DNA from: Betaproteobacteria bacterium HGW-Betaproteobacteria-16 | GTDB taxonomy: Bacteria; Pseudomonadota; Gammaproteobacteria; Burkholderiales; Burkholderiaceae_C | Reading direction: 5' to 3' | Assembly: GCA_002840835.1 (NCBI GenBank) | Contig: PHCQ01000013.1 | Location: 1 to 64,000, forward strand | Length of the DNA: 64,000 bases | Shown here: piece by piece, positions 1 through 64,000 of the stretch | Layout of the letters: each line of letters starts with the position of its first letter | Position numbering within the stretch: position 1 is the first letter of the stretch | Made by a program: the position numbers and the translations under genes | Notes under the pieces: generated by a model | The model's input: the letters and a program-made list of their open reading frames with translations, nothing else | Databases searched by the model: none | What the model was told of the DNA's origin: nothing

Positions 1-726
1 CATCTTGCCGCGCTTGGCCGCGGTCTCCACGATCACCTTGGGGCCGTCCACGTGCATGGTGAACACGTCCACGCCCTGGTCGGCCAGGCTGTTGGTGGCT
101 TCGGCTTCTTTCACCGGCATGGACCAGTCACCGGTGAAGATCACGTTGGTGGTGATGCTGGGGTCGACCGATCGCGCGCCCATGGTGAAGGCGTTGATGT
201 TGCGCAGCACCTGCGGAATTGGCTTGGCGGCGATGAAGCCGATCTTCTTGCTCTTGCTCATGTGTCCGGCGATCACGCCGTTGAGGTACTGGCATTCGTC
301 GATGTAGCCGAAGAAGCTGGCGGTGTTGGCCGGGTGCTTGCCCTCGGTCCACAGCCCGCCACAGTGGGCGAAGCGGGCCTTCTCGAACTTGCCGGCCACG
401 GCCAGCACGTGCGGGTCGAAGTAGCCGAAGGAGGTGGGGAACACCAGTTCGGCGCCGTCCTGCGCGACCATGCCGGCCATGCTGCGCTGCACGGCGGCGG
501 TTTCGGGCACGTTCTCTTCTTCCACCACCTTCACGCCGGCCATTTTCTTGAGCATGGCCGCCGCTTCGGCGTGTGCCTGGTTGTAGCCGTAGTCGTCACG
601 CGGGCCCACATAGATCACGCCCACGGTGATGGCCTTCTGGGCGAAGGCCAGCGGGCTGGAGGCCGCAGCGCCGAGCGCGGCCAGGGTCTTGAGGGTGTCG
701 CGGCGGTTGGGGAATGCGAGGTTCAT
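1..726 (-). CDS. BMP-family ABC transporter substrate-binding protein (C-terminus cut by window edge)
   Basis: Periplasmic binding protein of the basic-membrane-protein (BMP/Med/PnrA) family, expected to deliver a small, often nucleoside-like, ligand to an ABC importer. The frame runs off the left edge, so only the first 242 residues are seen. A twin-arginine-type signal (RRDTLKTL, then an alanine-rich stretch ending AFAQ, about residues 8-30) precedes the family-typical start ITVGVIYVGPRDDYGYNQAH. The motif FGYFDPHVLAVAGKFEKARF is also typical of the family. It lies 47 bp after atzH and is probably the last visible gene of the minus-strand atz operon. Its ligand cannot be read from the sequence, and its permease and ATPase would lie outside the window. 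The family call is firm; the role is inferred from context. Confidence 0.88.
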   Translation of the reverse strand, partial: MNLAFPNRRDTLKTLAALGAAASSPLAFAQKAITVGVIYVGPRDDYGYNQAHAEAAAMLKKMAGVKVVEEENVPETAAVQRSMAGMVAQDGAELVFPTSFGYFDPHVLAVAGKFEKARFAHCGGLWTEGKHPANTASFFGYIDECQYLNGVIAGHMSKSKKIGFIAAKPIPQVLRNINAFTMGARSVDPSITTNVIFTGDWSMPVKEAEATNSLADQGVDVFTMHVDGPKVIVETAAKRGKM

Positions 727-773
727 GGGAAGGCTCCTGGGGGTGGGTGGAAGGGACGGGAGGAAAAGGGGAT

Positions 774-1160
774 TCAGGCAAGAAGACTCACGTGGGCCGA
801 AACCACGCGCCAGCCGTCCGGCGTGCGCAGCCAGGTCTGGCTCTGGCGACCGGTGCGGTCGCTGCCAGCGCGAACGAACTCGGTATTCGCGGTGGCGAAG
901 TCGCGCCCGTAGGTGGTGATGACGGTCTGGCCCAGCGTGCGGTCCAGACCTGTGGAGGGGCGGCTGGCGCGGAATTCACGGATCGCGTCATAGCCGTAAA
1001 GGTTTTCGGTGGCGCCGTAGCGCAGCGTGTGCGGGCTGTTCCAGAACAGTTCGTCGAGCACGGCGACGTCGTTGGTGACCAGGGCCACTTCGTAGCGCTC
1101 GAAGGCGGCCGTCACCTCTGCCAGCACCTCGGGCAGATTGATTTCAATCGATTCGCTCAT
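774..1160 (-). CDS. atzH: AtzH-like protein (DUF3225, SnoaL/NTF2 fold)
   Basis: 128-residue cytoplasmic protein of the AtzH/HpxZ (DUF3225) type. AtzH homologues act on 1,3-dicarboxyurea, the product of AtzE, passing allophanate on to AtzF. The sequence shows the conserved block [20 protein letters not shown] near residues 39-58, and [20 protein letters not shown] with [20 protein letters not shown] at the C-terminus, as expected for an NTF2-like cone. The ATG at 1160 is chosen because it gives a 4-base ATGA overlap with the stop of atzE, which implies translational coupling. A longer in-frame extension upstream lies wholly inside atzE and is rejected. The partner genes atzG and atzE directly upstream strongly support the assignment. 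Confidence 0.88.
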
Positions 1161-2560
1161 GGCAGGGTTTCCTTGAGGTGGGCCACACCCGACGCCGACA
1201 ACACCTGTGCTGCCCGCAGTGCCAGGTCTTCGCGCCAGGGGGCGGCAATCAGTTGCACGCCAATGGGCAGGCCGTCCGTGCCCGAAGGCCACAGGGGAGC
1301 GGCCACCACCGGGCAGCCGGCGAACGAGATCGGCTGTGTCAACAAGCCCATGGAGGGGCGGCAGGGGAATCGTGTGCCGTTGATCTCGATCCACTCGGTG
1401 CCGATGGGTGTGGCGGCCACCGGCGTGGCGGGCGCGATCAGCACGTCCCAATCACGGAACAGCGCATTGACTTTGTCGCGGTAAATGCGACGGAAACGCT
1501 GTGCGCGGGCGTACCAGGTGGCGGGCTGCAGGGCGCCTGAGATCAGCCGGTCCACCGACAGGGGTTCATAGTCGGCCGCGTGGGTGCGCAGCGCTGGCAG
1601 GTGCAGGCTGCCGCCTTCACTGGCGGTGACGATGAAAGCGGCCGCGCGGGCTTGCGCCGCGTCGGGCCATGCCACGACTTTTTGCACGGCAGTGTGCGCC
1701 CGCAGGGCTTCGGCGGCCAGTGTCACCGCCTGTTGTGCAGGTGCCGTGGCATGTTCTGTGAAGTAGCCGCCCAGCACGCCGATGCGCAGGCCTTGCACAC
1801 CCTGACCCAATGAACGGGACACGGGTTCGACGGTGGTGACGAAGCAGCCCGGGTCCAGCGGGTCGGGGCCTTGCAGCGCGTCGTAGGCAAGGGCCAGGCC
1901 GGGCAGGTCGCTGGCGAACGGGCCCAGATGGTCGATGCTGTGCACGAAGGGAAAACTCCCCCGCCGCGACAGCCTGCCGAACGTGGGCTTGAGGCCCCAC
2001 ACGCCGCACAGCGAGGAGGGCACGCGGATGGAGCCGTTGGTGTCCGAGCCCAGCGTGAGCGGCACCTGGCCTGCGGCCACCGCCGCGCCCGATCCGCCGG
2101 AAGAACCACCCGCCACGCAGTCCAGCTTGTGCGGATTGCGCGTGGGCCCGGAGTGGGTGTTTTCCGTGGTGAAACCGTAGGCGTACTCGTCCATGTTGAG
2201 CGAGCCCACCAGCACCGCACCAGCCGCCTGCAGGCGTTGCACCAGCACCGCGTCGGCGTTGGCGGGTGGGTGGCTGCGGTTCACCTTGGAGCCGGCCAGC
2301 GTCACTTCACCGGCGATGTCGAAAAGGTTCTTCACCGCGAACGGCACACCGGCCAGTGGCCCCAGCGGTTCGCCGCGTGCGCGCTGGGCGTCGACCCGCT
2401 GTGCCTGCGCGCGCGCGGCTTCGAAACGGGTGCCGGTGAAGGCGTTCACGCGTGCTTCAGTGGCTTCGATGCGGGCGATGCAGGTCTCCAGCACCTCGGC
2501 CGCGCTGTGTGTTCCGCTGGTCACAGCCTGGGCGGTTTGAGAAAGTGAAAGCGTGGGCAT
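1157..2560 (-). CDS. atzE: AtzE-family amidohydrolase (1-carboxybiuret hydrolase large subunit)
   Basis: 467-residue amidase-signature enzyme. AtzE hydrolyses 1-carboxybiuret to 1,3-dicarboxyurea plus ammonia in the lower cyanuric acid pathway and needs the small subunit AtzG. The Ser-Ser-Lys machinery is complete: Lys at about 77 ([14 protein letters not shown]), Ser at about 153 in the [10 protein letters not shown] loop, and the nucleophile Ser at about 177 in [13 protein letters not shown]. The C-terminal block [14 protein letters not shown] is typical of AtzE. The start at 2560 lies 14 bp after the atzG stop. The 3' end overlaps atzH by 4 bases. AtzE can be confused with GatA, but the small atzG partner and the atzH/atzF context decide it. 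No cyanuric acid hydrolase is visible, so the source of its substrate here is unknown. Confidence 0.9.
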
Positions 2561-2574
2561 GGGCTGGTCTCCGG

Positions 2575-2784
2575 TCAGCGCGGCTGGTCGAAGGGAGCTG
2601 GGTGGAACAGCTCTGCGGGCTCGTCGTGCGGGGCCAGCGGGAAGGCGTCGATCACGGCGGCGATGGCGGCCGTGCGTTGCAGGTGCACCGCCACGCGCGC
2701 AGCCTGGGCGCCATCCAGGGGCATGTCCACCGCCACGGCGGCGGCGTGCACGTAGGCCAGGGTCTGTGCTTCGTTCATCGCCAT
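2575..2784 (-). CDS. atzG: AtzG-like small subunit (DUF4089)
   Basis: 69-residue protein of the DUF4089/AtzG type, a GatC-like small helical subunit that wraps and stabilises AtzE. It is helical throughout (NEAQTLAYVHAAAVAVDMPL, then QAARVAVHLQRTAAIAAVID) and ends in a proline-rich tail (ELFHPAPFDQPR) of the kind that reaches over its partner. The ATG at 2784 leaves 4 bp after the ABC ATPase stop; a second ATG two codons later is possible. It precedes atzE by 14 bp, which matches the usual atzG-atzE order. Such short genes are easily missed in annotation, but the pairing makes this one secure. Confidence 0.88.
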   Translation of the reverse strand: MAMNEAQTLAYVHAAAVAVDMPLDGAQAARVAVHLQRTAAIAAVIDAFPLAPHDEPAELFHPAPFDQPR

Positions 2785-2788
2785 CCCC

Positions 2789-3610
2789 TCACCGCCGGAC
2801 TTCGCGCTGGAACACCTCCAGGCTGCGCTTCTTCGCCGCAATGAAGCTGGCCTCGGACAGCGTGGCCACGGTGCGTGGGCGAGGGTCGTCGTAGGGGAGG
2901 ATCTCGGCCACCTTGGTGGGCCGCTTGGTGAGCAGCAGCACCTGGTCGGCCAGGTAGACCGCTTCCTCCAGGTCGTGCGAGACCAGCATCATGGTGGTGC
3001 CAGTCTGCATGAACACCTCCTGCAGCTTTTCGCGGATGAACAGCGTCATCTCGAAGTCCAGCGCAGAGAAGGGTTCGTCCAGGAACAGCACTTCCGGGTT
3101 GGGTGCGAGCGCGCGCATGATGGAAGCGGTCTGCTGCTGCCCGCCGGAGAGTTCGTAGGGGTAGCGGTTGAGATCGAACTTCACATCGAAGCTGGCGACC
3201 AGTTCGGCCACGCGTCGGTCCACCTCGGCCTTGCTCTTGCCTTCGAACTTGAGCGGGTAGGCGATGTTGTCGATGGTGCGCATCCACGGGAACATCGCTT
3301 CGCGGTAGTTCTGGAACACGTAACCGATCTTGGTGTCCTTGAGCGACTTGCCGTCGAACAGGATCTCGCCCGAATCGATGGGCACCAGGCCCGCGATCAT
3401 GTTGATCAGCGTGCTCTTGCCGCAGCCATTGGGGCCGAACACGGAGACGATTTTGTGCTTGGGAATGTCGAGATCAAAGTTCTCGTACAGCGGCCAGCCG
3501 GCGAAGTATTTGGTGAGGCCGCGGATGGTGATGTGGGTGCCGGCCGGGCCGGGTTTGAATTCGGGCACGGGTACGTCAGCGAACACGGGGGCATTCAGAA
3601 CAGTGGTCAT
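2789..3610 (-). CDS. ABC transporter ATP-binding protein (NrtD/SsuB/TauB type)
   Basis: 273-residue ATPase that energises the importer encoded just upstream in the operon. It shows Walker A GPNGCGKST (about residues 60-68), the Q-loop VFQNYREAMFPWM, the ABC signature LSGGQQQ, Walker B VLFLDEPFSALD and the switch histidine in LVSHDLEEAV. The loop sequences and 30-residue N-terminal tail match nitrate/sulfonate/taurine importers. The ATG at 3610 is used: an in-frame upstream extension would be short, repeat-derived and without a ribosome site. The gene stops 4 bp before atzG, tying transport to the Atz enzymes on one transcript. Confidence 0.93.
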   Translation of the reverse strand: MTTVLNAPVFADVPVPEFKPGPAGTHITIRGLTKYFAGWPLYENFDLDIPKHKIVSVFGPNGCGKSTLINMIAGLVPIDSGEILFDGKSLKDTKIGYVFQNYREAMFPWMRTIDNIAYPLKFEGKSKAEVDRRVAELVASFDVKFDLNRYPYELSGGQQQTASIMRALAPNPEVLFLDEPFSALDFEMTLFIREKLQEVFMQTGTTMMLVSHDLEEAVYLADQVLLLTKRPTKVAEILPYDDPRPRTVATLSEASFIAAKKRSLEVFQREVRR

Positions 3611-3639
3611 TTGGACCCCCACGTTTGGCACTGCGTGCC

Positions 3640-3690
3640 TGCACTGCTCCCCAAGGGGGAGCGAACTTGCTTGAAGCGGTTCTGCGCTGC
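3640..3690. repeat. Degenerate copy of the dispersed GC-rich hairpin repeat
   Basis: The 82-bp gap between permease and ATPase genes holds CTCCCCAAGGGGGAG-like and GCTTGAAGCGG sequences. These resemble the Comamonadaceae-type intergenic repeat seen more completely at 4591-4672 and elsewhere in the window. It is within an operon, so it may affect mRNA processing or stability. The assignment to the family is by eye only. Confidence 0.4.
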
Positions 3691-3692
3691 GT

Positions 3693-4529
3693 TCATCTTC
3701 CGCTCCAGTGAACAATCTTGCGTTCGATCAAAAGAAAGAGAACGTTCAACGCATAGCCCAGCGCACCGGCCGCCAGGATCGACGCGTACATGTCCTTCAC
3801 ATTCATCACCTGCTGCGAATTGATGATGCGGTTGCCCAGGCCACTGTCGGCGCCGATGAACATTTCGGCCACGATCACGATCACCAGGGCCATGGACACG
3901 GCCGAGCGCAGGCCCACGAAGCTGGGTTGCAGGCTCTCCCAGATCAGCACGTCCTTGAACACCTGCCAGCGCGAAGCGCCCATCACCTTGGCTGCCATCA
4001 CGCGCTGCTTGCGCGCATTGATCACGCCATACGCGCTGTTGAAGATCACGATCAGCAGGGCGCCGAAGGCGGCGATGGCCACCTTGTTGATGTCGCTCAC
4101 GCCGAAGATCATCAGGAACAGCGGGATCAAGGCGGACGATGGCGTGGAGCGGAAGAAGTCGATCAGGAACTCCACGCTGCGGTAGGCCTTCTCGTTGCTG
4201 CCGAGCAGCACACCCAGCGGCATGCCCACGATGCCCGCGATCATGAAGGCCTGCACCGTGCGCCACACTGTCACCAGAAAATCGTTCAGCAGCGGCCCAC
4301 CGGCCAGGCCGGTGATCAGTGCCCCCAGGGCGTCCATGGGCAAGGGCAGCAGGATGGGTTTGATGAAACCCAGGCGCACCACCAGGTCCCAGATGATGAA
4401 CAGCACCACCGGGCCCACAAAGGGCAGGGCGCGGCCCCAGTCGGCCTTGCGCGGCGCGGCAGAAGCATCGCTGGAGGCCGGTGGCGCCCAAGCGGTGGGT
4501 GCACCTTGAGTGGTATTCGGTGTGGTCAT
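3693..4529 (-). CDS. ABC transporter permease (SsuC/TauC/NrtB type)
   Basis: 278-residue inner-membrane permease of the BPD_transp_1 family. After a charged, proline/alanine-rich N-terminus come about six membrane segments, for example LPFVGPVVLFIIWDLVV, FMIAGIVGMPLGVLLG, AIAAFGALLIVIFNSAYGVI and AVSMALVIVIVAEMF. The coupling loop has the family EAA-like block VMGASRWQVFKDVLIWESLQ. The ATG at 4529 is chosen because residues after it fit the family; a longer frame upstream would run into the intergenic repeat at 4591-4672. It sits between its binding protein (154 bp upstream) and ATPase (82 bp downstream), forming one complete importer. Confidence 0.93.
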   Translation of the reverse strand: MTTPNTTQGAPTAWAPPASSDASAAPRKADWGRALPFVGPVVLFIIWDLVVRLGFIKPILLPLPMDALGALITGLAGGPLLNDFLVTVWRTVQAFMIAGIVGMPLGVLLGSNEKAYRSVEFLIDFFRSTPSSALIPLFLMIFGVSDINKVAIAAFGALLIVIFNSAYGVINARKQRVMAAKVMGASRWQVFKDVLIWESLQPSFVGLRSAVSMALVIVIVAEMFIGADSGLGNRIINSQQVMNVKDMYASILAAGALGYALNVLFLLIERKIVHWSGR

Positions 4530-4590
4530 GTGTTTGAGCTTGGTTGTTCCGTGTTGCCGGAGCGCCACCCATGTCGCATGAAACGGTCCA

Positions 4591-4672
4591 TTCCAGGGGC
4601 ACCGCCGGGCCGGCTTTGCCGGACGGCCAGTGCCGCCCCCTTGAGGGGGTGACGCGAAGCGGCGCGGGGGTG
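4591..4672. repeat. Dispersed GC-rich hairpin repeat inside the atz/ABC operon
   Basis: Intergenic element with three parts shared with other copies in the window: the small hairpin CCGGCTTTGCCGG, the palindrome CCCCCTTGAGGGGG and a tail GACGCGAAGCGGCGC. It lies between the binding-protein and permease genes. REP-like hairpins at this place in transport operons often stabilise the upstream mRNA, which would raise binding protein relative to permease; that role is inference here. Confidence 0.7.
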
Positions 4673-4683
4673 GTGAATCATGC

Positions 4684-5703
4684 TTAGCCCTTGTAGAGCA
4701 TGGTGTCGACCACCAGGCGCTTGTTGAAAATGCCTTTGTCCGAGAACAGGTCAAAGAACTTCTGGAAGTGCGCCACGTCGGCCGGGGTGAATTCGTTGTA
4801 CATGGTGTACGCCGCCAGCGGCACCTCACCGGTGAGTGGGCCTTCGATGGGCGTGTAGGTCTTGAGGAACTGGCGTGCCTCGGTGGCCTTGCTGCGCACA
4901 TAGGCCACGCCCTTGCCGTAGGCGGCGATGAATTTTTTTGCTTCTTCCGGGTGCTTCTTGATGAAGCTGCTGGTGAGTGAGGCCGAACCTCCGAACCATG
5001 GGGCCTTGGGGTCGCCCAGCACGTAGTGCGCGATCACGCCGGATTCGAGCACGCGGCTGGTGCCGTTGAGGCGGCCAATGGTGCCGGTGGGCTCGAGCGT
5101 GTAGGCGCCGTCGATCTGGCCGGCCGCGAGTGCCGCCACGTGCTGGCCAATGGGCAGTTCCACCACAGTGGCACCGGTGGCGCCGCCGCGCTCCAGCACG
5201 GTCTTGGCCAGGGTCACGTTCTGGATTCCGGGGCCGGACGCAATGCGCTTGCCCTTCAGGTCGGCGATGGTCTTGGCGGTGCTGGCCACCGGCACGATGA
5301 CCTCATCGAGCACGTTGTCCACGTTGCTGGGGTTGGAGCAGAAGATCTTGAAGGTGCCGGGCTGTGCGAGTTCACCGATGGCGATGTTGGCCGAGCCGGT
5401 GCCGTTGGCGCTGCCGTCGCAACGATCGGACAGCATGGCTTCCATGATCTGCTGGGCGCCGGCGAACTTCAGCACTTCCACGTTCAGGCCGGCTTCCTTG
5501 AAGTAGCCCAGTTCAACGGCAGAGTAGAACGGCAGGCCGGCGGCAATGGGCCAGTAGCCCACCCGAATCGTTGGGCCGGTCTGCGCACGCAGCACCGCAG
5601 GCGCACCCAGCAGGCCCAGGGCAGCGCTGGCGGCGCCCATCTGCAACACGCTGCGACGGCGTGGGGAGGTGGCGTTGGTGGGGGTGGCGAGGGAAGATTT
5701 CAT
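4684..5703 (-). CDS. ABC transporter substrate-binding protein (NMT1/SsuA-like)
   Basis: 339-residue periplasmic binding protein of the NMT1/THI5/SsuA superfamily. The N-terminus carries a Tat-like signal (SPRRRSVLQMGAASAALGLL, ending VLRAQ). The mature part starts IRVGYWPIAAGLPFYSAVEL, followed by GYFKEAGLNVEVLKFAGAQQ, the classic opening of nitrate, sulfonate and aromatic-sulfonate binding proteins. The ATG at 5703 is used because the signal peptide begins there; a start at 5754 would add 17 residues with no clear role. It follows atzF by 56 bp. The likely cargo is a urea-, biuret- or triazine-derived nitrogen compound, judged only from the neighbours. Confidence 0.92.
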   Translation of the reverse strand: MKSSLATPTNATSPRRRSVLQMGAASAALGLLGAPAVLRAQTGPTIRVGYWPIAAGLPFYSAVELGYFKEAGLNVEVLKFAGAQQIMEAMLSDRCDGSANGTGSANIAIGELAQPGTFKIFCSNPSNVDNVLDEVIVPVASTAKTIADLKGKRIASGPGIQNVTLAKTVLERGGATGATVVELPIGQHVAALAAGQIDGAYTLEPTGTIGRLNGTSRVLESGVIAHYVLGDPKAPWFGGSASLTSSFIKKHPEEAKKFIAAYGKGVAYVRSKATEARQFLKTYTPIEGPLTGEVPLAAYTMYNEFTPADVAHFQKFFDLFSDKGIFNKRLVVDTMLYKG

Positions 5704-5759
5704 GGGAACTCCTGCAAGGTTGAAGAAGAGGAAATGGAGGCGGATCAGGGACATTCGGA

Positions 5760-7538
5760 TCAGGGGAAGGCGATCTGCTGCGGCGTGATGGAGGCGATGT
5801 AGGCGCGCCAGCCGCCCAGGGGCGTGATGTCGGTGGCGCCCTGCAGCGCCAGGGGCTCACACAGGAAGCCCTGCACACCGCTGCCGTCTGCCAGTTGCAG
5901 CGTGCCGATGGACAGCGGCGAGGGCACCAGCGTGACGAAGCTGCCGTAATGGGCCAGTGGCATGTCCCACACCTCGATCTCGATCGCTTCGCCTTCGCCG
6001 GGCGCCACGCGCAACAGGCCGGGCTTGGGCGGCGTGGTGTTGGGCAGCGCGTACAAGCGGTACAGCGCGGCGGTGTGGGTGCGGGCCACCAGGGTGGCGC
6101 CGCGTTCGGTGAGCTGACCGTTGAGCGGCATGCCGGAGAGGTGGGCGCCCACCACCGCCACGCGCACGCTGGGCGAGGGATCGGTCTTCAGGCCGGGGAT
6201 GGTCTGCATCGGTGGCAGCGGCACACCGGTGGCACCTTGCGGCAGGCCAGTGGCATGGTGGAAGCGCTGGCCCAGTTCGGCCAGTTGCCAGTCGCTGCCG
6301 CAGCGGCCAATCAGCGTGATGCCAAACGGCAGGCCGTCGGCGCGCAGGCTGCTGGGCACCGACAGGGCAGCGTAATCAAGTAGGTTGACGAAGTTGGTGT
6401 AGGCACCCAGGTTGCGGTTGAGCGCCACCGGGTCGGCCTGCATGGCCTCGATGGTGTAGTGCGTGGGTGCGGTGGGCACCACCAGCAGGTCGATGCCTTG
6501 CCACATGAGGTTGGTCCGCTGCGCCAGTGCGGCCAACTGCGTCTGGGCGACAAACAGGTCGGCGGCGCTGTGCTGCTTGCCCGATGCCAGGATGCTCCGC
6601 ACGGGTTCAATGAGGGCGTCTTCGTGCGTATCGACAAAGTCGCGCACGGCAGCGTAGCGCGCCGCCACCAGCGCGCTGCCGTAGAGCATGTCGGCGCATT
6701 CGGCCAGGGGGGCGTAGTCGACGGGCACGGCCACACCGCCCATGGCTTCCAGTTGCGCCACGGCCTGGTCGAAGGCGGCTTTCGCGGCATCGTCGCCAAA
6801 GAAGCTGAGGGTGTCGGGCACACCGAAACGGAACCGCTGGCCCAAGGGCTCCGTGATCATGGGGAGGGTGCGCGAGTACGGGTCGGCCGGGTCGTGCGCC
6901 ATGGTCACCGCCAGCACCTGCGCCGCGCGCGCCACCGTGGTGGCAAAGATGGACACGCAGTCCACCGACTGCGCGGCCGGCACCACACCACGCGCGCTGA
7001 TGAGACCGCGCGAGGGCTTCAGCCCCACGATGTTGTTCAGCCCGGCCGGCACGCGGCCAGAACCGGCGGTGTCGGTGCCCAGGGCGAAGTCGACCTGGCC
7101 GGTGGCCACCGCATAGGCAGAGCCCGAACTGGAGCCGCCCGATACATACAGGGGGTTGATGGCGTTGGGCACCGCACCATACGGGGAGCGTGTGCCGTTC
7201 AGGCCGCAGGCGAACTGGTCGAGGTTGGTCTTGCCGGCCAGCGATGCACCAGCTTCGAGCAGCAACTGCACCGTTTTGGCGTGTGCGCTGGCGGTGTAGG
7301 CGAACGCCGGGCAGGCGGCCGTGGTGGGCCATCCGGCCACATCGATGTTGTCCTTGACGGCGAAGCGCAGGCCTGCAAGGGGGCCGGTCGCCGCGCCTGC
7401 CAGGGGTTCGTCAGGGCGATGGATCCAGGCCTGGGCCGCCAGCGCGGGGGCTTCGGCCCCGGCCGGTACAGGCTGGGGAGCGCCAGAAAGGGTCGCTGCA
7501 GTAGGGGTTGTTTCTTGCACCATGTTTAGGCATTCCAT
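5760..7538 (-). CDS. atzF: Allophanate hydrolase
   Basis: 592-residue enzyme that cleaves allophanate to ammonia and CO2, the last step of cyanuric acid, biuret and urea-carboxylase pathways. The N-terminal amidase domain has Lys at about 62 (FAVKDNID), Ser at about 136 (SGGSSSGSA) and the nucleophile Ser at about 160 (GTDTAGSGRVPAGLNN). The C-terminal region (about 430-592: VAVVGAHLSGMPLNGQL, WDMPLAHYGSFVTLVPSPLS) is the second domain found in AtzF and urea amidolyase. Length is close to AtzF (about 600). The ATG at 7523 is an alternative start and may be correct, because an operator-like palindrome at 7537-7552 touches the 7538 codon. It heads the atz/ABC operon. Confidence 0.95.
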   Translation of the reverse strand: MECLNMVQETTPTAATLSGAPQPVPAGAEAPALAAQAWIHRPDEPLAGAATGPLAGLRFAVKDNIDVAGWPTTAACPAFAYTASAHAKTVQLLLEAGASLAGKTNLDQFACGLNGTRSPYGAVPNAINPLYVSGGSSSGSAYAVATGQVDFALGTDTAGSGRVPAGLNNIVGLKPSRGLISARGVVPAAQSVDCVSIFATTVARAAQVLAVTMAHDPADPYSRTLPMITEPLGQRFRFGVPDTLSFFGDDAAKAAFDQAVAQLEAMGGVAVPVDYAPLAECADMLYGSALVAARYAAVRDFVDTHEDALIEPVRSILASGKQHSAADLFVAQTQLAALAQRTNLMWQGIDLLVVPTAPTHYTIEAMQADPVALNRNLGAYTNFVNLLDYAALSVPSSLRADGLPFGITLIGRCGSDWQLAELGQRFHHATGLPQGATGVPLPPMQTIPGLKTDPSPSVRVAVVGAHLSGMPLNGQLTERGATLVARTHTAALYRLYALPNTTPPKPGLLRVAPGEGEAIEIEVWDMPLAHYGSFVTLVPSPLSIGTLQLADGSGVQGFLCEPLALQGATDITPLGGWRAYIASITPQQIAFP

Positions 7539-7552
7539 CTTGGATACAAGAT
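7537..7552. promoter_or_regulatory. Palindrome upstream of atzF (candidate operator)
   Basis: Perfect 6-4-6 inverted repeat ATCTTG-GATA-CAAGAT. It overlaps the upstream start codon candidate of atzF and lies about 14 bp from the alternative start. The TTG-N4-CAA core resembles sites of GntR-type regulators, but no regulator gene is adjacent, so the binding protein is unknown. Confidence 0.5.
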
Positions 7553-7557
7553 CACAT

Positions 7558-7578
7558 GCAAGTTGAATGCCAACTTGC
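7558..7578. promoter_or_regulatory. Second palindrome between atzF and the chemoreceptor gene (candidate operator)
   Basis: Perfect 8-5-8 inverted repeat GCAAGTTG-AATGC-CAACTTGC, only 5 bp from the palindrome at 7537-7552 and about 20-55 bp upstream of atzF. Its position fits an operator or the -35/-10 region of the minus-strand operon. A stem-loop role is less likely because it is upstream of both divergent genes. Confidence 0.5.
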
Positions 7579-7722
7579 GATCCCCTTCCGAAGCCATGCT
7601 GGCCGCCGCTGGTCGGACGCGCTTCGCCTCAGGTTTGGGTAATCCTCACTTTTTTCGTCAAGTTCTTCCGCAGACAGCCGATCCGCAGGTGTTCACAAAT
7701 AATTTCTCAGGTGAGGTGGTCC

Positions 7723-9276
7723 ATGTTTCAGCTTTCGCAGCGTCCCATTCGCACGCAGTTGTCGGCTATGCTGGCGGTTGCCGTTCTGTTCCTGGCCTGC
7801 GTGGCGGGTGTCGGTGCCTGGGGCCTGATGCACAGTGCCGAGATGGCCCGGCAGAGCAACGACATCAATGTGCCGCGCCAGCGTATGGCCAACGAGCTGA
7901 TCCAGGCCGTCAATGCCCGCGCAGTGGCAGCGCGCAACCTGACACTGGCCACGAACCCCGAGGTGCGCAGTGTCGAGCTTGCCCGGGTCAAGCAGGCCCA
8001 CGAGGCCACGCAGGCGGCACTGGCGGAACTCCAGCAGCTCGTCGTGAATGGGGGGCCGGATGAAAAGCGGCTGCTGGACGCGGTGGTGGCGGCTGAAGCC
8101 GACTACGGGCCGGCGGCCCTGAACATCACGCAGATCGCGGCCAGTGGCGATCTGAACCAGGCCGCTGCCTTGATCATCGAGAAGTGCCGGCCCCTGCTGG
8201 AGCGCCTGGATGGTGCCGTGGCCGCCTTGCTGTTGTTCGAGGCAGAGCACGCGCAGCAGGACCACCATGTCCTGCTGGCCGGCACGCAACAAGCCATGGG
8301 ATGGGTGGCGGCACTGGGTCTGGCTGCCATTCTGTCGCTGGTCTGGCTGGGCTACGCCATCACACGGGGCCTGGTCGGCAGCAGCCAGGAAGCGCTGCGG
8401 GCCGTGGAGCAAATGGCTGCGGGCAACATGTCGCTGCGCCTGCAGGCCCGGGGAGAAAGCGAACCCCAGCGTGTGCTGCGCACGCTCGACACCATGGCCG
8501 CCCGCCTGCGCGAGGTGCTGGGCACCGTGCGACAGGCGTCCGACCAGATTGCGACCGCCAGCAATGAGGTGGCCAAAGGCTCGCAGGACCTGTCCCACCG
8601 AACCGAGCAGGCCGCCAGCAACCTGGAGGAGACCGCGGCCAGCATGGAAGAAATGACGACCGCGGTGCAGCAGTCCAGCTCTTCGGCGACCCAGGCCAAC
8701 CGCCTGGCCGGTGAGTCGGCCGATGTGGCCCGCCGCGGCGGCGAGGTGGTGGGCCAGGTGGTACAGACCATGGGCGACATCAGCCAGTCGTCCGGCCGCA
8801 TTGGCGAAATCATTGGCGTGATTGATGGCATCGCCTTCCAGACCAACATCCTTGCACTGAATGCGGCCGTGGAAGCCGCGCGTGCCGGCGAACAAGGCCG
8901 GGGCTTCGCCGTGGTTGCCGGCGAAGTGCGCGGTCTCGCCCAGCGCAGCGCGCAGGCTGCCAAGGAAATCAAACAACTGATTGAGACCTCGAACGCCCAG
9001 GTGGAGAGCGGCAGGCGCCTGGTTCATGAAGCCGGTGGCACCATTGCCGAAGTGGTGGACAACGCCCGAAGGGTGAGCAGCATCGTGGGCGAGATCATGG
9101 CGGTCAGCGCCGAACAGGCCGGGGGTGTGGGCCAGATCAACGTGGCCGTGACCCAGCTGGATCAGATGACGCAGCAGAACGCCGCGCTGGTGGAGCAGAC
9201 CTCTGCCGCTGCCGACAGCCTCAGGGAACAGGCGCGCCAGCTGGCCGCAGCGGTGGCGGTGTTCCGGCTCGATTGA
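7723..9276 (+). CDS. Methyl-accepting chemotaxis protein
   Basis: 517-residue membrane chemoreceptor. It has a first membrane helix ([20 protein letters not shown], about residues 13-33), a four-helix-bundle-type periplasmic sensor to about residue 185, a second helix ([19 protein letters not shown]), a HAMP segment and a long cytoplasmic signalling hairpin. The hairpin tip [20 protein letters not shown] with [20 protein letters not shown] is the invariant CheA/CheW contact region. No C-terminal CheR-binding pentapeptide is seen. The ATG at 7723 follows AGGTGAGG and begins the membrane signal; the frame is open further upstream but that part does not look coding. It is divergent from the atz operon, so attraction to a triazine- or urea-like nitrogen source is possible but unproven. 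Confidence 0.95.
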
Positions 9277-9358
9277 ATCACCGCCGCGGCGGCGACCGAT
9301 CAGGGTGTGTGAAGGCGTCAGGCCGGATGCGCAGGAACAAGGGTGGTGTGGACGGGGC

Positions 9359-10279
9359 TTACCCCACCTCGATTCCGAGCTGGCCTATGAAGCGTTCACG
9401 GCGCTCCAGCGCCTGCAGCGCATCCTCGCCCAATTCACGCGCCACCAGGTTCAGCAGGCATTCGCAGAACACCAGGTAGGCGCCCATGCTGTTGCTGATG
9501 AAGCTGCTTTCGTGGGGGATGAAGAAGGCGTGCCGGGCAGGCGCCACCAGGGGTGAGGCGCGTGTGTCGGTCAGGGCGATCACTTCGATGCCGGCCTGTG
9601 CAGCGGCGTGCGCCACCTCCGCCACGCTGCGGGTGTAGGGCGCCACGCTTGACACCACGAGCACATCGCCGGGCTCCAGTTGGGCCAGCCCCTCGGCCAC
9701 GCCGAGTCCGGGGCCGTCGAGCAGCGACACATCGGCCCGGATCATGCCCAGGCCGTAGGTCAAAAAGCTCGCCAGTGAATGGATCTGGCGCAGGCCGTGG
9801 ATGCGGACGCGACGGGCATGGGCGAGCAGGTGGGTCGCACCCAGCAGATCTTCTTCCACCAGCTGCGAGAGAAAGCCCTCCACGTTGTTGATGGACTCCT
9901 GGGCGAGCTGCACGACCACGCTCAGCTCGTTGCTGGGCGGCCGGGTCTCGACGGGATCGATCAGGCGGTGGGCCTGACGGGTGTAGAAGTGGCGGGAGTT
10001 CTGGCTGAGGTTGTCCCGGAACACGCCCTGGAATTCCGCGAAGCCCGTGTAACCCAGTCGCGTGGCCAGGCGGGTGAGCGTGGACGGGTTCACGCCCAGG
10101 GTCTCTGCGAGTTCGGTGATGTTGCGAAACGCCACATCTTCAGGGCGGGCCACCAGCTTGGCTAGCACCGCGTGCGCTTTGGCCCCGAGTGTGACCGGCG
10201 CATCACCCCGCCCAATGGCGGTGGTCAGCTCACGCAGTTGTTCGACGGTGCGAGGGACGATCGGGCGGGCCTGGGGCAT
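9359..10279 (-). CDS. RpiR/MurR-family transcriptional regulator
   Basis: 306-residue regulator with an N-terminal RpiR helix-turn-helix (FRNITELAETLGVNPSTLTRLATRLGYTGF, about residues 52-81) and a C-terminal SIS domain (VRIHGLRQIHSLASFLTYGL to about residue 290, with LEPGDVLVVSSVAPYTRSVA). SIS domains usually bind phosphorylated sugars or amino sugars. The ATG at 10279 is preferred: an in-frame ATG at 10369 would overlap the upstream gene by 67 bases. It is the last gene of the importer/C45 hydrolase operon, 23 bp after the hydrolase, so it probably controls that operon through the inverted repeat at 13634-13660. The effector is unknown. Confidence 0.9.
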   Translation of the reverse strand: MPQARPIVPRTVEQLRELTTAIGRGDAPVTLGAKAHAVLAKLVARPEDVAFRNITELAETLGVNPSTLTRLATRLGYTGFAEFQGVFRDNLSQNSRHFYTRQAHRLIDPVETRPPSNELSVVVQLAQESINNVEGFLSQLVEEDLLGATHLLAHARRVRIHGLRQIHSLASFLTYGLGMIRADVSLLDGPGLGVAEGLAQLEPGDVLVVSSVAPYTRSVAEVAHAAAQAGIEVIALTDTRASPLVAPARHAFFIPHESSFISNSMGAYLVFCECLLNLVARELGEDALQALERRERFIGQLGIEVG

Positions 10280-10302
10280 GCGAGGGGTGTTTCGGCTTTC
10301 GG

Positions 10303-11334
10303 TTAAGACAGCTCCCCGTTGGTCAACCGGTACTGGGGGGTCAGCGAGCGTTGAGTATGCACCTGCCATTTCACCGACGCCGCCCCCACTTCGATGCAGG
10401 CGGTGGCCACGGTGTTTTCCCGGTCGGTATCGCGTGGGTCGTCCCTGAAGATCGGGAATTTCGGGTGGCCCTGGTCAAAAAGAATGCTCAGGGCATCCAC
10501 CGGTTGTCCCTGGCGGCAAGCCTCGTCCAGCAGGCGTTCGCCGCGGATCTGACGGTGGCCAGAAGAGCCGGTGACGATCTGGGGCTGGTGAGCCATGGCC
10601 GCATGCACCATGTGGTTTGCATGCACCGAGGGGCGCGTGATGGTGACCACCGAGCAGTGGTGTGCGTTGAACTCGACGCTGAAAAGTTCGGCGATGCCAG
10701 CCTGACCCAGCGTCAGGTGAAAGCCTCCTGATCGCCGGCACGATTTCAGCAACTCGATCGCGGCGGCCGCCGAAGCTTGGTCCAGCAGCGCGCGCGCCAG
10801 CACCATGCGAGGCAGGCCCGGTGCTGCATGGAGCGTGCGAATGTTGTTCACCGTGATCGCCAGTCCGCCTTGCGTGACACCAATGGTGTGGCCGGGCAGT
10901 GAGCCCGGGTACACCACGGCCGCGAAGTGGCCACCACCGGTCACCTGGATCTCGGCCAGGGCGCACCGGCCCAGCAGACCGGGGTTGCCATCTTCGTTGT
11001 GGGCAAACGAAGGGTAGGCCGTGCCGGGCAGCTGCACCGTGGTACAGCCGTCGGGCGCCATGGCCCACACATCGCCGCGGCAGTTCCAGGCGAACACGTC
11101 GTCCAGCGGCAATTCCAGACCGCTGGCCAGCCCCTGAAGTTCCTGCCAGATGGCCGGCAGGCGCTGCTGAACCAGGCCTGCCATGTACTGCAGCACCGTG
11201 CTGCTGCGCCAGCGCATCACCTGTGCCCAGGCTTCGCTGTTCAGCAGCACCTCGTGGACGGCCGCCGCACCGAAACGGCCCAGGGCCTGACCCACTTCAA
11301 ATGCGCTCCCCTGGCATTTCAGATGCGACAGCAT
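10303..11334 (-). CDS. C45-family Ntn hydrolase (acyl-CoA:6-aminopenicillanate acyltransferase-like)
   Basis: 343-residue member of the peptidase C45/AAT family, Ntn hydrolases that self-cleave before a catalytic cysteine and then cleave or transfer acyl groups on amides. The expected autoprocessing site is GCTTV with Cys at about 97 (MAPDGCTTVQLPG). The conserved stretches NCRGDVW, FAHNEDGNPGL, GITVNN-like ITVNNIRT and ANHMVH around it fit the family. There is no signal peptide, so the pro-enzyme is cytoplasmic. It follows the ABC ATPase by 6 bp and precedes rpiR, which suggests it acts on the imported compound, perhaps an N-acylated amino acid or amide. The true substrate is not known. Confidence 0.88.
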   Translation of the reverse strand: MLSHLKCQGSAFEVGQALGRFGAAAVHEVLLNSEAWAQVMRWRSSTVLQYMAGLVQQRLPAIWQELQGLASGLELPLDDVFAWNCRGDVWAMAPDGCTTVQLPGTAYPSFAHNEDGNPGLLGRCALAEIQVTGGGHFAAVVYPGSLPGHTIGVTQGGLAITVNNIRTLHAAPGLPRMVLARALLDQASAAAAIELLKSCRRSGGFHLTLGQAGIAELFSVEFNAHHCSVVTITRPSVHANHMVHAAMAHQPQIVTGSSGHRQIRGERLLDEACRQGQPVDALSILFDQGHPKFPIFRDDPRDTDRENTVATACIEVGAASVKWQVHTQRSLTPQYRLTNGELS

Positions 11335-11340
11335 GCGCGG

Positions 11341-12069
11341 CTACTCGACATGTTGAAGAAACTCTTTCAGGCGGGGGTTGCTGGGGTTGCTCGTCAGTTC
11401 GACCGGAGGGCCGTCCACGGCAATCCGGCCATGCTCCATGAAGATGAGACGGGTGCCCACCTTGCGGGCAAACGCCATTTCGTGTGTGACAACGATCATG
11501 GTCATGCCTTCTTCGGCCAGTGCCTGCATCACGCGCAGCACCTCCTGGCGCAACTCGGGGTCGAGTGCGGAGGTGGGCTCGTCGAACAGCATGAGCTTGG
11601 GGCGAACCGCCAGCGCACGCGCAATGGCCACCCGCTGCTGCTGACCGCCCGAGAGCTCGTTGGGGTAGTGGTCCTTGCGTTCGGCCAGACCCACCTTGCG
11701 CAATAGTTCGGCGGCCTGTTCATGCGCCTCGGCGCGGGGCGTGCCACGAACCTGCATCGGCCCGAACGCCACGTTCTCCAGCGCCGTCATCTGGGGAAAG
11801 AGATTGAACTGCTGGAATACCATGCCGGCTTCCTGGCGAATTTCGCGGACCGTCGTATTGCCACCCCGCACGCTGCGTCCGTCGACGATGAGGTCGCCGC
11901 CATCGATGGTCGCCAGCGCGTTGATGCAACGCAGCAGCGTGGACTTGCCGGAGCCCGAAGGACCGATCAGCACCACCACTTCCCCCGGCTCGATGCTGAG
12001 GTCCACCCGGTCCAGCACCAGGGTCTTGCCGAAGCTCTTCTGGACCTGCCTGAATTCGACCATGCTCAT
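11341..12069 (-). CDS. Polar amino-acid ABC transporter ATP-binding protein (GlnQ/HisP type)
   Basis: 242-residue ATPase of the polar amino-acid uptake family. It shows Walker A GPSGSGKST (about 34-42), the Q-loop MVFQQFNLFPQMT, the signature LSGGQQQRVAIARAL, Walker B LMLFDEPTSALDPE and the switch histidine VVTHEMAFARKV. The ATG at 12069 begins MSMVEFRQVQKSFGKT, matching the family; more upstream codons are arginine/proline-rich non-homologous sequence. It lies 58 bp after the permease and 6 bp before the C45 hydrolase gene. Confidence 0.95.
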   Translation of the reverse strand: MSMVEFRQVQKSFGKTLVLDRVDLSIEPGEVVVLIGPSGSGKSTLLRCINALATIDGGDLIVDGRSVRGGNTTVREIRQEAGMVFQQFNLFPQMTALENVAFGPMQVRGTPRAEAHEQAAELLRKVGLAERKDHYPNELSGGQQQRVAIARALAVRPKLMLFDEPTSALDPELRQEVLRVMQALAEEGMTMIVVTHEMAFARKVGTRLIFMEHGRIAVDGPPVELTSNPSNPRLKEFLQHVE

Positions 12070-12127
12070 GCGGCGCCTCCGCGCAAGGCGCTGCGGTGTT
12101 GGGCCCCTTGGGGCGGCCGGACGTTGC

Positions 12128-12784
12128 TCACAGGATGCGCATCCGTTTTTCCACCGTGCGCAGGGCGAAGGTGAGGGTGCCAATGAGGCAGAGGTAGATG
12201 ATGGCCACAGCCGACCAGATTTCCACCGCGCGGAAATTGGCCGCCATGATCTCCTGGCCCTGGCGCGTCAACTCCCCCACGCCGATGACGATGAACAGTG
12301 AGGTGTCCTTCAGGCTCACGATGAACTGGTTGCCCAGCGGCGGTGTCATCCGGCGAAACGCCACCGGCCCGATCACGAAGGCCAGCACGCGCCAGGTCGG
12401 CATGCCCAGCGCCAGGCCCGCCTCGCGCAGGCCGCGCGGTACGGAAAGAAACGCGCCTCGCACGATCTCTGCGATGTAGGCGCCCGAGTTCACAATGATC
12501 GATGTGACCGCAGCCGTCATGGGATCCACGCGCACGTTCACCAGCACGGGCAGAGCGAAGTAGATGAACATCACCTGCACCACGATCGGCGTGCCCCGCA
12601 CCAGCTCGATGTAGGCAAAAGCGATGCCGTCGACGATGCGGTTCCCATAGGCCCGCATGAGACCGAAGAGGAGCCCGACCACCGTCCCGCCCAGCAGCCC
12701 TACCACGGTGATGAACACGGTCAGCTGGGCGCCCTGCATCAGGGCGGGGATGGCGTCGATGATGACCGACCAGTCGAATTCCAT
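12128..12784 (-). CDS. Polar amino-acid ABC transporter permease (HisM/GlnP type)
   Basis: 218-residue inner-membrane permease. It has about five hydrophobic segments ([53 protein letters not shown]) and the characteristic cytoplasmic loop [20 protein letters not shown] that docks the ATPase. Only one permease gene is present, so it is expected to act as a homodimer, as GlnP-type systems do. It follows the binding-protein gene by 30 bp. Confidence 0.95.
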
Positions 12785-12814
12785 GGCGATGTGCTTGGCG
12801 AGCGATGGGTCAGG

Positions 12815-13564
12815 TCAGCGCTTGGGCGGCTCGGTGCCGAACCACTTCTTGTAGATGGTGTTGTAGCGGCCGTCGGCCTTGATCTTGCCCAGGGCGGCAT
12901 TCACCTTGGGCACCAGCGGGCTGCCCTTGGGGAAGCCGATGCCGTATTCGTGCGCCATCATCTGTGTGCCCACCACCTTGACCTTGCCCTTGCCGGCGGT
13001 GTTGGCGAAGTAAAGCACGTTGGGTGTGTCGTGCATGGCCGCATCCACGCGGCCGGTGGCCAGTTCGAGGTAGGCGTTGTCGATGTTGGGAAACAGGCGT
13101 AATTCCGTGCCGCTGAAGTTGGCCTTGGCGTAGTCGGCTGCCGAGGTGCCGGTCTTGACCGCGAGGCTCTTGCCCTTGAGGTCCTTGTCGCCGCTGATCG
13201 GGCTGTCTGCCGCCACCATCAGCATGAAGCCGCTGTCGTAGTAGCCGTCGGAGAAGTCGATGACCTTCTTGCGCTCGTCCTTGATCGTGATGCCGGCCAG
13301 GGCCACGTCCACGTTCTTGGTCTGCAGTGCCGGCAGGATGCCGTTGAAATCCATGGGCTGCAGTTTGTAGCTTGCGCCGATTTCCTTGGCGACGGCGTCC
13401 CAGAGGTCGATGTCGAAACCCACGTACTTGTCGCCTTGCTTGAACTCGAAGGGCACGAACGCGGTGTCGGTCGCGACCACCAGTGTCTGGGCCTGTGCAG
13501 CGCCGCCCCAGAGGGAGACTGCCATCAGCGCCGAAGCGATGAACCGAACGGTAGGGGACTTCAT
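12815..13564 (-). CDS. Polar amino-acid ABC transporter substrate-binding protein (GlnH/SBP_bac_3)
   Basis: 249-residue periplasmic binding protein with a Sec signal ([19 protein letters not shown]). The mature start [20 protein letters not shown] and the segments [17 protein letters not shown] and [20 protein letters not shown] are those of GlnH-like proteins. The Arg and Asp that clamp an alpha-amino-acid ([17 protein letters not shown]) are in place, so the ligand probably carries a free amino-acid head group. The ATG at 13564 is used because it begins the signal peptide. It is the first gene of the five-gene operon that ends with rpiR. Confidence 0.94.
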
Positions 13565-13633
13565 GACTGGCCTTTCAAGGGAAGTGAACGCAACCGGAAG
13601 AACCGCCCGGATGCACGGCGATGTGCACTTTAA

Positions 13634-13660
13634 ATTTGCACAAATCATTTTTGTGCAAAT
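13634..13660. promoter_or_regulatory. Perfect 11-5-11 inverted repeat upstream of the importer/C45 operon
   Basis: Arms ATTTGCACAAA and TTTGTGCAAAT are exact reverse complements around TCATT. It is 70 bp upstream of the binding-protein start, in an AT-rich patch that probably holds the promoter. A further half-like TATTTGCAT (13662-13670) and TTTATTTGCC follow. RpiR-type regulators bind such inverted repeats, and an rpiR gene is the last gene of this operon, so this is a strong operator candidate. Confidence 0.7.
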
Positions 13661-13765
13661 GTATTTGCATCAAGCGTCGGATGCAAGCTTTATTTGCCTG
13701 GCGGGCAAGCGTGGGTGCTTTCGGCGAAAGGGCTCAGCCCATGGCGGGCCCTTGCGAAGCTCAGC

Positions 13766-15013
13766 TCAGGGGGGCGGGTCAGTGCCGTCCAGTGCGAACG
13801 TCAAGCCGGCGCGAGCCTGGAGCCGTTCGATCAGCGTCATGCCCATGGCGGCACCGGGTGTCCAGACGCCGCCCGGCGTCTGGTCGAGGTCGACCTGCTG
13901 GGCCAGGCACAAGGCGGTCTCGCTGATGAGTTTGCAGGTGGAACCGTAGCCGGGATCGCGGTCACCCGTCACGGTCGCACTCAGCACCTTGTCATCGTCG
14001 GTGCGGCCCACGAACTGCAGTTCGTAGTGCCCGTGTTCGCGCTGCTCCAGCGAAGGGCCGTCGCCTGGTTTGGGCAGGGCAAACCGCTTTATCAGGGCGC
14101 GGGTGGGGGCGAAGCCGAGCATGGCGTTCTGCAGCCAGTGCTGCCGGGCCAGCTTCCTGGCGCGGTGTTCACCCGCGGTGCCCTTGCCGGTGAGTGTGCG
14201 CTCGCTGTAGAGAAAACCGGTGCCCCAGGGGTGGCCAAGCAAGGCGTGGGTGCGGTGCACGTTCTTGGTGTTGATGGGCGCCATCACAAAGGGCGCGGTC
14301 CACGATTCGGCCAGGCTGTCCCAGGCGGCCCTCTCGTCGTCCGGCTGTGGCGGTCCACGGAAGCCAGGCGTGAGGGCAAACGGATCCACCAGCGCGTGTG
14401 CCAGCATAGGATCCTTGCGCACCTGTTCAAGCGTGGCGAGCAGGCTCGCCGCCGTGCCGCCAGAGAAACCGCCCTTCATCACCTTCACCCGGCCGTGTAC
14501 CCGGGTCAGGGGCTTGCCGAACTTCTGCAGCGCGTGGTGCTGGACGTAGAGCACGCCCAGGTCAAAGGGGATGGAGTCGAAGCCGCAGGAAAAAACGATG
14601 CGCGCACCGCTGTTCTGCGCCGGGCCCTGCAGCAGGGGAATCATCTTCGCCATCCAGCCGGGCTCGCCGCAGAGATCCACGTAGTCGGTCCCGCCCAGCG
14701 CGCAGGCGTTGATCAGGGTCTGGCCGTGCAACTGGTACGGCCCCACGGTGGTGATCACCACCCGGGTTTGAGTCACCAGTTCATCCAGCGCGTCGGCATC
14801 GGTCGCATCCACCACGCGCAAGGGCAGCTCGGCCGCAATGCCCAGTTCGTCGCGCAGGGCGGCCAGCTTGCGCGCACTGCGCCCGGCGATGGCCCACTTC
14901 ACCGGGCCGCTAACGCCGTAGCTGTTGTGCAGGTACTCGACCACCAGCCGGCCGGTGAACCCGGTGGCGCCAAAAACAATGAGATTAAAAGGACGCTGGC
15001 GAAGTGTGTGCAT
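13766..15013 (-). CDS. Saccharopine dehydrogenase-like NAD(P)-binding protein (trans-acting enoyl reductase type)
   Basis: 415-residue protein of the saccharopine dehydrogenase/trans-acting enoyl reductase superfamily. The N-terminal Rossmann motif LIVFGATGFTGRLVVEYL is clear, followed by AIAGRSARKLAALRDELG and VVITTVGPYQLHGQTLINAC. The segment ALGGTDYVDLCGEPGWM is a family hallmark. Mycobacterial relatives act in complex-lipid synthesis; bacterial ones are poorly characterised, and the substrate is unknown. It stands 201 bp upstream of the importer operon on the same strand, with a promoter-bearing gap between, so it is probably separate from it. Confidence 0.85.
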   Translation of the reverse strand: MHTLRQRPFNLIVFGATGFTGRLVVEYLHNSYGVSGPVKWAIAGRSARKLAALRDELGIAAELPLRVVDATDADALDELVTQTRVVITTVGPYQLHGQTLINACALGGTDYVDLCGEPGWMAKMIPLLQGPAQNSGARIVFSCGFDSIPFDLGVLYVQHHALQKFGKPLTRVHGRVKVMKGGFSGGTAASLLATLEQVRKDPMLAHALVDPFALTPGFRGPPQPDDERAAWDSLAESWTAPFVMAPINTKNVHRTHALLGHPWGTGFLYSERTLTGKGTAGEHRARKLARQHWLQNAMLGFAPTRALIKRFALPKPGDGPSLEQREHGHYELQFVGRTDDDKVLSATVTGDRDPGYGSTCKLISETALCLAQQVDLDQTPGGVWTPGAAMGMTLIERLQARAGLTFALDGTDPPP

Positions 15014-15132
15014 GGCTCATGTTCTCAGAAATTCTCTGAGCATTCTGTCCGGCGGAGCGTGGGGGGAGCGCGCGTCGGCCCATCGCACAGCCCCCTTGCG
15101 CGGTCGATCAGCCGTGGTAATGTCGCCCGATC

Positions 15133-16092
15133 ATGCGCCGCGATGCCTTTCTGAAAACGCTGCTCCTGGGCGGCCTGCTGCACGCTTTGCCCGTGCGCTC
15201 CGCCGAACCGCCGGTTCTCAAGCTCCTCATTCCCGCCAATCCGGGCGGGGGCTGGGACCTCACGGGCCGAGCGCTGGGCGAGGCGCTGGTCAGCTCGGGC
15301 CAGGCCGCTTCGATGAGCTACGAGAACCGCGGCGGCGCGGCCGGTGCCATTGGCCTGGCCCAGTTTGCCAACGCCTACGGCGGCGACCCGCACGCGCTGA
15401 TGGTGATGGGGGCGGTCATGCTGGGCGGCATCATCACCGGCAAGCCGCCGGTGGGGCTGTCCAAGGTGCGACCGATTGCCCGCCTGACCAACGAATACAA
15501 CGTGTTCGTGCTGCCGCCCCAGTCACCCTTCGCTTCGATGCGGGAGGTGCTGGTGGCGTTTCGCAACGATCCGCGCAGCATCAAATGGGGTGGCGGTTCG
15601 CGCGGTTCCACCGAGCACGTGGCGGTGCACATGCTGGCCCGTGCCCTGGGTGTCGATGCCCGCCGCATCAACTATGTGCCGTTCCGGGGCGGCGGCGAGG
15701 CCGCAGCCGCCCTTATGGCCGGTTACCTCAGCGTCGGCGGCAGCGGTCTGAGCGAGTTCCTGCCGCACATCACCAGCAAGCGCATGCGCGCGGTGGCGCT
15801 CACCTCGCCCGAGCGGCTGCCCGGTCTGGACGTACCCACCCTGCGGGAAGTGGGCCAGGACGTGGTGATCGGCAACTGGCGCGGCGTCTGTGCGCCGATC
15901 GGCCTCACGGCCGAGCAGCGTCTGGCCCTGATCGAGCGCGTGCGCCTGGCGCTGGCTTCCCCGAGCTGGAACGCCTCGTTGGCTCAGCACCGCTGGATGT
16001 CGGAACCCTTGCTGGGTGAGCCGTTCGAGGCCTTTGTGGCCGCCGCATTCGAAAGCATGCGCGCCGTGCTGGTCAAGGCCGGATTAAGTTAA
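15133..16092 (+). CDS. Bug/TctC-family tripartite tricarboxylate transporter binding protein
   Basis: 319-residue periplasmic binding protein of the Bug family. It has a short signal peptide (RRDAFLKTLLLGGLLHALPV, ending RSAEP) and the motif LLIPANPGGGWDLTGRALGE, then ENRGGAAGAIGLAQFA. The GGGWD form is that of true TctC proteins, like the tctC at 18588, rather than the PPGG form of general Bug proteins. It is transcribed towards tctE and separated from it by a repeat, so it may be a second binding protein for the TctAB channel or an accessory ligand sensor for TctE. No membrane subunits are next to it. Confidence 0.9.
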   Translation: MRRDAFLKTLLLGGLLHALPVRSAEPPVLKLLIPANPGGGWDLTGRALGEALVSSGQAASMSYENRGGAAGAIGLAQFANAYGGDPHALMVMGAVMLGGIITGKPPVGLSKVRPIARLTNEYNVFVLPPQSPFASMREVLVAFRNDPRSIKWGGGSRGSTEHVAVHMLARALGVDARRINYVPFRGGGEAAAALMAGYLSVGGSGLSEFLPHITSKRMRAVALTSPERLPGLDVPTLREVGQDVVIGNWRGVCAPIGLTAEQRLALIERVRLALASPSWNASLAQHRWMSEPLLGEPFEAFVAAAFESMRAVLVKAGLS

Positions 16093-16098
16093 AAAACA

Positions 16099-16185
16099 CC
16101 CCCGCGCCGCGCTTCGCGCGTCACCCCCTCAAGGGGGCGATACCAGTGGCCCGGCAAAGCCGGTTCCACGGTATCTCTGGATGGA
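16099..16185. repeat. Dispersed GC-rich hairpin repeat
   Basis: Between the convergent Bug and tctE genes. It contains CCCCCGCGCCGCGCTTCGCG, the palindrome CCCCCTCAAGGGGG and CCCGGCAAAGCCGG, in reverse orientation to the copy at 4591-4672. Such hairpins at convergent gene ends can end transcription from both sides. Confidence 0.7.
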
Positions 16186-16249
16186 GTCACTTCGCTCCGG
16201 AAGATCTCAAAAACACTTCGTGCCATCCCACCTCAAGACGCACGAACGG

Positions 16250-17698
16250 TCAGCCTCTTAGCGGCAACCACACCAGCACGTCCACGCCGCCGGGGTCGTC
16301 TGCCTGGGCCTCGCGGTTGCGCACATCGATGCGGCCGTCGAGGGCGTCGACGATGCTGCGGCAGATGGCCAGGCCCAGCCCGGCGCCCATCTGGCCGCCC
16401 ATGGCGGCAAACGGCTGGAACAGGCGCTCGCGCTGGGTGTCTGAAATGGCCGGGCCGTCGTTGCTCACGCGCAGCAAGCCTTGCGATGAAGCGTCCACCT
16501 GCACTTTCACGCTCAGGCGGCCGCCGCGTGGCGTGTGCTTGACCGCGTTGTGCAGCAGGTTGCGCGTGAGTTCACTGAGCATCCATTCATGGGCGCGCAC
16601 CCAGGTGGGTTCGGTGTCGATGTCGAAGTCGATGCCTTTTTCAGCGATCAGCGGAGCCACATCGAGCGCCACTTCGCGCACCGCGGCGTTCAGGCTGGTG
16701 GCGCTGACCTGAGCCTGATCGCGCAGCTGTTCCACCTTGGCCAGGGCGAGCATCTGGTTGGCCATGCGGGTGGCGCGGTCCACCGTGTGTTCAATCTCGT
16801 TCAGTGCGACCTCCGGCGCCTGGTCGCCCCGCAGCGCCGATTGCACTTGCACCTTGAGCACCGCCAGGGGCGTGCGAAGCTGGTGCGAGGTGTCGCGCAC
16901 AAACCGGCGCTGGTGTTCCAGCAAATGGGCCAGCCGCGCCATGACCTGGTTGGTGGCATTGATCAGTGGCCACAGCTCGCGCGGTGCGCCATCGCTCTCG
17001 ATGGGGGTGAGGTCGTTTTCCGGGCGCTGGCGCAGACGGTCAGACAAGGTGCGCACCGGCAAGGTGGCGCGCTGCACCACCATCACCACCACGAAGCCGA
17101 TCACCAGCACCAGCAGGCCCTGTCGCCACAGTGTGTTCACCAGCAGCTGCCGGGCCAGGGTTTCGCGCAGCTCAAGCGTTTCGGCCACCTGGATCAGCGC
17201 GATGCCCTGGCCTCCGATGCTGGCCACCGGCTGCAGCAGCGCCGCCACCCGCACCGGCTCCCCGCGGTACTGGTCGTCGTAGAAGTCCACCAGGGCGGCA
17301 TACGGTGTGTGCAGCGGTACCTTGCCCTGCCATTCAGGCAGGTCTTCATAGCCCGACACCAGGGCACCACCGGGTGTGGACACCTTGTAGTACATGCGGC
17401 TCTGGTTGTCGGCTTCGAACGCTTCCAGCGCGGCGTAGGGGACCCGCGCGATCAGCTGGGCCTCGTTGTCCACACCTTTCACGTCCAGCTGCTCGCTGAT
17501 GGTCTTGGCCGACGCCAGCAGCGTGCGGTCGTAGGCCGTGTTGGCCGCCTCCAGTGCCTCGCGGTAGTGGCTGACCGAATTGATGCCCACCAGACCAAGC
17601 ACCGGCAACAGAATGCCCAGCAGCAGGTAGCGGCGCAGGGAGGTGGTGCGTGGCGGTGGCCCGGTCGATGGCGCAGGCGCCCGTTCAGCCAACCTCAT
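16250..17698 (-). CDS. tctE: Sensor histidine kinase TctE
   Basis: 482-residue membrane sensor kinase controlling tricarboxylate uptake. Two membrane helices (YLLLGILLPVLGLVGI, about 24-39, and GLLVLVIGFVVVMVV, about 194-208) bracket a periplasmic 2CSK_N-type sensor. Then follow a HAMP-like linker, the H-box RRFVRDTSHQLRTPLAVL with His at about 272, the N-box ELTRNLLHNAVKHT and the G-box GAGLGLAICRSIVDAL. It overlaps tctD by 4 bases and is co-transcribed with it. The order, with divergent tctCBA, is that of the classical tct locus. Confidence 0.95.
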   Translation of the reverse strand: MRLAERAPAPSTGPPPRTTSLRRYLLLGILLPVLGLVGINSVSHYREALEAANTAYDRTLLASAKTISEQLDVKGVDNEAQLIARVPYAALEAFEADNQSRMYYKVSTPGGALVSGYEDLPEWQGKVPLHTPYAALVDFYDDQYRGEPVRVAALLQPVASIGGQGIALIQVAETLELRETLARQLLVNTLWRQGLLVLVIGFVVVMVVQRATLPVRTLSDRLRQRPENDLTPIESDGAPRELWPLINATNQVMARLAHLLEHQRRFVRDTSHQLRTPLAVLKVQVQSALRGDQAPEVALNEIEHTVDRATRMANQMLALAKVEQLRDQAQVSATSLNAAVREVALDVAPLIAEKGIDFDIDTEPTWVRAHEWMLSELTRNLLHNAVKHTPRGGRLSVKVQVDASSQGLLRVSNDGPAISDTQRERLFQPFAAMGGQMGAGLGLAICRSIVDALDGRIDVRNREAQADDPGGVDVLVWLPLRG

Positions 17699-18396
17699 GG
17701 CTGACCCGCGCCTTGCACGCGGAGCAGGTACCCCAGGCCGCGCAGGGTCACCAGCTCCACGCCGGTGCCCGTCAGGCGCTTGCGCAGACGGTAGGCCACC
17801 ACCTCGATGGCTTCGTACTGCACGTCCTGCTCGCCCGGAAACACCAGCTCGAACAGGCGCTCCTTGGACACAGCCCGACCCGGGCGGGTCATCAGCGCCT
17901 GCAGCAGCGCCAGCTCACGGGGTGGCAGATCCAGCACCTGCTCGCCCCAGTGCACCGCACCACTCTCGCGGTCCAGTTGCAGCGCACCGATGGAAGGCAT
18001 GTGGCTGTTGGCCATGTCACCTTCAGTGGCCGCCGGTGCGCTGCGGCGCACCAGTGCGCGCAGCCGGGCCTCCATCTCATCGAGGTCAAAAGGCTTGGCC
18101 AGATAGTCGTCGGCACCTGTGTTCAGGCCGATAACCCGGTCACCCACGGTGCCCCGGGCCGTCAGGATGAGCACCGGTGTTTTCCAGCCGCGCTGGCGCG
18201 CCAGCGTGAGCACCTGCAGGCCGTCCATGTGAGGCAGGGTGAGGTCGAGTGCCACCACGTCGGGCTGGCACGCCGCCCACTGATCCAGGGCCTCGCCGCC
18301 ATCGCCACAGGTGGTGATGTCGAATCCGCGCCGGGAAAGGCTGCGCACCAGCGTGGCCTGCAGGGTGGGGTCGTCTTCGATCAGCAGCAGTTTCAT
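17695..18396 (-). CDS. tctD: Response regulator TctD
   Basis: 233-residue OmpR/PhoB-type regulator. The receiver domain starts MKLLLIEDDPTLQATLVRSL, with the phosphoacceptor Asp at about 51 (VVALDLTLPHMDG) and Lys in LAKPFDLDEME. The C-terminal winged helix ends YEAIEVVAYRLRKRLTGTG with LVTLRGLGYLLR. It is divergent from tctC across 191 bp and should activate tctCBA when TctE senses citrate or a related acid. A palindrome lies 6 bp upstream of its start and may mediate autoregulation. Confidence 0.96.
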   Translation of the reverse strand: MKLLLIEDDPTLQATLVRSLSRRGFDITTCGDGGEALDQWAACQPDVVALDLTLPHMDGLQVLTLARQRGWKTPVLILTARGTVGDRVIGLNTGADDYLAKPFDLDEMEARLRALVRRSAPAATEGDMANSHMPSIGALQLDRESGAVHWGEQVLDLPPRELALLQALMTRPGRAVSKERLFELVFPGEQDVQYEAIEVVAYRLRKRLTGTGVELVTLRGLGYLLRVQGAGQP

Positions 18397-18402
18397 GATG
18401 AA

Positions 18403-18420
18403 CCTAGGGAGAACCCTAGG
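18403..18420. promoter_or_regulatory. Perfect 7-4-7 palindrome before tctD
   Basis: CCTAGGG-AGAA-CCCTAGG, exact inverted repeat 6 bp upstream of the tctD start codon in the tctD/tctC divergent region. Position fits an autoregulatory operator or a 5'-UTR hairpin covering the ribosome site of tctD. A TTGACA hexamer (18436-18441) directed towards tctC lies nearby, but a matching -10 is unclear. Confidence 0.5.
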
Positions 18421-18587
18421 AAGGTGGACAGGCGTTTGACAGTTTGGCTGGCCACCATTGGCACGTGCCCGGCGGCTTCCAGTCTCTCGGCCATTAAATG
18501 GTTGAGGCCTTGCATTTTGCTGTCAAAGCCCCTGGCCATGTTCCCACCACCCGCACGACAAAAAGCGGGTTCACTCAGGAGACTTTC

Positions 18588-19580
18588 ATGACACGCATTT
18601 CCACCCTGGCCCGCTGGGCCGCTCCCGCCGGTCTGTCCATGGCCGTGCTTTCCAGCCCGGCATGGGCTTTCCAGCCCGGCAGCACCGAGTGCATCGCACC
18701 GGCTGGCGCAGGCGGCGGCTGGGACATGACCTGCCGCTTGGTGGGCAAGGCCCTGCAGGACCAGAAGCTCATTCCCGGCACCATGCAGGTGCTCAACAAG
18801 GCCGGCGGCGGTGGCGGCGCGGCTTTTGCCGAAGTGGTGAACAAGCGCAACGCCGAAAACAACCTCATTGTGGCGGCCTCCACGGCGACGGCTGCCCGCC
18901 TGGGCCAGAACGCCTACCCCGGCAACGACATGACGCAGGTGCGCTGGGTGGGGGCCGTGGGCGCCGACTACGGCATGATCGCGGTCGCTGCCGACTCGCC
19001 TTTCAACACGTTGCCGGAACTCATGGCCAAGGTGAAAGCCGATCCGACCTCGATCTCGTTCGCGGGCGGTTCTGCCGTGGGTGGCTGGGACCACCTGAAA
19101 GTGCTGATCGCGGCACAGAAGGCCGGCATCAGCAATGTGCGCACGATCAAATACGTGGCATTTGATGGCGGCGGCGAAGCCGTGACCCAGCTGCTGGCCG
19201 GCAAGATCCAGGCCTTCACGGGCGACATTTCAGAAGCCAAGGGTTTTGTCGACGCCGGCAAGATCAAGGTACTGGCCGTGCTGGCGCCCGAGCGCCTCGA
19301 TGGCGACTTTGCCAAGTTCCCAACCGCGCGTGAGCAAGGCTTGAACGCCGTGGGCGCCAACTGGCGCGGTTTCTATGCCCCCGGCAAGATGAGCGACGAG
19401 GCCTACGCGTTCTGGGTCAAGAGCATCGGCACGGTGTACGACTCCAAGGAATGGAAAGACATCATGGCCAAGCAGGGCATGGCCCCGCTGAACCTGCGCG
19501 GCGAAGCCTTCGAGAAGTTCGTCAAGGAATCCGTGGATGAGATCCAGGACCTGTCGAAAAAGATCGGCATCGTCAAGTAA
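18588..19580 (+). CDS. tctC: Tricarboxylate transporter substrate-binding protein TctC
   Basis: 330-residue periplasmic binding protein of the tripartite tricarboxylate transporter. A Sec signal (WAAPAGLSMAVLSSPAWAF) is followed by ECIAPAGAGGGWDMTCRLVG, then NKAGGGGGAAFAEVVNKR and KYVAFDGGGEAVTQLLAGKI, all typical of TctC. The ATG at 18588 follows CAGGAGAC at good spacing; an earlier in-frame ATG lacks a ribosome site and signal. It starts tctCBA and is divergent from tctDE, its likely activator. Confidence 0.96.
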   Translation: MTRISTLARWAAPAGLSMAVLSSPAWAFQPGSTECIAPAGAGGGWDMTCRLVGKALQDQKLIPGTMQVLNKAGGGGGAAFAEVVNKRNAENNLIVAASTATAARLGQNAYPGNDMTQVRWVGAVGADYGMIAVAADSPFNTLPELMAKVKADPTSISFAGGSAVGGWDHLKVLIAAQKAGISNVRTIKYVAFDGGGEAVTQLLAGKIQAFTGDISEAKGFVDAGKIKVLAVLAPERLDGDFAKFPTAREQGLNAVGANWRGFYAPGKMSDEAYAFWVKSIGTVYDSKEWKDIMAKQGMAPLNLRGEAFEKFVKESVDEIQDLSKKIGIVK

Positions 19581-19697
19581 GTGGTGCGTGCCAGGGGCGG
19601 GCCGTGTGCCGCGTCCGTTCCCTGGCCTGGCGACGTCTGCAATGCAGCCGTCGCCAGGCACCTTCTGTTTTCCAGGCACCTGATCGAGGGAGTGGTC

Positions 19698-20129
19698 ATG
19701 AGCGACCGAATTTTTGCCGGCATCGTGTTGACGGTGTCGTTGCTGATGATGTGGGCCGCCACGCTCATCGAAGAGAGCTTCATCCAGGACCCGCTGGGCC
19801 CCAAGGCCTTTCCGCTGGTGATTGCCGGTGTGATGGCGATTTCGGCGGTGGTGATGTTCTTCAAACCCGACAGCGAACCCGAATGGCCCGGCCTGTACAA
19901 GGTGCTGGAACTGGCGGCCACCGTGGGCGTGTTCATTGCCTACGCGCAGATGCTGCCCATCGCCGGCTTTGTGGTCGCCACCATCTTTGCCACCGCCTTT
20001 CTGGTGTGGCGCCTGGGCGGTCAACCGCGCCAGGCCATCGTGGGTGGCATCGCCATCGCGGTGGGCATTTACGTGGTCTTCCATTTCATGCTGGGCCTGA
20101 ACCTGGCCAAAGGCCCGTGGGGCTTCTGA
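19698..20129 (+). CDS. tctB: Tricarboxylate transporter small membrane subunit TctB
   Basis: 143-residue membrane protein with four hydrophobic segments (IFAGIVLTVSLLMMWAATLI, FPLVIAGVMAISAVVMFF, LAATVGVFIAYAQMLPIAGF, IVGGIAIAVGIYVVFHFMLG). The sequence DPLGPKAFPLVIAG is a TctB hallmark. The ATG at 19698 follows GAGGGAGTGG. An upstream in-frame extension beginning directly after the tctC stop is rejected because it lacks membrane or family features. It lies 15 bp before tctA. Confidence 0.94.
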   Translation: MSDRIFAGIVLTVSLLMMWAATLIEESFIQDPLGPKAFPLVIAGVMAISAVVMFFKPDSEPEWPGLYKVLELAATVGVFIAYAQMLPIAGFVVATIFATAFLVWRLGGQPRQAIVGGIAIAVGIYVVFHFMLGLNLAKGPWGF

Positions 20130-20144
20130 CAACAGGAATTCGAC

Positions 20145-21686
20145 ATGGAAAGTCTCAACCTTCTGGCCGATGGCTTTGCCGTTGCGCTGACCTGGCAAAA
20201 CCTGCTGCTGGCTTTCGTGGGTTGCCTTCTCGGCACCATGATCGGCGCGTTGCCAGGCCTGGGCCCGTCCAACGGCGTGGCCATTCTGATTCCCGTGGTG
20301 TTCAGCATGGGGCTGGGCGCCACGCCCGCACTCATCCTGCTCACCAGCGTGTATTACGGCGCCATGTACGGTGGGCGCATTTCGTCCATTTTGCTCAACA
20401 TCCCGGGTGACGAGCCGGCGCTCATGACCACGCTCGACGGCTACCCCATGGCACGCCAGGGCAAGGCCGGCGAAGCGCTGGCCATCTCGGGCATCGCGTC
20501 CTTTGTGGGCGCCTTTTTCGCCACCTGGGGTCTGGTGTTCCTGGCGCCTCAGCTGGTGAACGTGGCCCTGCTGTTCGGCCCGGCCGAGTATTTCGCCATG
20601 TTCACCCTGGCCTTTGCCACGCTGGGCGGCGTCACCAGTTCCAACCAGGCCAAGGCGGCTTTCGCCGCGGCCATTGGCCTGTCACTGGCGTTTGTGGGCG
20701 TGGACGGACAGACCGGCGTGCCGCGTTTCACGGGAGGCAACGTGCACTTCTACGACGGCATCGACTTCCTGATCGCCATCGTGGGCATGTTTGCACTCTC
20801 TGAAGTGCTGGTGTTCATCGAAGAGCGCGGCAAGGCCCACAGCCACAGCACCCAGCCCGTGACCGAACTGGGTCGCGTCACGCCGCCGTGGTCCATGATC
20901 AAGCAGACCAGCGGCTCCATGGGGCGCAGCACGGTACTGGGTTTCATCGCTGGTGTGCTGCCGGGTGCCGGCGCCTCGCTGGGCTCGTTCCTGGCGTACA
21001 CGCTGGAGAAAAAATGGGTCGGCAAGAAGGGCTACTTCGGCAAGGGCGACCCGCGCGGCGTGGCCGCGCCTGAAGCAGGCAACAACGCCGCAGCCGGTGG
21101 CGCCCTGGTGCCCATGCTGGCGCTCGGTGTGCCCGGCTCCGGCACCACGGCCGTGCTGCTGGCCATGCTGCTGGCGCTCGACATCACGCCCGGACCGCTA
21201 CTGTTCACGAACAACCCCGACGTGGTCTGGGGCCTGATCGCCGCGCTGTTCATCGGCAACATCATGCTGCTGCTGCTCAACATCCCGATGGTGGGCATGT
21301 TCACCCGCGTCCTGCGCGTGCCACCGTACTATTTGATGCCGGCTGTGGCCATGATTTCGTTCATCGGCATCTACGCGCTGACCAACTCGACCTTCGACCT
21401 GATGCTGATGATCGGCTTCGGTGTGCTGGGATGGGTGTTCCGCAAGCTCAGCATTCCCATGGTGCCGGTGATCCTGGGCGTGCTGCTGGGCGAGTTGATG
21501 GAGAAGAACCTGCGCCGTGCGCTGACCATCTCCGATGGCGAAATGTCCATTCTTTATGGATCGCCGCTGGCGGTCGGCTTCCTCACGGTGGCGGTGGTCG
21601 GGTTTGTGGCCCCCCTGTTCGTGAGCCGCTATGTGAACTTCAAGAAGATCAAGGCGGAGACACACAACGACGGCACGTCGGACTGA
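20145..21686 (+). CDS. tctA: Tricarboxylate transporter large membrane subunit TctA
   Basis: 513-residue polytopic protein with about twelve membrane segments. Family marks are GALPGLGPSNGVAILIPVVF near the N-terminus, YGGRISSILLNIPGD, and the second repeat GFIAGVLPGAGASLGSFLAY with GVAAPEAGNNAAAGGALVPM. These two loop repeats form the substrate pathway in TctA proteins. It ends tctCBA and is followed by a strong intrinsic terminator. Confidence 0.97.
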   Translation: MESLNLLADGFAVALTWQNLLLAFVGCLLGTMIGALPGLGPSNGVAILIPVVFSMGLGATPALILLTSVYYGAMYGGRISSILLNIPGDEPALMTTLDGYPMARQGKAGEALAISGIASFVGAFFATWGLVFLAPQLVNVALLFGPAEYFAMFTLAFATLGGVTSSNQAKAAFAAAIGLSLAFVGVDGQTGVPRFTGGNVHFYDGIDFLIAIVGMFALSEVLVFIEERGKAHSHSTQPVTELGRVTPPWSMIKQTSGSMGRSTVLGFIAGVLPGAGASLGSFLAYTLEKKWVGKKGYFGKGDPRGVAAPEAGNNAAAGGALVPMLALGVPGSGTTAVLLAMLLALDITPGPLLFTNNPDVVWGLIAALFIGNIMLLLLNIPMVGMFTRVLRVPPYYLMPAVAMISFIGIYALTNSTFDLMLMIGFGVLGWVFRKLSIPMVPVILGVLLGELMEKNLRRALTISDGEMSILYGSPLAVGFLTVAVVGFVAPLFVSRYVNFKKIKAETHNDGTSD

Positions 21687-21730
21687 TCCTCGGGACGAGA
21701 TGCGTGTCCGCCCGAAAGGCGGGTAGGGGC

Positions 21731-21774
21731 GGCAGGTGCAGCGACAATGGTCGCCGGCCTGCCGCTTTTTTTGC
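21731..21774 (+). terminator. Rho-independent terminator after tctCBA
   Basis: Stem GCGGCAGG (21731-21738) with CCTGCCGC (21760-21767), an inner stem GCGAC/GTCGC, and seven T residues straight after (21768-21774). It lies 45 bp after the tctA stop and is the clearest intrinsic terminator in the window. Confidence 0.88.
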
Positions 21775-21834
21775 ACGCGCGCATCTCACCCCAGCACCGG
21801 GCGCTCGCCCCGTTGACCTGAAGGAGGCATATAA

Positions 21835-22401
21835 GTGAACCCACCACTCGGCTCCCCCCGTCGGCGCCATCTCATGCTTGCCGCCAGTGTGGCGCCTGTC
21901 GGCTTGCTCGCCGCCGGTGCGGCCGGGTGTTCGCAGGCGCCAGCCAATGATCGGCGCCTGGTCTTCATGACACTGGATCAGGCGCTGGGCGAGCTCGGTC
22001 GCCTGACACAGCCCGAAGCGCTGCCACCGGCAACGGCCTGGGGCTGGGCACAGACCTTGGCACACTGTGCGCAGAGCATCGAGTACTCGATGATCGGCTT
22101 CCCGCAGGCAAAATCCCAGGTGTTCCAGGGCACAGTGGGCACGGCCGCGTTCAAGGTGTTCGCCTGGCGCGGCCGAATGACGCACGATCTCGGTGAACCC
22201 ATCCCGGGTGCGCCTTCGCTGGAGGCGAGCAACACCGAAGAAGCCGTGGAACGCTTGAAGCGGGCGGTGCGGGCATTCACACAATGGAATGCGCCGCTTC
22301 GACCCCATTTCGCCTATGGCGAGCTGAACAAATCCGAGTACGAGCAAGCGCATGCCATGCACCTGGCGAACCACTTCTCTGCGTTCCAGCAGAAGACCTG
22401 A
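21835..22401 (+). CDS. DUF1569 (DinB-like fold) domain protein, exported
   Basis: 188-residue protein of the DUF1569 type, related in fold to DinB/YfiT metal-dependent helical bundles. The N-terminus is Tat-like (SPRRRHLMLAASVAPVGLLA) and reaches a possible lipobox AAGC, so it may be an exported lipoprotein. The body has AWGWAQTLAHCAQSIEYSMI and ends in PHFAYGELNKSEYEQAHAMH with LANHFSAF, the helix pair bearing the family histidines. It starts with GTG at 21835, placed 7 bases after a perfect AAGGAGG. The function is unknown. Confidence 0.75.
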   Translation: MNPPLGSPRRRHLMLAASVAPVGLLAAGAAGCSQAPANDRRLVFMTLDQALGELGRLTQPEALPPATAWGWAQTLAHCAQSIEYSMIGFPQAKSQVFQGTVGTAAFKVFAWRGRMTHDLGEPIPGAPSLEASNTEEAVERLKRAVRAFTQWNAPLRPHFAYGELNKSEYEQAHAMHLANHFSAFQQKT

Positions 22402-22462
22402 CTTCCGCTATCCTTGCGCCCGGCCCCCCACTGGCACCCAACCCCGCTCGCCCTCTCACACC

Positions 22463-22978
22463 ATGCCCCCCACGCCCAACAAAGTCGAACTGACACTGGA
22501 AAAATTCATCTTCTCCAGCCGCTGGATTCTGGTGCCGTTTTTTCTCGGCCTCATCGTCAGCATGCTGGTGTTGCTGATCAAGTTTTTCAAGGAGATGGGG
22601 CTGCTGATTCAGGGTGCGCTGGGCATCATCGAACACGACACGGTCATTTCCATCCTGACGCTGGTGGACACGGCGCTGATCGCCGTTCTGCTGCTGATCA
22701 TCGTGTTCAGTTCCTACGAGAACTTCGTCTCCAAGCTGAGCATCGGCGACCACGAAGACCGGCCGGCCTGGATGGGCAAGGTGGGCTTTTCGGACCTGAA
22801 GATGAAATTGATCGGCGCCATCGTGGCCATTTCAGCGGTGGAGCTGCTCAAGGCCTTTCTCGTCAGCACCACGCTGACCGGTGAACAACTGGGCTGGAAG
22901 ATCGCGATCCACCTGACCTTTGTGGTTTCGGGTTTGCTGTTCGCTCTGGCCGACTGGATTTCCGACCAGCGCAAGTGA
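22463..22978 (+). CDS. UPF0114 (YqhA/TIGR00645) inner-membrane protein
   Basis: 171-residue membrane protein of the YqhA family, function unknown. It begins VELTLEKFIFSSRWILVPFF, the hallmark of TIGR00645, with membrane spans LGLIVSMLVLLIKFF, ISILTLVDTALIAVLLLIIV, LIGAIVAISAVELLKAFL and HLTFVVSGLLFALADW. The loop SSYENFVSKLSIGDHEDRPA is conserved. The ATG at 22463 begins the homologous part; codons upstream are proline-rich and unconserved. It stands alone between DUF1569 and tetR genes. Confidence 0.92.
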   Translation: MPPTPNKVELTLEKFIFSSRWILVPFFLGLIVSMLVLLIKFFKEMGLLIQGALGIIEHDTVISILTLVDTALIAVLLLIIVFSSYENFVSKLSIGDHEDRPAWMGKVGFSDLKMKLIGAIVAISAVELLKAFLVSTTLTGEQLGWKIAIHLTFVVSGLLFALADWISDQRK

Positions 22979-23084
22979 GCGTCGGCCTGCGGCCCTCGCG
23001 GTGATGCGCTGACCGCTGTCGACCCCACCGGGTGGGCAGGTGCTGGATGGGCCTGAGGTCGTTCTACGGGTTTCACCTCAATTT

Positions 23085-23102
23085 ACATTACGGTTGTAAT
23101 GT
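23085..23102. promoter_or_regulatory. Palindrome before the tetR-Bug-amidase operon (candidate TetR operator)
   Basis: Perfect 7-4-7 inverted repeat ACATTAC-GGTT-GTAATGT, 14 bp upstream of the tetR start, flanked by TTT on the left and GAAA on the right. The location fits an autorepression site for the TetR protein encoded next. Confidence 0.6.
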
Positions 23103-23116
23103 GAAACGATGACCCC

Positions 23117-23779
23117 ATGAGCCCACGCATCTTCCCCGACAAAGTCGCCCGGCGCACCCAGGCGGACCGCAGCGAAACGACCCGGCAGCAACTGATCTCC
23201 GCCACCATTGACGTGGTGAGGGATCGGTCTTTTCATGGTGCTTCGGTGGCGGAGGTGTCCAAATCCGCAGGGGTCACCGCAGGCGCCTTCCAGCACCACT
23301 TCGGCTCCAAGGCCGAGCTGATGATGGAAGTGGTGGAGGAAATTCTGCGCGGCGACGAGCTGGGCACCATGCGCTGGCCCGACAGCACTCGGCCATTGCC
23401 CGAGCGGGCCCGCGCCACCATCGAGGGCCTGTGGCACGCGGTGTACGAACCCGACCGCTTTCTGGTGGCCTGGCAGGTGTATTTCGGCTGCGCCACAGAT
23501 CCGGTGCTGCTTGAACGCATGCAGCAGATGAGATCGGCGGCGGGCAAGCTGATTGCGGACCGGTTCATGGACACGTTTCCTGAGCTGGCCCGCCGCGCCG
23601 ACGCTCAGACCCAGGTGAGCCTGATCCTGAGTGCGCTGCGGGGGCTGGGCCTGATCCGCATGTTTGGCGACAACCCCCAGGCCGCCGGACAGCTTGAAGC
23701 CCTGATCGATCTGCTGGTTGAACGGTGCCAGCCACCGTCTTCGGGCATCCCCTTTCTCCGCAAAAAGAGGCTCTCATGA
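23117..23779 (+). CDS. TetR/AcrR-family transcriptional regulator
   Basis: 220-residue regulator. The N-terminal helix-turn-helix is ATIDVVRDRSFHGASVAEVS with KSAGVTAGAFQHHFGSKAEL (about residues 29-68); the glutamine in AFQHHF replaces the more usual tyrosine. The C-terminal half is a helical ligand-binding domain of unknown ligand. Its stop overlaps the start of the Bug gene by ATGA, so both are translated together, and the palindrome at 23085-23102 suggests autoregulation. It probably senses a compound handled by the Bug protein and amidase. Confidence 0.92.
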   Translation: MSPRIFPDKVARRTQADRSETTRQQLISATIDVVRDRSFHGASVAEVSKSAGVTAGAFQHHFGSKAELMMEVVEEILRGDELGTMRWPDSTRPLPERARATIEGLWHAVYEPDRFLVAWQVYFGCATDPVLLERMQQMRSAAGKLIADRFMDTFPELARRADAQTQVSLILSALRGLGLIRMFGDNPQAAGQLEALIDLLVERCQPPSSGIPFLRKKRLS

Positions 23780-24801
23780 CGCTCACCTGCACCCTATTTC
23801 TGAGCCAGCAGCGCAGTGCCCGTCGCCGCGCGGTGGCCATGGCGCTGGGTATCGTGGCACTCGCTGGCGCGGGCACTTTGTCGGCCCCGGTGCACGCGGC
23901 GGACTTCCCCGATCGCCCCATCACCCTGGTGGTGCCGTACCCGCCGGGTGGCGCCACCGACACGCTGGCCCGCATCCTGAACACCGCCCTGGGCCAGCGC
24001 CTGGGCCAGCCGGTCATCGTGGACAACAAGCCCGGCGCCGGCACTGCCATTGGTGCCACGGCGGTGGCCAGGGCCGAGCCCGATGGCCACACGCTGCTCA
24101 TCAGTTCCAACACCACCTTCACCGTCAATGCCGCGCTCAAGCGCAGCCTGCCGTACGACCCGCTCAAGAGCTTCGAAGCCGTCGGCCTGATCGGCACGTC
24201 GCCGCTGGTGTTGCTGGCCCATCCCTCGGTGCAGGCGTCCAGCGTGAAAGAGCTGGTGGCCCTGTCGAAGGCACAGCCTGGCAAATTGTCGTTTGGCTCG
24301 TTTGGCGCGGGGACCACGGCCCATCTGGCGGGCGAAATCTTCAACGTCATGACCGGCACCGACCTGCTGCACGTGGCCTACCGGGGCAGTGCGCCCGCCA
24401 TGACCGACCTCATCGGCGGTCAGATCCCACTGACTTTCGATACCAATGTGGCGGCCATGCCCCAGATCGCCGCCGGCAAGGTCAAAGCCCTGGCGGTGAC
24501 CTCGCGCCAGCGTTCACCGTCCATGCCCGATGTGCCCACTGTGGCTGAAGCTGGTTATCCCGATTACGAAATGGTGCCGTGGGTGGTGGTGGTCGCGCCG
24601 CGTGGCCTGCCGCCAGCCGTGAGCAAGCGCCTGTCTGATGCGCTCAAGGCGGTGATCACTGACCCTTCGGTACGCGAAGCGTTACAAAAGACTGGCCTTG
24701 ATGTGGCTTGGCAACCCGGTTCGGTCTATGACAATCAGGTCGCGCGGGAGCTGCCGCTGCTGCGCGCCTATGTTCACAAAGCCAACATTCCGGTGCAGTA
24801 A
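23776..24801 (+). CDS. Bug-family tripartite transporter substrate-binding protein
   Basis: 341-residue periplasmic binding protein. After a long signal peptide (VAMALGIVALAGAGTLSAPV, ending HAADF) come the Bug hallmarks RPITLVVPYPPGGATDTLAR, DNKPGAGTAIGATAVARAEP and LPDVPT-like MPDVPTVAEAGYPDYE. The ATG at 23776 overlaps the tetR stop by 4 bases. No TctA/TctB genes are adjacent, so it must share a membrane unit from elsewhere or act as an extracytoplasmic sensor, as many orphan Bug proteins are thought to. The directly attached amidase suggests an amide ligand. Confidence 0.94.
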   Translation: MTLTCTLFLSQQRSARRRAVAMALGIVALAGAGTLSAPVHAADFPDRPITLVVPYPPGGATDTLARILNTALGQRLGQPVIVDNKPGAGTAIGATAVARAEPDGHTLLISSNTTFTVNAALKRSLPYDPLKSFEAVGLIGTSPLVLLAHPSVQASSVKELVALSKAQPGKLSFGSFGAGTTAHLAGEIFNVMTGTDLLHVAYRGSAPAMTDLIGGQIPLTFDTNVAAMPQIAAGKVKALAVTSRQRSPSMPDVPTVAEAGYPDYEMVPWVVVVAPRGLPPAVSKRLSDALKAVITDPSVREALQKTGLDVAWQPGSVYDNQVARELPLLRAYVHKANIPVQ

Positions 24802-26313
24802 TTGCGACACAAAGACCTGACCGCGCGTTCCGCGCTTGAACTTCGCCGCCTCATCGGCCGGCGCGAAATCTCCCCCGTCGAGCTGATGAAGGCGTGCATC
24901 GATCGCATCGAGGCGCTGAACCCCGGTGTCAACGCCATCGCCGCCACCGACTTCGACCGCGCGCTGGCCCAGGCCCGCGAGGCAGAAGCGCAGGTGATGC
25001 GCGGTGAGCCCTTGCCCCTGCTGCACGGCCTGCCCGTCGGGGTGAAGGACCTGCAACACACCGCCGGCCTGCTCACCACCTGTGGCAACGTGGGGCTGCG
25101 TGGCCATGTGCCGACCGAAGACACGGCCCTCGTGGCGCGGCTGCGCCATGCCGGCGCCATCATCACCGCCAAGACCAACGTGCCCGACATGGGCGCCGGT
25201 GGCAACACCCGCAACCCGGTATGGGGCGCCACCGGCAACCCCTTCGACAACCAGCTCAATGCCGGTGGCTCGTCGGGCGGTTCGGCCGCGGCGCTGGCCA
25301 CCGACATGCTGCCGCTGTGCACAGGCTCCGACACGGGCGGCTCGCTGCGCCTGCCGGCCTCGCTGTGCGGGGTGGTGGGCCTGCGCCCCAGCCCGGGCCT
25401 GATCGCCAACGACCACCGGGCGCTGGGCTGGTCGGCCCTGTCGGTGCTGGGGCCCATGGCCCGCAGTGTGCAGGACACCGCCTTCTTCATGGCCGCCAGT
25501 GTGGGTTCACATCCCTACGACCCCATCAGCCGTGACGTCTCCGGCGATGCCTACTGGCCGCTGCCAGAGGTCGACCTGTCCACCCTGCGCATTGGTGTGG
25601 TGGAAGACTTCGGCATCTGCGCGGTGGAGCCAGACATCCGCAAGACCTTCCGCGATCGCGTCAAGCGCCTGTCGACGCAGGTGCACAGTTGCGAGACCAT
25701 CGATCTCGGTCTCACGCAGGACGCACACCGTGCGTTCGACATCATGCGCGCCGAAACCTTTCTGGCCGCCTTCGGCGAAACCTGTGAAACGGCGCCCGAA
25801 ACGGTCGGCCCCAATGTGGCAGCCAATGTGGAAATGGCAGCCAGCTTCACCCTGGCCGACCGCGCTTGGGCGCACCTGGAGCAGACCCGCATCGCCCGCC
25901 ATTTTGCGCACGCCCTGTCGCGTTGCGACCTGATCGTGGCACCAGTGACGCCCATGTCGCCTTTCCCCTGGACCCAGCTCTATGCGGAGCGTGTGGACGG
26001 GCAAGCCATGCGCAACTACTACGAGTGGCTGTCGCTGACCTACGTGGTCACGCTGGCCACGAATCCCGCCATCTCGCTGCCCTGCGGTGTGGATTCGCGA
26101 GGCATGCCTTTTGGCCTGCAGGTGATCGGCCCCTTGCGCGGCGACGCCGCCCTGCTGGCCGCCGCGCAGGCCATGGAGCAGGCCTTCCAGGCCGACGCCG
26201 CCACACGCCGGCCCCGCCCTGGCATTGAAGCTCTCCTCAAGGCGAACCCGGCGCTCACGCGGATGGTGACTGACCCGCCCTTGTACGCCACGGGTATCAG
26301 TCGACGGCGGTAA
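24802..26313 (+). CDS. Amidase (amidase-signature family)
   Basis: 503-residue amidase with a complete Ser-Ser-Lys triad: Lys in LLHGLPVGVKDLQHTAG (about 81), Ser in [16 protein letters not shown] (about 157) and the nucleophile in GSDTGGSLRLPASLCG (about 181). Loop sequences resemble broad-range amidases rather than GatA. The only start that keeps the conserved N-terminus DLTARSALELRRLIGRREIS is a TTG at 24802, which follows the Bug stop with no gap, so translation is probably coupled. The substrate is not known; the TetR-Bug-amidase order suggests an imported or sensed amide. Confidence 0.92.
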   Translation: MRHKDLTARSALELRRLIGRREISPVELMKACIDRIEALNPGVNAIAATDFDRALAQAREAEAQVMRGEPLPLLHGLPVGVKDLQHTAGLLTTCGNVGLRGHVPTEDTALVARLRHAGAIITAKTNVPDMGAGGNTRNPVWGATGNPFDNQLNAGGSSGGSAAALATDMLPLCTGSDTGGSLRLPASLCGVVGLRPSPGLIANDHRALGWSALSVLGPMARSVQDTAFFMAASVGSHPYDPISRDVSGDAYWPLPEVDLSTLRIGVVEDFGICAVEPDIRKTFRDRVKRLSTQVHSCETIDLGLTQDAHRAFDIMRAETFLAAFGETCETAPETVGPNVAANVEMAASFTLADRAWAHLEQTRIARHFAHALSRCDLIVAPVTPMSPFPWTQLYAERVDGQAMRNYYEWLSLTYVVTLATNPAISLPCGVDSRGMPFGLQVIGPLRGDAALLAAAQAMEQAFQADAATRRPRPGIEALLKANPALTRMVTDPPLYATGISRRR

Positions 26314-26500
26314 CTCCCCCCTGCGCCGCTGACGCGGCTTCCCCCCTCTCTGACGCGCCTGCGGCGCTGGGAGGGGGGACGGCATCTTGGGCCGGCGGAG
26401 CCGTCCCTCGCTGCCCCTGGAATGGGGGCACTTCTCTCCAGAAGCTCTTCGCTCGTCCCCCTGCGCCGCTGAAGCGGCTTCGCTTTGGACGCGCGACCTA
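26314..26500. repeat. Dispersed GC-rich hairpin repeats (two partial copies)
   Basis: The gap after the amidase holds CCCCCTGCGCCGCTGACGCG at its start and CCCCCTGCGCCGCTGAAGCG near 26459, both of the window's repeat family. Between them is a hairpin with CCCCCCTC (26341-26348) pairing to GAGGGGGG (26371-26378). It can serve as terminator for the amidase operon. The rest of this 272-bp gap to tetR holds the tetR promoter. Confidence 0.6.
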
Positions 26501-26538
26501 ATTCTGTCCTCGAAGCGACAACGCGTCCTATTTTTACA

Positions 26539-26546
26539 AAGCGCTT
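26539..26546. promoter_or_regulatory. AAGCGCTT palindrome before the atu-like operon
   Basis: Short palindrome AAGCGCTT inside ACAAAGCGCTTGCTTGC, 40 bp upstream of the tetR start. The overlapping repeats of GCTTGC are reminiscent of TetR-family operators. The support is weak because the motif is short. Confidence 0.3.
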
Positions 26547-26585
26547 GCTTGCTGAAAATAAACCAGCCTGCTAAGGTGCGAAGCC

Positions 26586-27272
26586 ATGAGCATCGCCACC
26601 GAATTGTCAGAACCCTCACTGCCCGAGCCCGTGCGCCGCACCCGGGGCAGACCCCGCAAGGCCGTCCATGAGCGCGACGACGGCAATCGCCGCCAGGAGT
26701 TGCTTCGGGCCGCGGCGCGGCTGTTTCGCCAGCAAGGCTTCGATGCCACCAGCACGCGCGACATCGCCACCGCCGCCGGCATGCGGTCTGGATCGCCCTT
26801 CTACCATTTCGAGAACAAGGAGGCCCTGCTGGCGGCCGTGATGCGGGAGGGCATGCAAAGTGCGCTGCAACGCCAGGCGGCAGCCATGGACACGGCGGTT
26901 GCCCAGGCAGCCGCGCAGGGCCACACGCTGAGCGCACGCGAATGCCTGCAAGTGCTGGTGCGCAGCCATTTTGAAGTGCTGCTCGGCCCCGACAGCGACT
27001 TCATCCCCGTGATGCTGTACGAATGGCGCTCGCTGTCTGCGGCGCAGCGCAGTGAGGTCAACCGACTCAAGGACGGCTACGAGGCAGTGTGGGTGCCGGT
27101 GCTCAAGGCCTTGCACGCCAGTGGCGAACTGCAGGGCGAACCGGGGCTGGCGCGCATGATGTTGTTCGGTGCGCTGAACTGGTCGGTGCAGTGGTACGAC
27201 CCGGCGCGCCAGGCCACGCTGGACGACCTGACGCAGTCGGTGTTGCAGCTCTTTCTGAAAACAACGTCCTGA
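26586..27272 (+). CDS. TetR/AcrR-family regulator heading the atu-like operon
   Basis: 228-residue regulator. An arginine/proline-rich tail (RRTRGRPRKAVHERDDG) precedes the helix-turn-helix LFRQQGFDATSTRDIATAAG with MRSGSPFYHFENKEALLAAV, where Phe-Tyr-His-Phe is the standard recognition motif. The C-terminal domain resembles the group of TetR repressors that respond to branched or terpenoid acyl-CoA. It is followed after 54 bp by the SDR gene in the same direction, so it probably represses the whole operon to about 35.6 kb, as AtuR and LiuR-type regulators do. Confidence 0.9.
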   Translation: MSIATELSEPSLPEPVRRTRGRPRKAVHERDDGNRRQELLRAAARLFRQQGFDATSTRDIATAAGMRSGSPFYHFENKEALLAAVMREGMQSALQRQAAAMDTAVAQAAAQGHTLSARECLQVLVRSHFEVLLGPDSDFIPVMLYEWRSLSAAQRSEVNRLKDGYEAVWVPVLKALHASGELQGEPGLARMMLFGALNWSVQWYDPARQATLDDLTQSVLQLFLKTTS

Positions 27273-27326
27273 CCCCCTGCGCCGCTGTGCTGCGGGAGCT
27301 CTGGTTGACAACCCTGGAGAGACAAG

Positions 27327-28232
27327 ATGAGCCCATCGAATTCACCTCATCAAGGATACCGATCGATTTTTGCGCCAGGCCTGATGGCTGGTCGTGTGGT
27401 GGTCGTGACGGGCGGTGGCTCGGGCATCGGCCGCTGCACGGCGCACGAACTCGCCAGCCTGGGCGCGCACGTCGTGCTGGTGGGGCGCAACCTGCAGAAG
27501 CTGCAGGACGTGGCCGCTGAAATCGTGAGCGATGGTGGTCGCGCCAGTTTCCACAGTTGCGACATCCGCAACGAGGCCGCGGTGCAGGCCCTGGTGACGG
27601 CCGTGGTGGTGGCGCACGGGCGCATTGACGGTCTGGTGAACAACGCGGGCGGCCAGTACATGACGCCACTGGAAAAGATCAGCGCCAAGGGTTGGCAGGC
27701 GGTGATCGACACCAACCTCACCGGCGGTTTCCTGATGGCGCGTGAGTGTTATGTGCAGAGCATGGCCGAGCACGGCGGTGCGATCGTCAACATCGTGGCC
27801 GACATGTGGGGCTCCATGCCCGGCATGGGCCACAGTGGCGCAGCGCGCGCCGGCATGGTGAACTTCACCGAAACCGCTGCGCTGGAATGGGCCAGAAGTG
27901 GCGTGCGCGTGAACGCGGTGGCGCCGGGCTACATCGCATCCAGCGGTATGGACCATTACCCCGAAGAAGCCGGCCCCATGCTGCGCGAGATGCGCACCAC
28001 CGTGCCGCTGGGCCGCTTCGGCAACGAGGCCGAGACCAGCGCAGCCATCGTGTTCCTGCTCAGCCCTGCCGCGAGTTTCATCAGCGGCAGCGTGCTGCGG
28101 GTGGACGGGGCGCGGCCCCAGGTGCGCATGGGCTGGGGGCAGGTGGCAGCGCCGGTGGAGGTGCAGGGACGTGACGCGGTGAAGCCGTTTGAGGGCTTTC
28201 ATCGGTATGTGGTGCCGAAAGTCTTTGCATGA
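27327..28232 (+). CDS. SDR-family oxidoreductase with altered catalytic residues
   Basis: 301-residue short-chain dehydrogenase. The cofactor motif VVVVTGGGSGIGRCTAHELA is intact (TGxxxGIG), as are NNAGG and the helix NTNLTGGFLMA. At the usual YxxxK site the sequence reads GHSGAARAG, so Tyr is Ser and Lys is Arg; the preceding catalytic Ser is also not evident. This is seen in dienoyl-CoA-reductase-like SDRs, where other residues do the chemistry. It resembles SDR genes of atu operons (AtuB/AtuG position). The ATG at 27327 follows GGAGAGACAAG. Its stop overlaps the carboxyltransferase start by ATGA. Confidence 0.85.
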   Translation: MSPSNSPHQGYRSIFAPGLMAGRVVVVTGGGSGIGRCTAHELASLGAHVVLVGRNLQKLQDVAAEIVSDGGRASFHSCDIRNEAAVQALVTAVVVAHGRIDGLVNNAGGQYMTPLEKISAKGWQAVIDTNLTGGFLMARECYVQSMAEHGGAIVNIVADMWGSMPGMGHSGAARAGMVNFTETAALEWARSGVRVNAVAPGYIASSGMDHYPEEAGPMLREMRTTVPLGRFGNEAETSAAIVFLLSPAASFISGSVLRVDGARPQVRMGWGQVAAPVEVQGRDAVKPFEGFHRYVVPKVFA

Positions 28233-29914
28233 GCTTCAACACCGCCTTCAACGCCCACACCGAAGCCGTCCGGCAGCGCCGCGCTGCCATGCTGGACCGT
28301 ATTGCCGAACTGCGCGCGCTCGAAGACCGTGCGGCCACGAAATCGGCCCAATCAAAACCGGTGTTCGACAAGCGTGGCCAGCTGTTGCCGCGAGAGCGCA
28401 TTGCGCTGCTGCTTGACCCCGGCGCTCCCTGGTTGCCGCTGTGCACGCTCGCCGGCTACGGGCAGGACACGAAGGACCTTGAAAAATCCGTGCCCGGCGG
28501 CGGCGTGGTGGCCGGCATCGGGTTCATCAGCGGTGTGCGCTGCATGGTGGTGGCCAGCGATTCGGGCATCGAGGCCGGCGCGATCCAGGCGCGCGGGCTT
28601 GAAAAGATCCTGCGCGTGCAGGAACTGGCGCTCGACAACAAACTGCCCTTCGTGCATCTGGTGGAAAGCGCAGGCGCCAACCTCACAAAATACAAGGTCG
28701 AAGGCTTCGTGCACGGCGGCGCACTGTTCCGCAACCTGGCGCGGCATTCTGCGGCCGGCCTACCAGTGATCACCGTGCAGCACGGGTCCGGCACGGCGGG
28801 CGGTGCCTACATGCCGGGCCTGAGTGATGTGGTGATCATGGTGCGCGGGCGCTCAAGGGCCTTTCTGGCAGGGCCACCGTTGTTGATGGCGGCCACGGGC
28901 GAGGTGGCGAGCGAGGAAGAACTGGGTGGGGCAGAGATGCACACCAGTGTGTCTGGCCTGGGTGAGTATCTGGCCGAGGATGACCGCGAGGCGCTCGGCC
29001 TGGCGCGGCAGGTGGTGGCTACCCTCACCCCAACCCTCACCCGCACGCGGGAGAGGGAGCAAGGCACCGCACTCGGCGCGAAGGGCAGTTCACTCCCTCT
29101 CCCGCGTGCGGGTGAGGGTTGGGGTGAGGGCGTCCGCGAACCCAAGCTTTCCACCGACGACCTGCTCTCCCTCATGCCCCCGCACCACCGCGAACCGGTG
29201 GACATGCGCGAGGTCATGGCCCGCATCGTCGACGGATCTGACCTGCTCGAATTCAAGCCTCTGTACGGCTCCGCCACGCTGTGCGTACAGGCCCGCATCG
29301 GCGGCCATGCCGTGGGCCTCATCAGCAACAACGGCCCCATCGACGTGGCCGGTGCCAACAAAGCCACGCATTTCATCCAGTGGATGTGCCAGCTCGGCCA
29401 TCCCATCGTCTACCTGCAGAACACCACCGGCTACATGGTGGGCAAGGACAGCGAGCAGGGCGGGATGATCAAGCATGGCAGCAAGATGATCCAGGCGGTG
29501 ACTGGTGCCACCGTGCCGCAGATCACCATCCAGTGCGGCGCCTCATTTGGTGCCGGCAACTACGGCATGTGCGGCCGCGGCTTCAACCCACGTTTTTTGT
29601 TCAACTGGCCGAATGCGCGCACCGCCGTGATGGGCGGTGAACAGGCCGCGCGCACCATGCGCATCGTGGCCGAGGCCGGCATGGCGCGCAAAGGCATCAC
29701 GCCCGACGAGGGCCAAATGCAGCGGCAGTTCGACCAGATCGTCCAGGTGTTCGAAAGCCAGGCCGATGCCTTCCACACCAGCGGTCTGGTGCTGGACGAC
29801 GGCGTCATCGACCCGCGCGACACACGAGCGGTGCTCGCGTTCTGCCTTGACACCTGTGCCGAAGCCGCACAACACCAGCCGCGACCGCTGCCGTTTGGCG
29901 TGGCGCGCATGTGA
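28229..29914 (+). CDS. atuC: Acyl-CoA carboxylase carboxyltransferase subunit (AtuC-like) with in-frame repeat insertion
   Basis: 561-residue beta subunit of a biotin-dependent acyl-CoA carboxylase, closest in style to AtuC of geranyl-CoA carboxylase and to methylcrotonyl-CoA carboxylase beta. Marks are KRGQLLPRERIALLLDPGAP, SGVRCMVVASDSGIEAGA, HGSGTAGGAYMPGLSDVVIM and GEVASEEELGGAEMHTSVSG, with the C-terminal QCGASFGAGNYGMCGRGFNP. Residues about 265-301 do not look like the family. They are encoded by a perfect 38-bp inverted repeat with its spacer (29022-29130) and read LTPTLTRTRERE...LPRAGEGWGEG. Typical relatives are about 535 residues. The subunit would pair with the biotin subunit at 31950. 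Methylcrotonyl-CoA carboxylase is the main alternative. Confidence 0.85.
   Translation: MSFNTAFNAHTEAVRQRRAAMLDRIAELRALEDRAATKSAQSKPVFDKRGQLLPRERIALLLDPGAPWLPLCTLAGYGQDTKDLEKSVPGGGVVAGIGFISGVRCMVVASDSGIEAGAIQARGLEKILRVQELALDNKLPFVHLVESAGANLTKYKVEGFVHGGALFRNLARHSAAGLPVITVQHGSGTAGGAYMPGLSDVVIMVRGRSRAFLAGPPLLMAATGEVASEEELGGAEMHTSVSGLGEYLAEDDREALGLARQVVATLTPTLTRTREREQGTALGAKGSSLPLPRAGEGWGEGVREPKLSTDDLLSLMPPHHREPVDMREVMARIVDGSDLLEFKPLYGSATLCVQARIGGHAVGLISNNGPIDVAGANKATHFIQWMCQLGHPIVYLQNTTGYMVGKDSEQGGMIKHGSKMIQAVTGATVPQITIQCGASFGAGNYGMCGRGFNPRFLFNWPNARTAVMGGEQAARTMRIVAEAGMARKGITPDEGQMQRQFDQIVQVFESQADAFHTSGLVLDDGVIDPRDTRAVLAFCLDTCAEAAQHQPRPLPFGVARM
29022..29130. repeat. Perfect 38-bp inverted repeat (palindromic element) inside the carboxyltransferase gene
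   Basis: Left arm 29022-29059 and right arm 29093-29130 are exact reverse complements, separated by 33 bp. The left arm begins CCCTCACCCCAACCCTCACC and ends GAGAGGGAG. It is read through in frame as part of the carboxyltransferase. This has the form of a palindromic intergenic element that has entered a coding region, as Rickettsia palindromic elements do. No second copy of this particular sequence was found in the window. Confidence 0.9.
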
Positions 29915-29936
29915 GCGAACAACCAGGAGACAAACC

Positions 29937-31109
29937 ATGCAATTCACCCACGAACACCGCGAAATCCAGAAAACGCTCAAGCGCTACATCGACGAGCACA
30001 TCAACCCGCATGTCGACGAGTGGGAGGCGGCCGAGATGATGCCGGCCCACGAGATCTTCAAGGGGTTGGGTAAGCTCGGTTTGCTGGGGCTCACCAAACC
30101 GGAGGCCCATGGCGGTGCCGGACTCGACTACTCGTATGGCATGGCCATGGCCGAAACCCTGGGGCACATCCACTGTGGCGGCGTGCCCATGGCCATCGGG
30201 GTGCAGACCGACATGGCCACGCCTGCGCTGGCCCGCTTTGGCAGCGAAGAGCTCAAGGCCCAGTTCCTGGCGCCCGCCATCACCGGCGACGCCGTGGGCT
30301 GCATCGGCGTGAGCGAACCCGCTGCCGGCAGCGACGTGTCGGCCATCAGGAGCGTGGCCCGCAAGGACGGCGACGACTACGTGATCACCGGCCAGAAGAT
30401 GTGGATCACCAACAGCCTGCAGGCCGACTGGATGTGCATGCTGGTCAATACCAGCGAGGGTCCCGCCCACAAGAACAAGAGCCTGGTGATGGTGCCCATG
30501 CGCGAGAACGGCAAGCTCACCAAGGGCATCGAGGTGGCGCAGAAGATCCGCAAGATCGGCATGAACAGCAGCGACACCGGCCTGATCTACTTCGACGAAG
30601 TGCGCGTTCCCCAGCGCTACCGCATCGGTCAGGAGGGCGCCGGCTTCATTTACCAGATGCAGCAGTTCCAGGAAGAGCGCCTGTGGTGCGCCGCCAGTAC
30701 CTTGCAAAGCCTCACCAACTGCATCGAATGGACGGTCGAATGGGCGCAGGAACGCAAACTGTTCGGCGCCAGCCTGTCCGACCAGCAATGGGTGCAGTTC
30801 AAGCTGGCCGAACTCAAGACCGAAATCGAATCCCTGCGGGCGCTGACTTACCTGGCATGTGAACGCTACATCGCCGGCGAAGACGTGACCGAATGGGCCA
30901 CCATGGCCAAGCTCAAGGCCGGCCGTCTCAATCGCACCGTGCCAGACACCTGTTTGCAGTTCTGGGGCGGCATGGGCTTCACCTGGGAAAACAAGGTTTC
31001 GCGCATGTTCCGCGATGGGCGGCTGGCGTCGATTGGAGGTGGTGCGGATGAGGTGATGCTGGGCATTCTTTCGAAGACCATGGGAATCGCCAAGAAGTCG
31101 GCGAAGTGA
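29937..31109 (+). CDS. atuD: Acyl-CoA dehydrogenase (AtuD-like, citronellyl-CoA dehydrogenase type)
   Basis: 390-residue flavin-dependent acyl-CoA dehydrogenase. Hallmarks include GLLGLTKPEAHGGAGLDYSY, the FAD/substrate motif GCIGVSEPAAGSDVSAIRSV, KMWITNSLQADWMCMLVNTS and the C-terminal LQFWGGMGFTWENKVSRMFR with DGRLASIGGGADEVMLGIL. The phrases HCGGVPMAIGVQTDMATPAL and QFQEERLW match AtuD, which desaturates citronellyl-CoA. The ATG at 29937 follows CCAGGAGACAAACC. It lies 22 bp after the carboxyltransferase and before the hydratase. Confidence 0.88.
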   Translation: MQFTHEHREIQKTLKRYIDEHINPHVDEWEAAEMMPAHEIFKGLGKLGLLGLTKPEAHGGAGLDYSYGMAMAETLGHIHCGGVPMAIGVQTDMATPALARFGSEELKAQFLAPAITGDAVGCIGVSEPAAGSDVSAIRSVARKDGDDYVITGQKMWITNSLQADWMCMLVNTSEGPAHKNKSLVMVPMRENGKLTKGIEVAQKIRKIGMNSSDTGLIYFDEVRVPQRYRIGQEGAGFIYQMQQFQEERLWCAASTLQSLTNCIEWTVEWAQERKLFGASLSDQQWVQFKLAELKTEIESLRALTYLACERYIAGEDVTEWATMAKLKAGRLNRTVPDTCLQFWGGMGFTWENKVSRMFRDGRLASIGGGADEVMLGILSKTMGIAKKSAK

Positions 31110-31155
31110 GTGTGCTTCACGCGGGCCGCCATCCACAACGCCAAGGACTCCAACC

Positions 31156-31953
31156 ATGACCACACCTCTCATCATCGAACGCCAGGGCGACATCGAAACC
31201 TGGACGCTCAACGACCCCGCCACCCGCAACGCCCTGACCGACACCATGGTGCTCGGCCTGTTTGAAGCCTGTGTGCGCGCCAAGGCCGACACCTCGCTGC
31301 GCGGCATCGTGCTCACCGGTGCAGGCGGTGCCTTCTGCGCCGGTGGCAGCCTGAGCGGTTTTGCCGGCGTCATTGGCCAGCCGTTGCCGCCCGGCGAGCA
31401 CGATCCGTTGATCGACCTGAACCGTGCCTTTGGCGACGTGTTGCATGCCCTCACCGAACTGCCACAGTGGCTGCTGTGCGCAGTGGACGGCCCGGCCATG
31501 GGGGGCGGATTTGGTCTGGTGTGTTGTGCCGACATCGTGGTGGCGACCGAGCGCGCCAGCTTCGGTACGCCTGAAGTCACCATCGGCCTGCCACCGGCGC
31601 AGATTGCGCCTTTCGTTTGGCAGCGCCTGGGTGATGCCACTGCAAGGCATTGCCTTCTGGGTGGCCTGCGCTGGACCGCTGCGCAGGCTCAAGCTGCTGG
31701 CCTTGTGAATCGGGTGGTGGATGACGACGCGCTCAACACCGCTGTGGCCGAAGCCACGCAGGCATTGATGCGCGCGGCGCCAGGCGCGGTGGCAGCGACC
31801 AAGCAATTGCTTCACCGCCTGCGCGACAAGATGCCCGACTTGCGAGACGAAGCAGCACATGCCTTTGCCGCAGCCCTGCGAAGCCCGGAAGCGGCTGCCG
31901 GTCTGGAATCGTTCGCCAAGAAGCTGCCGGCGCCATGGCTGAAACAACCATGA
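31156..31953 (+). CDS. atuE: Enoyl-CoA hydratase/isomerase family protein (AtuE-like)
   Basis: 265-residue crotonase-fold enzyme. The oxyanion-hole segments GAGGAFCAGGSLSGFAGVIG and CAVDGPAMGGGFGLVCCADI are intact, followed by ERASFGTPEVTIGLPPAQIA with PFVWQRLGD. That last stretch is typical of AtuE, which hydrates isohexenylglutaconyl-CoA, the product of geranyl-CoA carboxylase; LiuC of the leucine pathway is the alternative. The ATG at 31156 is used. Its stop overlaps a start codon of the biotin carboxylase by ATGA. Confidence 0.84.
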   Translation: MTTPLIIERQGDIETWTLNDPATRNALTDTMVLGLFEACVRAKADTSLRGIVLTGAGGAFCAGGSLSGFAGVIGQPLPPGEHDPLIDLNRAFGDVLHALTELPQWLLCAVDGPAMGGGFGLVCCADIVVATERASFGTPEVTIGLPPAQIAPFVWQRLGDATARHCLLGGLRWTAAQAQAAGLVNRVVDDDALNTAVAEATQALMRAAPGAVAATKQLLHRLRDKMPDLRDEAAHAFAAALRSPEAAAGLESFAKKLPAPWLKQP

Positions 31954-33911
31954 AGCGGCTGCTGATCGCCAACAGGGGCGAAATCGCCCGTAGGGTGATC
32001 CGCACGGCGCATGCCATGGGCATAGAGACCGTGGCGGTGTTCAGCGAACCCGACGCCCGCGCCCTGCACGTGCGTGAGGCCACCACGGCCTTCGCGCTCG
32101 GCGGCACCAGTTCGGCCGATTCCTATTTGCGCATCGACCGTCTGCTGGAAGCCGCACGCGCCACCGGCGCCGACGCGGTGCACCCTGGCTACGGCTTCCT
32201 CAGCGAAAACGCCGACTTCGCCCAGGCCGTGATCGACGCCGGGCTGACCTGGGTTGGCCCACCACCCACGGCCATCCGCTCACTGGGCAGCAAGTCGGCC
32301 GCCAAGGCGCTGGCGCTTCGGCACGGCGTGCCGGTGCTGCCCGGTTATTTTGGTGCCGATCAGAGCGACGCCACCTTCTTGGCCGAGGCCGAGCGCATCG
32401 GCACGCCCTTGATGGTGAAGGCGGTGGCCGGTGGTGGCGGGCGTGGCATGCGACTGGTGCAGCGACTGGAAGACCTGCCCGCTGCCTTGAAGAGCGCACG
32501 CTCCGAAGCGCTGGCCGGCTTTGGCAACGGCGACCTGTTGATCGAACGCGCCGTGCTGCGCCCGCGCCATGTGGAGGTGCAGGTGTTTGCCGATGCACAC
32601 GGCCATTGTGTGCACCTGGGCGAGCGCGACTGTTCGGTGCAGCGCCGGCACCAGAAGATCATCGAAGAAGCCCCCAGTCCTGCGGTGTCGCCTGATCTGC
32701 GCGAAGAGCTGGGCCGCTGCGCCGTGGCGCTGGCGCAGGCGCAGGCGGCGGGCTATGTGGGGGCCGGCACGGTGGAATTCTTGCTTGAAGAGGCAGAGTC
32801 TGGAGAAGCCTCCGCCTCAGCCCGATTTTTTTTGATGGAAATGAACACGCGGCTGCAGGTGGAGCACCCGGTGACCGAAGCATTGACCGGGCTCGACCTG
32901 GTGGAGTGGCAGATCCGGGTGGCGCGGGGCGAACCACTGCCGCGCACACAAGACCAGATCACGTTCAACGGTCACGCCATCGAAGTGCGCCTGTGCGCCG
33001 AAGACGAACATTTCACCCCACACACCGGCACCGTTCAACTGTTCGGCGAGCCACCATCTGTCCCTGGTCTGCGCTTTGATCACGCCCTGGAAACCGGCAG
33101 CGAAATCACGCCCCATTACGACGCCATGCTGGGCAAGCTCATCGCCCACGCGCCCACCCGCCTGGAGGCCATCCAGCGCCTGGCCCACGCGCTGGACGCC
33201 ACCACGGTGCTGGGCCTGCCCACCAACCGGGCCTTTCTGGCGGCCTGCCTGCGCCATCCGGTGTTCGGTGCTGGTGAGGCACGCATTCCCTTTCTGGCCG
33301 AACACGGTGATGCGCTGCGCGAGCAATTGCAGCCGCCACCCGATGCGGTGCTGGCAGGGGTGCTTGCTGCCACCTTCCATGCGCTGATCCCTGCCACGGC
33401 CCTGCCATGCCCCTTTGCGCGCCCCCTGCGATGGCAGCACGCCGGGCACGCGCTGGAACTGGCGGTGCAGGAGCACGGGCAGGGCGCCTTGACCGTGGTG
33501 ATGGGCGAGCGCATCGCCAAGGCGCGTGTGGCACAAGGCCACGTGACCATCGACGGCGTGACATGGCGGGTGAATGCCGTGTCACTCGGCGGGGGCCTGA
33601 GCGGGGAGCATTGGCAGATTCAAGCAGGGGCACACACGCTGTCGCTGCAAGACCTCTGCCACACACCGCGCGAGCGCGAAGGCGGTGCCTCTGCCGCGCG
33701 CGAGCTGCGCGCACCCTTCAATGGCAAGCTCATCGCCGTGCATGCACTGGCTGGCGCCGACGTGCAGAAAGGGGCAGCGCTGTTTGTCATCGAGTCAATG
33801 AAGCTTGAACACCAGATCACCTCCCCACGCGACGGGCGCGTTGACGCGGTGTCTGTGGCGTCTGGGCAGCAGGTCGCGCCCGGTCAGATCCTCGTCACCT
33901 TTGAGAAATGA
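31950..33911 (+). CDS. atuF: Acyl-CoA carboxylase biotin-containing subunit (AtuF-like)
   Basis: 653-residue alpha subunit combining biotin carboxylase and biotin carrier. N-terminal KRLLIANRGEIARRVIRTAH starts the carboxylase domain, with ATP-grasp loop VKAVAGGGGRGMRLVQRLED, LVERAVLRPRHVEVQVFADA-like HVEVQV and ERDCSVQRRHQKIIEEAPSP, and FFLMEMNTRLQVEHPVTEAL. The C-terminal biotinyl site is FVIESMKLEH, with Lys at about 618; Ser and Leu flank it instead of the usual Ala and Met. The ATG at 31950 gives a 4-base overlap with the hydratase stop; an in-frame ATG at 31935 is also possible. With AtuC it should carboxylate a 3-methyl-branched enoyl-CoA. Confidence 0.9.
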   Translation: MKRLLIANRGEIARRVIRTAHAMGIETVAVFSEPDARALHVREATTAFALGGTSSADSYLRIDRLLEAARATGADAVHPGYGFLSENADFAQAVIDAGLTWVGPPPTAIRSLGSKSAAKALALRHGVPVLPGYFGADQSDATFLAEAERIGTPLMVKAVAGGGGRGMRLVQRLEDLPAALKSARSEALAGFGNGDLLIERAVLRPRHVEVQVFADAHGHCVHLGERDCSVQRRHQKIIEEAPSPAVSPDLREELGRCAVALAQAQAAGYVGAGTVEFLLEEAESGEASASARFFLMEMNTRLQVEHPVTEALTGLDLVEWQIRVARGEPLPRTQDQITFNGHAIEVRLCAEDEHFTPHTGTVQLFGEPPSVPGLRFDHALETGSEITPHYDAMLGKLIAHAPTRLEAIQRLAHALDATTVLGLPTNRAFLAACLRHPVFGAGEARIPFLAEHGDALREQLQPPPDAVLAGVLAATFHALIPATALPCPFARPLRWQHAGHALELAVQEHGQGALTVVMGERIAKARVAQGHVTIDGVTWRVNAVSLGGGLSGEHWQIQAGAHTLSLQDLCHTPREREGGASAARELRAPFNGKLIAVHALAGADVQKGAALFVIESMKLEHQITSPRDGRVDAVSVASGQQVAPGQILVTFEK

Positions 33912-33912
33912 G

Positions 33913-35076
33913 ATGACCGATCACCCCGACTTCACCCATGAAGACCGCACCGCACTGATTGACACGGTGAAGCGCTTCGCGCGCGAAGCCATCGCACCGA
34001 ACGTGAGTGCATGGGACGAAGCCGGTGAGTTTCCTCGAACCCTGTACCCGCAGGCAGCCGAGCTGGGCCTGCTCGGCCTGGGTTACCCGGAAACGCTGGG
34101 TGGCACGCCCGCGCCCTGGAGCGTGCGCAACGCCATGTCGCAAACGCTGGCCCGCTTCGGTGGCAGTGGCGGTCTCATGGCCAGCCTGTTCAGCCACAAC
34201 ATCGGGCTGCCGCCCGTGCTGGCGCACGGCACGCCCGAGCTGCGAGGCGAAATCATCCCACCCGTGCTGCGCGGCGAGCAGATTGCGGCACTGGGCATCA
34301 CCGAACCGGGCGGTGGATCGGACGTGGCCGCGCTGCGCACCACCGCGCGACGGGACGGCGACGATTTCGTGATCGATGGCGAGAAGGTGTTCATCACCTC
34401 GGGCATGCGCTGCGACTGGATCACCCTGGCCGTACGAACAGACCTGAACAGCAAAGGCGCCAGCGGCATCAGCATGATCGCCGTGCCCTGCCACCTGCCC
34501 GGCATTTCGCGCACGAAGCTGCACAAGATGGGCTGGCTCTGCAGCGACACCGCCCACCTGCGATTCGACGGCGTGCGTGTGCCCGCGCGCTACCTGCTGG
34601 GCGAAGAGGGCAAGGGTTTTCGCATCATCATGGGCAACTTCAACGGCGAACGCCTGGCCATGTCGGCCATGGCACTGGGCTTCGCCGAGGCCTGCTTCGA
34701 CGAAGCCCTGTCATGGGCGCAGCAACGCCAGACCTTTGGCGCCGCCCTGGTGGAACACCAGGTGATCCGCCACAAGCTCATGGACATGCAGATGCGTATT
34801 CAATCCACCCAGTGCTGGGTGGATGCATTGGGTGCACGCGCCGACACGGGTGACACCAGACCAGATTGGGTGGCGTCGGTGTGCCTGCTGAAAAACCACG
34901 CCACCCAGACCATGCAGTTCTGCGCCGACGCCGCCGTGCAGACCCTGGGCGGCATGGGCTACATGCGCGGCACCGTGAGCGAGCGGGTCTACCGCGAAGT
35001 GAAGGTGATGATGATCGGCGGCGGTGCCGAAGAGATCATGAAAGAACTTGCCGCCAGGCAGCTGGGACTGGGCTGA
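33913..35076 (+). CDS. Acyl-CoA dehydrogenase (second in the operon)
   Basis: 387-residue acyl-CoA dehydrogenase. Motifs are GLLGLGYPETLGGTPAPWSV, IAALGITEPGGGSDVAALRT, EKVFITSGMRCDWITLAVRT and the C-terminal QTLGGMGYMRGTVSERVYRE with VKVMMIGGGAEEIMKELAAR. The catalytic glutamate region fits medium-chain-type enzymes. The ATG at 33913 lies one base after the atuF stop. It is clearly different from the AtuD-like enzyme, so the pathway includes a second desaturation or handles a different chain. The atu and liu operons of Pseudomonas have one such gene each. Confidence 0.93.
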   Translation: MTDHPDFTHEDRTALIDTVKRFAREAIAPNVSAWDEAGEFPRTLYPQAAELGLLGLGYPETLGGTPAPWSVRNAMSQTLARFGGSGGLMASLFSHNIGLPPVLAHGTPELRGEIIPPVLRGEQIAALGITEPGGGSDVAALRTTARRDGDDFVIDGEKVFITSGMRCDWITLAVRTDLNSKGASGISMIAVPCHLPGISRTKLHKMGWLCSDTAHLRFDGVRVPARYLLGEEGKGFRIIMGNFNGERLAMSAMALGFAEACFDEALSWAQQRQTFGAALVEHQVIRHKLMDMQMRIQSTQCWVDALGARADTGDTRPDWVASVCLLKNHATQTMQFCADAAVQTLGGMGYMRGTVSERVYREVKVMMIGGGAEEIMKELAARQLGLG

Positions 35077-35125
35077 GCCGCGACCTGGCAGTCGCCTCGG
35101 CCCCGTCCCCCACAATCAACACACC

Positions 35126-35608
35126 ATGAGCAAAACCACCGCGCCACCCGCCGAGTTCGAAGCCGAGTTCATCAACGGCCTCAAAACCATCTTCGAAGAA
35201 AAGATTGTGTTCAACCAGGTGCTGGGCCTGAAGATCACCAGCCTGCTGCCCGACCGCGTCGCCGGGCGCATCGACATGAAACACCAACTGGTGGGCCACT
35301 ACAGCCACAACCGTGTGCACGGTGGCGTCATCAGCGCCTGCCTCGACGCCATGGGCGGCCTGGCCTGCATGGCCGCCATCGGTGCGCGCCACATGGACGA
35401 AGCGCCCGAGCAGCGCCTGCACCGCTTCGCCAAGCTCGGCACCATCGATCTGCGCATCGACTACCTGCGACCCGGCATCAGCGAGTACTTCGAATTGCAC
35501 GCCGAAGTCATGCGCCTGGGTTCTCGGGTGGCCAGCACACGCATGGAGTTCCGGGGGGCGGACGGCAAGCTGTTGTCGACGGGGGCTGGGGCCTACATTG
35601 TTTCCTGA
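35126..35608 (+). CDS. PaaI/YigI-family hotdog thioesterase
   Basis: 160-residue hotdog-fold protein. The active-site helix HNRVHGGVISACLDAMGGLA carries the HGG motif typical of PaaI-like acyl-CoA thioesterases; GTIDLRIDYLRPGISEYFEL follows and is characteristic of the YigI group. The ATG at 35126 begins the protein 49 bp after the acyl-CoA dehydrogenase. It may end the atu-like operon, releasing CoA from dead-end acyl-CoA intermediates. Confidence 0.9.
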   Translation: MSKTTAPPAEFEAEFINGLKTIFEEKIVFNQVLGLKITSLLPDRVAGRIDMKHQLVGHYSHNRVHGGVISACLDAMGGLACMAAIGARHMDEAPEQRLHRFAKLGTIDLRIDYLRPGISEYFELHAEVMRLGSRVASTRMEFRGADGKLLSTGAGAYIVS

Positions 35609-35662
35609 GAGGGGTCACCCAGGGGTCGTGGCCCCACTCAGGTTCGGGAGGATGGCGGCTGG

Positions 35663-35875
35663 TCAGCGTTTGCCGCCACCGTTTCCGCCGCCCTTGCCAC
35701 CTCCATTGCCGCCGCCCCGGCCCCCACCGCTGTTGCCACCGCCCTTGCCGCCACCACCGGAACCTCCGTTGCCAGCGCCGCCGCCCTTGCCGCCACCGCC
35801 GGAGCCACTGTTGCCGGCACCACCGCCTTTGCCGCCACCGCTTGAGCCACCATTGCTGGCGCCGCCCTGATTCCC
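35663..35875. repeat. Imperfect tandem repeats encoding the glycine-rich tail
   Basis: GGC/GCC-rich units of roughly 42 bases (CCGCCCTTGCCGCCACC-type) recur several times in the 3' part of the gene at 35663-36346. Such arrays can change length by slippage, so the tail length may vary between strains. Confidence 0.65.
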
Positions 35876-36346
35876 TGATTTGCCTGCGCCCAGACCACGC
35901 GCGGTGGTGGTGTCGCCCGCTGCGGCCAGTCGCTTGTCGCCCGAAAGGGTGCGCTGCGTGCGTTCCGCCGTGGTTTCAGTGTCGGCGTCCGTTCTGGTCT
36001 TGATGGCGCGTGGCGACTTGTTCGCGGCGCTCACCACATCACCCAGGCGGATGTTCATGGAGTTGGCAATCTCGCCCCAGCCCATGCCACTGTCGCGCAT
36101 CGCCTGAACATTCGCTTCGGCCGCGCCCAGTTCCGTGTCGCTCGGGTCGGTCACGCTTTGCTGCGCCAGGCTTTCGGCGGCGATCAGGGAAGTGAAGGTC
36201 GGCTTCTTCTTCGGTTGGATCACCGGCTCGGTCACAGGATCGACCGGGTCAACCACCACCATCAAGTTCTGGGCTGTGGCAGCCAGACTGGTGAATGCGA
36301 CGCCCGTGACGAGGGCGCGAAGAAGCTTCGAGAGTTGCGGACGCAT
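35663..36346 (-). CDS. Exported protein with long glycine-rich repeat tail
   Basis: 227-residue protein not assigned to a known family. It has a Sec signal (LLRALVTGVAFTSLAATAQ), a middle domain with two short conserved-looking stretches (QSVTDPSDTELGAAEANVQA, GMGWGEIANSMNIRLGDVVS, about residues 64-110) and a tail from about residue 150 made of Gly/Asn/Ser runs broken by single Lys or Arg. Units such as GNGGSGGGGKGGGA repeat. The ATG at 36346 follows GGAGAAC. The tail resembles flexible, cationic segments of surface or RNA-binding proteins, but no function is assigned. The middle domain looks like a helix-turn-helix-type sensor of short protein motifs; this is uncertain. Confidence 0.7.
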   Translation of the reverse strand: MRPQLSKLLRALVTGVAFTSLAATAQNLMVVVDPVDPVTEPVIQPKKKPTFTSLIAAESLAQQSVTDPSDTELGAAEANVQAMRDSGMGWGEIANSMNIRLGDVVSAANKSPRAIKTRTDADTETTAERTQRTLSGDKRLAAAGDTTTARGLGAGKSGNQGGASNGGSSGGGKGGGAGNSGSGGGGKGGGAGNGGSGGGGKGGGNSGGGRGGGNGGGKGGGNGGGKR

Positions 36347-36538
36347 GTGTTGTTCTCCAGACTGTTGTGGGGAACGCGATGCTAGGTCCGCCGCCCCGCC
36401 AGAGGCGCGAGCAATTGTCAACAGATGTAGCAATGCCCAGAACGACTTAATCAACCGAAGCGCTTGTGAGCCGCCGCACAGACTTTCCGCCTCACGGGCC
36501 GAGTTTCTGTGGCCGTGACCCCACAGCATGGGCGCCTT

Positions 36539-37246
36539 CTAAAAAAGACCGTCCTTTTGCTCCGGTTCTGCATCGAACAGGTCGGCCTGCGGCAACTTGA
36601 GCAAGGCCTGCGCCTGCGCCACCGTGCCCGCCAGCCACTGGTGCGCATCGCCTTGTTCAATGGGGATCACGCTGCGTTTGTCCTGCAGCGCCAGTGGCAG
36701 CGGCTCCCGCGTGGCCGGGTCCCGTTCCGGCTTGTGCATGCGGCTCATCAAGGGGTGGCTGTTCGCGCCCAGGGTGAGCATGGTGTACGACTCGTGCACC
36801 TCGCCGGTCTGGCGGTCCACCCAGCGGTTCCACAGCCCGGCCAGTCCCCAGGGCAGGCCGTCGGTGCGCTTGAATTGCCACCACACGTTCTTGCCGGTTT
36901 CCCAATTCGGTTCATAGAACACGGTGGCGGGCACGATGCAGCGCTGGCCCCGCGCCCACGCATCACGAAAGCTCGCCTTGCCCGCCATTTCTTCTGATCG
37001 TGCGTTGTAGGTGGCGAACTTCACCTCGGGTGTGGTGGAGAAGGGCGGGATCAACCCCCAGCGACCGGCCACCAGTTCCAGCGAATAGCCTGCATCTTCC
37101 CGCGACCTGCGCACGAACGGCCCCTGCTGCCTTGGGTACAACTCCTGCGCGAACACCTTGGTCAGCCAGGGATCGCTGTTGGCACGTCCTATGTGCCATT
37201 CGCGTTCGATGGAGGCCTGGTCGGGGGAGATGTAGCGCGTGCACAT
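36539..37246 (-). CDS. yedK: SOS response-associated peptidase family protein (SRAP/YedK)
   Basis: 235-residue SRAP-family protein. YedK/HMCES crosslinks to abasic sites in single-stranded DNA through its Cys2. The start MCTRYISPD puts Cys at position 2, as needed. Also present are the Asn in FATYNARSEEM, the Glu in CIVPATVFYEPN and the active-site His in LMSRMHKPERDP. The ATG at 37246 is chosen over an upstream in-frame ATG because Cys2 is essential. It stands alone, 37 bp from the SulP gene end and 192 bp from the glycine-rich gene. Confidence 0.93.
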   Translation of the reverse strand: MCTRYISPDQASIEREWHIGRANSDPWLTKVFAQELYPRQQGPFVRRSREDAGYSLELVAGRWGLIPPFSTTPEVKFATYNARSEEMAGKASFRDAWARGQRCIVPATVFYEPNWETGKNVWWQFKRTDGLPWGLAGLWNRWVDRQTGEVHESYTMLTLGANSHPLMSRMHKPERDPATREPLPLALQDKRSVIPIEQGDAHQWLAGTVAQAQALLKLPQADLFDAEPEQKDGLF

Positions 37247-37283
37247 GAGCGGCAGGATATCGCAGGCGCCTGGCCCGGCTTCG

Positions 37284-39068
37284 TCAACCGACTTCGGGTG
37301 AGAGTTCGCGAATGGCCTGGTAGTGTGTGAGGAACACCTTGCCACTCAGGGCGTGCAGAAACTCGGTCGCCTTCAGCCGGTCCATCACGGGTCCTTTGAC
37401 TTCGGACAAATGCAGTTGGATGCCGGCGTCGCGCAAGCGCAAGTCGATGGCCTCCAGGCTTTCCAGGGCGCTGCCATCGATCTCGTTGATGGCCGAACAC
37501 TGCAGCACCACGTGCGCCAGCCCCGGGCGGCTGGCCACTGCGCTATTGATGCGGTCTTCCAGCGCACGCGAGTTGGCAAAGTACAGGCTTTCATCCACCC
37601 GCAGGCTCAAAACCCTGGGGCTGACCAGCACCGTGTGCCGCAGCACGTTGCGGAAGTGTTCGGTGCCCGCGACCAGGCCCACCTCTGCCATGTGGGGGCG
37701 GCTGGTGCGGTACAGGTACAGCGCCAGCGACACAGCCACACCCACCACCAGCCCGGTTTCCACGCCCACGCCCAGGGTGGCCACCAGCGTGGCCACCACG
37801 GCGATGAAATCGGACTTGGCGTAGTTCCATGTCTTGCGCAGGATGCTGAAATCCACCAGCGAAAGCACCGCCACCACAATCGTGGCAGCCAGCGTGGCCT
37901 GGGGCAGATAAAAGAGCGCCGGCGTGAGAAAGAGCGAGGCGAGCAGGATGCCGATGGCGGTGAACACGCCCGCGGCTGGCGTTTGTGCACCTGCGTCGAA
38001 ATTCACGATCGAACGGGCGAAACCACCGGTCACGGGAAAGCCTCCCGTGAAAGCGGCCGAGAGATTGCTCGTGCCGAGTGCCACCAGTTCCTGGTCAGGC
38101 TCGATGCGCTGGCGGCGCTTGGCCGCCAGTGTCTGCCCGACCGATACCGATTCCACGAACCCGACCACGCTGATGAGCAGCGCGGGCAGCATCAGCTGTT
38201 GCCAGAGACCCAGGTCCCAGACCGGCATCGTCAAGGGCGGCAGGCCCTGCGGCACGGTCCCGACGATTTTCACGCCCTGCGCCTGCCAGTCCAGGCGCCA
38301 GGTCAGCAAGGTGGTCACCGCGATCGCCAGCACCGGGCCGGCCTTGGTGACGATGTCGGCGGCACGCGGGTTCAGGCCCAGGCTCAACAGCAGCGGTTTG
38401 AGCCCACTGCGCGCCCAGAAGAGGAACGCCATGGTCAGCAAACCGATGGTCAGGGTCAGCCCATGCACCGCTCCCGCTTGAGCAAGCAGGGAATGGCCGA
38501 GTTCGAAGAAGTTGTGGCCTTCGGCCTGGACGCCCATCAAGGTCTTGAGCTGGCTGGCCGCGATCAGAATGCCCGAAGCCGAGATGAACCCCGAGATCAC
38601 CGGGTGGCTGAGGAAGTTGGCCAGAAACCCCAGCCGCAGAAGCCCCATGGCCAGTAGCAGAAGGCCCGACAGAAACGCCAGCGTGATGGCCACCGCCCAG
38701 TAGGCGTCTGACCCCGGCACGGCATGCTGGCCGATGGCCGCGGCCGTCATGAGCGACACCACGGCCACGGGGCCCACGGCCAGCACGCGGCTGGTGCCGA
38801 AGATGGCGTAAAAAATCAACGGGGCCACGCTGGCGTAAAGCCCCACCTCGGGCGGCAGGCCTGCGAGCATGGCGTAGGCCAGGCTCTGCGGGATAAGCAT
38901 GATGGTGACGATGAGCGCCGCCACGCCATCGCTGAGCAAAGTGGCGCGGTTGTAGCTTCGGCCCCAGTGCAGCACGGGCAGGGAAGGCAGCCAATGCTGC
39001 CAGGCCGGCCTGGGGTTCACGCGGGCTGCGTCAACTGGCTTGCGTGAGCCCGCCTCATCGTTGGCCAT
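37284..39068 (-). CDS. SulP-family anion transporter with STAS domain
   Basis: 594-residue inner-membrane anion transporter of the SulP (SLC26) family. About twelve or more membrane segments follow the family start YNRATLLSDGVAALIVTIML with IPQSLAYAMLAGLPPEVGLY; the ligand-binding repeat GFPVTGGFARSIVNFDAGAQ is present. The C-terminal STAS domain lies at about residues 450-570 (VLQCSAINEIDGSALESLEA). It is 3 bp downstream of the ArsR gene, so it is co-transcribed with a likely persulfide sensor. Transport of sulfate, sulfite or thiosulfate out of or into the cell is inferred. Confidence 0.94.
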   Translation of the reverse strand: MANDEAGSRKPVDAARVNPRPAWQHWLPSLPVLHWGRSYNRATLLSDGVAALIVTIMLIPQSLAYAMLAGLPPEVGLYASVAPLIFYAIFGTSRVLAVGPVAVVSLMTAAAIGQHAVPGSDAYWAVAITLAFLSGLLLLAMGLLRLGFLANFLSHPVISGFISASGILIAASQLKTLMGVQAEGHNFFELGHSLLAQAGAVHGLTLTIGLLTMAFLFWARSGLKPLLLSLGLNPRAADIVTKAGPVLAIAVTTLLTWRLDWQAQGVKIVGTVPQGLPPLTMPVWDLGLWQQLMLPALLISVVGFVESVSVGQTLAAKRRQRIEPDQELVALGTSNLSAAFTGGFPVTGGFARSIVNFDAGAQTPAAGVFTAIGILLASLFLTPALFYLPQATLAATIVVAVLSLVDFSILRKTWNYAKSDFIAVVATLVATLGVGVETGLVVGVAVSLALYLYRTSRPHMAEVGLVAGTEHFRNVLRHTVLVSPRVLSLRVDESLYFANSRALEDRINSAVASRPGLAHVVLQCSAINEIDGSALESLEAIDLRLRDAGIQLHLSEVKGPVMDRLKATEFLHALSGKVFLTHYQAIRELSPEVG

Positions 39069-39071
39069 GCT

Positions 39072-39404
39072 TCACGGCCTTTCACAAACACAGAACTGTT
39101 CGTACAGCACCTGCATCACGGCCAGCGCCTTGGGGCTGGTCAGGCCATAGATGATGTGTTTGCCCTCGCGGCGCGTGCTCACCAGGGCCTCGTCGCGCAA
39201 CACCGTGAGTTGCTGCGACAAGGTGGGCTGCACAATGCCCAGCAGCTCCTCCAACTCGCCCACGCGGCGTTCCCCCTGAGACAGCTGGCACAGAATCAGC
39301 AGCCGGTCGGGGTTGGACAGCACCTTCATCAGCCGGCAGGCTCGCCCGGCGGCTGACTGCATCTCTTCCAGATTCATCGAGACTTTTTCCATCGGCGTGT
39401 TCAT
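39072..39404 (-). CDS. bigR: ArsR-family repressor, BigR/SqrR-type sulfane-sulfur sensor
   Basis: About 110-residue winged-helix repressor. The region MKVLSNPDRLLILCQLSQGE, GELEELLGIVQPTLSQQLTV and STRREGKHIIYGLTSP is that of the BigR/SqrR/YgaV group. Counting from the ATG at 39404, Cys39 (ILCQL) and Cys105 (QFCVC) are 66 residues apart. That is the spacing of the redox pair in BigR (42/108) and SqrR (41/107), which form a tetrasulfide bridge with persulfides. The start is uncertain: an ATG at 39428 lies inside the promoter, and 39392 or 39377 are possible. It should repress both itself with sulP and the divergent blh gene. Confidence 0.88.
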   Translation of the reverse strand: MNTPMEKVSMNLEEMQSAAGRACRLMKVLSNPDRLLILCQLSQGERRVGELEELLGIVQPTLSQQLTVLRDEALVSTRREGKHIIYGLTSPKALAVMQVLYEQFCVCERP

Positions 39405-39421
39405 CGGGTTGATTGGTGGGT

Positions 39422-39459
39422 TTGACAAACAATATATTGAGATATATATTGTTTGTCAA
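39422..39459. promoter_or_regulatory. Mirror-image divergent promoters in a 16-6-16 perfect palindrome (BigR-type operator)
   Basis: Arms TTGACAAACAATATAT (39422-39437) and ATATATTGTTTGTCAA (39444-39459) are exact reverse complements around TGAGAT. Each arm begins with a consensus -35 TTGACA. On the plus strand TTGACA (39422-39427) is followed after 17 bp by TATATT (39445-39450). On the minus strand the same holds with -10 at 39436-39431. The two promoters overlap and run in opposite directions, blh to the right and arsR-sulP to the left. A dimeric repressor bound here would shut both. Confidence 0.9.
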
Positions 39460-39493
39460 TATATTGTTATTGAATGTGTGAACGGAGGATTTC

Positions 39494-40378
39494 ATGAACG
39501 CAACGCCCAGCAAGACCCCACAACCCCAGGTGCATGGCATGTTCGATCCCGCCACCTGGACCGTGACCTACGTGGTGCACGGTGGCCCGGGCACGGACTG
39601 CGCCATCATCGATTCGGTGCTCGACTACGACCCCAAGTCAGGGCGAACACAGCACGCCTCGGCCGACAAGGTGATCGACTATGTGAAGGCCAACGGCCTG
39701 CGGGTGCAGTGGATTCTGGAAACCCACGCCCATGCCGATCACCTCACCGCCGCGCCCTACCTGCGCGACCAGCTGGGCGGCAAGATTGGCATAGGGGGCC
39801 ACATCACCCAGGTACAAAAGGTGTTCAAGGGCCTCTTCAATCTGGAGCCTGGGTTCAAGCCCGATGGCTCGCAGTTTGACCACCTCTTCAAAGAAGGTGA
39901 GACCGTTCCGCTGGGCGCGCTGCAGGGTGAGGTGATGTGTGTGCCCGGCCACACGCCTGCGTGCGTGGCTTACCGCTTTGGCGATGCGGTTTTTGTGGGC
40001 GACACGCTGTTCATGCCCGATGTGGGCACCGCGCGATGCGACTTTCCTGGGGGCGATGCCCGCACGCTTTACGCCTCCACCCGCAAGCTGCTGAGCCTGC
40101 CGCCTGAAACCCGGCTGTTCATGTGCCACGACTATCCGCCGGAAGGCCGCCCGGTGGCGTTTGAAACCACAGTGGCCGAACAGCGGGCGAAGAATATCCA
40201 CGTGCACGACGGCGTGAGCCTGGACGACTTCGTGGCCATGCGCACCCGGCGCGATGCCACACTGGACATGCCAACGCTGATCCTGCCCGCGGTGCAGGTC
40301 AACATCCGTGCCGGCGAACTGCCGCCCAAGGAAGACAACGGCGTGGCCTACCTGAAGATTCCCCTGAACGCACTTTGA
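39494..40378 (+). CDS. blh: Blh/ETHE1-like persulfide dioxygenase (metallo-beta-lactamase fold)
   Basis: 294-residue beta-lactamase-fold dioxygenase that oxidises glutathione persulfide to sulfite. The metal/active-site motif WILETHAHADHLTAAPYLRD (HxHxDH) is complete, followed by GEVMCVPGHTPACVAYRFGD and VFVGDTLFMPDVGTARCDFP, and the late His in LFMCHDYPPEGR. These are the marks of Blh, the dioxygenase of bigR operons. The ATG at 39494 follows GGAGG at ideal spacing. It is divergent from arsR-sulP across a shared operator. Confidence 0.94.
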   Translation: MNATPSKTPQPQVHGMFDPATWTVTYVVHGGPGTDCAIIDSVLDYDPKSGRTQHASADKVIDYVKANGLRVQWILETHAHADHLTAAPYLRDQLGGKIGIGGHITQVQKVFKGLFNLEPGFKPDGSQFDHLFKEGETVPLGALQGEVMCVPGHTPACVAYRFGDAVFVGDTLFMPDVGTARCDFPGGDARTLYASTRKLLSLPPETRLFMCHDYPPEGRPVAFETTVAEQRAKNIHVHDGVSLDDFVAMRTRRDATLDMPTLILPAVQVNIRAGELPPKEDNGVAYLKIPLNAL

Positions 40379-40409
40379 TCCACCACCCACATTCACCCAG
40401 GGCAGCACC

Positions 40410-40859
40410 ATGACCACCGTTTCCGTTTCGCTCAAGCAGCAGGCCGACTACCGCTTCGAGATTCATTTTGGCGACAACATCCCGGCCCTGATCGCCGACG
40501 AACCCGCTCCGTTGGGCAAGGGCGAGGGGCCTTCGCCCGCCCAGTTGCTGTGTGCCTCGGTAGGCAACTGCCTGAGCGATTCGCTGCTGTTTGCCTTGCG
40601 CAAGTTCAAGCAGGCGCCCGAGCCCTTGCATGCCGAAGTGCAGGCCGAGGTGGGGCGCAACCCGGAAGGCCGGCTGCGGATTCTTGGCCTCCACGCCACC
40701 ATCCACCTGGGCGTGGCTGCGAGCGCGCTGGAACATCTGGAGCGGGCACTGGCGCAGTTCGAAGAATTCTGCACGGTCACCCAGAGCGTCCGCCAGGCCA
40801 TCCCGGTGAGGGTCACCGTGGTCGACGCAGAAGGTGTCACTCTGCATGACCAGAGCTGA
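40410..40859 (+). CDS. OsmC-family protein
   Basis: 149-residue OsmC/Ohr-superfamily protein. The region GEGPSPAQLLCASVGNCLSD holds two cysteines at about 47 and 53 in the first family helix; FEEFCTVTQSVRQAIPVRVT carries the C-terminal Cys. OsmC-like proteins reduce organic hydroperoxides and, in some cases, handle thiols or persulfides. It starts 31 bp after blh on the same strand and is probably co-transcribed. OsmC is a frequent partner of sulfur-oxidation genes, but its reaction here is unproven. Confidence 0.9.
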   Translation: MTTVSVSLKQQADYRFEIHFGDNIPALIADEPAPLGKGEGPSPAQLLCASVGNCLSDSLLFALRKFKQAPEPLHAEVQAEVGRNPEGRLRILGLHATIHLGVAASALEHLERALAQFEEFCTVTQSVRQAIPVRVTVVDAEGVTLHDQS

Positions 40860-40886
40860 CATCAGGATGTCTGAGGGCAACGGCTC

Positions 40887-41795
40887 ATGATCGTGGGCGC
40901 ATTGACCACCGTCGGTGGTCTGTGGGCGCTGCAGAAGTGTGCCCATCTGGGCATCGTCAGGGGTTTGCGTGCACCACGCGTCAGCCATGCGCTTGGATCG
41001 GACGCCTCAGGCCTGCCGCGTGATCAGGTCACGGAGGTTGATATCCCGACCACTGGCGGCAAGCGCTTGTCGGCCTGGCTGGTGATGCCGTCGCAAAGCA
41101 CCGGGAAACCCCTGCCAGCCGTGCTGGTGATGCACGGCTGGGGTTCGAACGCCGCGATGATGTGGCCGGTTGTTCCGCCGCTGCATGCGGCCGGTTTTGC
41201 CGTGCTGCTCATGGACGCGCGGTGTCACGGGCACAGCGATGACGAGACTTTCACCTCGATGCCGCGCTTCGCGGAGGACATGGCTTCGGGGCTTGCCTGG
41301 TTGAGAACGCAGCCCGCCATTGCGGGTGACCAGTTGGCGCTGCTGGGCCACTCGGTTGGCGCGGCCGCCGCTTTGCTGCACGCTTCGCAGCATGACGACG
41401 TTCGCGCCGTGGTCAGCCTGTCTGCGTTCGCACACCCCGAAGAGGTGATGCGGCGGTTCATGGCTGAAAAACGAGTCCCGTATCCCTTGCTGGGCTGGTA
41501 CGTCCTTCGCCATGTGCAGAAAGTGATTGGCACCTCCTTTGACGACATCGCGCCCCTGCGCACGCTGGCGGCCGTGCGCTGCCCCACCTTGCTGGTGCAC
41601 GGCCTGTCTGATCGCACGGTCCCGGTGGACGATGCCCACCGCCTGCAGGCGGTCTCCCTCAAGGCGCGGTTGATGCTGGTGGAGGGGGATCACGATCTGC
41701 GCGAGGCCCTGGCACCCCATGCCCCTGCGCTGGTGGCGTTTCTGCGCGACGCCATCGAAACGCCAACTGACAAGCCCCACAGCGGAACCGACTGA
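40887..41795 (+). CDS. Alpha/beta hydrolase
   Basis: 302-residue alpha/beta hydrolase. A first hydrophobic stretch (MIVGALTTVGGLWALQK) suggests a membrane anchor or uncleaved signal. The nucleophile elbow is LALLGHSVGAAAALLHA (GHSVG, Ser at about 158), the oxyanion loop VLVMHGWGSNAAMMW, the Asp in LLVHGLSDRTVPVDDAH and the His in LVEGDHDLREAL. Family members of this type include putative peptidases and acyl hydrolases; the substrate is unknown. It lies 27 bp after the OsmC gene and 3 bp before the next gene. Confidence 0.9.
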   Translation: MIVGALTTVGGLWALQKCAHLGIVRGLRAPRVSHALGSDASGLPRDQVTEVDIPTTGGKRLSAWLVMPSQSTGKPLPAVLVMHGWGSNAAMMWPVVPPLHAAGFAVLLMDARCHGHSDDETFTSMPRFAEDMASGLAWLRTQPAIAGDQLALLGHSVGAAAALLHASQHDDVRAVVSLSAFAHPEEVMRRFMAEKRVPYPLLGWYVLRHVQKVIGTSFDDIAPLRTLAAVRCPTLLVHGLSDRTVPVDDAHRLQAVSLKARLMLVEGDHDLREALAPHAPALVAFLRDAIETPTDKPHSGTD

Positions 41796-41798
41796 TCC

Positions 41799-42626
41799 AT
41801 GTTGTCCCTCTCACTCGGTCCGATCGCACTGCCGGTGGCACCCCTGGTGCTGTTGTGCGCCGTATGGGGCACCTCCTTTCTCGCTTCTCGCCTCGCGCGC
41901 AAGAGCGAAGACGCGGCTCAGAGCGAAGTGGCTGGCAACACCGTGTTCCACGCCGCGCTGGTCGGCTTGCTGGCAGCGCGCCTGGCCTACCTGGTCATCC
42001 ACGCCGATGCCTACCTCGCGTCGCCGCTGTCGGCGCTGGATGTGCGTGACGGCGGCTGGTACGCACCTGCGGGAATGGTCGCTGGTTTGGCGTGGTTGGC
42101 ATGGCGCAGCCTGCGCTGGCCAAGGCTGAAAAAAGCCTGGCTCGTGAGCAGTCTGGTCGGTGTGACCGTCTGGTGGCTCGCATCCACCGCGATCGGTCTG
42201 GCTGGCTCGCCGTCCATGCCGGCTGTGGAGCTGGCCGCACTGGGAGGAGGCGAATCCACCACCCTTTCACAGGCTGCCCGGGGGCGGCCGGTGGTCGTCA
42301 ACCTGTGGGCGACCTGGTGCGCACCCTGCCGCGTCGAGATGCCCATGCTGGCCGCCGCGCAACAGCGCGAGGCGGCGGTGGGCTTCCTCTTCGTCAACCA
42401 GGGCGAGTCGCCAGCCGCCGTGCAGGCCTACCTGCGCAAGGAAGGCCTGCCCCTGCGCGAGGTTCTGCTCGACAAGGGATCGAAGCTAGGTGAAGCCATT
42501 GGCTCACGCGGCATTCCCGTCACACTCTTCTACGATGCACAGGGCAGACAGGTGGATGCGCACTTCGGCCTTCTCAACGCCGCCGCGCTGGAGAGCCGCC
42601 TGCGCCAGCTTCGCCCAACCCGATGA
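41799..42626 (+). CDS. TlpA-like thioredoxin with N-terminal Lgt-like membrane domain
   Basis: 275-residue membrane-anchored thiol-disulfide protein. Residues about 1-125 contain four hydrophobic segments; one has VFHAALVGLLAARLAYLVIH and YLASPLSALDVRDGGWYAPA, which resemble part of prolipoprotein diacylglyceryl transferase. The C-terminal thioredoxin domain (about 145-275) has the redox motif NLWATWCAPCRVEMPMLAAA and the cis-proline loop SRGIPVTLFYDAQGR. The catalytic domain should face the periplasm. It starts 3 bp after the hydrolase gene. It may reduce or trap oxidised or persulfidated periplasmic thiols; this is inferred from position. Confidence 0.88.
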   Translation: MLSLSLGPIALPVAPLVLLCAVWGTSFLASRLARKSEDAAQSEVAGNTVFHAALVGLLAARLAYLVIHADAYLASPLSALDVRDGGWYAPAGMVAGLAWLAWRSLRWPRLKKAWLVSSLVGVTVWWLASTAIGLAGSPSMPAVELAALGGGESTTLSQAARGRPVVVNLWATWCAPCRVEMPMLAAAQQREAAVGFLFVNQGESPAAVQAYLRKEGLPLREVLLDKGSKLGEAIGSRGIPVTLFYDAQGRQVDAHFGLLNAAALESRLRQLRPTR

Positions 42627-42639
42627 ATACCGTCACCCC

Positions 42640-43281
42640 ATGAACACAGACACAAAGAAGACCTCACCGTTCAGCGCACCTGCCCAGACCTGGAACCAGC
42701 GCTTTGCCGCGTCCGGTTTCCTGTTCGGTTCAGCGCCCAATGCCTGGCTGCGTGAGCACGCATCCGTCTGGTCACCAGGCGACCGGGTGCTGTGTGTGGC
42801 AGATGGTGAAGGCCGAAACAGCGTGTGGCTTGCGGAACAGGGGCTCACGGTGGATGCCTTCGATATCGCCGAGATCGGCGTGGCTAAAGCACGGGACCTG
42901 GCCGCGCAGCGGGGCGTGACCGTCAACTTCACTGTGGCCGATTGCGATGACTACGCCTGGCCCGAAGCGGCCTGCGACGGTGTGGCGGCCATCTTCGTGC
43001 AGTTTGCAGACCCGGCCCTGCGCGAGCGGCTGTTCGCGCGCATGGTGCGCGCGCTGAAACCCGGCGGTCATCTGGTGTTGCAGGGCTACACGCCCCAGCA
43101 GCTGGAATACAAGACCGGCGGGCCGCCACTGGCGTCGCACCTCTACACCGAGGCCCTGTTGCGCGAAGCGTTCGCCGAACTCGACATCGTGAGCTTGCGC
43201 GAATACGAAGCGGACCTGGCGGAAGGCAGCGGTCACCATGGCCGCTCGGCGCTGATCGGGCTGGTGGCGCGGCGACGCTGA
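42640..43281 (+). CDS. Class I SAM-dependent methyltransferase (TehB/thiol-methyltransferase-like)
   Basis: 213-residue soluble methyltransferase. The start TWNQRFAASGFLFGSAPNAW with WSPGDRVLCVADGEGRNSVW is that of TehB/thiopurine-type enzymes, where motif I VLCVADGEGRN binds SAM. Motif II VNFTVADCDDYAW and the C-terminal ALLREAFAELDIVSLREYEA follow. Enzymes of this type methylate tellurite, selenium compounds or thiols. It follows the TlpA-like gene by 13 bp. A role in thiol methylation within the sulfur island is a guess from context. Confidence 0.87.
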   Translation: MNTDTKKTSPFSAPAQTWNQRFAASGFLFGSAPNAWLREHASVWSPGDRVLCVADGEGRNSVWLAEQGLTVDAFDIAEIGVAKARDLAAQRGVTVNFTVADCDDYAWPEAACDGVAAIFVQFADPALRERLFARMVRALKPGGHLVLQGYTPQQLEYKTGGPPLASHLYTEALLREAFAELDIVSLREYEADLAEGSGHHGRSALIGLVARRR

Positions 43282-43313
43282 TACCCCATGAATGACAGAA
43301 CGACAAAAACGAC

Positions 43314-43781
43314 ATGACCGGCAACGACAGCTTTGCGCGCCACCTGGGCACCGTCCTGGTTGCGTTGCAGTTCATCTGGATCGTGCTTCTGGCGTGGTTG
43401 GCTCTGCCGGCATTTTTTGCGGCACGTGCACCGATCGGCGCCTGGATCTGCGCCATGCTGGGCGTGCTGCTGGGCCTGTGGGCCTTGTCCAGCAACCGGC
43501 TGGGCAATTTCAACATCCGGCCGGCGCCTCGCGCAGGGGGGACGCTGGTTCAGCAAGGCCCCTACCGCTGGATCCGCCACCCGATGTACACCTCGGTGAT
43601 CGCAGTGGGTGTGGCCTGTGCCTGGGCCAGCGGTCACTGGCTGGCCTGGCTGGCATTGTGCGCGCTCGTCGTTGTGCTGGTGGTCAAGGCCGTCTTCGAG
43701 GAGCGCTGGATGGTCCAGGCGCATCCCGCCTACGCCGTCTACCGCCAGCGCACGCGGCGGTTCCTGCCTTGGCTGTTCTGA
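43314..43781 (+). CDS. Isoprenylcysteine carboxyl methyltransferase-family membrane methyltransferase
   Basis: 155-residue membrane protein of the ICMT/PEMT fold. Four hydrophobic segments surround the SAM-binding signature LVQQGPYRWIRHPMYTSVIA, with the late HPAYAVYRQRTRRFLPWLF tail typical of the family. Bacterial members act on varied thiols or lipids, and one relative, MddA, methylates methanethiol. It is 32 bp after the soluble methyltransferase. Which substrate it uses is unknown. Confidence 0.88.
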   Translation: MTGNDSFARHLGTVLVALQFIWIVLLAWLALPAFFAARAPIGAWICAMLGVLLGLWALSSNRLGNFNIRPAPRAGGTLVQQGPYRWIRHPMYTSVIAVGVACAWASGHWLAWLALCALVVVLVVKAVFEERWMVQAHPAYAVYRQRTRRFLPWLF

Positions 43782-43836
43782 CGCCAACCGACCATCCAGA
43801 CACTGCTCCTCAACGCGAAACCGATCCGGACCCGAC

Positions 43837-44550
43837 ATGATCCCCATCCAGACCCAATCCGCCTGGCGCGGCACCTCTGATTGCCGGTCTTGCGCCGTGC
43901 GTGAACTGGCGCTGTTTTCCAACCTCAATGAAGAAGACTTCGTCCACATTCATGCGCCGATCGACGACCTGGCCTACCGGGTGAATCAGGTCATCTTCAG
44001 CGAAGGGGAAGAGGCCACCGGCATCTTCACGCTGCGTTCCGGCATGCTGAAACTGTCGCGCGTCACGGGAGACGGTCGTCGGCGCATCCTCCGCCTGCTG
44101 CGGCCGGGCGATGTGGTCGGTCTGGAAGCCCTGGCCACCGGGCGCTACGACAGCGAAGCTGCCGCTCTCACCAGCGCAACGCTGTGCCGCATTCCCACCG
44201 AGGTGGTGCACCGGCTGAGCCAGCAGTCGTCGCGCATGCACGCGGGCCTGCTCAACAAATGGCAGAAGACGCTGCGCGAGGCCGACGATTGGCTGGCCTC
44301 CATCAACTTCGGCACGGCGCGTCAGCGGGTGTGCCAGTTCATCTTGAAAATGCGCCACGCCACGGACCCGGGCATCGCCACGCTGTTCTCGCGCGAAGAC
44401 ATGGGGGCCATGATGGACCTGAAGCTCGAAACGGTGAGCCGCGAGGTATCCGCCCTGGTGAAGGCTGGAGCCATTCAGCCGATCGACAAACAGGGGCGCC
44501 TCTACCGCATCGTGGACGAAGCCATGCTGCAACCATCAGCGGGCAACTGA
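43837..44550 (+). CDS. Crp/Fnr-family transcriptional regulator (FNR-like)
   Basis: 237-residue regulator with an N-terminal cyclic-nucleotide-type beta-roll (about residues 38-140) and a C-terminal HTH. The recognition segment MMDLKLETVSREVSALVKAG has the E-x2-S-R pattern of FNR, so TTGAT-type boxes are expected as targets. Cysteines at about 16 and 19 (DCRSCA) and 117 (LCRIP) match three of the four iron-sulfur ligands of E. coli FNR; the one following the first pair is absent. A [4Fe-4S] oxygen sensor or a thiol/NO sensor are both possible. It starts 56 bp after the ICMT gene and precedes the peroxiredoxin gene, which has an FNR-like box upstream. Confidence 0.9.
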   Translation: MIPIQTQSAWRGTSDCRSCAVRELALFSNLNEEDFVHIHAPIDDLAYRVNQVIFSEGEEATGIFTLRSGMLKLSRVTGDGRRRILRLLRPGDVVGLEALATGRYDSEAAALTSATLCRIPTEVVHRLSQQSSRMHAGLLNKWQKTLREADDWLASINFGTARQRVCQFILKMRHATDPGIATLFSREDMGAMMDLKLETVSREVSALVKAGAIQPIDKQGRLYRIVDEAMLQPSAGN

Positions 44551-44602
44551 CACGGTCATGCGTATCCGGCTATCAGCGGCATAGTGCAAGTCAACCGGCG
44601 CA

Positions 44603-44616
44603 TTGATCCATGTCAT
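44603..44616. promoter_or_regulatory. FNR-like box upstream of the peroxiredoxin gene
   Basis: TTGAT-CCAT-GTCAT; the left half-site is perfect and the right half (consensus ATCAA) matches poorly. It lies 90 bp before the peroxiredoxin start and right after the FNR-type gene, whose product has the matching recognition helix. Confidence 0.45.
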
Positions 44617-44705
44617 GCGGGCTACCTGGTGGGGGTCTGACACTGAAGTCATCGAACAGGGATGTCCTGCTCGGTTCAATCATTCACCTTCTCAAGGAGT
44701 TCCCC

Positions 44706-45344
44706 ATGGAAACCGTATCCAGCTTCCCCCGCCTCAACGAACCCGCGCCGGCCTTCAAGGCCACCACCACCCATGGCGAACGCAGCCTGGACGACTACAA
44801 AGGCAAGTGGCTGATCCTGTTCTCGCACCCCGCCGATTTCACACCGGTGTGCACCACCGAGTTCATCGCCTTTGCCAAGGCCGCCGACAAGTTCAAGAGC
44901 ATGAACTGCGAACTGCTGGGCCTGTCCATCGACAGCATCTACTCGCACCTGGCCTGGATGCAGAGCATCAAGAACAACTTCGGCATCGAGATTCCCTTTC
45001 CCATCATCGATGACATCAAGATGGACGTGGCGCGCGCCTACGGCATGATCCACCCCGGCGCGGCCGACACCCAGGCCGTGCGCGCCACCTTCTTCATCGA
45101 TCCCGAAGGCAAGCTGCGCGCCATGGTGTACTACCCCATGAGCAACGGCCGTTCGATCGACGAATTCGTGCGCCTGCTCACCGCCATGCAGACCAGCGAT
45201 GCCAACAAGATCGCCACGCCTGAAGGCTGGACGCCAGGCTGTGATGTCATCGTCCCGCCGCCCAAGACGCCTGCGGCGATCGAGACCCGAAAAGGCGAGG
45301 GCTACGCCATGAAGGACTGGTACTTCGCCACGCGCCCGCTCTGA
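44706..45344 (+). CDS. Peroxiredoxin (Prx6/AhpC type)
   Basis: 212-residue peroxiredoxin. The peroxidatic Cys at about 49 lies in SHPADFTPVCTTEF, with GLSIDSIYSHLAWM and the C-terminal extension TPEGWTPGCDVIVPPPKTPA. The Cys in the WTPGC segment could resolve, so either one- or two-Cys chemistry is possible. Long C-termini of this kind are typical of the Prx6 subgroup. The ATG at 44706 follows CAAGGAG at good spacing. It reduces hydroperoxides and perhaps polysulfides. It faces the FisR-like gene tail to tail. Confidence 0.94.
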   Translation: METVSSFPRLNEPAPAFKATTTHGERSLDDYKGKWLILFSHPADFTPVCTTEFIAFAKAADKFKSMNCELLGLSIDSIYSHLAWMQSIKNNFGIEIPFPIIDDIKMDVARAYGMIHPGAADTQAVRATFFIDPEGKLRAMVYYPMSNGRSIDEFVRLLTAMQTSDANKIATPEGWTPGCDVIVPPPKTPAAIETRKGEGYAMKDWYFATRPL

Positions 45345-45377
45345 GCGGTTGCCCCCGATGCCCATGGGGCAGAAGCC

Positions 45378-46730
45378 TCAGGCGGCGTCGGGGTCCTCGC
45401 CCATTTCCCGCAGCTTGCGGTAGAGCGACCGCTCACTGATCCCGAGCTTGTGTGCCAGTTCCGCGCGGCTGCCGCGGTGGGCCTTGAGTTCGGCCTGCAG
45501 GGCGGCACGCGCCATGTTGCGTAAGGAGGAGCCCGGGCTCGGTGCGGTGTGCGTTGGCTCCGCTGTCAGGGTACTTCGGCTTTCCACCGAAGGGTATGCC
45601 ACTGCGGTTTCCAGCGCCCGCTCCATGTGTACTGGGTCGATGCTGTTGCCGTCGGCCATCAGGGCCGCCCGCTCCAGCACATTGCGCAGTTCGCGCACAT
45701 TGCCTGGAAACGGGTAACGCTTCAACAGATCCAGCGTGCCGGCAGACAGGCTCAGTCGCCGCTGTGGCGCCACGCGGTCCAGCAGCGCCACGGCCAGCAG
45801 CGGGATGTCTTCTGCCCGCTCCCGCAGCGCCGGCAAAACGATGGGGAAGGTGCTGAGGCGGTAGTACAGGTCTTCACGGAAGCGGCCATCAGCCACCATG
45901 GCTTGCAGGTTGCGGTGTGTGGCCGAGACCACGCGCACGTCGGTGCGCCGCAGCTCGGTGCTGCCCACGCGGCGGTAGGTGCCGCTCTCCAGCAGGCGCA
46001 GCAGCTTGACCTGCATGGCCAGCGGAATGTCGCCCACCTCGTCCAGAAACAGCGTGCCGCCACTGGCGGCTTCCACCAGCCCGGGCTTGCTGGTGTTGGC
46101 CCCCGTGAAGGCGCCGCGCTCATGCCCAAACAGTTCGCTCTCGAACAGGGTCTCCGGCAGACTCGCGCAGTCGACGACCACGAGCGGGTTGGCCGCGCGG
46201 GGGCTGGCATCGTGTACCGCCTGCGCCACCAGTTCCTTGCCAGTGCCGGACTCCCCGAGCAGCAGCACGCTGGCCTGCGACGGCCCCACCCGGGCCACCA
46301 GTTCCAGCATGCGCTGGAAGGCCGCCGATCGTCCCACCAGGCCCTGCCCGGCGGGCCGGCCTTGCGCCACGCGCAGGGGTTCCATCTTTTCGATGAAATA
46401 GGCCTGCTCGCCGCTGGCATCGCGCAGCGGCACCAGCTCGATGTTCACGTACGACTCGCCCTGTGGTGTGTGGTGCAGGTGCAGGACCCGCTCGCGCTGG
46501 CCCGACTCGCGGGCGCGCCCCAGCGGGCAGCTTTCCCCGGCCTGGTCACATGGCACGCTGAAGCGGTGAGACACCTCGTAGCAGGTGCGCCCGATCACCG
46601 AGGCACGCGCGCTGTACTGGCTGCGGTACGCGGCGTTGGCCGCAATGATCCGGTACTGGCGGTCCAGCAGAATGTGCGGCTCGGGCAGGGCTTCCAGGTA
46701 CGACACCAGTTCGGGCAACGCATGGGCCAT
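45378..46730 (-). CDS. fisR: Sigma-54-dependent activator, FisR-type sulfane-sulfur sensor
   Basis: 450-residue sigma-54 enhancer-binding protein. An N-terminal PAS-like sensor (about 1-125) has Cys at 50, 61 and 68 (RTCYEV, SVPCDQ, ESCPLG). Spacing 11 and 7 is identical to Cys53/64/71 of FisR, which sense sulfane sulfur and then allow activation of persulfide-oxidation genes. The AAA+ domain has Walker A LLGESGTGKELVAQ, the sigma-54 contact loop HERGAFTGA and FREDLYYRLSTFPIVLP; the C-terminus ends in a Fis-type HTH AELAHKLGISERSLYRKLRE. The ATG at 46730 puts the cysteines in family register; an in-frame ATG at 46793 is an alternative. It is divergent from the MBL gene at 47136. Confidence 0.9.
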   Translation of the reverse strand: MAHALPELVSYLEALPEPHILLDRQYRIIAANAAYRSQYSARASVIGRTCYEVSHRFSVPCDQAGESCPLGRARESGQRERVLHLHHTPQGESYVNIELVPLRDASGEQAYFIEKMEPLRVAQGRPAGQGLVGRSAAFQRMLELVARVGPSQASVLLLGESGTGKELVAQAVHDASPRAANPLVVVDCASLPETLFESELFGHERGAFTGANTSKPGLVEAASGGTLFLDEVGDIPLAMQVKLLRLLESGTYRRVGSTELRRTDVRVVSATHRNLQAMVADGRFREDLYYRLSTFPIVLPALRERAEDIPLLAVALLDRVAPQRRLSLSAGTLDLLKRYPFPGNVRELRNVLERAALMADGNSIDPVHMERALETAVAYPSVESRSTLTAEPTHTAPSPGSSLRNMARAALQAELKAHRGSRAELAHKLGISERSLYRKLREMGEDPDAA

Positions 46731-46869
46731 CGATTCGGTCTTTCGGCAAGGTTTCACGGACGCCTGGGCCGCAGCTCCGAAGCGATCAAGCATGCTTTCA
46801 GCATCAGTCTACGCTGATATTCAAGCCTTCTGCCGGCGGCGATCTACCGGGTGCCGCCTGCCAGATCCT

Positions 46870-46886
46870 TCTGCCAGTTTGGCAGA
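46870..46886. promoter_or_regulatory. Candidate upstream activating site for the FisR-like regulator
   Basis: Perfect 7-3-7 inverted repeat TCTGCCA-GTT-TGGCAGA. A partial half, TTCTGCCGG, lies about 40 bp to the left. It is 95 bp before the sigma-54 promoter-like site, the usual distance of an enhancer. Confidence 0.6.
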
Positions 46887-46980
46887 CAGGGCGTGGTGCT
46901 GGCGCAAAAGGCACACAACCACTGCGGACGTGATGTGACCAAACGATTGATTTGATTAGGGTTCTTTCTTTTCAGGTCAT

Positions 46981-46996
46981 TGGCACGGGATTTGAA
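46981..46996 (+). promoter_or_regulatory. Sigma-54-type promoter (-24/-12) for the MBL gene
   Basis: TGGCACG-GGAT-TTGAA, compared with consensus TGGCACG-N4-TTGCA. The -24 part is perfect and the spacing is correct; the -12 dinucleotide GC reads GA. The promoter points at the MBL gene, whose start at 47136 would then lie about 130 bp downstream of the transcript start. Confidence 0.55.
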
Positions 46997-47135
46997 AGCC
47001 ATGCGCCACGACACCTTGCGAGCAAGCATTGAACGGCCTTCCGTTGATCAGTGGCAGCACCGTCGAGGAGGTGTGCCTTCAGCACGCACCCATTCATCAA
47101 CCACATACGTTCAGCCCCACAACCCAGGACGCCGC

Positions 47136-47750
47136 GTGTACTTCCGCATCCTTCATGACGAAACCCACGGCTGCATGAGCTATCTGCTGGCCGACATGGA
47201 AGCCGGCGAGGCCGTGCTGGTGGACCCGCGCAGCACCGACGCGCCGGTGCTGGCCGCCATGCTGGCCGAGCACCATTTGCGTCTGCGCTGGCTGCTGCGC
47301 ACCCACGAACACGACGAACAGCTCTCCGGTGAAGCAGCGGCGCTGGACAGTTTGGGTGCGCCACGCATCCAGCATCGCATGCCCAGCCAGCCGATGTGCC
47401 CGGGTGGAGAAGCCGACACACTGGTCTTTGGCAATGAACTGCTGAAGGTGATGTCCACACCAGGCCATACGTCCGGTTGTCTGAGTTTCCTTTGGCGCGA
47501 CAGGTTGTTCTGCGGCGGCCTGCTCTCTGTGGACACCTGCCCCTTTCAGCCGCGCCCGGCCTTGCCAGAGGCGTTGTGGGACAGCGTGTCGCGCCAGGTC
47601 TTTACCTTGCCGGGCGAGACGCTGCTGTTTTATGGCCATGCCGCCCGGGGCAGGGTGGTGTCGAACGTGTTCGAGCAGCGGCGCTGGCATCCATGGTTCG
47701 GCGGTCAGACGCGCGACGAATTCCTCGCACGGGTGCAGACACTCAATTAG
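47136..47750 (+). CDS. Metallo-beta-lactamase-fold protein, degenerate relative of persulfide dioxygenase
   Basis: About 204 residues from a GTG at 47136 (7 bases after AGGA), beginning VYFRILHDETHGCMSYLLAD like ETHE1-type enzymes. The metal motif is changed: LLRTHEHDEQLSGEA in place of THxHADH, so Asp and the last His are Glu and Gln. The later GDTLF loop reads FCGGLLSVDTCPF, without the bridging Asp. His in STPGHTSGCLSFLW and YGHAARG remain. The iron site is therefore doubtful; it may act as a binding protein, a rhodanese-like helper or a changed enzyme. Earlier in-frame starts (47001, 46980) conflict with the sigma-54 promoter. It is the likely target of the divergent FisR-like activator. 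Confidence 0.75.
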   Translation: MYFRILHDETHGCMSYLLADMEAGEAVLVDPRSTDAPVLAAMLAEHHLRLRWLLRTHEHDEQLSGEAAALDSLGAPRIQHRMPSQPMCPGGEADTLVFGNELLKVMSTPGHTSGCLSFLWRDRLFCGGLLSVDTCPFQPRPALPEALWDSVSRQVFTLPGETLLFYGHAARGRVVSNVFEQRRWHPWFGGQTRDEFLARVQTLN

Positions 47751-47793
47751 GACGACGCCCCAGGCACCGCCAGGTCTCGGATGAGCCTTGCGT

Positions 47794-49521
47794 TCAAGCC
47801 GCCTCAGGTCGAACGCTGGCCACGCGGGTCCAGACGCTGGCCGCGTCCTGGGCGGTGGTGCCGCGCCAGGCGATCACCTGATCGGGTCTGACGATCAACA
47901 GGCCCCCGTCCAGCGGATCGCCAACCTGATCAGCAGCCAGCACGAGCAGTTTCACATCGAGCCCTGCCGCGCCGCCCGCGTCTGCCAGGGCTTGCGCTTC
48001 GGCCTGCAAGGGGTCGGGTGCCAGCACGGTCCATTCAAAGCCCAGCAGGTCGTACAGCGAGTGTTCGCCGCCCAGCCAGCAGTGAGGCAGGCGCCCGCCA
48101 GGGTTCGTGGTGGGGACGTATTCATTGGCTTGATCGGTCGGCACATGGTCCGGGTCGCTGAATACCAGTGGCGAGTTGTCATACCTTTCGCCAAAGGTGA
48201 CACCCGGAATGTTGAACTCTCTTCGCACATGCGCGTCCAGCACCGTGCTGGCATGGGCACGCTGCTGTTCGCCCTCGGCGCCTTCGGATTCCAGTGCAGG
48301 CGTGGCCTCGAACAGCCCCACTGAGTCGGCGAACTGACGCGCATAGGCGGTATTGCGCAGACCGATGGGGCGGCGCTCCTGTTCGTAGCTGTCGAGCAGG
48401 GCGGCGTGTGACCGACCCTTGATCACGGCCGCGAGCTTCCAGCCCAGATTGACGGCGTCACCCACAGCGGTGTTGTAGCCCAGGCCCCCAGTGGGCGTGA
48501 ACAGGTGGGCTGCGTCGCCCGCAAGAAACACCTTGCCTTGCTGGAAGCGTTCGGCCACCAGGGAATGGCCTGCGATCCAGATGCCAGTCGACAGAATGTC
48601 AATGTGCAGATCGGGCATGCCGCTGGCCTCGGCAAAGATCCGGCGCGCGTCCTCGTGGGTCCAGTCTTCGGGTGTCTCGTGCGGATGCACCGCAGCGTGG
48701 AAGGCGAACTCGCCACGCCCGTCCACCGAGGCCATGAACACCCGCCGCTCATGGTTGACCGACACATACATCCAGGCCATGTCATGCGGAAACTGCTGGT
48801 AGAACGCCGGTGCGCGCAGGTAGATGGCGAACATCTTTCCGCCCATGAACTGGCGCTGCAGACCGGTTGCACCCCCCATGCGAATGCCCAGTGCGCTGCG
48901 CACAGGACTGCGGGCGCCATCGGCTGCCACCAGGAAGCGGGCGCGCACGGTGACCGGCTTGACGCCTTCTGTGGCGGAGTTCACTTGCGCCGTCACACCG
49001 TCCGGCGTGTCTTCAAAGGACTGCAGCTGCCAGCTGAATTCGATCCGATGGCCTGTGCGGCGTTCGGCGTGTTCGCGCAGCACCGCTTCCACGTATTTCT
49101 GCGACACCCGGTGCGGCAGCTCGGCTGCACTCCAGGAGCCCTTCATCTGCTTGATCTGCTGCGTGGCCTGCGCGGCGGTGGGCAGGCGCAGACGGGCCAG
49201 CTCGTACCGGGCGAAGCGGGTGAAGTAGGCGATATCGGTGGGGTGGTCGCCTGGCAGGCCCAGCGAACGCACCTGTTGCGACACGCCGATGCGACGGAAA
49301 TGCTCCATGGTGCGGGCCTGGGTGGCATTGGCCTGCGGATTGAAGGCCGTGCCTGGTTTCGGGTCAACAACCAGGCAGGCTACATTCCTCAGGCCGAGTT
49401 CATTGGCCAGCATCAGCCCGCAGGGACCCGCCCCGGCGATCAGCACATCCACCTGCAGCTCGCTGCCCTGGCAGGTCTGCAGCTTGCTTGTGGCTTCACT
49501 TGTGGTGGTGTCGTCTGGCAT
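47794..49521 (-). CDS. FAD-dependent monooxygenase (PheA/TfdB family)
   Basis: 575-residue class A flavoprotein hydroxylase. FAD motif VLIAGAGPCGLMLANELG near residue 27, the middle motif RFLVAADGARSPVRSALG and the FAD/ribityl motif VFLAGDAAHLFTPTGGLGYN with VGDAVNLGWKLAAVIKG are intact. The length and C-terminal thioredoxin-like extension match phenol and dichlorophenol hydroxylases (PheA/TfdB, MhpA). It is divergent from a MarR-type gene, a common plan for aromatic-inducible systems. The aromatic substrate is not known, and no ring-cleavage genes are next to it. Confidence 0.93.
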   Translation of the reverse strand: MPDDTTTSEATSKLQTCQGSELQVDVLIAGAGPCGLMLANELGLRNVACLVVDPKPGTAFNPQANATQARTMEHFRRIGVSQQVRSLGLPGDHPTDIAYFTRFARYELARLRLPTAAQATQQIKQMKGSWSAAELPHRVSQKYVEAVLREHAERRTGHRIEFSWQLQSFEDTPDGVTAQVNSATEGVKPVTVRARFLVAADGARSPVRSALGIRMGGATGLQRQFMGGKMFAIYLRAPAFYQQFPHDMAWMYVSVNHERRVFMASVDGRGEFAFHAAVHPHETPEDWTHEDARRIFAEASGMPDLHIDILSTGIWIAGHSLVAERFQQGKVFLAGDAAHLFTPTGGLGYNTAVGDAVNLGWKLAAVIKGRSHAALLDSYEQERRPIGLRNTAYARQFADSVGLFEATPALESEGAEGEQQRAHASTVLDAHVRREFNIPGVTFGERYDNSPLVFSDPDHVPTDQANEYVPTTNPGGRLPHCWLGGEHSLYDLLGFEWTVLAPDPLQAEAQALADAGGAAGLDVKLLVLAADQVGDPLDGGLLIVRPDQVIAWRGTTAQDAASVWTRVASVRPEAA

Positions 49522-49539
49522 GTCTCTGTCTATTTATTT

Positions 49540-49548
49540 AGGTTACCT
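49540..49548. promoter_or_regulatory. Candidate MarR operator between monooxygenase and marR
   Basis: AGGT-T-ACCT within TATTTATTTAGGTTACCTTA, in the 46-bp divergent space. It must overlap both promoters because the space is so short. The palindrome is small, so support is moderate. Confidence 0.4.
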
Positions 49549-49567
49549 TAGTAAAATCATTCTACGC

Positions 49568-50062
49568 ATGATGCCGGCTTTGTCAAAATCCTTTCACACA
49601 CGTGACGCCTGGCGGCTGGGCAACGCGGGCCGTGTGCTGGGCGATGCGCTCACGCGTTTTGAGGCCCGGGTGCTTGAGCTGATGGCCGCTTCCGGTCATG
49701 GCCAGACGCGGCTCTCGCATGTGAACCTGACCCGCCACCTGGATCTGGAAGGCACACGCATCACAGAGCTGGCTCGCCGCGCCCGCATGACAAATGCCGC
49801 CATGACCGAATTGATCGATCAATGCGAAACCCTGGGTTTGGTGGTGCGCGAAGTGGACGCGAGCGACAAGCGCGCCCGGACGGTGCACTTCACCGAAGCG
49901 GGGCGTGTGTGGTTGCTTGCCTTTGGCAAAGCGGTGAAAAAGGCAGAGCGCGAACTGTTCGCCGAGATAGGCCCCGAGGCCGCAGCAGTGCTGCTGGAGG
50001 GCCTCGGGCGCTACGCCGGAACGGTGGAGTCGATCCGGGTGGGCGGCAAACCGGTGCCTTGA
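49568..50062 (+). CDS. MarR-family transcriptional regulator
   Basis: 164-residue winged-helix regulator. The HTH region is ITELARRARMTNAAMTELID with QCETLGLVVREVDASDKRAR as the wing, the standard MarR pattern. The ATG at 49568 or the adjacent one at 49571 is the start; longer frames upstream overlap the divergent monooxygenase gene. It should repress the monooxygenase, and an aromatic ligand probably relieves this. Confidence 0.9.
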   Translation: MMPALSKSFHTRDAWRLGNAGRVLGDALTRFEARVLELMAASGHGQTRLSHVNLTRHLDLEGTRITELARRARMTNAAMTELIDQCETLGLVVREVDASDKRARTVHFTEAGRVWLLAFGKAVKKAERELFAEIGPEAAAVLLEGLGRYAGTVESIRVGGKPVP

Positions 50063-50194
50063 AGAGCCCCGGTGACGGTCGAAAGCAGTGACGGCCCGGA
50101 GGGACTCACAAAAGGGATGGAAAGTGGCGGTGAAACACTGGCGGGAAGACGCCGTGACGGAGCACGCAAAACGTGGTGGTGCTTTCGTTTTCGT

Positions 50195-50539
50195 TCAGGC
50201 CGGTTCCGATCCGCCGCCACCGATCGCCGCCTGCTTGTGGCCCACGTGGTAGGCCGTCAGCACATGGACCGCGATCATGTCCAGGCTGGGGCGGTGGTTG
50301 CCTTGTTTGTCCGTCCAGACCTTGGGCGTGAGAGAGCCTGAGAGGGCAATGGCGTCGCCATCGGCGAGGGCGAGCAACGCGACGCAGGGGGCATCATCAA
50401 AGGCGATGACGTTGACGATGTGTTCTTCGTCGGCCTTGTTGCGCGCCAGCACCCTGGCCACGATGAACGAGCGGCCCATCTTGTCCACGCGCCGGGAGGC
50501 ATCGCCCATCAGGCGGCCTGCGATCAATCCGTCAATCAT
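50195..50539 (-). CDS. Single-stranded DNA-binding (SSB-like) OB-fold protein
   Basis: 114-residue OB-fold protein. The order MIDGLIAGRLMGDASRRVDK, SFIVARVLARNKADEEHIVN and VIAFDDAPCVALLALADGDA with IALSGSLTPKVWTDKQGNHR is that of a short SSB/primosomal PriB-like protein without the acidic C-terminal tail used to recruit partners. The ATG at 50539 begins the fold. It is the last gene of an FKBP-hypothetical-SSB row on the minus strand. It differs from housekeeping SSB and may be a specialised copy. Confidence 0.78.
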   Translation of the reverse strand: MIDGLIAGRLMGDASRRVDKMGRSFIVARVLARNKADEEHIVNVIAFDDAPCVALLALADGDAIALSGSLTPKVWTDKQGNHRPSLDMIAVHVLTAYHVGHKQAAIGGGGSEPA

Positions 50540-50582
50540 TTGCCTGGTTCCAGCTGAAGAGGAGGATGGTGGGGCGCGTGCA

Positions 50583-51059
50583 TCATCTTGGCTTCTCAAA
50601 CCCTGAAGCGATCCAGGCCTGCGCGCTGTTCACCGTCAGTTTGAAGGTGGGCGGCACGGGCACGCTGGCTACCGGCTCTTCGAATTCGTCCACGGCGGTC
50701 AGGGTGGCGGTGGCGCCTTCCTCGTCGGGCACGATGGCCAGCTCCACCCGGATGCGCTTGCCGTCGACCGACACGCTCACGTTCTTGTTGAGTTCGGCAT
50801 GGCGTTGCTGTTCGGAACGGCGGATCACCTCCCTGGCCGTCTTGACCAGGGTGTTGAAGGCGGCGGTGTCCAGTGGCTTGGGGTTTTTCTTGTCGCGCCC
50901 CATGGTCCAGGGCCCCACCAGGGCGGGCTCGGCCTCGCCGTCGAGGTACATGGCCACGGCCCAGCCGTCATCGTCTTCGTTCTTGACGACGCGGGCGGTC
51001 CAGTGTTCGTCGCTCCACACGCGGTCTTCGCGCACGGGTTCGTTGGTGTCGGTGCTCAT
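50583..51059 (-). CDS. Conserved hypothetical protein
   Basis: 158-residue soluble, acidic protein without a recognised domain. It starts MSTDTNEPVREDRVWSDEHW and has TARVVKNEDDDGWAVAMYLD, a middle helix (NTLVKTAREVIRRSEQQRHA) and a C-terminal beta-rich part ending VPVPPTFKLTVNSAQAW. It lies 13 bp after the FKBP gene and 43 bp before the SSB-like gene, so it is probably co-transcribed. The function is unknown. Confidence 0.75.
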   Translation of the reverse strand: MSTDTNEPVREDRVWSDEHWTARVVKNEDDDGWAVAMYLDGEAEPALVGPWTMGRDKKNPKPLDTAAFNTLVKTAREVIRRSEQQRHAELNKNVSVSVDGKRIRVELAIVPDEEGATATLTAVDEFEEPVASVPVPPTFKLTVNSAQAWIASGFEKPR

Positions 51060-51072
51060 GAACGCATTGGTG

Positions 51073-51498
51073 TCATTGAACCGCGAGCAACTGCACCTGG
51101 AACTTCAGCGTGCTGTTGGGTGGAATCACGCCAGGAATGCCGCGTTCGCCATAGGCGGTGGCGGGTGGGCAGGTGAGGTCGGCTGTATCGCCCACTTTCA
51201 TTTCCTGTACCGCCTGCGTCCAGCACGGCACCACGCGGTTCAGCGGGAAGCTCGCCGGCTGGCCGCGCTTGTGTGAGCTGTCGAACTCGGTGCCATCGAG
51301 CAGCGTGCCGCGGTAGTGCACCTGCACCGTGTCGGTGGACTTGGGTTGGGCTCCGTTGCCTGCTTTTGTCCATTTCATCGCCACGCCTGATGGCAGCACC
51401 TTGTCGGCGGGCAGGGCCGTGGTCTGGGCATGGGCCGTGAAAGCGCTCAAGGCCAGGGCGGCGGCAACAAGGGTGGCAAGGGAGTAGTGGTTTTTCAT
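51073..51498 (-). CDS. Periplasmic FKBP-type peptidyl-prolyl isomerase
   Basis: 141-residue exported prolyl isomerase. A Sec signal (LATLVAAALALSAFTAHAQ) precedes an FKBP domain with VQVHYRGTLLDGTEFDSSHK, WTQAVQEMKVGDTADLTCPP and YGERGIPGVIPPNSTLKFQV, including the active-site aromatic and Asp/Phe/Ile positions. The ATG at 51498 begins the signal; earlier in-frame starts do not. It assists folding of exported proteins. It heads the FKBP-hypothetical-SSB row. Confidence 0.93.
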   Translation of the reverse strand: MKNHYSLATLVAAALALSAFTAHAQTTALPADKVLPSGVAMKWTKAGNGAQPKSTDTVQVHYRGTLLDGTEFDSSHKRGQPASFPLNRVVPCWTQAVQEMKVGDTADLTCPPATAYGERGIPGVIPPNSTLKFQVQLLAVQ

Positions 51499-51757
51499 GG
51501 TGCTGTGGCGGGGTGGCGATGGGCAATCGGCTGCCATGAAACCCATGACCAGCCTGCCGACCGATGTCGTGACCTGCAAGGTTATCCGAATATCGGCGCG
51601 TCTTGTCTCAGGGGTGCCGGTGGCCCCGTTTCACGAGGCTTCGTCGCAGGCGTGTCCGATGTTCGGTGGATGGTTTCGTTTCATCGCGACCGTGATGCCA
51701 GATGCCAGAGGCCAGAGGTCAGATCGGCCGATCACGTCGACGCACACGAAATCATTC

Positions 51758-52759
51758 TCATCGTCTCAGTCCGAATCTCAAGCGATGGTCGCGTGGCGTT
51801 GACTGCACCCATTGTTTGAACACTTTGCTGAAAGTGGATACATCCGCATAGCCGCAGCGCTGCGTGATGTCTTCCAGCGACAGTTGAGTCGACTCCAGCA
51901 GCGCCTTTGCACGCTCGACGCGCAATTGCTGTGTGTAGCGCACAGGACTCATGCCGATGGCGTCCTGAAAACGCCGCAACAGGGTGCGTGGGCTGGTGTT
52001 GCAGTAGGCGGCCAGTTCCGCCATCGCCCACGGTTGGTCGAGGCGCTGGTTCAGCCAGCGGCGGGCGCGTTCGATGATGGCGTGACCGTCGCTCTGGATC
52101 AGTGCTGAGGTGATGTACGGCGCTTGCGATCTGCGGCTGGCGTCCATCACAAGGATTTTGGCGACGGCCTGTCGCAATGGGTCACCGCCATAGTGACCCA
52201 CCAGCCACAGCGCAAGATCGAAATAAGACGTGACGCCGCCGGAGGACACGATGTTGCGGTCATGCACGATCAATTGCTCGGCATCGAGCTCGACCTCTGG
52301 AAAGCGCTGGCGGAAGTACGCGCCGAGCCACCAACTCGTGGTGGCACGCCGACCGCCCAGCAGGCCGGCATGCGCCAGCAGGCAAGTACTTGAACAACTG
52401 GCGGTCATCAGGCCGCCAGTGGCGGCATATGCCTGCAGCGCGCGACGCTCCGGTGTGAGCTGCTCCAGCAGGCCAGTCAGTTGTGGTGGCGCGTCGTGAT
52501 CGATGGGCGGAACCACCAGGGCCTGGAGCGTGGCCTCGTCAAAGCGGCTGGTTGGGAACTGCACACCATCGATGTTGGTCACGCGCGCTTTGCGCGCACT
52601 GATCCAGAAAGCCTCGAAGTGCACACGTTGTTTGGCAGGGCGCAACTGTGCGACCGTATTGGCGACCTTGAACACGTCGATGGGGGCCATTGCGCCGCTC
52701 TTCAGGCACCCGGGGAAGACAAGAACGCCGATACGGACGGATGGAATGTGCTTCGCCAT
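51758..52759 (-). CDS. GlxA-type AraC-family regulator with DJ-1/PfpI domain
   Basis: 333-residue regulator. The N-terminal DJ-1/PfpI-like domain (IGVLVFPGCLKSGAMAPIDV to about residue 190; nucleophile region GGLMTASCSSTCLLAHAGLL) is fused to a C-terminal AraC DNA-binding domain (MAELAAYCNTSPRTLLRRFQ, EDITQRCGYADVSTFSKVFK). GlxA-type regulators often sense small metabolites such as amines or carnitine. The ATG at 52759 is used. It is divergent from the MAPEG gene across 134 bp, which it may regulate. Confidence 0.92.
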   Translation of the reverse strand: MAKHIPSVRIGVLVFPGCLKSGAMAPIDVFKVANTVAQLRPAKQRVHFEAFWISARKARVTNIDGVQFPTSRFDEATLQALVVPPIDHDAPPQLTGLLEQLTPERRALQAYAATGGLMTASCSSTCLLAHAGLLGGRRATTSWWLGAYFRQRFPEVELDAEQLIVHDRNIVSSGGVTSYFDLALWLVGHYGGDPLRQAVAKILVMDASRRSQAPYITSALIQSDGHAIIERARRWLNQRLDQPWAMAELAAYCNTSPRTLLRRFQDAIGMSPVRYTQQLRVERAKALLESTQLSLEDITQRCGYADVSTFSKVFKQWVQSTPRDHRLRFGLRR

Positions 52760-52893
52760 GTGGCGGATTTCAACATGACTTTGTCTATTCAGCCAATGGC
52801 GAATACACACCACGATGCAGAGAATCCAGGTCAGACGGTCGAATGCTGCTTACGCATCGACCGTGGCCCAGAGCATTTATTTCAGGAGAAACC

Positions 52894-53343
52894 ATGTCCG
52901 AGTACCCAGCTTTTCCAGCGTTTGCAATGGCCGTTGTCGCGCTGTTTGCGAAAGTGACCCTGACCAGCGTGCTGCAGGTCGTTTGCCGCTTCCGTTCTCG
53001 TGCCTTCCTGCTGCCGGAAGATGCGGCCCTGGCGGGTGTTCGCCCGCAAGCGGCGGAGACCCCTTTCGTGCAACGCTGTGCAAGCGTGTGGCGCAACGAC
53101 ACGGAGAACCTGCCGTTGTTCCTTTTGCTTGCATTGACCTACACCTTGCTGGGCGCATCCATGGCGTCGGTGCAGTGGCTGTTCACCTCCTATGTGGTGC
53201 TGCGCTACCTCCACACGTTCGCATACCTGCGTGGTTGGCAGCCATGGCGTGCGCTGCTGTACATGGCTGGCATGCTGGTCTGCTGGATGATTGCCGTTCA
53301 ACTCGTCATGCGGGTCGCCTTGACCTTCACCCTGCCAACATGA
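52894..53343 (+). CDS. MAPEG-family membrane protein
   Basis: 149-residue four-helix membrane protein of the MAPEG family. It has FAMAVVALFAKVTLTSVLQV, an Arg/Glu-rich loop ending RCASVWRNDTENLPLFLLLA, then SVQWLFTSYVVLRYLHTFAY and ALLYMAGMLVCWMIAVQLVM. The ExN-P loop (NDTENLP) and HTFAYL are family marks for glutathione binding. The ATG at 52894 follows CAGGAGAAACC. It may detoxify electrophiles or lipid peroxides. It sits tail to tail with the sensor-kinase gene. Confidence 0.9.
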   Translation: MSEYPAFPAFAMAVVALFAKVTLTSVLQVVCRFRSRAFLLPEDAALAGVRPQAAETPFVQRCASVWRNDTENLPLFLLLALTYTLLGASMASVQWLFTSYVVLRYLHTFAYLRGWQPWRALLYMAGMLVCWMIAVQLVMRVALTFTLPT

Positions 53344-53366
53344 CATGCGCCCGCGAGGTGCGTCGA

Positions 53367-55511
53367 TCAGCTGGCAGTGACCGGAGTTCTCAGCGGCAGC
53401 CGAAGCTCGAAGCAGACACCGTCTGTGGTGTTGATCGCCAGGATCGTGCCGCCCATCTTGGCCATGTAGGTGCGGGCCACATACAGGCCCTGACCGCGCT
53501 GTTCGCCGGTCTGTGGCGTGTTCGGGTCCGAGACCCCGTATTCGAAGATGCGGTCGATGAGCGCGGCGTCGATCGGCGGCCCCTGGTTGATGACTGCTAC
53601 GACCGCCATGGCGCCATCGGTGCGCAACTGGATCTTCACCGGCGTGCCAGGTGTGCGGTAACGATCTGCGTTGCGCAACACGTGGGTGACCACGTCTTCC
53701 AGCGAATGCTCGTCGGCACCCACCCACACCGGCGTGGCCATGCCTTCGTACGCCACATCGGCAATGCCGGCGTGCGGCGCATTCCCTGCCACCAGCGCCA
53801 GAAACGCGTTCAGGTCCAGGGTTTCCAGTTGCAGTGGCGCGGCAGAAAAGGCCTCGCTGGGCGACGCCGTGCCGTAGAGCACGCGCACCGCCTGCTGCAT
53901 GCGCTGCACGTAGCGGTGGCTGGGGTCTTGCGCATCGGGGTGCAGCACCATCATCGACTGCAGCGGCGACATGATCTCGTGCCCTACGGCGTGCCACATG
54001 TCGCGCTCCTGTTCGGCGCGAATGTGCTCGCGACGCACGCCGTCTTTCACCCGCTCCAGCAGCGTGGCCAGGGTGTTGGCCAGAATGCCGAGTTCGTCCT
54101 TGCCGCCCAGGTCTTTCACATCGAGTTCGCCCAGCCTGCGGTCCACCTGAGGGTCCTGCATGTTGTAACGCAGCGCGGCCGCGCGCCGTGTGAGCAGGGT
54201 GATGCGCCGCATCAGCCCGACTTCAATCAACAGCCAGGTCAGCGCGATGGCCGCCAGCATGGCGCCCACGTACCAGCTCATGCGGGTGGCGGTGGCGCCC
54301 AGGTGGCGGTCCACGCTCGTGGGGTCGCCGGTGAGGATGAGCCGGTATCGCCCGGCCGGCGTGGTCACTGTGTCCTGCGCACTGAGCAGCACGCTGGCAG
54401 CGCGGTCGTCTACCGGCGGCAGGCGCTGCATCAGCCGGGTGATCCAGGGTGCGACCGCTTCTTCGTCCTGAGTCAGGCCGGCCAGTTCGGTCACGGGGCG
54501 GTTGCCTGCGCTGCGCATCCGCTCAATGCGCAGCACTTCACCAGGCGCCAGGGCCCCGGTCAACTCGTCCAGCGAAAAAGGCTTGAGCGCACCGGCCTCA
54601 GTGCTGTCAAACACCGGGGTTTCACCTTCGGGCAACCATTGCAGGCGCACACGCGTGGCGTTCAGGTTGGCCGGCGGCCAGGGTGCCCGGCCTTCGGCAA
54701 ACAGCTGGTCGCGCCAAGCCTCCACCGGCAGGCGAATCGACACCAGCGAACGGCGATTGCAGCCGGGCAGGCTGTCGGTGGCCTCGGCACATTCACCGTC
54801 CTGCCAGAGCCAGCCGCGGAAATCGCGCACCGGCCGGGCCAGCCGGTGCAACGCCGCACCGTCGCCCGCAAAGCCGGTGAGCCGGCCCCGCAGGCCGGCC
54901 CGCCCCGCATCCACCGGCACGCCTCGTCCGGCCTCGAACGGCGCCACCCATTCGTGCGACTTGCCGTCCACGGTCAGCGTGACCCGCGCCCGGCTTACCG
55001 GCAGCAGGTCGATCTGGCCGCGCTTGCGGGGGTTGCCGGGCGGCAGCACCAGATCGGCCACCAGATAGAGAAAAGCGCCTGCGTAGGCCTGGCTACCCAC
55101 CGCCACACAAAGCTGGTGGCCGTCGGGCCAGCGCAAGGCGCAGCCGCTCATCTCCACCGCCTGGCGAGCCTTGAACGGGTCGCCGAAATCCAGCGCCGAA
55201 AACGGCAGCACCACCGGCGTGATGTCGCCGTTGACCAGCACCGGTGCGTGCGCGTTGATCAGCGCGAGCTGTCCGGTGGGGTGGCGCAGTTGCGCGCTGA
55301 TGCTGGAGAGGCGCTGGTGAAAGCCCGCTTCGTAACGGTCGCGGCTGCGTTGGCGTTCTTCGGTCAGCAGCGTCACGGCCAGTGCCAGCGTGGCCAGCGC
55401 CAGCAGCACAAAAGCGCCATGAAACACCAGGCGCCGCCGGAACGCCGCCAGCGGCAGGCGCGGCAGCGCCAGCGGGGGCAGGGCAGGCACGTCCAGCGGA
55501 CCCAATTTCAT
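53367..55511 (-). CDS. Large membrane sensor histidine kinase, two-component partner of the 55771 regulator
   Basis: 714-residue kinase of no well-known subfamily. A membrane segment (FHGAFVLLALATLALAVTLL, about 29-50), a very large periplasmic region (to about residue 410) and a second helix (VGAMLAAIALTWLLIEVGLM) are followed by a HAMP-like linker. The H-box is DMWHAVGHEIMSPLQSM with His at about 511, the N-box VVTHVLRNADRYRTPGT, and the G-box RGQGLYVARTYMAKMGG. The periplasmic part has four cysteines (CALRWPDGHQLCV, GECAE, LPGCNRR). The ATG at 55511 is used. The regulator gene lies 259 bp upstream beyond two repeats, and the SPFH gene is divergent from that. Confidence 0.88.
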   Translation of the reverse strand: MKLGPLDVPALPPLALPRLPLAAFRRRLVFHGAFVLLALATLALAVTLLTEERQRSRDRYEAGFHQRLSSISAQLRHPTGQLALINAHAPVLVNGDITPVVLPFSALDFGDPFKARQAVEMSGCALRWPDGHQLCVAVGSQAYAGAFLYLVADLVLPPGNPRKRGQIDLLPVSRARVTLTVDGKSHEWVAPFEAGRGVPVDAGRAGLRGRLTGFAGDGAALHRLARPVRDFRGWLWQDGECAEATDSLPGCNRRSLVSIRLPVEAWRDQLFAEGRAPWPPANLNATRVRLQWLPEGETPVFDSTEAGALKPFSLDELTGALAPGEVLRIERMRSAGNRPVTELAGLTQDEEAVAPWITRLMQRLPPVDDRAASVLLSAQDTVTTPAGRYRLILTGDPTSVDRHLGATATRMSWYVGAMLAAIALTWLLIEVGLMRRITLLTRRAAALRYNMQDPQVDRRLGELDVKDLGGKDELGILANTLATLLERVKDGVRREHIRAEQERDMWHAVGHEIMSPLQSMMVLHPDAQDPSHRYVQRMQQAVRVLYGTASPSEAFSAAPLQLETLDLNAFLALVAGNAPHAGIADVAYEGMATPVWVGADEHSLEDVVTHVLRNADRYRTPGTPVKIQLRTDGAMAVVAVINQGPPIDAALIDRIFEYGVSDPNTPQTGEQRGQGLYVARTYMAKMGGTILAINTTDGVCFELRLPLRTPVTAS

Positions 55512-55548
55512 AGGGAGCCTCCGGTGCGCAGTTGACCCATTCCAGGCG

Positions 55549-55640
55549 CACCGCGGAACCGGCTTTGCCGGGCCGCGGGTGCGGTCCCCCTCCCGCCGAA
55601 GGCGAGAGAGGGGGAAGACGCGAAGCGGCGCAGGGGGAGC
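55549..55640. repeat. Dispersed GC-rich hairpin repeat, copy 1 of a tandem pair
   Basis: GGAACCGGCTTTGCCGGGCC, then CCCCCTCCCGCCGAAGGCGA and GACGCGAAGCGGCGCAGGGG. The second copy at 55679-55769 is almost identical. It stands between the regulator and kinase genes of the same operon and can form strong hairpins in the mRNA. Confidence 0.75.
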
Positions 55641-55678
55641 CACCGATTTCCCGGAGCGCGTGCCTCAAATCCAGGGCT

Positions 55679-55769
55679 CCCGTGGAACCGGCTTTGCCGG
55701 GCCACAGGGTGCGTCCCCCTCCCGCCGAAGGCGAGAGAGGGGGAAGACGCGAAGCGGCGCAGGGGGTGC
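55679..55769. repeat. Dispersed GC-rich hairpin repeat, copy 2 of a tandem pair
   Basis: Nearly the same as 55549-55640, with changes only around GGGCCACAGGGTGCG. The pair may reduce expression of the kinase relative to the regulator. It ends directly at the regulator stop codon. Confidence 0.75.
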
Positions 55770-55770
55770 C

Positions 55771-56460
55771 TCATCTACTCCAGCGGAAGCCGCGCATGGG
55801 TACGTTCTCCACTGAGTCGAAGCCAGGGTCCACGTCGCGAAACGCTTCGCGGATGCTGCTCACGTGCTTGCGCACGTTGTCGCGGTTGCGCCCACTCTTG
55901 ACCACTTCAAATAGATCCTCGTAGCTCACCACCTCGCCCTTGCGCTGGACCAGCGTGGCCAGGATCCGCTGGGCGGTCAGGGGCAAGTTGATGCGCTGGC
56001 CGCGCCAGGTGGGGCTGCGTTGCCACAGCGGGTCCAGGCAGAGTTCTTCTGCCGGCACGGGCGGCGCATCCATCTGGCGCTGGCGCGCGGTGCGCAGGAT
56101 GTCCAGGAAGGTTTCGACGAATTCGGCTTCTTCAAACGTGGTCTTCTGCAGGTAGTCCCAGGCATCGAGCGCCTTCATGATGCTGCGGTAGATGGCCGCC
56201 GGCATGGCCGAGACCACCAGCACCGGTGTGCCCTGGTGCAGCTTGTTGATGGTGTTGATGATGGCCACGCCGGCGTGGCGCTCGCGCCCCAGTTCGATGT
56301 CGAGCACCACCAGGTCGTAGCGCTCGCGGGCCAGCGCGGCTTCGGCGCTGTCGCGGTCGAACCACTGGTCGATCTGCATGTGCGGACGGGTCGCACGGAT
56401 CCAGCCGCACAGCTGGTTGCTGGTCGGGCGGTCGTCTTCAATCACGGCGACTTTGTCCAT
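55771..56460 (-). CDS. Response regulator with winged-helix output
   Basis: 229-residue regulator. The receiver domain starts MDKVAVIEDDRPTSNQLCGW, with the phosphoacceptor Asp at about 54 (YDLVVLDIELGRERHAG). The C-terminal OmpR-type winged helix (INLPLTAQRILATLVQRKGE, NVRKHVSSIREAFRDVDPGF, ENVPMRGFRW) is short but complete. It is transcribed towards its kinase gene and is divergent from the SPFH gene across 165 bp, so it probably regulates the SPFH operon. Confidence 0.9.
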   Translation of the reverse strand: MDKVAVIEDDRPTSNQLCGWIRATRPHMQIDQWFDRDSAEAALARERYDLVVLDIELGRERHAGVAIINTINKLHQGTPVLVVSAMPAAIYRSIMKALDAWDYLQKTTFEEAEFVETFLDILRTARQRQMDAPPVPAEELCLDPLWQRSPTWRGQRINLPLTAQRILATLVQRKGEVVSYEDLFEVVKSGRNRDNVRKHVSSIREAFRDVDPGFDSVENVPMRGFRWSR

Positions 56461-56625
56461 GCGCGGATTATCGAGGGGCGGCTGAGGCTACCCTGTGAGT
56501 TTTTCTTCCCGGGCGGGCAGAAACACAGTCGCGGGCACCCTGGCGGCTTCCGGGGCATGTGCGGACCATTGTGATCATGGTGCTGCCCGTTGGGGGTGGC
56601 GCCCACCAACGCAGGAGAAACCACC

Positions 56626-57963
56626 ATGCCCATGTTCGATGCCTTGTCCCGCGCCTGGCGCCGCCTCAGAGGCAAGAGCCACAACCTTGAGGCAGATGCG
56701 CCCGAAACCGAATTTGCACCGTCGACCGGCACCCCTGCTCCAGCGAACGCGAGGCCGTACCGCCCCATGCCCATGCCCCGGGTGGATCTTCAGCCGCTGG
56801 TGGTGGGCGTGCTGGTGGTGTCGCTGGTTTCTGGAGCCGCCTGGGTGATGGTCAAGTACCCGCCGGTGCGGCAACTGGTGCCGGGGGAACTGGCGGTGCG
56901 CAGCAACCAGCTGACCGGCGACACCACGGTCTGGCGCAGCGGCAGCCTGTGGGCCTGGCCCGGCATCCACCGCGTCACGGTGCACGACCTGAACGACCGC
57001 CACTGGGAGGCCACGGCCATGGCCCGCGCCGACGGGTCGGAGCCGGCGCAGACGGTGGAGGGTTTGTCGATCGGCATTGCGCTCAAGCTGCGCTACGCCA
57101 TCGATGTGGAACAGCGTTCGGGCGCGCAACTGCACAGCCTGCCCGCCAACCTGGACCAGCAGATCGTGGAGCCGGCGGTGCAGGCCACGGTCTACAAGAT
57201 TGTGTCGCGGCACACGGTGCGCGAGATTTTTTCGTCGCAGCGCGGCCAGATCGAGGAGGCGATGGTGCGCGAGATCGGCACGCGCCTGGCGCGCGATGGC
57301 CTGGTGCTGCGCTCGCTGCACATCGGCCAGATCGACCTGCCTGCCGACTACCGGCGCGGCATGGAGGTGCTGCTGACCGAAGGCCTGGAGGCCGAGAAGA
57401 TGCGCTACACGCTGGAGCTGCGCGAAAAGCAGGTGCGCGAAGGCGAGTTGAGAGCCAATGCCGACAAGGCACGGCGCGAGATCGCTGCTGAGGCCGCTGC
57501 ACGCGAACAGATCATTGCCGCCAAGGCGCAGGAAGAAGCGATGAAACACGTGCTGCCGTTCAAGCAGCGCCAGATCGAGCAGCGCAAGCTCGAAGCCGAA
57601 GCCGCCCGCGTGCAACGGGTGCAGCAGGCCAAGGCCAACGCCGAGGCGCGCGAGATCGAATCGCAGGCCGAAGCCGATGCGCGCCGCAAGCTGGCCGACG
57701 CTGAAGCCTACCGCCAGGCCAGCCTGGGCAAGGTGCAGGCCGAGCAGATGGCGGTGGAGGGCGCGCTCATCACCCGCCACCCGCTGCTGATCCAGAAGAC
57801 CATGGCCGACCGCCTGAGCGACAAGGTGCAGGTAATCATCGCTTCGCCACCGCAGAGCGGGGGGTTCATCGGTGACCAGTTGCTGGGCACCACAACCGCA
57901 GCCGCACCGCGTGGCCGGCAGGTCACCTACCTGGAAGACGAACACAGGGTAGTGGAGCGATGA
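56626..57963 (+). CDS. SPFH/band-7 (stomatin/prohibitin-like) membrane protein
   Basis: 445-residue flotillin-like protein. A cytoplasmic N-terminus (residues 1-60), one membrane helix (PLVVGVLVVSLVSGAAWVMV) and an SPFH domain (about 85-260, for example LDQQIVEPAVQATVYKIVSR) precede a long Ala/Glu/Arg-rich coiled coil ([40 protein letters not shown]). Such proteins build oligomeric cages or rafts on the inner membrane. The ATG at 56626 follows GCAGGAGAAACC. Its stop overlaps the next start by ATGA, so the next gene is its partner. Confidence 0.9.
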   Translation: MPMFDALSRAWRRLRGKSHNLEADAPETEFAPSTGTPAPANARPYRPMPMPRVDLQPLVVGVLVVSLVSGAAWVMVKYPPVRQLVPGELAVRSNQLTGDTTVWRSGSLWAWPGIHRVTVHDLNDRHWEATAMARADGSEPAQTVEGLSIGIALKLRYAIDVEQRSGAQLHSLPANLDQQIVEPAVQATVYKIVSRHTVREIFSSQRGQIEEAMVREIGTRLARDGLVLRSLHIGQIDLPADYRRGMEVLLTEGLEAEKMRYTLELREKQVREGELRANADKARREIAAEAAAREQIIAAKAQEEAMKHVLPFKQRQIEQRKLEAEAARVQRVQQAKANAEAREIESQAEADARRKLADAEAYRQASLGKVQAEQMAVEGALITRHPLLIQKTMADRLSDKVQVIIASPPQSGGFIGDQLLGTTTAAAPRGRQVTYLEDEHRVVER

Positions 57964-59501
57964 GCTTGATTCGCAACGGAGCCAAGGAAATGACATGCAC
58001 AAATTCAAAGTGGGTGGCGGTTGCGCTGACCCTGGTCCTGGTGTTTACCTGCGCGGTCTCGATGGCCGCCGCACCCGAACCTCCACAGACAGTGGCCGTG
58101 GTCACGCGCGACATGACGCCGCTGCGGGCCGCACCGGCAGCGTCGGCCGCGCGCTCCAGCGTGCTCTGGCGCGGCGAGCTGCTGGAGGTGCGCGGCTTGC
58201 GGGGCGACTACGCGCTGGTCTGGGACCATCACCGCGAACGGGGCGGCTTCGTGTTGAGCGAGCAACTGCACCCGTTGCAGACCTCGGCCACGGACCTGCC
58301 CGGTCTGCAGGCCCTGCTGGCTTTTGTGAGCCAGCAGCCGGGCGACGAGACGCTGGGTCTGGCGCTGGCGGCCGCCGTGGTGCAGGCACTGCCCCCGCAA
58401 GACCTGCATGGCCCCGCCGAGGCCGTCGTGCTCGACGCCATCGGGCGCCAGGCCGAACGGCTCGGCGAACGCATCACACGCGGCGCCGGTGAGCGCAGCC
58501 GCGACCAGACCACCTTGACCGCGCATGTGGACATCGCTGCGCGGCACGGTGTTCGTTTCCTCAGCGTGGCCGCTGGCGAAGCCGTGGTGCATTGTTATGA
58601 GGGCGACGCGTACCGCAGGCTGCTGACGAATCGCCATGCCACCCCCGAGCAGCGCGCACGCGCGGTGCTGGCGCTCACAAAGCCCAACTGTGTGACCGAA
58701 CCGCTTCGACCCGCAGAACGTGAAGCGTTGGACCAGCAGCGCGACGCGTTGCTGGCTCAGGCGCCAACCGATGGGCTGGCCCCGCATTGGGCGGCCCGGT
58801 TGCAGATCCGCCAGGCCGAGGTGCTCAGCCGCCTGGCCTTTGCGGCTGTGCGCCGCGGTGACGCTGTGGCCGCCAGCGCGGCCGCCCGCCTGGCCATGGA
58901 CGCCTTGACCTCGGCCGCGACCGAAGACCTCTCGGAGGCGGACCGGCGCGAGCACCGGGAGGCCGTGCTGCGCACCAATGCGGTTCGCTGGGCGGCTGTG
59001 CCTTCTGCCACCACCGTGCCGGCAGGTGTGCCGCTGGCGGTCGAGACCCAAGCTGACGGTCAGACCTGTGTGCGACTGCACGAACAGAAGAACGCGCAGA
59101 AAACGCTCGCCCAACGCTGCACCTGGGGGCAGGTCTGGGCCGCATCGGCACAGCGCAACCGGGAGCGCAACGCCATCGTGCTGGCGGTGCAGCCCATCGA
59201 CGGCTGGCGCGAGCTCTGGGTGTTTCGTCAGACGCGCCAGGGCTGGGAGGTGCTGGTGCAGCCACCGGCGGCGTTGCTGCCGGGTGTGGGTTTCGCCGAG
59301 TTTGCCGGCTGGGTGCCTGGCGGAAACAGCATGCTCATGGCCCGGGAAGCCATGGCCGAAGGCCGCACCATCCGTCGCTTCGAAGTGGTGAGGCTTGACA
59401 CACTGACCCCGGAACGCATCGCGTTCAGACCGGATGCCTTGGGTGCCTTCAACCGATGGGCCGATACCGGGTGGAAGCAGCTGTCGCTGGCGCTGCGCTG
59501 A
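57960..59501 (+). CDS. Exported hypothetical protein with SH3-like N-terminal domain
   Basis: 513-residue protein without a known whole-length family. A signal peptide (WVAVALTLVLVFTCAVSMAA, ending AAPEP) is followed by an SH3b-like domain (AVVTRDMTPLRAAPAASAAR, WRGELLEVRGLRGDYALVWD; about 45-110), a helical middle region and a C-terminal beta-propeller-like part (ELWVFRQTRQGWEVLVQPPA to FDVVRLD-type repeats). It should act in the periplasm. The ATG at 57960 overlaps the SPFH stop by 4 bases; an internal ATG at 57990 is possible. It is probably a periplasmic partner of the SPFH protein. Confidence 0.8.
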   Translation: MSLIRNGAKEMTCTNSKWVAVALTLVLVFTCAVSMAAAPEPPQTVAVVTRDMTPLRAAPAASAARSSVLWRGELLEVRGLRGDYALVWDHHRERGGFVLSEQLHPLQTSATDLPGLQALLAFVSQQPGDETLGLALAAAVVQALPPQDLHGPAEAVVLDAIGRQAERLGERITRGAGERSRDQTTLTAHVDIAARHGVRFLSVAAGEAVVHCYEGDAYRRLLTNRHATPEQRARAVLALTKPNCVTEPLRPAEREALDQQRDALLAQAPTDGLAPHWAARLQIRQAEVLSRLAFAAVRRGDAVAASAAARLAMDALTSAATEDLSEADRREHREAVLRTNAVRWAAVPSATTVPAGVPLAVETQADGQTCVRLHEQKNAQKTLAQRCTWGQVWAASAQRNRERNAIVLAVQPIDGWRELWVFRQTRQGWEVLVQPPAALLPGVGFAEFAGWVPGGNSMLMAREAMAEGRTIRRFEVVRLDTLTPERIAFRPDALGAFNRWADTGWKQLSLALR

Positions 59502-59519
59502 CGGCGCATGCCCGTCAGC
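59497..59519. terminator. 8-7-8 hairpin between convergent genes
   Basis: GCTGACGG-CGCATGC-CCGTCAGC, overlapping the stop of the exported protein gene and facing the dctP stop. There is no T tract on either side, so it may be a weak or Rho-assisted bidirectional terminator. Confidence 0.45.
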
Positions 59520-59535
59520 CCGCGATGACAACGGT

Positions 59536-60525
59536 TCACTTCATCGCATTGATCTTCTCCAGCATGCCCGCCGGCCATTGTTTGGCTTCGGCGGAGGCCA
59601 GATAGATCTTCTGTGCGTGCTCGCGGAATGCGTCGATGTTGGGTGTGTACACGTCCAGCCCCTGTTGTTTGAAGCTGTCGGCCAGTTCCTTCTCGCGCTT
59701 GAGGTGTTCGGCCGTGCTCCAGGCGATGGCCTTGTCGGCGGCGGCCTGAAAGGCTTGCTGCTTCGCAGGCGTCATGCCTTCCCAGATTTTCATGTTCACC
59801 GTGAGCAGGTCGTAGCCCACCAGGTGCGAGGTCAGCACGATCTGCGACATCACCTCGAAGAACTTCATGTTCTGCACATTGGGCAGCGGGTTGTCCTGGC
59901 CGTCGATGGCACCGGTCTGCAGGCCGGTGTAGGTTTCGGCATAGGCCATGGGCGTGGGGTTGGCGCCCAGCGAACGGCCCAGCAGGGCCCAGCTCTCACC
60001 GGGTGGCATGCGCAGCTTGATGCCGGCCAGATCGGCTGGGGTGTTGATCTTCTTTTTGGGCTTGAGGCCAACCTGCCGTGTGCCGAAGAAGGTCGGTCCC
60101 AGGATCTTCACTTTCAACTGGTCTTCAACCATCTTCTTCATCTCGGTGCCCATGTCACTGGCGAAGAAGGCGCCGAGGTGGTTGGCGTCACGGAAGAGAT
60201 AGGCCGAGGTGAGCAGCGACCAGGCAGGCACCTGCTTGGCGATGTCCTGCGGGCCGATGTTGCCCATGTCGAGGTTGTTGCGCTGCAGGGCCACCAGTTC
60301 GGTGCCCTGACGGTACAGGGTGGAGTTCAGGTAGACCTCCAGCTTGAAGTCGGCTTCCACGTCCTTGCCGAACATCTTCATCATGTCGGCGCGGATGTCG
60401 CGATCGGAGAACACAGCGGCAAAGCGCAACGGGGTGTTGCCCTGCGCCCAGGCGGGCACGAGCGCGGCGGAGGCCAGGGCGGCGCCGGCAGCGATGGCAC
60501 AACGGCGGTTGATGTGACGATTCAT
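59536..60525 (-). CDS. TRAP transporter substrate-binding protein DctP
   Basis: 329-residue periplasmic solute receptor of the DctP family. A Tat-like signal (INRRCAIAAGAALASAALVP) precedes LRFAAVFSDRDIRADMMKMF, LGPTFFGTRQVGLKPKKKIN, LAGIKLRMPPGESWALLGRS and GLQTGAIDGQDNPLPNVQNM. The Arg in IKLRMPP is the conserved carboxylate clamp, so an organic acid ligand is expected. No membrane subunits (DctQ/DctM) are in the window; they may lie elsewhere. It follows aroQ by 47 bp on the same strand, which points to quinate- or shikimate-like acids. Confidence 0.94.
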   Translation of the reverse strand: MNRHINRRCAIAAGAALASAALVPAWAQGNTPLRFAAVFSDRDIRADMMKMFGKDVEADFKLEVYLNSTLYRQGTELVALQRNNLDMGNIGPQDIAKQVPAWSLLTSAYLFRDANHLGAFFASDMGTEMKKMVEDQLKVKILGPTFFGTRQVGLKPKKKINTPADLAGIKLRMPPGESWALLGRSLGANPTPMAYAETYTGLQTGAIDGQDNPLPNVQNMKFFEVMSQIVLTSHLVGYDLLTVNMKIWEGMTPAKQQAFQAAADKAIAWSTAEHLKREKELADSFKQQGLDVYTPNIDAFREHAQKIYLASAEAKQWPAGMLEKINAMK

Positions 60526-60572
60526 GGCAAATGTCTCCTCTAGGTTGGGGTGAAAAGCAAACAAACAAAACT

Positions 60573-61031
60573 TCAGGTGGCGGCCGGGGCTGCGGCGCAC
60601 AGGCGCTCATGCACGGCGCGGATCGCCAGCTCGTAACCGAACGCGCCAAAGCCGCAGATCACGCCCGTGGCCGCCAGCGACACCAGGGATTTCTGGTACA
60701 GCTCGTCGCGGCGGTGGATGTTGGTGATGTGCACCTCGGCGATGGGCAGATCGAGCGCCTTGAGCGCGTCCAGCAGCGGGATCGAGCGAAATGAAAGCCC
60801 GGCCGGGTTGATGACCACGGCGGCTGCGTGCTCGCGCGCCTCTTGCACCCAGTCCACCAGCACGCCTTCATGATTGGACTGGCGAAACTCGCAACCCAGC
60901 CCCAGCTCGGCCGCCACACGGCGGCACAGTTGCTCGACCTGGGACAGGGTGGTGGAGCCATAGAGCGCGGGTTCCCGCACGCCGAGCAGGTTGAGGTTGG
61001 GTCCGTTGAGGATGTGGATGGTTGTGGTCAT
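60573..61031 (-). CDS. aroQ: Type II 3-dehydroquinate dehydratase
   Basis: 152-residue type II dehydroquinase, converting 3-dehydroquinate to 3-dehydroshikimate. Conserved blocks are IHILNGPNLNLLGVREPALY with the catalytic Tyr, EFRQSNHEGVLVDWVQEARE, VVINPAGLSFRSIPLLDALK and VHITNIHRRDELYQKSLVSL with the catalytic His. The short type and its place with a TRAP receptor, an IclR gene and an SDR suggest a catabolic rather than a biosynthetic role. The divergent IclR gene probably controls it. Confidence 0.95.
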   Translation of the reverse strand: MTTTIHILNGPNLNLLGVREPALYGSTTLSQVEQLCRRVAAELGLGCEFRQSNHEGVLVDWVQEAREHAAAVVINPAGLSFRSIPLLDALKALDLPIAEVHITNIHRRDELYQKSLVSLAATGVICGFGAFGYELAIRAVHERLCAAAPAAT

Positions 61032-61175
61032 GGCAATGCCTGTTTCAAACGGGTCGCTGCGGCGGTCTCAATGCTGTTCAATCCCCTTCACTGCGCCTAC
61101 ATTGGGGGCCCTGGTTTTCAAGCCCTCTGCGGGAACGGGTGTGTTGTTGTTGCAGCCGATTCTTGACCCGTATCA

Positions 61176-61198
61176 GGAAAGACTTTCCAAACTGGAAA
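61176..61198. promoter_or_regulatory. Candidate IclR operator
   Basis: GGAAA-GAC-TTTCC-AAACT-GGAAA: two overlapping inverted repeats sharing the central TTTCC. It lies 29 bp upstream of the iclR start in the aroQ/iclR divergent space. A TTGACC (61163-61168) precedes it. Confidence 0.5.
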
Positions 61199-61226
61199 CC
61201 GATTCCGTCATAAGAAATATTCAGAG

Positions 61227-62018
61227 ATGAACCTTGCACTGGACCGTGGACTTTCCCTGCTGGAGCACATGGCGGCACACCCCGGTGGCTTGCCGCTGGC
61301 CCAGATGGCGACCGAGCTGGACATCCCGCTGAGCGCCTGCCATCGCCTGCTGGACGACCTGCAGCGCCGCGGCTATGTGCGGCAGGTGCGCGCGCAGGGC
61401 GACTACCTTCTCACCACCAAACTGGCCTCGCTGGGGCTGGGCTATCTCAGCACGGCGGGCATCGTCGACATTGCCGAACCCTTGCTGGAACGGCTCGCGC
61501 ACAGCTCGGGTGAGCTGGTGAGGCTGTCGATCGTGGACGACGACCGCCTGACATGGATTGCAAAGGCGCAGGGCATGCGCCAGGGCCTGCGCTACGACCC
61601 CGACATGGGCATGGACGCGCGCCTGTCGTGCACGGCGTCGGGCCACGCCTGGTTGCTGACGCTGAGCGACGAGCGTGCGCTCGACCTCGTCACGCGCCAG
61701 GGGTTTGGTTCGCCCGCCGAGTACGGCCCGAAGGCGCCCACCACCGTCAAGGCCCTGTTGGGCTATCTGCATGCCGCGCGCGTGCGCGGCTACGCCATGA
61801 TCGACGAGGTGTTTGCCCCCGGCATGAGCGCCATGGCGGCGCCGGTGATGCGCCGGGGCGAAGCGATCGGGGTGCTCAGCATCGCCGGGCCGCGGATCCG
61901 GCTCACCAATGAGCGCATGCACACCCTGGCGCCCTCGTTGCTGGCAGCGGCCGCCGAACTGGGCCCGATCAGCAACGGGTCCAGCCTGTTCGGCCGGCCG
62001 CCTCTGGGCAAGGGATGA
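61227..62018 (+). CDS. IclR-family transcriptional regulator
   Basis: 263-residue regulator. The N-terminal winged HTH is LPLAQMATELDIPLSACHRL with LDDLQRRGYVRQVRAQGDYL; the C-terminal IclR effector domain is GMDARLSCTASGHAWLLTLS, GYAMIDEVFAPGMSAMAAPV and GVLSIAGPRIRLTNERM. IclR proteins in such clusters respond to aromatic or hydroaromatic acids. It is divergent from aroQ-dctP and 69 bp before the SDR gene, so it may control both sides. Confidence 0.94.
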   Translation: MNLALDRGLSLLEHMAAHPGGLPLAQMATELDIPLSACHRLLDDLQRRGYVRQVRAQGDYLLTTKLASLGLGYLSTAGIVDIAEPLLERLAHSSGELVRLSIVDDDRLTWIAKAQGMRQGLRYDPDMGMDARLSCTASGHAWLLTLSDERALDLVTRQGFGSPAEYGPKAPTTVKALLGYLHAARVRGYAMIDEVFAPGMSAMAAPVMRRGEAIGVLSIAGPRIRLTNERMHTLAPSLLAAAAELGPISNGSSLFGRPPLGKG

Positions 62019-62087
62019 GTCTGTTCCGCGCCAGCCAGCTGTGGCACAGTGCCTCATCTTTTCATCCCATCTGAAGGAATCCGCTCC

Positions 62088-62837
62088 ATGACCCAATACG
62101 CAATCGTCACCGGCGCCGGCAGCGGCATTGGCCGTGCCTGTGCCCTGGGGCTGCTGGCCGAAGGCTGGCACGTGGCCCTGATGGGCCGGCGGGCCGACGC
62201 GCTGCAGGCCACCGCCGAAGCCGCTGGCGCCAACGCCGCCAACGCCTTTGTGCTGCCCTGCAACGTAGCCGACGATGAGGCGGTGGCCGCCGCCTTTGCT
62301 GCGGTGCGCGAGCGCTTCGGCCGGCTGGATCTGCTGTTCAACAACGCCGGTGGCGGCCTGGGCGCGAAGACGCCCGACCTGGTGAGCGCGGCCGAATGGC
62401 GGCAGGTGGTCGACGTGAACCTGAACGGCGCGTTCTATTGCCTCTCGCAGGCCTTCAAGCTGATGAAAGAGCAGACCCCCATGGGCGGACGCATCATCAA
62501 CAACGGCTCCATTTCGGCCTACGCGCCGCGCCCGGGTTCCATCGCCTACACCGCCACCAAGCACGCGGTCAGCGGCTTGACCAAGACCGCCGCTCTGGAT
62601 GGTCGAACCTATGGCATCGCGGTGGGGCAGATCGACATCGGCAATGCCGCCAGCGAGCTCACTGCCCGCATGGCAGACGGGGTACCCCAGGCCGACGGCA
62701 GCATCCGCCCCGAGCCGCGCATGGAGCTGCAGGCGGTGGTCGACACGTTCATGGGCATGGCGCGCCTGCCGCTGTCGGCCAATGTGCTGTTCACCACCGT
62801 CATGGCCACCAACATGCCCTACATCGGGCGCGGCTGA
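62088..62837 (+). CDS. SDR-family NAD(P)-dependent oxidoreductase
   Basis: 249-residue short-chain dehydrogenase with a complete active site: cofactor motif YAIVTGAGSGIGRACALGLL, NNAGGGLG, catalytic Ser in INNGSISAYAPRP and the YxxxK in IAYTATKHAVSG. The order fits a classical SDR. Arg-rich RRADALQATA after the first strand suggests NADP. The ATG at 62088 follows CTGAAGGAATCC. Its neighbours (IclR, DctP, AroQ) suggest a step in hydroaromatic acid use, for example a quinate- or shikimate-type dehydrogenation. This is inferred only. Confidence 0.92.
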   Translation: MTQYAIVTGAGSGIGRACALGLLAEGWHVALMGRRADALQATAEAAGANAANAFVLPCNVADDEAVAAAFAAVRERFGRLDLLFNNAGGGLGAKTPDLVSAAEWRQVVDVNLNGAFYCLSQAFKLMKEQTPMGGRIINNGSISAYAPRPGSIAYTATKHAVSGLTKTAALDGRTYGIAVGQIDIGNAASELTARMADGVPQADGSIRPEPRMELQAVVDTFMGMARLPLSANVLFTTVMATNMPYIGRG

Positions 62838-63037
62838 CCATGTTGCGCGCCGGCACCCGGTCATGAGGCCGCAGTGCGCGGCCGCCTGCGACCATGGGGA
62901 GACCCCTTGTGTGACGGAGTTGGCGTCGGACGGCTTCAAGCGGGTGCCGAACCGCACTATGCTTGGCGGAGTGCGTGTGGCGGGGCAAGGCTGATGCCAG
63001 CGCGACCGAATTGACGGATTCCACCGGCGGAGAACAC

Positions 63038-63889
63038 ATGGCGAGCGATTTGGACACGGTCAGGGTGCTGAGGGCACTCTTCAACGACATGCCGCGCGCG
63101 CCGGAAGGCCTGTCGCAGGAAGAAACCGTGGCCTGGGTCCGGCAGTCGATGATCGACTACGAGGGCGGCGACATGGCCTACATGCTCGAACACGTCACGC
63201 GCAACGCCATGCTCGACATCGCCCTGCGCCTGCGCGAAGACGGCAACCTGCAGGACGACGCGGCCTTCGACGAAACGGTGGAGATGTTGTCCACGCCCGA
63301 GGGTCGCAAGACCTTCATGGACCGCATCATCGCCGCCCAGAAAACCGTGGACGCTACGGCGCGGCTGCTGCGGCGCGCCAAGCGCACACCGGGCGAGCCT
63401 GAACCGCATTTCAGCTCGCTGTCTGAAGAAATCCAGCGCTTCATCAATGCGGCGCCGGGTGGCCCAGGGCCCCTGTATGCCGAGTACGCCGCCCGGGAAG
63501 ACGTGATCGAGATCGGCGTGTTCGACGTGGCGCCCGCGCAGGTGCATGAGTTCTCGTGGGGCTTCGTGGCCGAGCACGGAGATGCGTGGCATTTTTACGT
63601 GGCCGATGTCTGGCGCCGCGGAACGGTGGGCTATTTCGACCGCTTCGACCGGGTCTGGCAAAGGGAAACCACATCCCCACGTGGCGGCGCCTTGTTTGCC
63701 TCACCCGTGCCTGCAGGCATTGCCATGGACGACGGCATCGGCAGCTTCAGCAGCATGGTGCTGACCTCGGCCAACGGGCTCGCCGATCCTGACCTTCGCC
63801 ACTGGGTGGGCGAGGTGTTCATCCAGCAGGTGCTTCCCTACATGGTGAGCCAGGTGCTGGACGACGACGACGACCTGCCGTTGCCATAG
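63038..63889 (+). CDS. Hypothetical protein, 283 residues
   Basis: Soluble acidic protein with no recognised domain. It has a helical N-terminal half (ETVAWVRQSMIDYEGGDMAY, FMDRIIAAQKTVDATARLLR) and a beta-rich C-terminal half with aromatic clusters (HEFSWGFVAEHGDAWHFYVA, WRRGTVGYFDRFDRVWQRE), ending in a run of Asp residues. The ATG at 63038 follows GGCGGAG; an upstream in-frame extension to 62963 lacks a ribosome site. It is 200 bp after the SDR gene and is probably transcribed on its own. The function is unknown. Confidence 0.72.
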   Translation: MASDLDTVRVLRALFNDMPRAPEGLSQEETVAWVRQSMIDYEGGDMAYMLEHVTRNAMLDIALRLREDGNLQDDAAFDETVEMLSTPEGRKTFMDRIIAAQKTVDATARLLRRAKRTPGEPEPHFSSLSEEIQRFINAAPGGPGPLYAEYAAREDVIEIGVFDVAPAQVHEFSWGFVAEHGDAWHFYVADVWRRGTVGYFDRFDRVWQRETTSPRGGALFASPVPAGIAMDDGIGSFSSMVLTSANGLADPDLRHWVGEVFIQQVLPYMVSQVLDDDDDLPLP

Positions 63890-63895
63890 GCACTG

Positions 63896-64000
63896 GCCCC
63901 CACGCTCCGCCGCTGCGCGGGTCGCTGCCCCCCAAGGGGGCTGACCTTGCTTGGGGCGGCCCGGCGCTGCGGTCTTCTTTCCCCCACGCTCCGCCGCTGC
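63896..64000. repeat. Dispersed GC-rich repeat at the right edge
   Basis: CCCCACGCTCCGCCGCTGCG occurs at 63898 and again (CCCCACGCTCCGCCGCTGC) at 63981, with CCCCCCAAGGGGGC and CTTGCTTGGGGCGGCCCGGC between. The copy runs off the window. It follows the end of the hypothetical gene and may serve as a terminator. Confidence 0.6.

Follow-up and report, generated by a model that had tools for sequence, protein, structure and literature searches.

Two sulfur-responsive regulators in one genome are not without precedent, since FisR and BigR have already been published together for Acinetobacter baumannii (PMC7315123). Among the ArsR-type sensors, Cys42/Cys108 of BigR and Cys41/Cys107 of SqrR are 66 residues apart, the same spacing as in the repressor studied here. 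For the persulfide dioxygenase ETHE1, PMC4383860 gives Asp154 as one of the three iron ligands and Thr152, Arg163, Thr164, Asp165 and Asp196 as sites of disease substitutions.

The locus considered here, positions 37284-47750, lies within the window, i.e. the whole 64,000-nucleotide stretch of DNA that was analysed. An earlier note had described it as an island of twelve genes with two independent sulfane-sulfur sensors, suggestive of one program with an oxygen or redox input through FNR. All twelve named genes were found at or near the places given and are mostly what they had been called, although the labels Blh, BigR/SqrR, TehB and FNR and the start of the last gene needed correction. Both regulators carry the right sensor cysteines, and the toolkit is a recurrent one in sulfide loci. 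The genes, motifs, synteny, co-occurrence, site pattern and selection reported below were computed, from which we infer the sensing chemistry, promoter use, enzyme activities, horizontal origin and the function of the last gene product. We consider it probable that the block represents two reactive-sulfur modules, A and B, adjoining in a Hydrogenophaga species, each with a separate switch; one joint program for the whole block, oxygen input through FNR included, is unproven. The first part of the block consists of:

37284..39068, minus strand: SulP-family anion transporter with a STAS domain (PF00916, 352.7 bits; TIGR00815 over cut-off)
39072..39428, minus strand: ArsR-family BigR/SqrR-like repressor with cysteines C47 and C113
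39422..39459, no strand: predicted repressor operator between the divergent arsR and PDO2, a perfect inverted repeat with 16-bp arms and a 6-bp loop
39494..40378, plus strand: PDO2-type persulfide dioxygenase, equal to the dioxygenase half of Blh without rhodanese (partial NCBIfam Blh match; solved chains)
40410..40859, plus strand: OsmC-like protein (PF02566, 49.6 bits, over cut-off)
40887..41795, plus strand: alpha/beta hydrolase (Pfam)
41799..42626, plus strand: TlpA/ResA-like CxxC thioredoxin domain joined to a membrane anchor that is similar to a portion of Lgt (Pfam, NCBIfam)
42640..43281, plus strand: class I SAM methyltransferase, TPMT/TehB-like (Pfam, NCBIfam, relatives)
43314..43781, plus strand: PEMT/ICMT-like membrane methyltransferase (Pfam)
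43783..47815, no strand: segment missing from the sister genome G062, which has 43 unaligned bp at that site
43834..44550, plus strand: CRP/FNR-family regulator with three of four FNR-type cysteines
44706..45344, plus strand: peroxiredoxin (Prx; AhpC-TSA with 1-cysPrx_C; PRK13189, 282.4 bits, cut-off 211)

The assignment of the repressor as BigR/SqrR is borne out by the cysteine pair and its spacing, with both C47 and C113 kept in 10/10 aligned ArsR rows, but not by the NCBIfam BigR model (104.3 against a cut-off of 155). Fuzzy-pattern scanning of the window gave a single operator-like match, at 39425 between arsR and PDO2, and a BigR-type operator as the common switch of the whole block was rejected on that count. 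The repressor would act from this AT-rich palindrome on two divergent units, sulP-arsR and PDO2-osmC-hydrolase-tlpA-methyltransferases, the latter with closely spaced genes and perhaps with read-through into FNR and Prx. Persulfide would link C47 to C113 and release the repressor from the DNA, after which sulfur could be oxidised, methylated, reduced and exported by the products of module A.

The name Blh fitted the dioxygenase half only: the model was matched at positions 138-423 (393.8 bits, cut-off 625), the N-terminal sulfurtransferase domain being absent, and the nearest solved chains (4efz, 4ysk, 9g8t) are all single-domain. Similarly, TehB is a loose label for the first methyltransferase, which narrowly passed the Pfam TehB cut-off (23.2 against 20.4) but fell far short of that of NCBIfam (27.8 against 219.5), while Methyltransf_25 (55.4) and TPMT (37.7) both scored above TehB in Pfam. 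The statement that neither SQR nor rhodanese is encoded within the block was correct. Elsewhere the genome has 19 rhodanese-domain matches, a flavoprotein resembling that of flavocytochrome c sulfide dehydrogenase on contig C38 (35% over 408 aa) and 50 Pyr_redox_2 matches, among which another type of SQR may be present; a search of the genome with one SQR-like query gave nothing above 26% identity. Relatives of the alpha/beta hydrolase in other genera also lie near FisR and dMBL, described below.

Oxygen sensors of the FNR type hold their cluster with four cysteines. The regulator of the block belongs to the family and has C15, C18 and C116 but misses the NCBIfam Fnr cut-off (78.1 against 228) and lacks the third N-terminal cluster cysteine of E. 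coli FNR. The proposed oxygen input is weakened because of this missing cysteine. In addition, FNR-box-like sites with no more than one mismatch numbered three in the window, all outside the block, and FNR boxes as an input to the block were rejected with 0 found inside it.

The second part of the block includes:

45378..46793, minus strand: FisR-like sigma-54 activator (PAS_4 - AAA+ - HTH_8) with cysteines C71, C82 and C89
46870..46886, no strand: predicted FisR upstream activating site (UAS), TCTGCCA-GTT-TGGCAGA
46981..46996, plus strand: predicted sigma-54 promoter TGGCACGGGATTTGAA, with the -12 GC replaced by GA
47136..47750, plus strand: dMBL, a 204-aa protein of the ETHE1/PDO1 fold with a remodelled metal site

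The FisR-like protein has the domains that its class requires, a PAS_4 sensor, AAA+ (PF00158) and a Fis-type HTH_8, and its three regulatory cysteines, kept in 24/24 aligned rows, are spaced by 11 and 7 residues, fitting C53/C64/C71 of Cupriavidus FisR. A palindrome TGCCA-N3/4-TGGCA followed by a sigma-54-like promoter (at most one mismatch each) was found in 61/63 FisR-divergent regions, or in 55/57 without the six from genomes used for pattern discovery, with the palindrome 87-129 bp, mostly 97-103 bp, upstream of the promoter. The pair never appeared in shuffled sequences (0/1260 dinucleotide, 0/3150 mononucleotide), and its relaxed form had four matches in control stretches of the same length 1 kb downstream. 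The strict site pattern occurred at 25 places in 22/118 genomes, 19/25 beside FisR and 6/25 elsewhere, against 0 for the reversed pattern; its single match in this genome precedes dMBL. The sigma-54 consensus by itself was rejected as evidence, its 49 matches in the window not exceeding the 53.7 expected by chance. Its -12 GC is GA in the window, and most relatives likewise have GA or else GG at that place; scoring with own weights gave p <= 0.05 in 18/23 FisR-divergent regions but not in the remaining five. Nine distinct spacings outside 95-104 bp fell near whole helical turns (p 0.0004, uniform draws), which is supportive only, because the loci share ancestry and periods between 9.5 and 11.5 all give nearly equal mean resultants (0.64-0.70). 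FisR activated via its three PAS-domain cysteines would bind the palindrome and drive the promoter some ten helical turns downstream, in the window for dMBL alone and in relatives for an operon where dMBL is accompanied by genes for cytochrome bd oxidase, a Rieske protein and an SQR-like protein. The operon of Sphaerotilus sulfidivorans contains PDO-like, SQR-like and bd oxidase genes. What FisR seems to switch on is a protein akin to a sulfur-burning enzyme but remodelled.

Comparison with relatives separated the two parts. In the genus, module A has the order SulP-ArsR divergent from PDO2-OsmC-hydrolase-TlpA-methyltransferases, to which some genomes add FNR-Prx (both in G010 and G036, FNR alone in G014, neither in G062) and to which the two may or may not belong in the window, while module B has FisR divergent from genes that include the degenerate ETHE1-like dMBL. 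Against G062 the window is colinear on both flanks, with 4,033 bp carrying FNR, Prx, FisR and dMBL in place of the 43 unaligned bp. ArsR-type PDO2 (at least 75% identity) and FisR were distributed among 67 same-genus genomes as 2/20/23/22 (both, PDO2 only, FisR only, neither; Fisher p 0.001, kinship ignored), and they are neighbours in the window only, among the fetched loci. Neighbours are therefore kept within each half but not across the block, which is the outcome that the earlier note had named as refuting its reading, for the whole block though not for the halves. Several of the compared genomes are incomplete (55-90%), and genes in relatives were called by codon usage trained on window genes, which missed dMBL in one locus (L099); greedy longest-ORF calling was dropped owing to antisense artefacts in GC-rich relatives.

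The same toolkit families do occur in both module types: 23 other FisR loci of unequal length (22 genomes) included SulP in 13, a TehB-like gene in nine, Prx in eight and PDO2 in six, and 12.6 kb of a Rubrivivax locus combine PDO2, SulP, FisR, dMBL, hydrolase, YeeE, YedE, a methyltransferase (79%) and an ICMT-like gene (55%). These would fit joint control of the whole block by both sensors and the FNR-like regulator. With the modules apart in other Hydrogenophaga, the sole operator-like palindrome at arsR-PDO2, the sole strict FisR site before dMBL, and FisR and BigR of A. baumannii acting as primary and backup regulators on different operons (PMC7315123), we regard such integration as unlikely. 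Module B is best read as reduced in the window to FisR-dMBL and was probably acquired horizontally: the dMBL tree puts the window on a branch (100/96) together with G010 and sequences from Rubrivivax, Acidovorax and Ottowia, and nine other Hydrogenophaga rows elsewhere.

Within the genus dMBL was present in 20/25 FisR-bearing and in 0/42 other genomes, leaving five of the 25 without it; in 18/20 it shares a contig with FisR at a distance of less than 7 kb, and in the other two the genes are on separate contigs. FisR was on the opposite strand inside the fetched stretch in 63/80 dMBL loci from named genomes (40/47 full-length loci). The earlier description of dMBL as a degenerate dioxygenase relative holds for its kinship, but its start is, judged from its relatives, most likely GTG 47136 and not 46980. 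No Pfam family matched at E 0.001, while a profile from 18 members matched PDO/ETHE1 structures with E down to 1.8e-50; the best solved chains for the profile and a middling structure model (18 rows; pLDDT 70.7, pTM 0.68, low confidence in the C-terminal half) were ETHE1/PDO1 (4chl, 4ysb, 8zbd), 9rhq aside. H57, H59, H111 and H168 are kept. Of the ETHE1 iron ligands, His79 and His135 are retained, while Asp154 corresponds to G128 (Gly in 15/19 members). C126 occupies the Thr152 position, with cysteine there in 19/19 members from the protein search and in 75/77 aligned of 80 named loci, the latter count being partly circular, since FCG formed part of one of the two patterns used to search for the loci.

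The loss in most members of the equivalents of Asp83, His84, Asp154, Arg163, Asp165, Asp196 and Tyr197, together with intact PDO2 and MBL-rhodanese proteins in the same genome, would be expected of a decaying, functionless ex-dioxygenase. Purifying selection (dN/dS 0.14-0.36, 14 closest pairs), the almost invariant four histidines and C126, and retention beside FisR across Burkholderiales make decay very improbable. The ETHE1 fold, the two kept iron-ligand histidines and the Asp found in 8/78 members would also suit a persulfide or related thiol dioxygenase that tolerates aspartate loss and is still active; with Asp154 and the disease-site residues nearly all changed, this is doubtful, and the remodelled protein is probably no longer a glutathione-persulfide dioxygenase. 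Cysteine dioxygenases hold their metal with three histidines. It is possible, though less likely than not, that dMBL represents a FisR-controlled family spread over the Burkholderiales, which evolved within the FisR operon out of an ETHE1-type dioxygenase encoded there, losing the Asp ligand, keeping H57/H59/H111 (site 1) and H168 and gaining C126; it might bind a three-histidine (or additionally cysteine-bound) metal, or carry sulfane sulfur at C126, and its role would be that of a persulfide acceptor or FisR feedback partner, not of a GSSH dioxygenase. In the two-module reading dMBL probably descends from the ETHE1-type dioxygenase that an outgroup has in its FisR operon; in the outgroup G103, FisR is divergent from cydAB, an intact PDO1, a globin and a weak SQR-like gene.

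Two modules with separate switches instead of a single island predict different deletion effects, and the proposed FisR binding code, in which a palindrome and a sigma-54-like promoter are set at a fixed helical distance, is concrete and testable. The protein dMBL appears as a constant yet overlooked partner of FisR; no report of a FisR-linked degenerate ETHE1 protein was found in the open-licence literature, and the association may be novel. If its metal site is truly three-histidine, it would represent a natural experiment turning one dioxygenase centre into another within a stress regulon.

The known systems resemble the block piecewise. A. baumannii (PMC7315123) likewise has, in one genome, a PDO2 operon repressed by BigR and a sigma-54 operon for sulfide oxidation that is driven by FisR, whose gene is divergent from this target; in contrast to the adjoining modules of the window, its systems are apart, its FisR is without the regulatory cysteines present here, YeeE/YedE are next to arsR only there, and the window FisR faces dMBL instead of PDO1-SQR. 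FisR of Cupriavidus pinatubonensis (Li et al. 2017) is also a sigma-54 activator with three conserved cysteines, differing in its target, which in the window is dMBL. Unlike ETHE1/PDO1 (4chl, 4ysb, 8zbd), dMBL lacks the Asp ligand and the substrate-site residues and has C126. In the bigR-blh system of Xylella and Agrobacterium (PMC5823870), too, a persulfide dioxygenase is under the control of an ArsR-type sensor whose two cysteines are 66 residues apart, while in the window PDO2 is without the rhodanese half, SulP stands instead of YeeE/YedE, and OsmC, hydrolase, TlpA-like and methyltransferase genes are added.

The twelve genes at 37284-47750 were borne out by the ORF listing and family scans, and several of their earlier names had to be narrowed. 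The protein called Blh has the dioxygenase part (PDO2-type) but lacks the rhodanese half; the "BigR/SqrR" ArsR protein carries the cysteine pair but scored below the cut-off for BigR equivalogs; what was named "TehB" does encode a methyltransferase, of general class I, but its TPMT scores beat its TehB scores; and in the FNR-like protein one of the four FNR cysteines is missing. The draft genome (G000) to which the window belongs, as contig C213, comprises 5.79 Mb (232 contigs, completeness 100, contamination 6.26). The features discussed are:

39422-39459: perfect palindrome with 16-bp arms, separating arsR and PDO2
47136-47750, + strand: dMBL, a degenerate ETHE1/PDO1-like protein facing FisR (start at 47136 most likely)
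47794-50062: FAD monooxygenase (PF01494) and divergent MarR-family gene, flanking the block
G000 contig C210, 5273-11081: possibly a further sulfur locus; this small contig encodes a second Lgt-TlpA homologue (40%) along with an MBL domain and two rhodanese domains

FisR, PDO2, the Lgt-TlpA protein, the FNR-like protein and dMBL were searched against 118 related genomes (67 of the same genus, the window's own included), and gene calling was run on 40 fetched stretches for module comparison. By both approaches the block consists of two separate units:

Module A: SulP, usually a YeeE/YedE pair, ArsR, PDO2, OsmC, hydrolase, Lgt-TlpA, methyltransferase, ICMT-like
Module B (names resting on sequence inspection and clustering): FisR with cydAB, Rieske, octahaem-type cytochrome, dMBL, SQR-like, globin and DsrE-like genes

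The related genome G010 has module A on contig C15 and module B on C47, where an ICMT-like gene adjoining FisR (6012-6447, locus L087) has 73% DNA identity to the window's copy. ArsR-type PDO2 (at least 75% identity) and FisR occurred together in only 2 of the 67 same-genus genomes (table 2/20/23/22, p 0.001). Module A with FNR and Prx was unbroken in G010 and G036, the G036 contig ending in Prx. The alignment of the sister genome G062 ran to 43782 and resumed at 47816, with 43 bp between. Gain of the FisR-dMBL segment in the window is favored by the tree over loss in G062, since the window dMBL clustered with a Rubrivivax, two Acidovorax, Ottowia and G010 (100/96), apart from nine other Hydrogenophaga rows.

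The toolkit nevertheless recurred. Among 23 other FisR loci of varying gene order, SulP was present in 13, TehB-like in 9, Prx in 8 and PDO2 in 6; raw counts at ≥50% identity in 80 dMBL loci of named genomes were 22 for the hydrolase, 8 PDO2, 6 SulP, 4 Prx, 4 Lgt-TlpA, 3 TehB-like and 2 ICMT-like. Rubrivivax C4_MAG_00063 (L176) had nearly the full set within 12.6 kb:

L176: PDO2, SulP, FisR, Rieske, dMBL, hydrolase, YeeE, YedE, methyltransferase, ICMT-like

The single program proposed in the earlier note is therefore a fair description in the sense of one chemistry, but not of one regulated block, the modules being separate. In G024 (L117) the FAD monooxygenase/MarR pair lay next to PDO2-OsmC, and in G062 (L107) next to module A. 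Since some MarR proteins respond to sulfane sulfur, the flanking MarR-family gene could conceivably, by analogy, supply a third sensor.

Profile and fold searches placed dMBL with ETHE1, the C-terminal half of the structure model being poor. Residue numbering follows the order of the motifs and the ligands listed in PMC4383860. In the protein search, all 19 members kept H57, H59, H111 and C126 and none the Asp-His of the HxHxDH motif, which was complete in six outgroup PDO1-like proteins; the Asp154 position was Gly in 15, Asp in 3 and Cys in 1. The pattern-selected set (80 loci) agreed: H57 77/77, H59 77/77, H111 76/77, H168 75/77; Asp154 position Gly 69, Asp 8, Pro 1 (n = 78); Thr164 position Gln in 78/80; Asp165 position never Asp and Tyr197 position never Tyr. 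Six distinct ETHE1-type functions are thus lost, with the histidine core retained. The scattering of Asp over dMBL branches suggests that the Asp154 equivalent is no longer needed. G103 belongs to another family; there FisR is divergent from cydAB, and next comes an intact PDO1 at the position that dMBL occupies in Hydrogenophaga, which makes a PDO1 of the FisR operon the likely origin of dMBL. Of 136 pairs, the 14 closest gave dN/dS values of 0.14-0.36, which argues for a functional protein.

Similar fuzzy AT-rich cores to the arsR-PDO2 palindrome were present in 8 of 10 module-A loci inspected. Between the divergent FisR and dMBL, TCTGCCAGTTTGGCAGA is followed by TGGCACGGGATTTGAA 109 bp on (start to start). 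In 23 FisR regions of relatives the palindrome was found in 15 and the promoter-like motif in 19. A relaxed pair (TGCCA-N3/4-TGGCA plus downstream sigma-54-like promoter, ≤1 mismatch per element) occurred in 61/63 named-genome FisR regions (55/57 after removal of six loci from pattern-discovery genomes) and in no shuffles; four same-length control stretches 1 kb downstream also matched. Spacing was 95-104 in 53/63, and the promoter's -12 element is non-canonical. The strict pattern matched 34/80 loci on the dMBL strand, none on the opposite strand and 0/400 shuffles; in the 118-genome scan 6 of 25 strict places lay away from FisR. In a few Rhodoferax-type loci (L218, L225, L241) a strict site directly 5' of dMBL, besides or replacing the FisR-adjacent one, suggests that dMBL has a FisR promoter of its own. 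A second strict FisR-type site in G053 (C7, 51371-51504) lies ~10 kb from FisR, with FCSD and cytochrome c genes 3-5 kb off (L164).

In module A, PDO2 would likely oxidise GSSH, yielding sulfite; SulP may transport sulfite, thiosulfate or sulfate; and OsmC, the TlpA-like protein and Prx likely reduce disulfides and peroxides. By analogy, H2S or methanethiol may be substrates of the two methyltransferases, as they are of MddA and MddH (PMC12904073). Persulfide might come from proteins encoded elsewhere in the genome, the candidates being rhodaneses and a protein resembling flavocytochrome c sulfide dehydrogenase. For dMBL, persulfide handling or feedback, with or without metal, is the most likely role, at modest odds. 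The FisR-linked remodelled ETHE1 family had no earlier description in the open-licence papers searched, and is where possible novelty lies. Otherwise the parts of the locus are of known kinds and the two-sensor principle has been published before; their placement side by side is rare.
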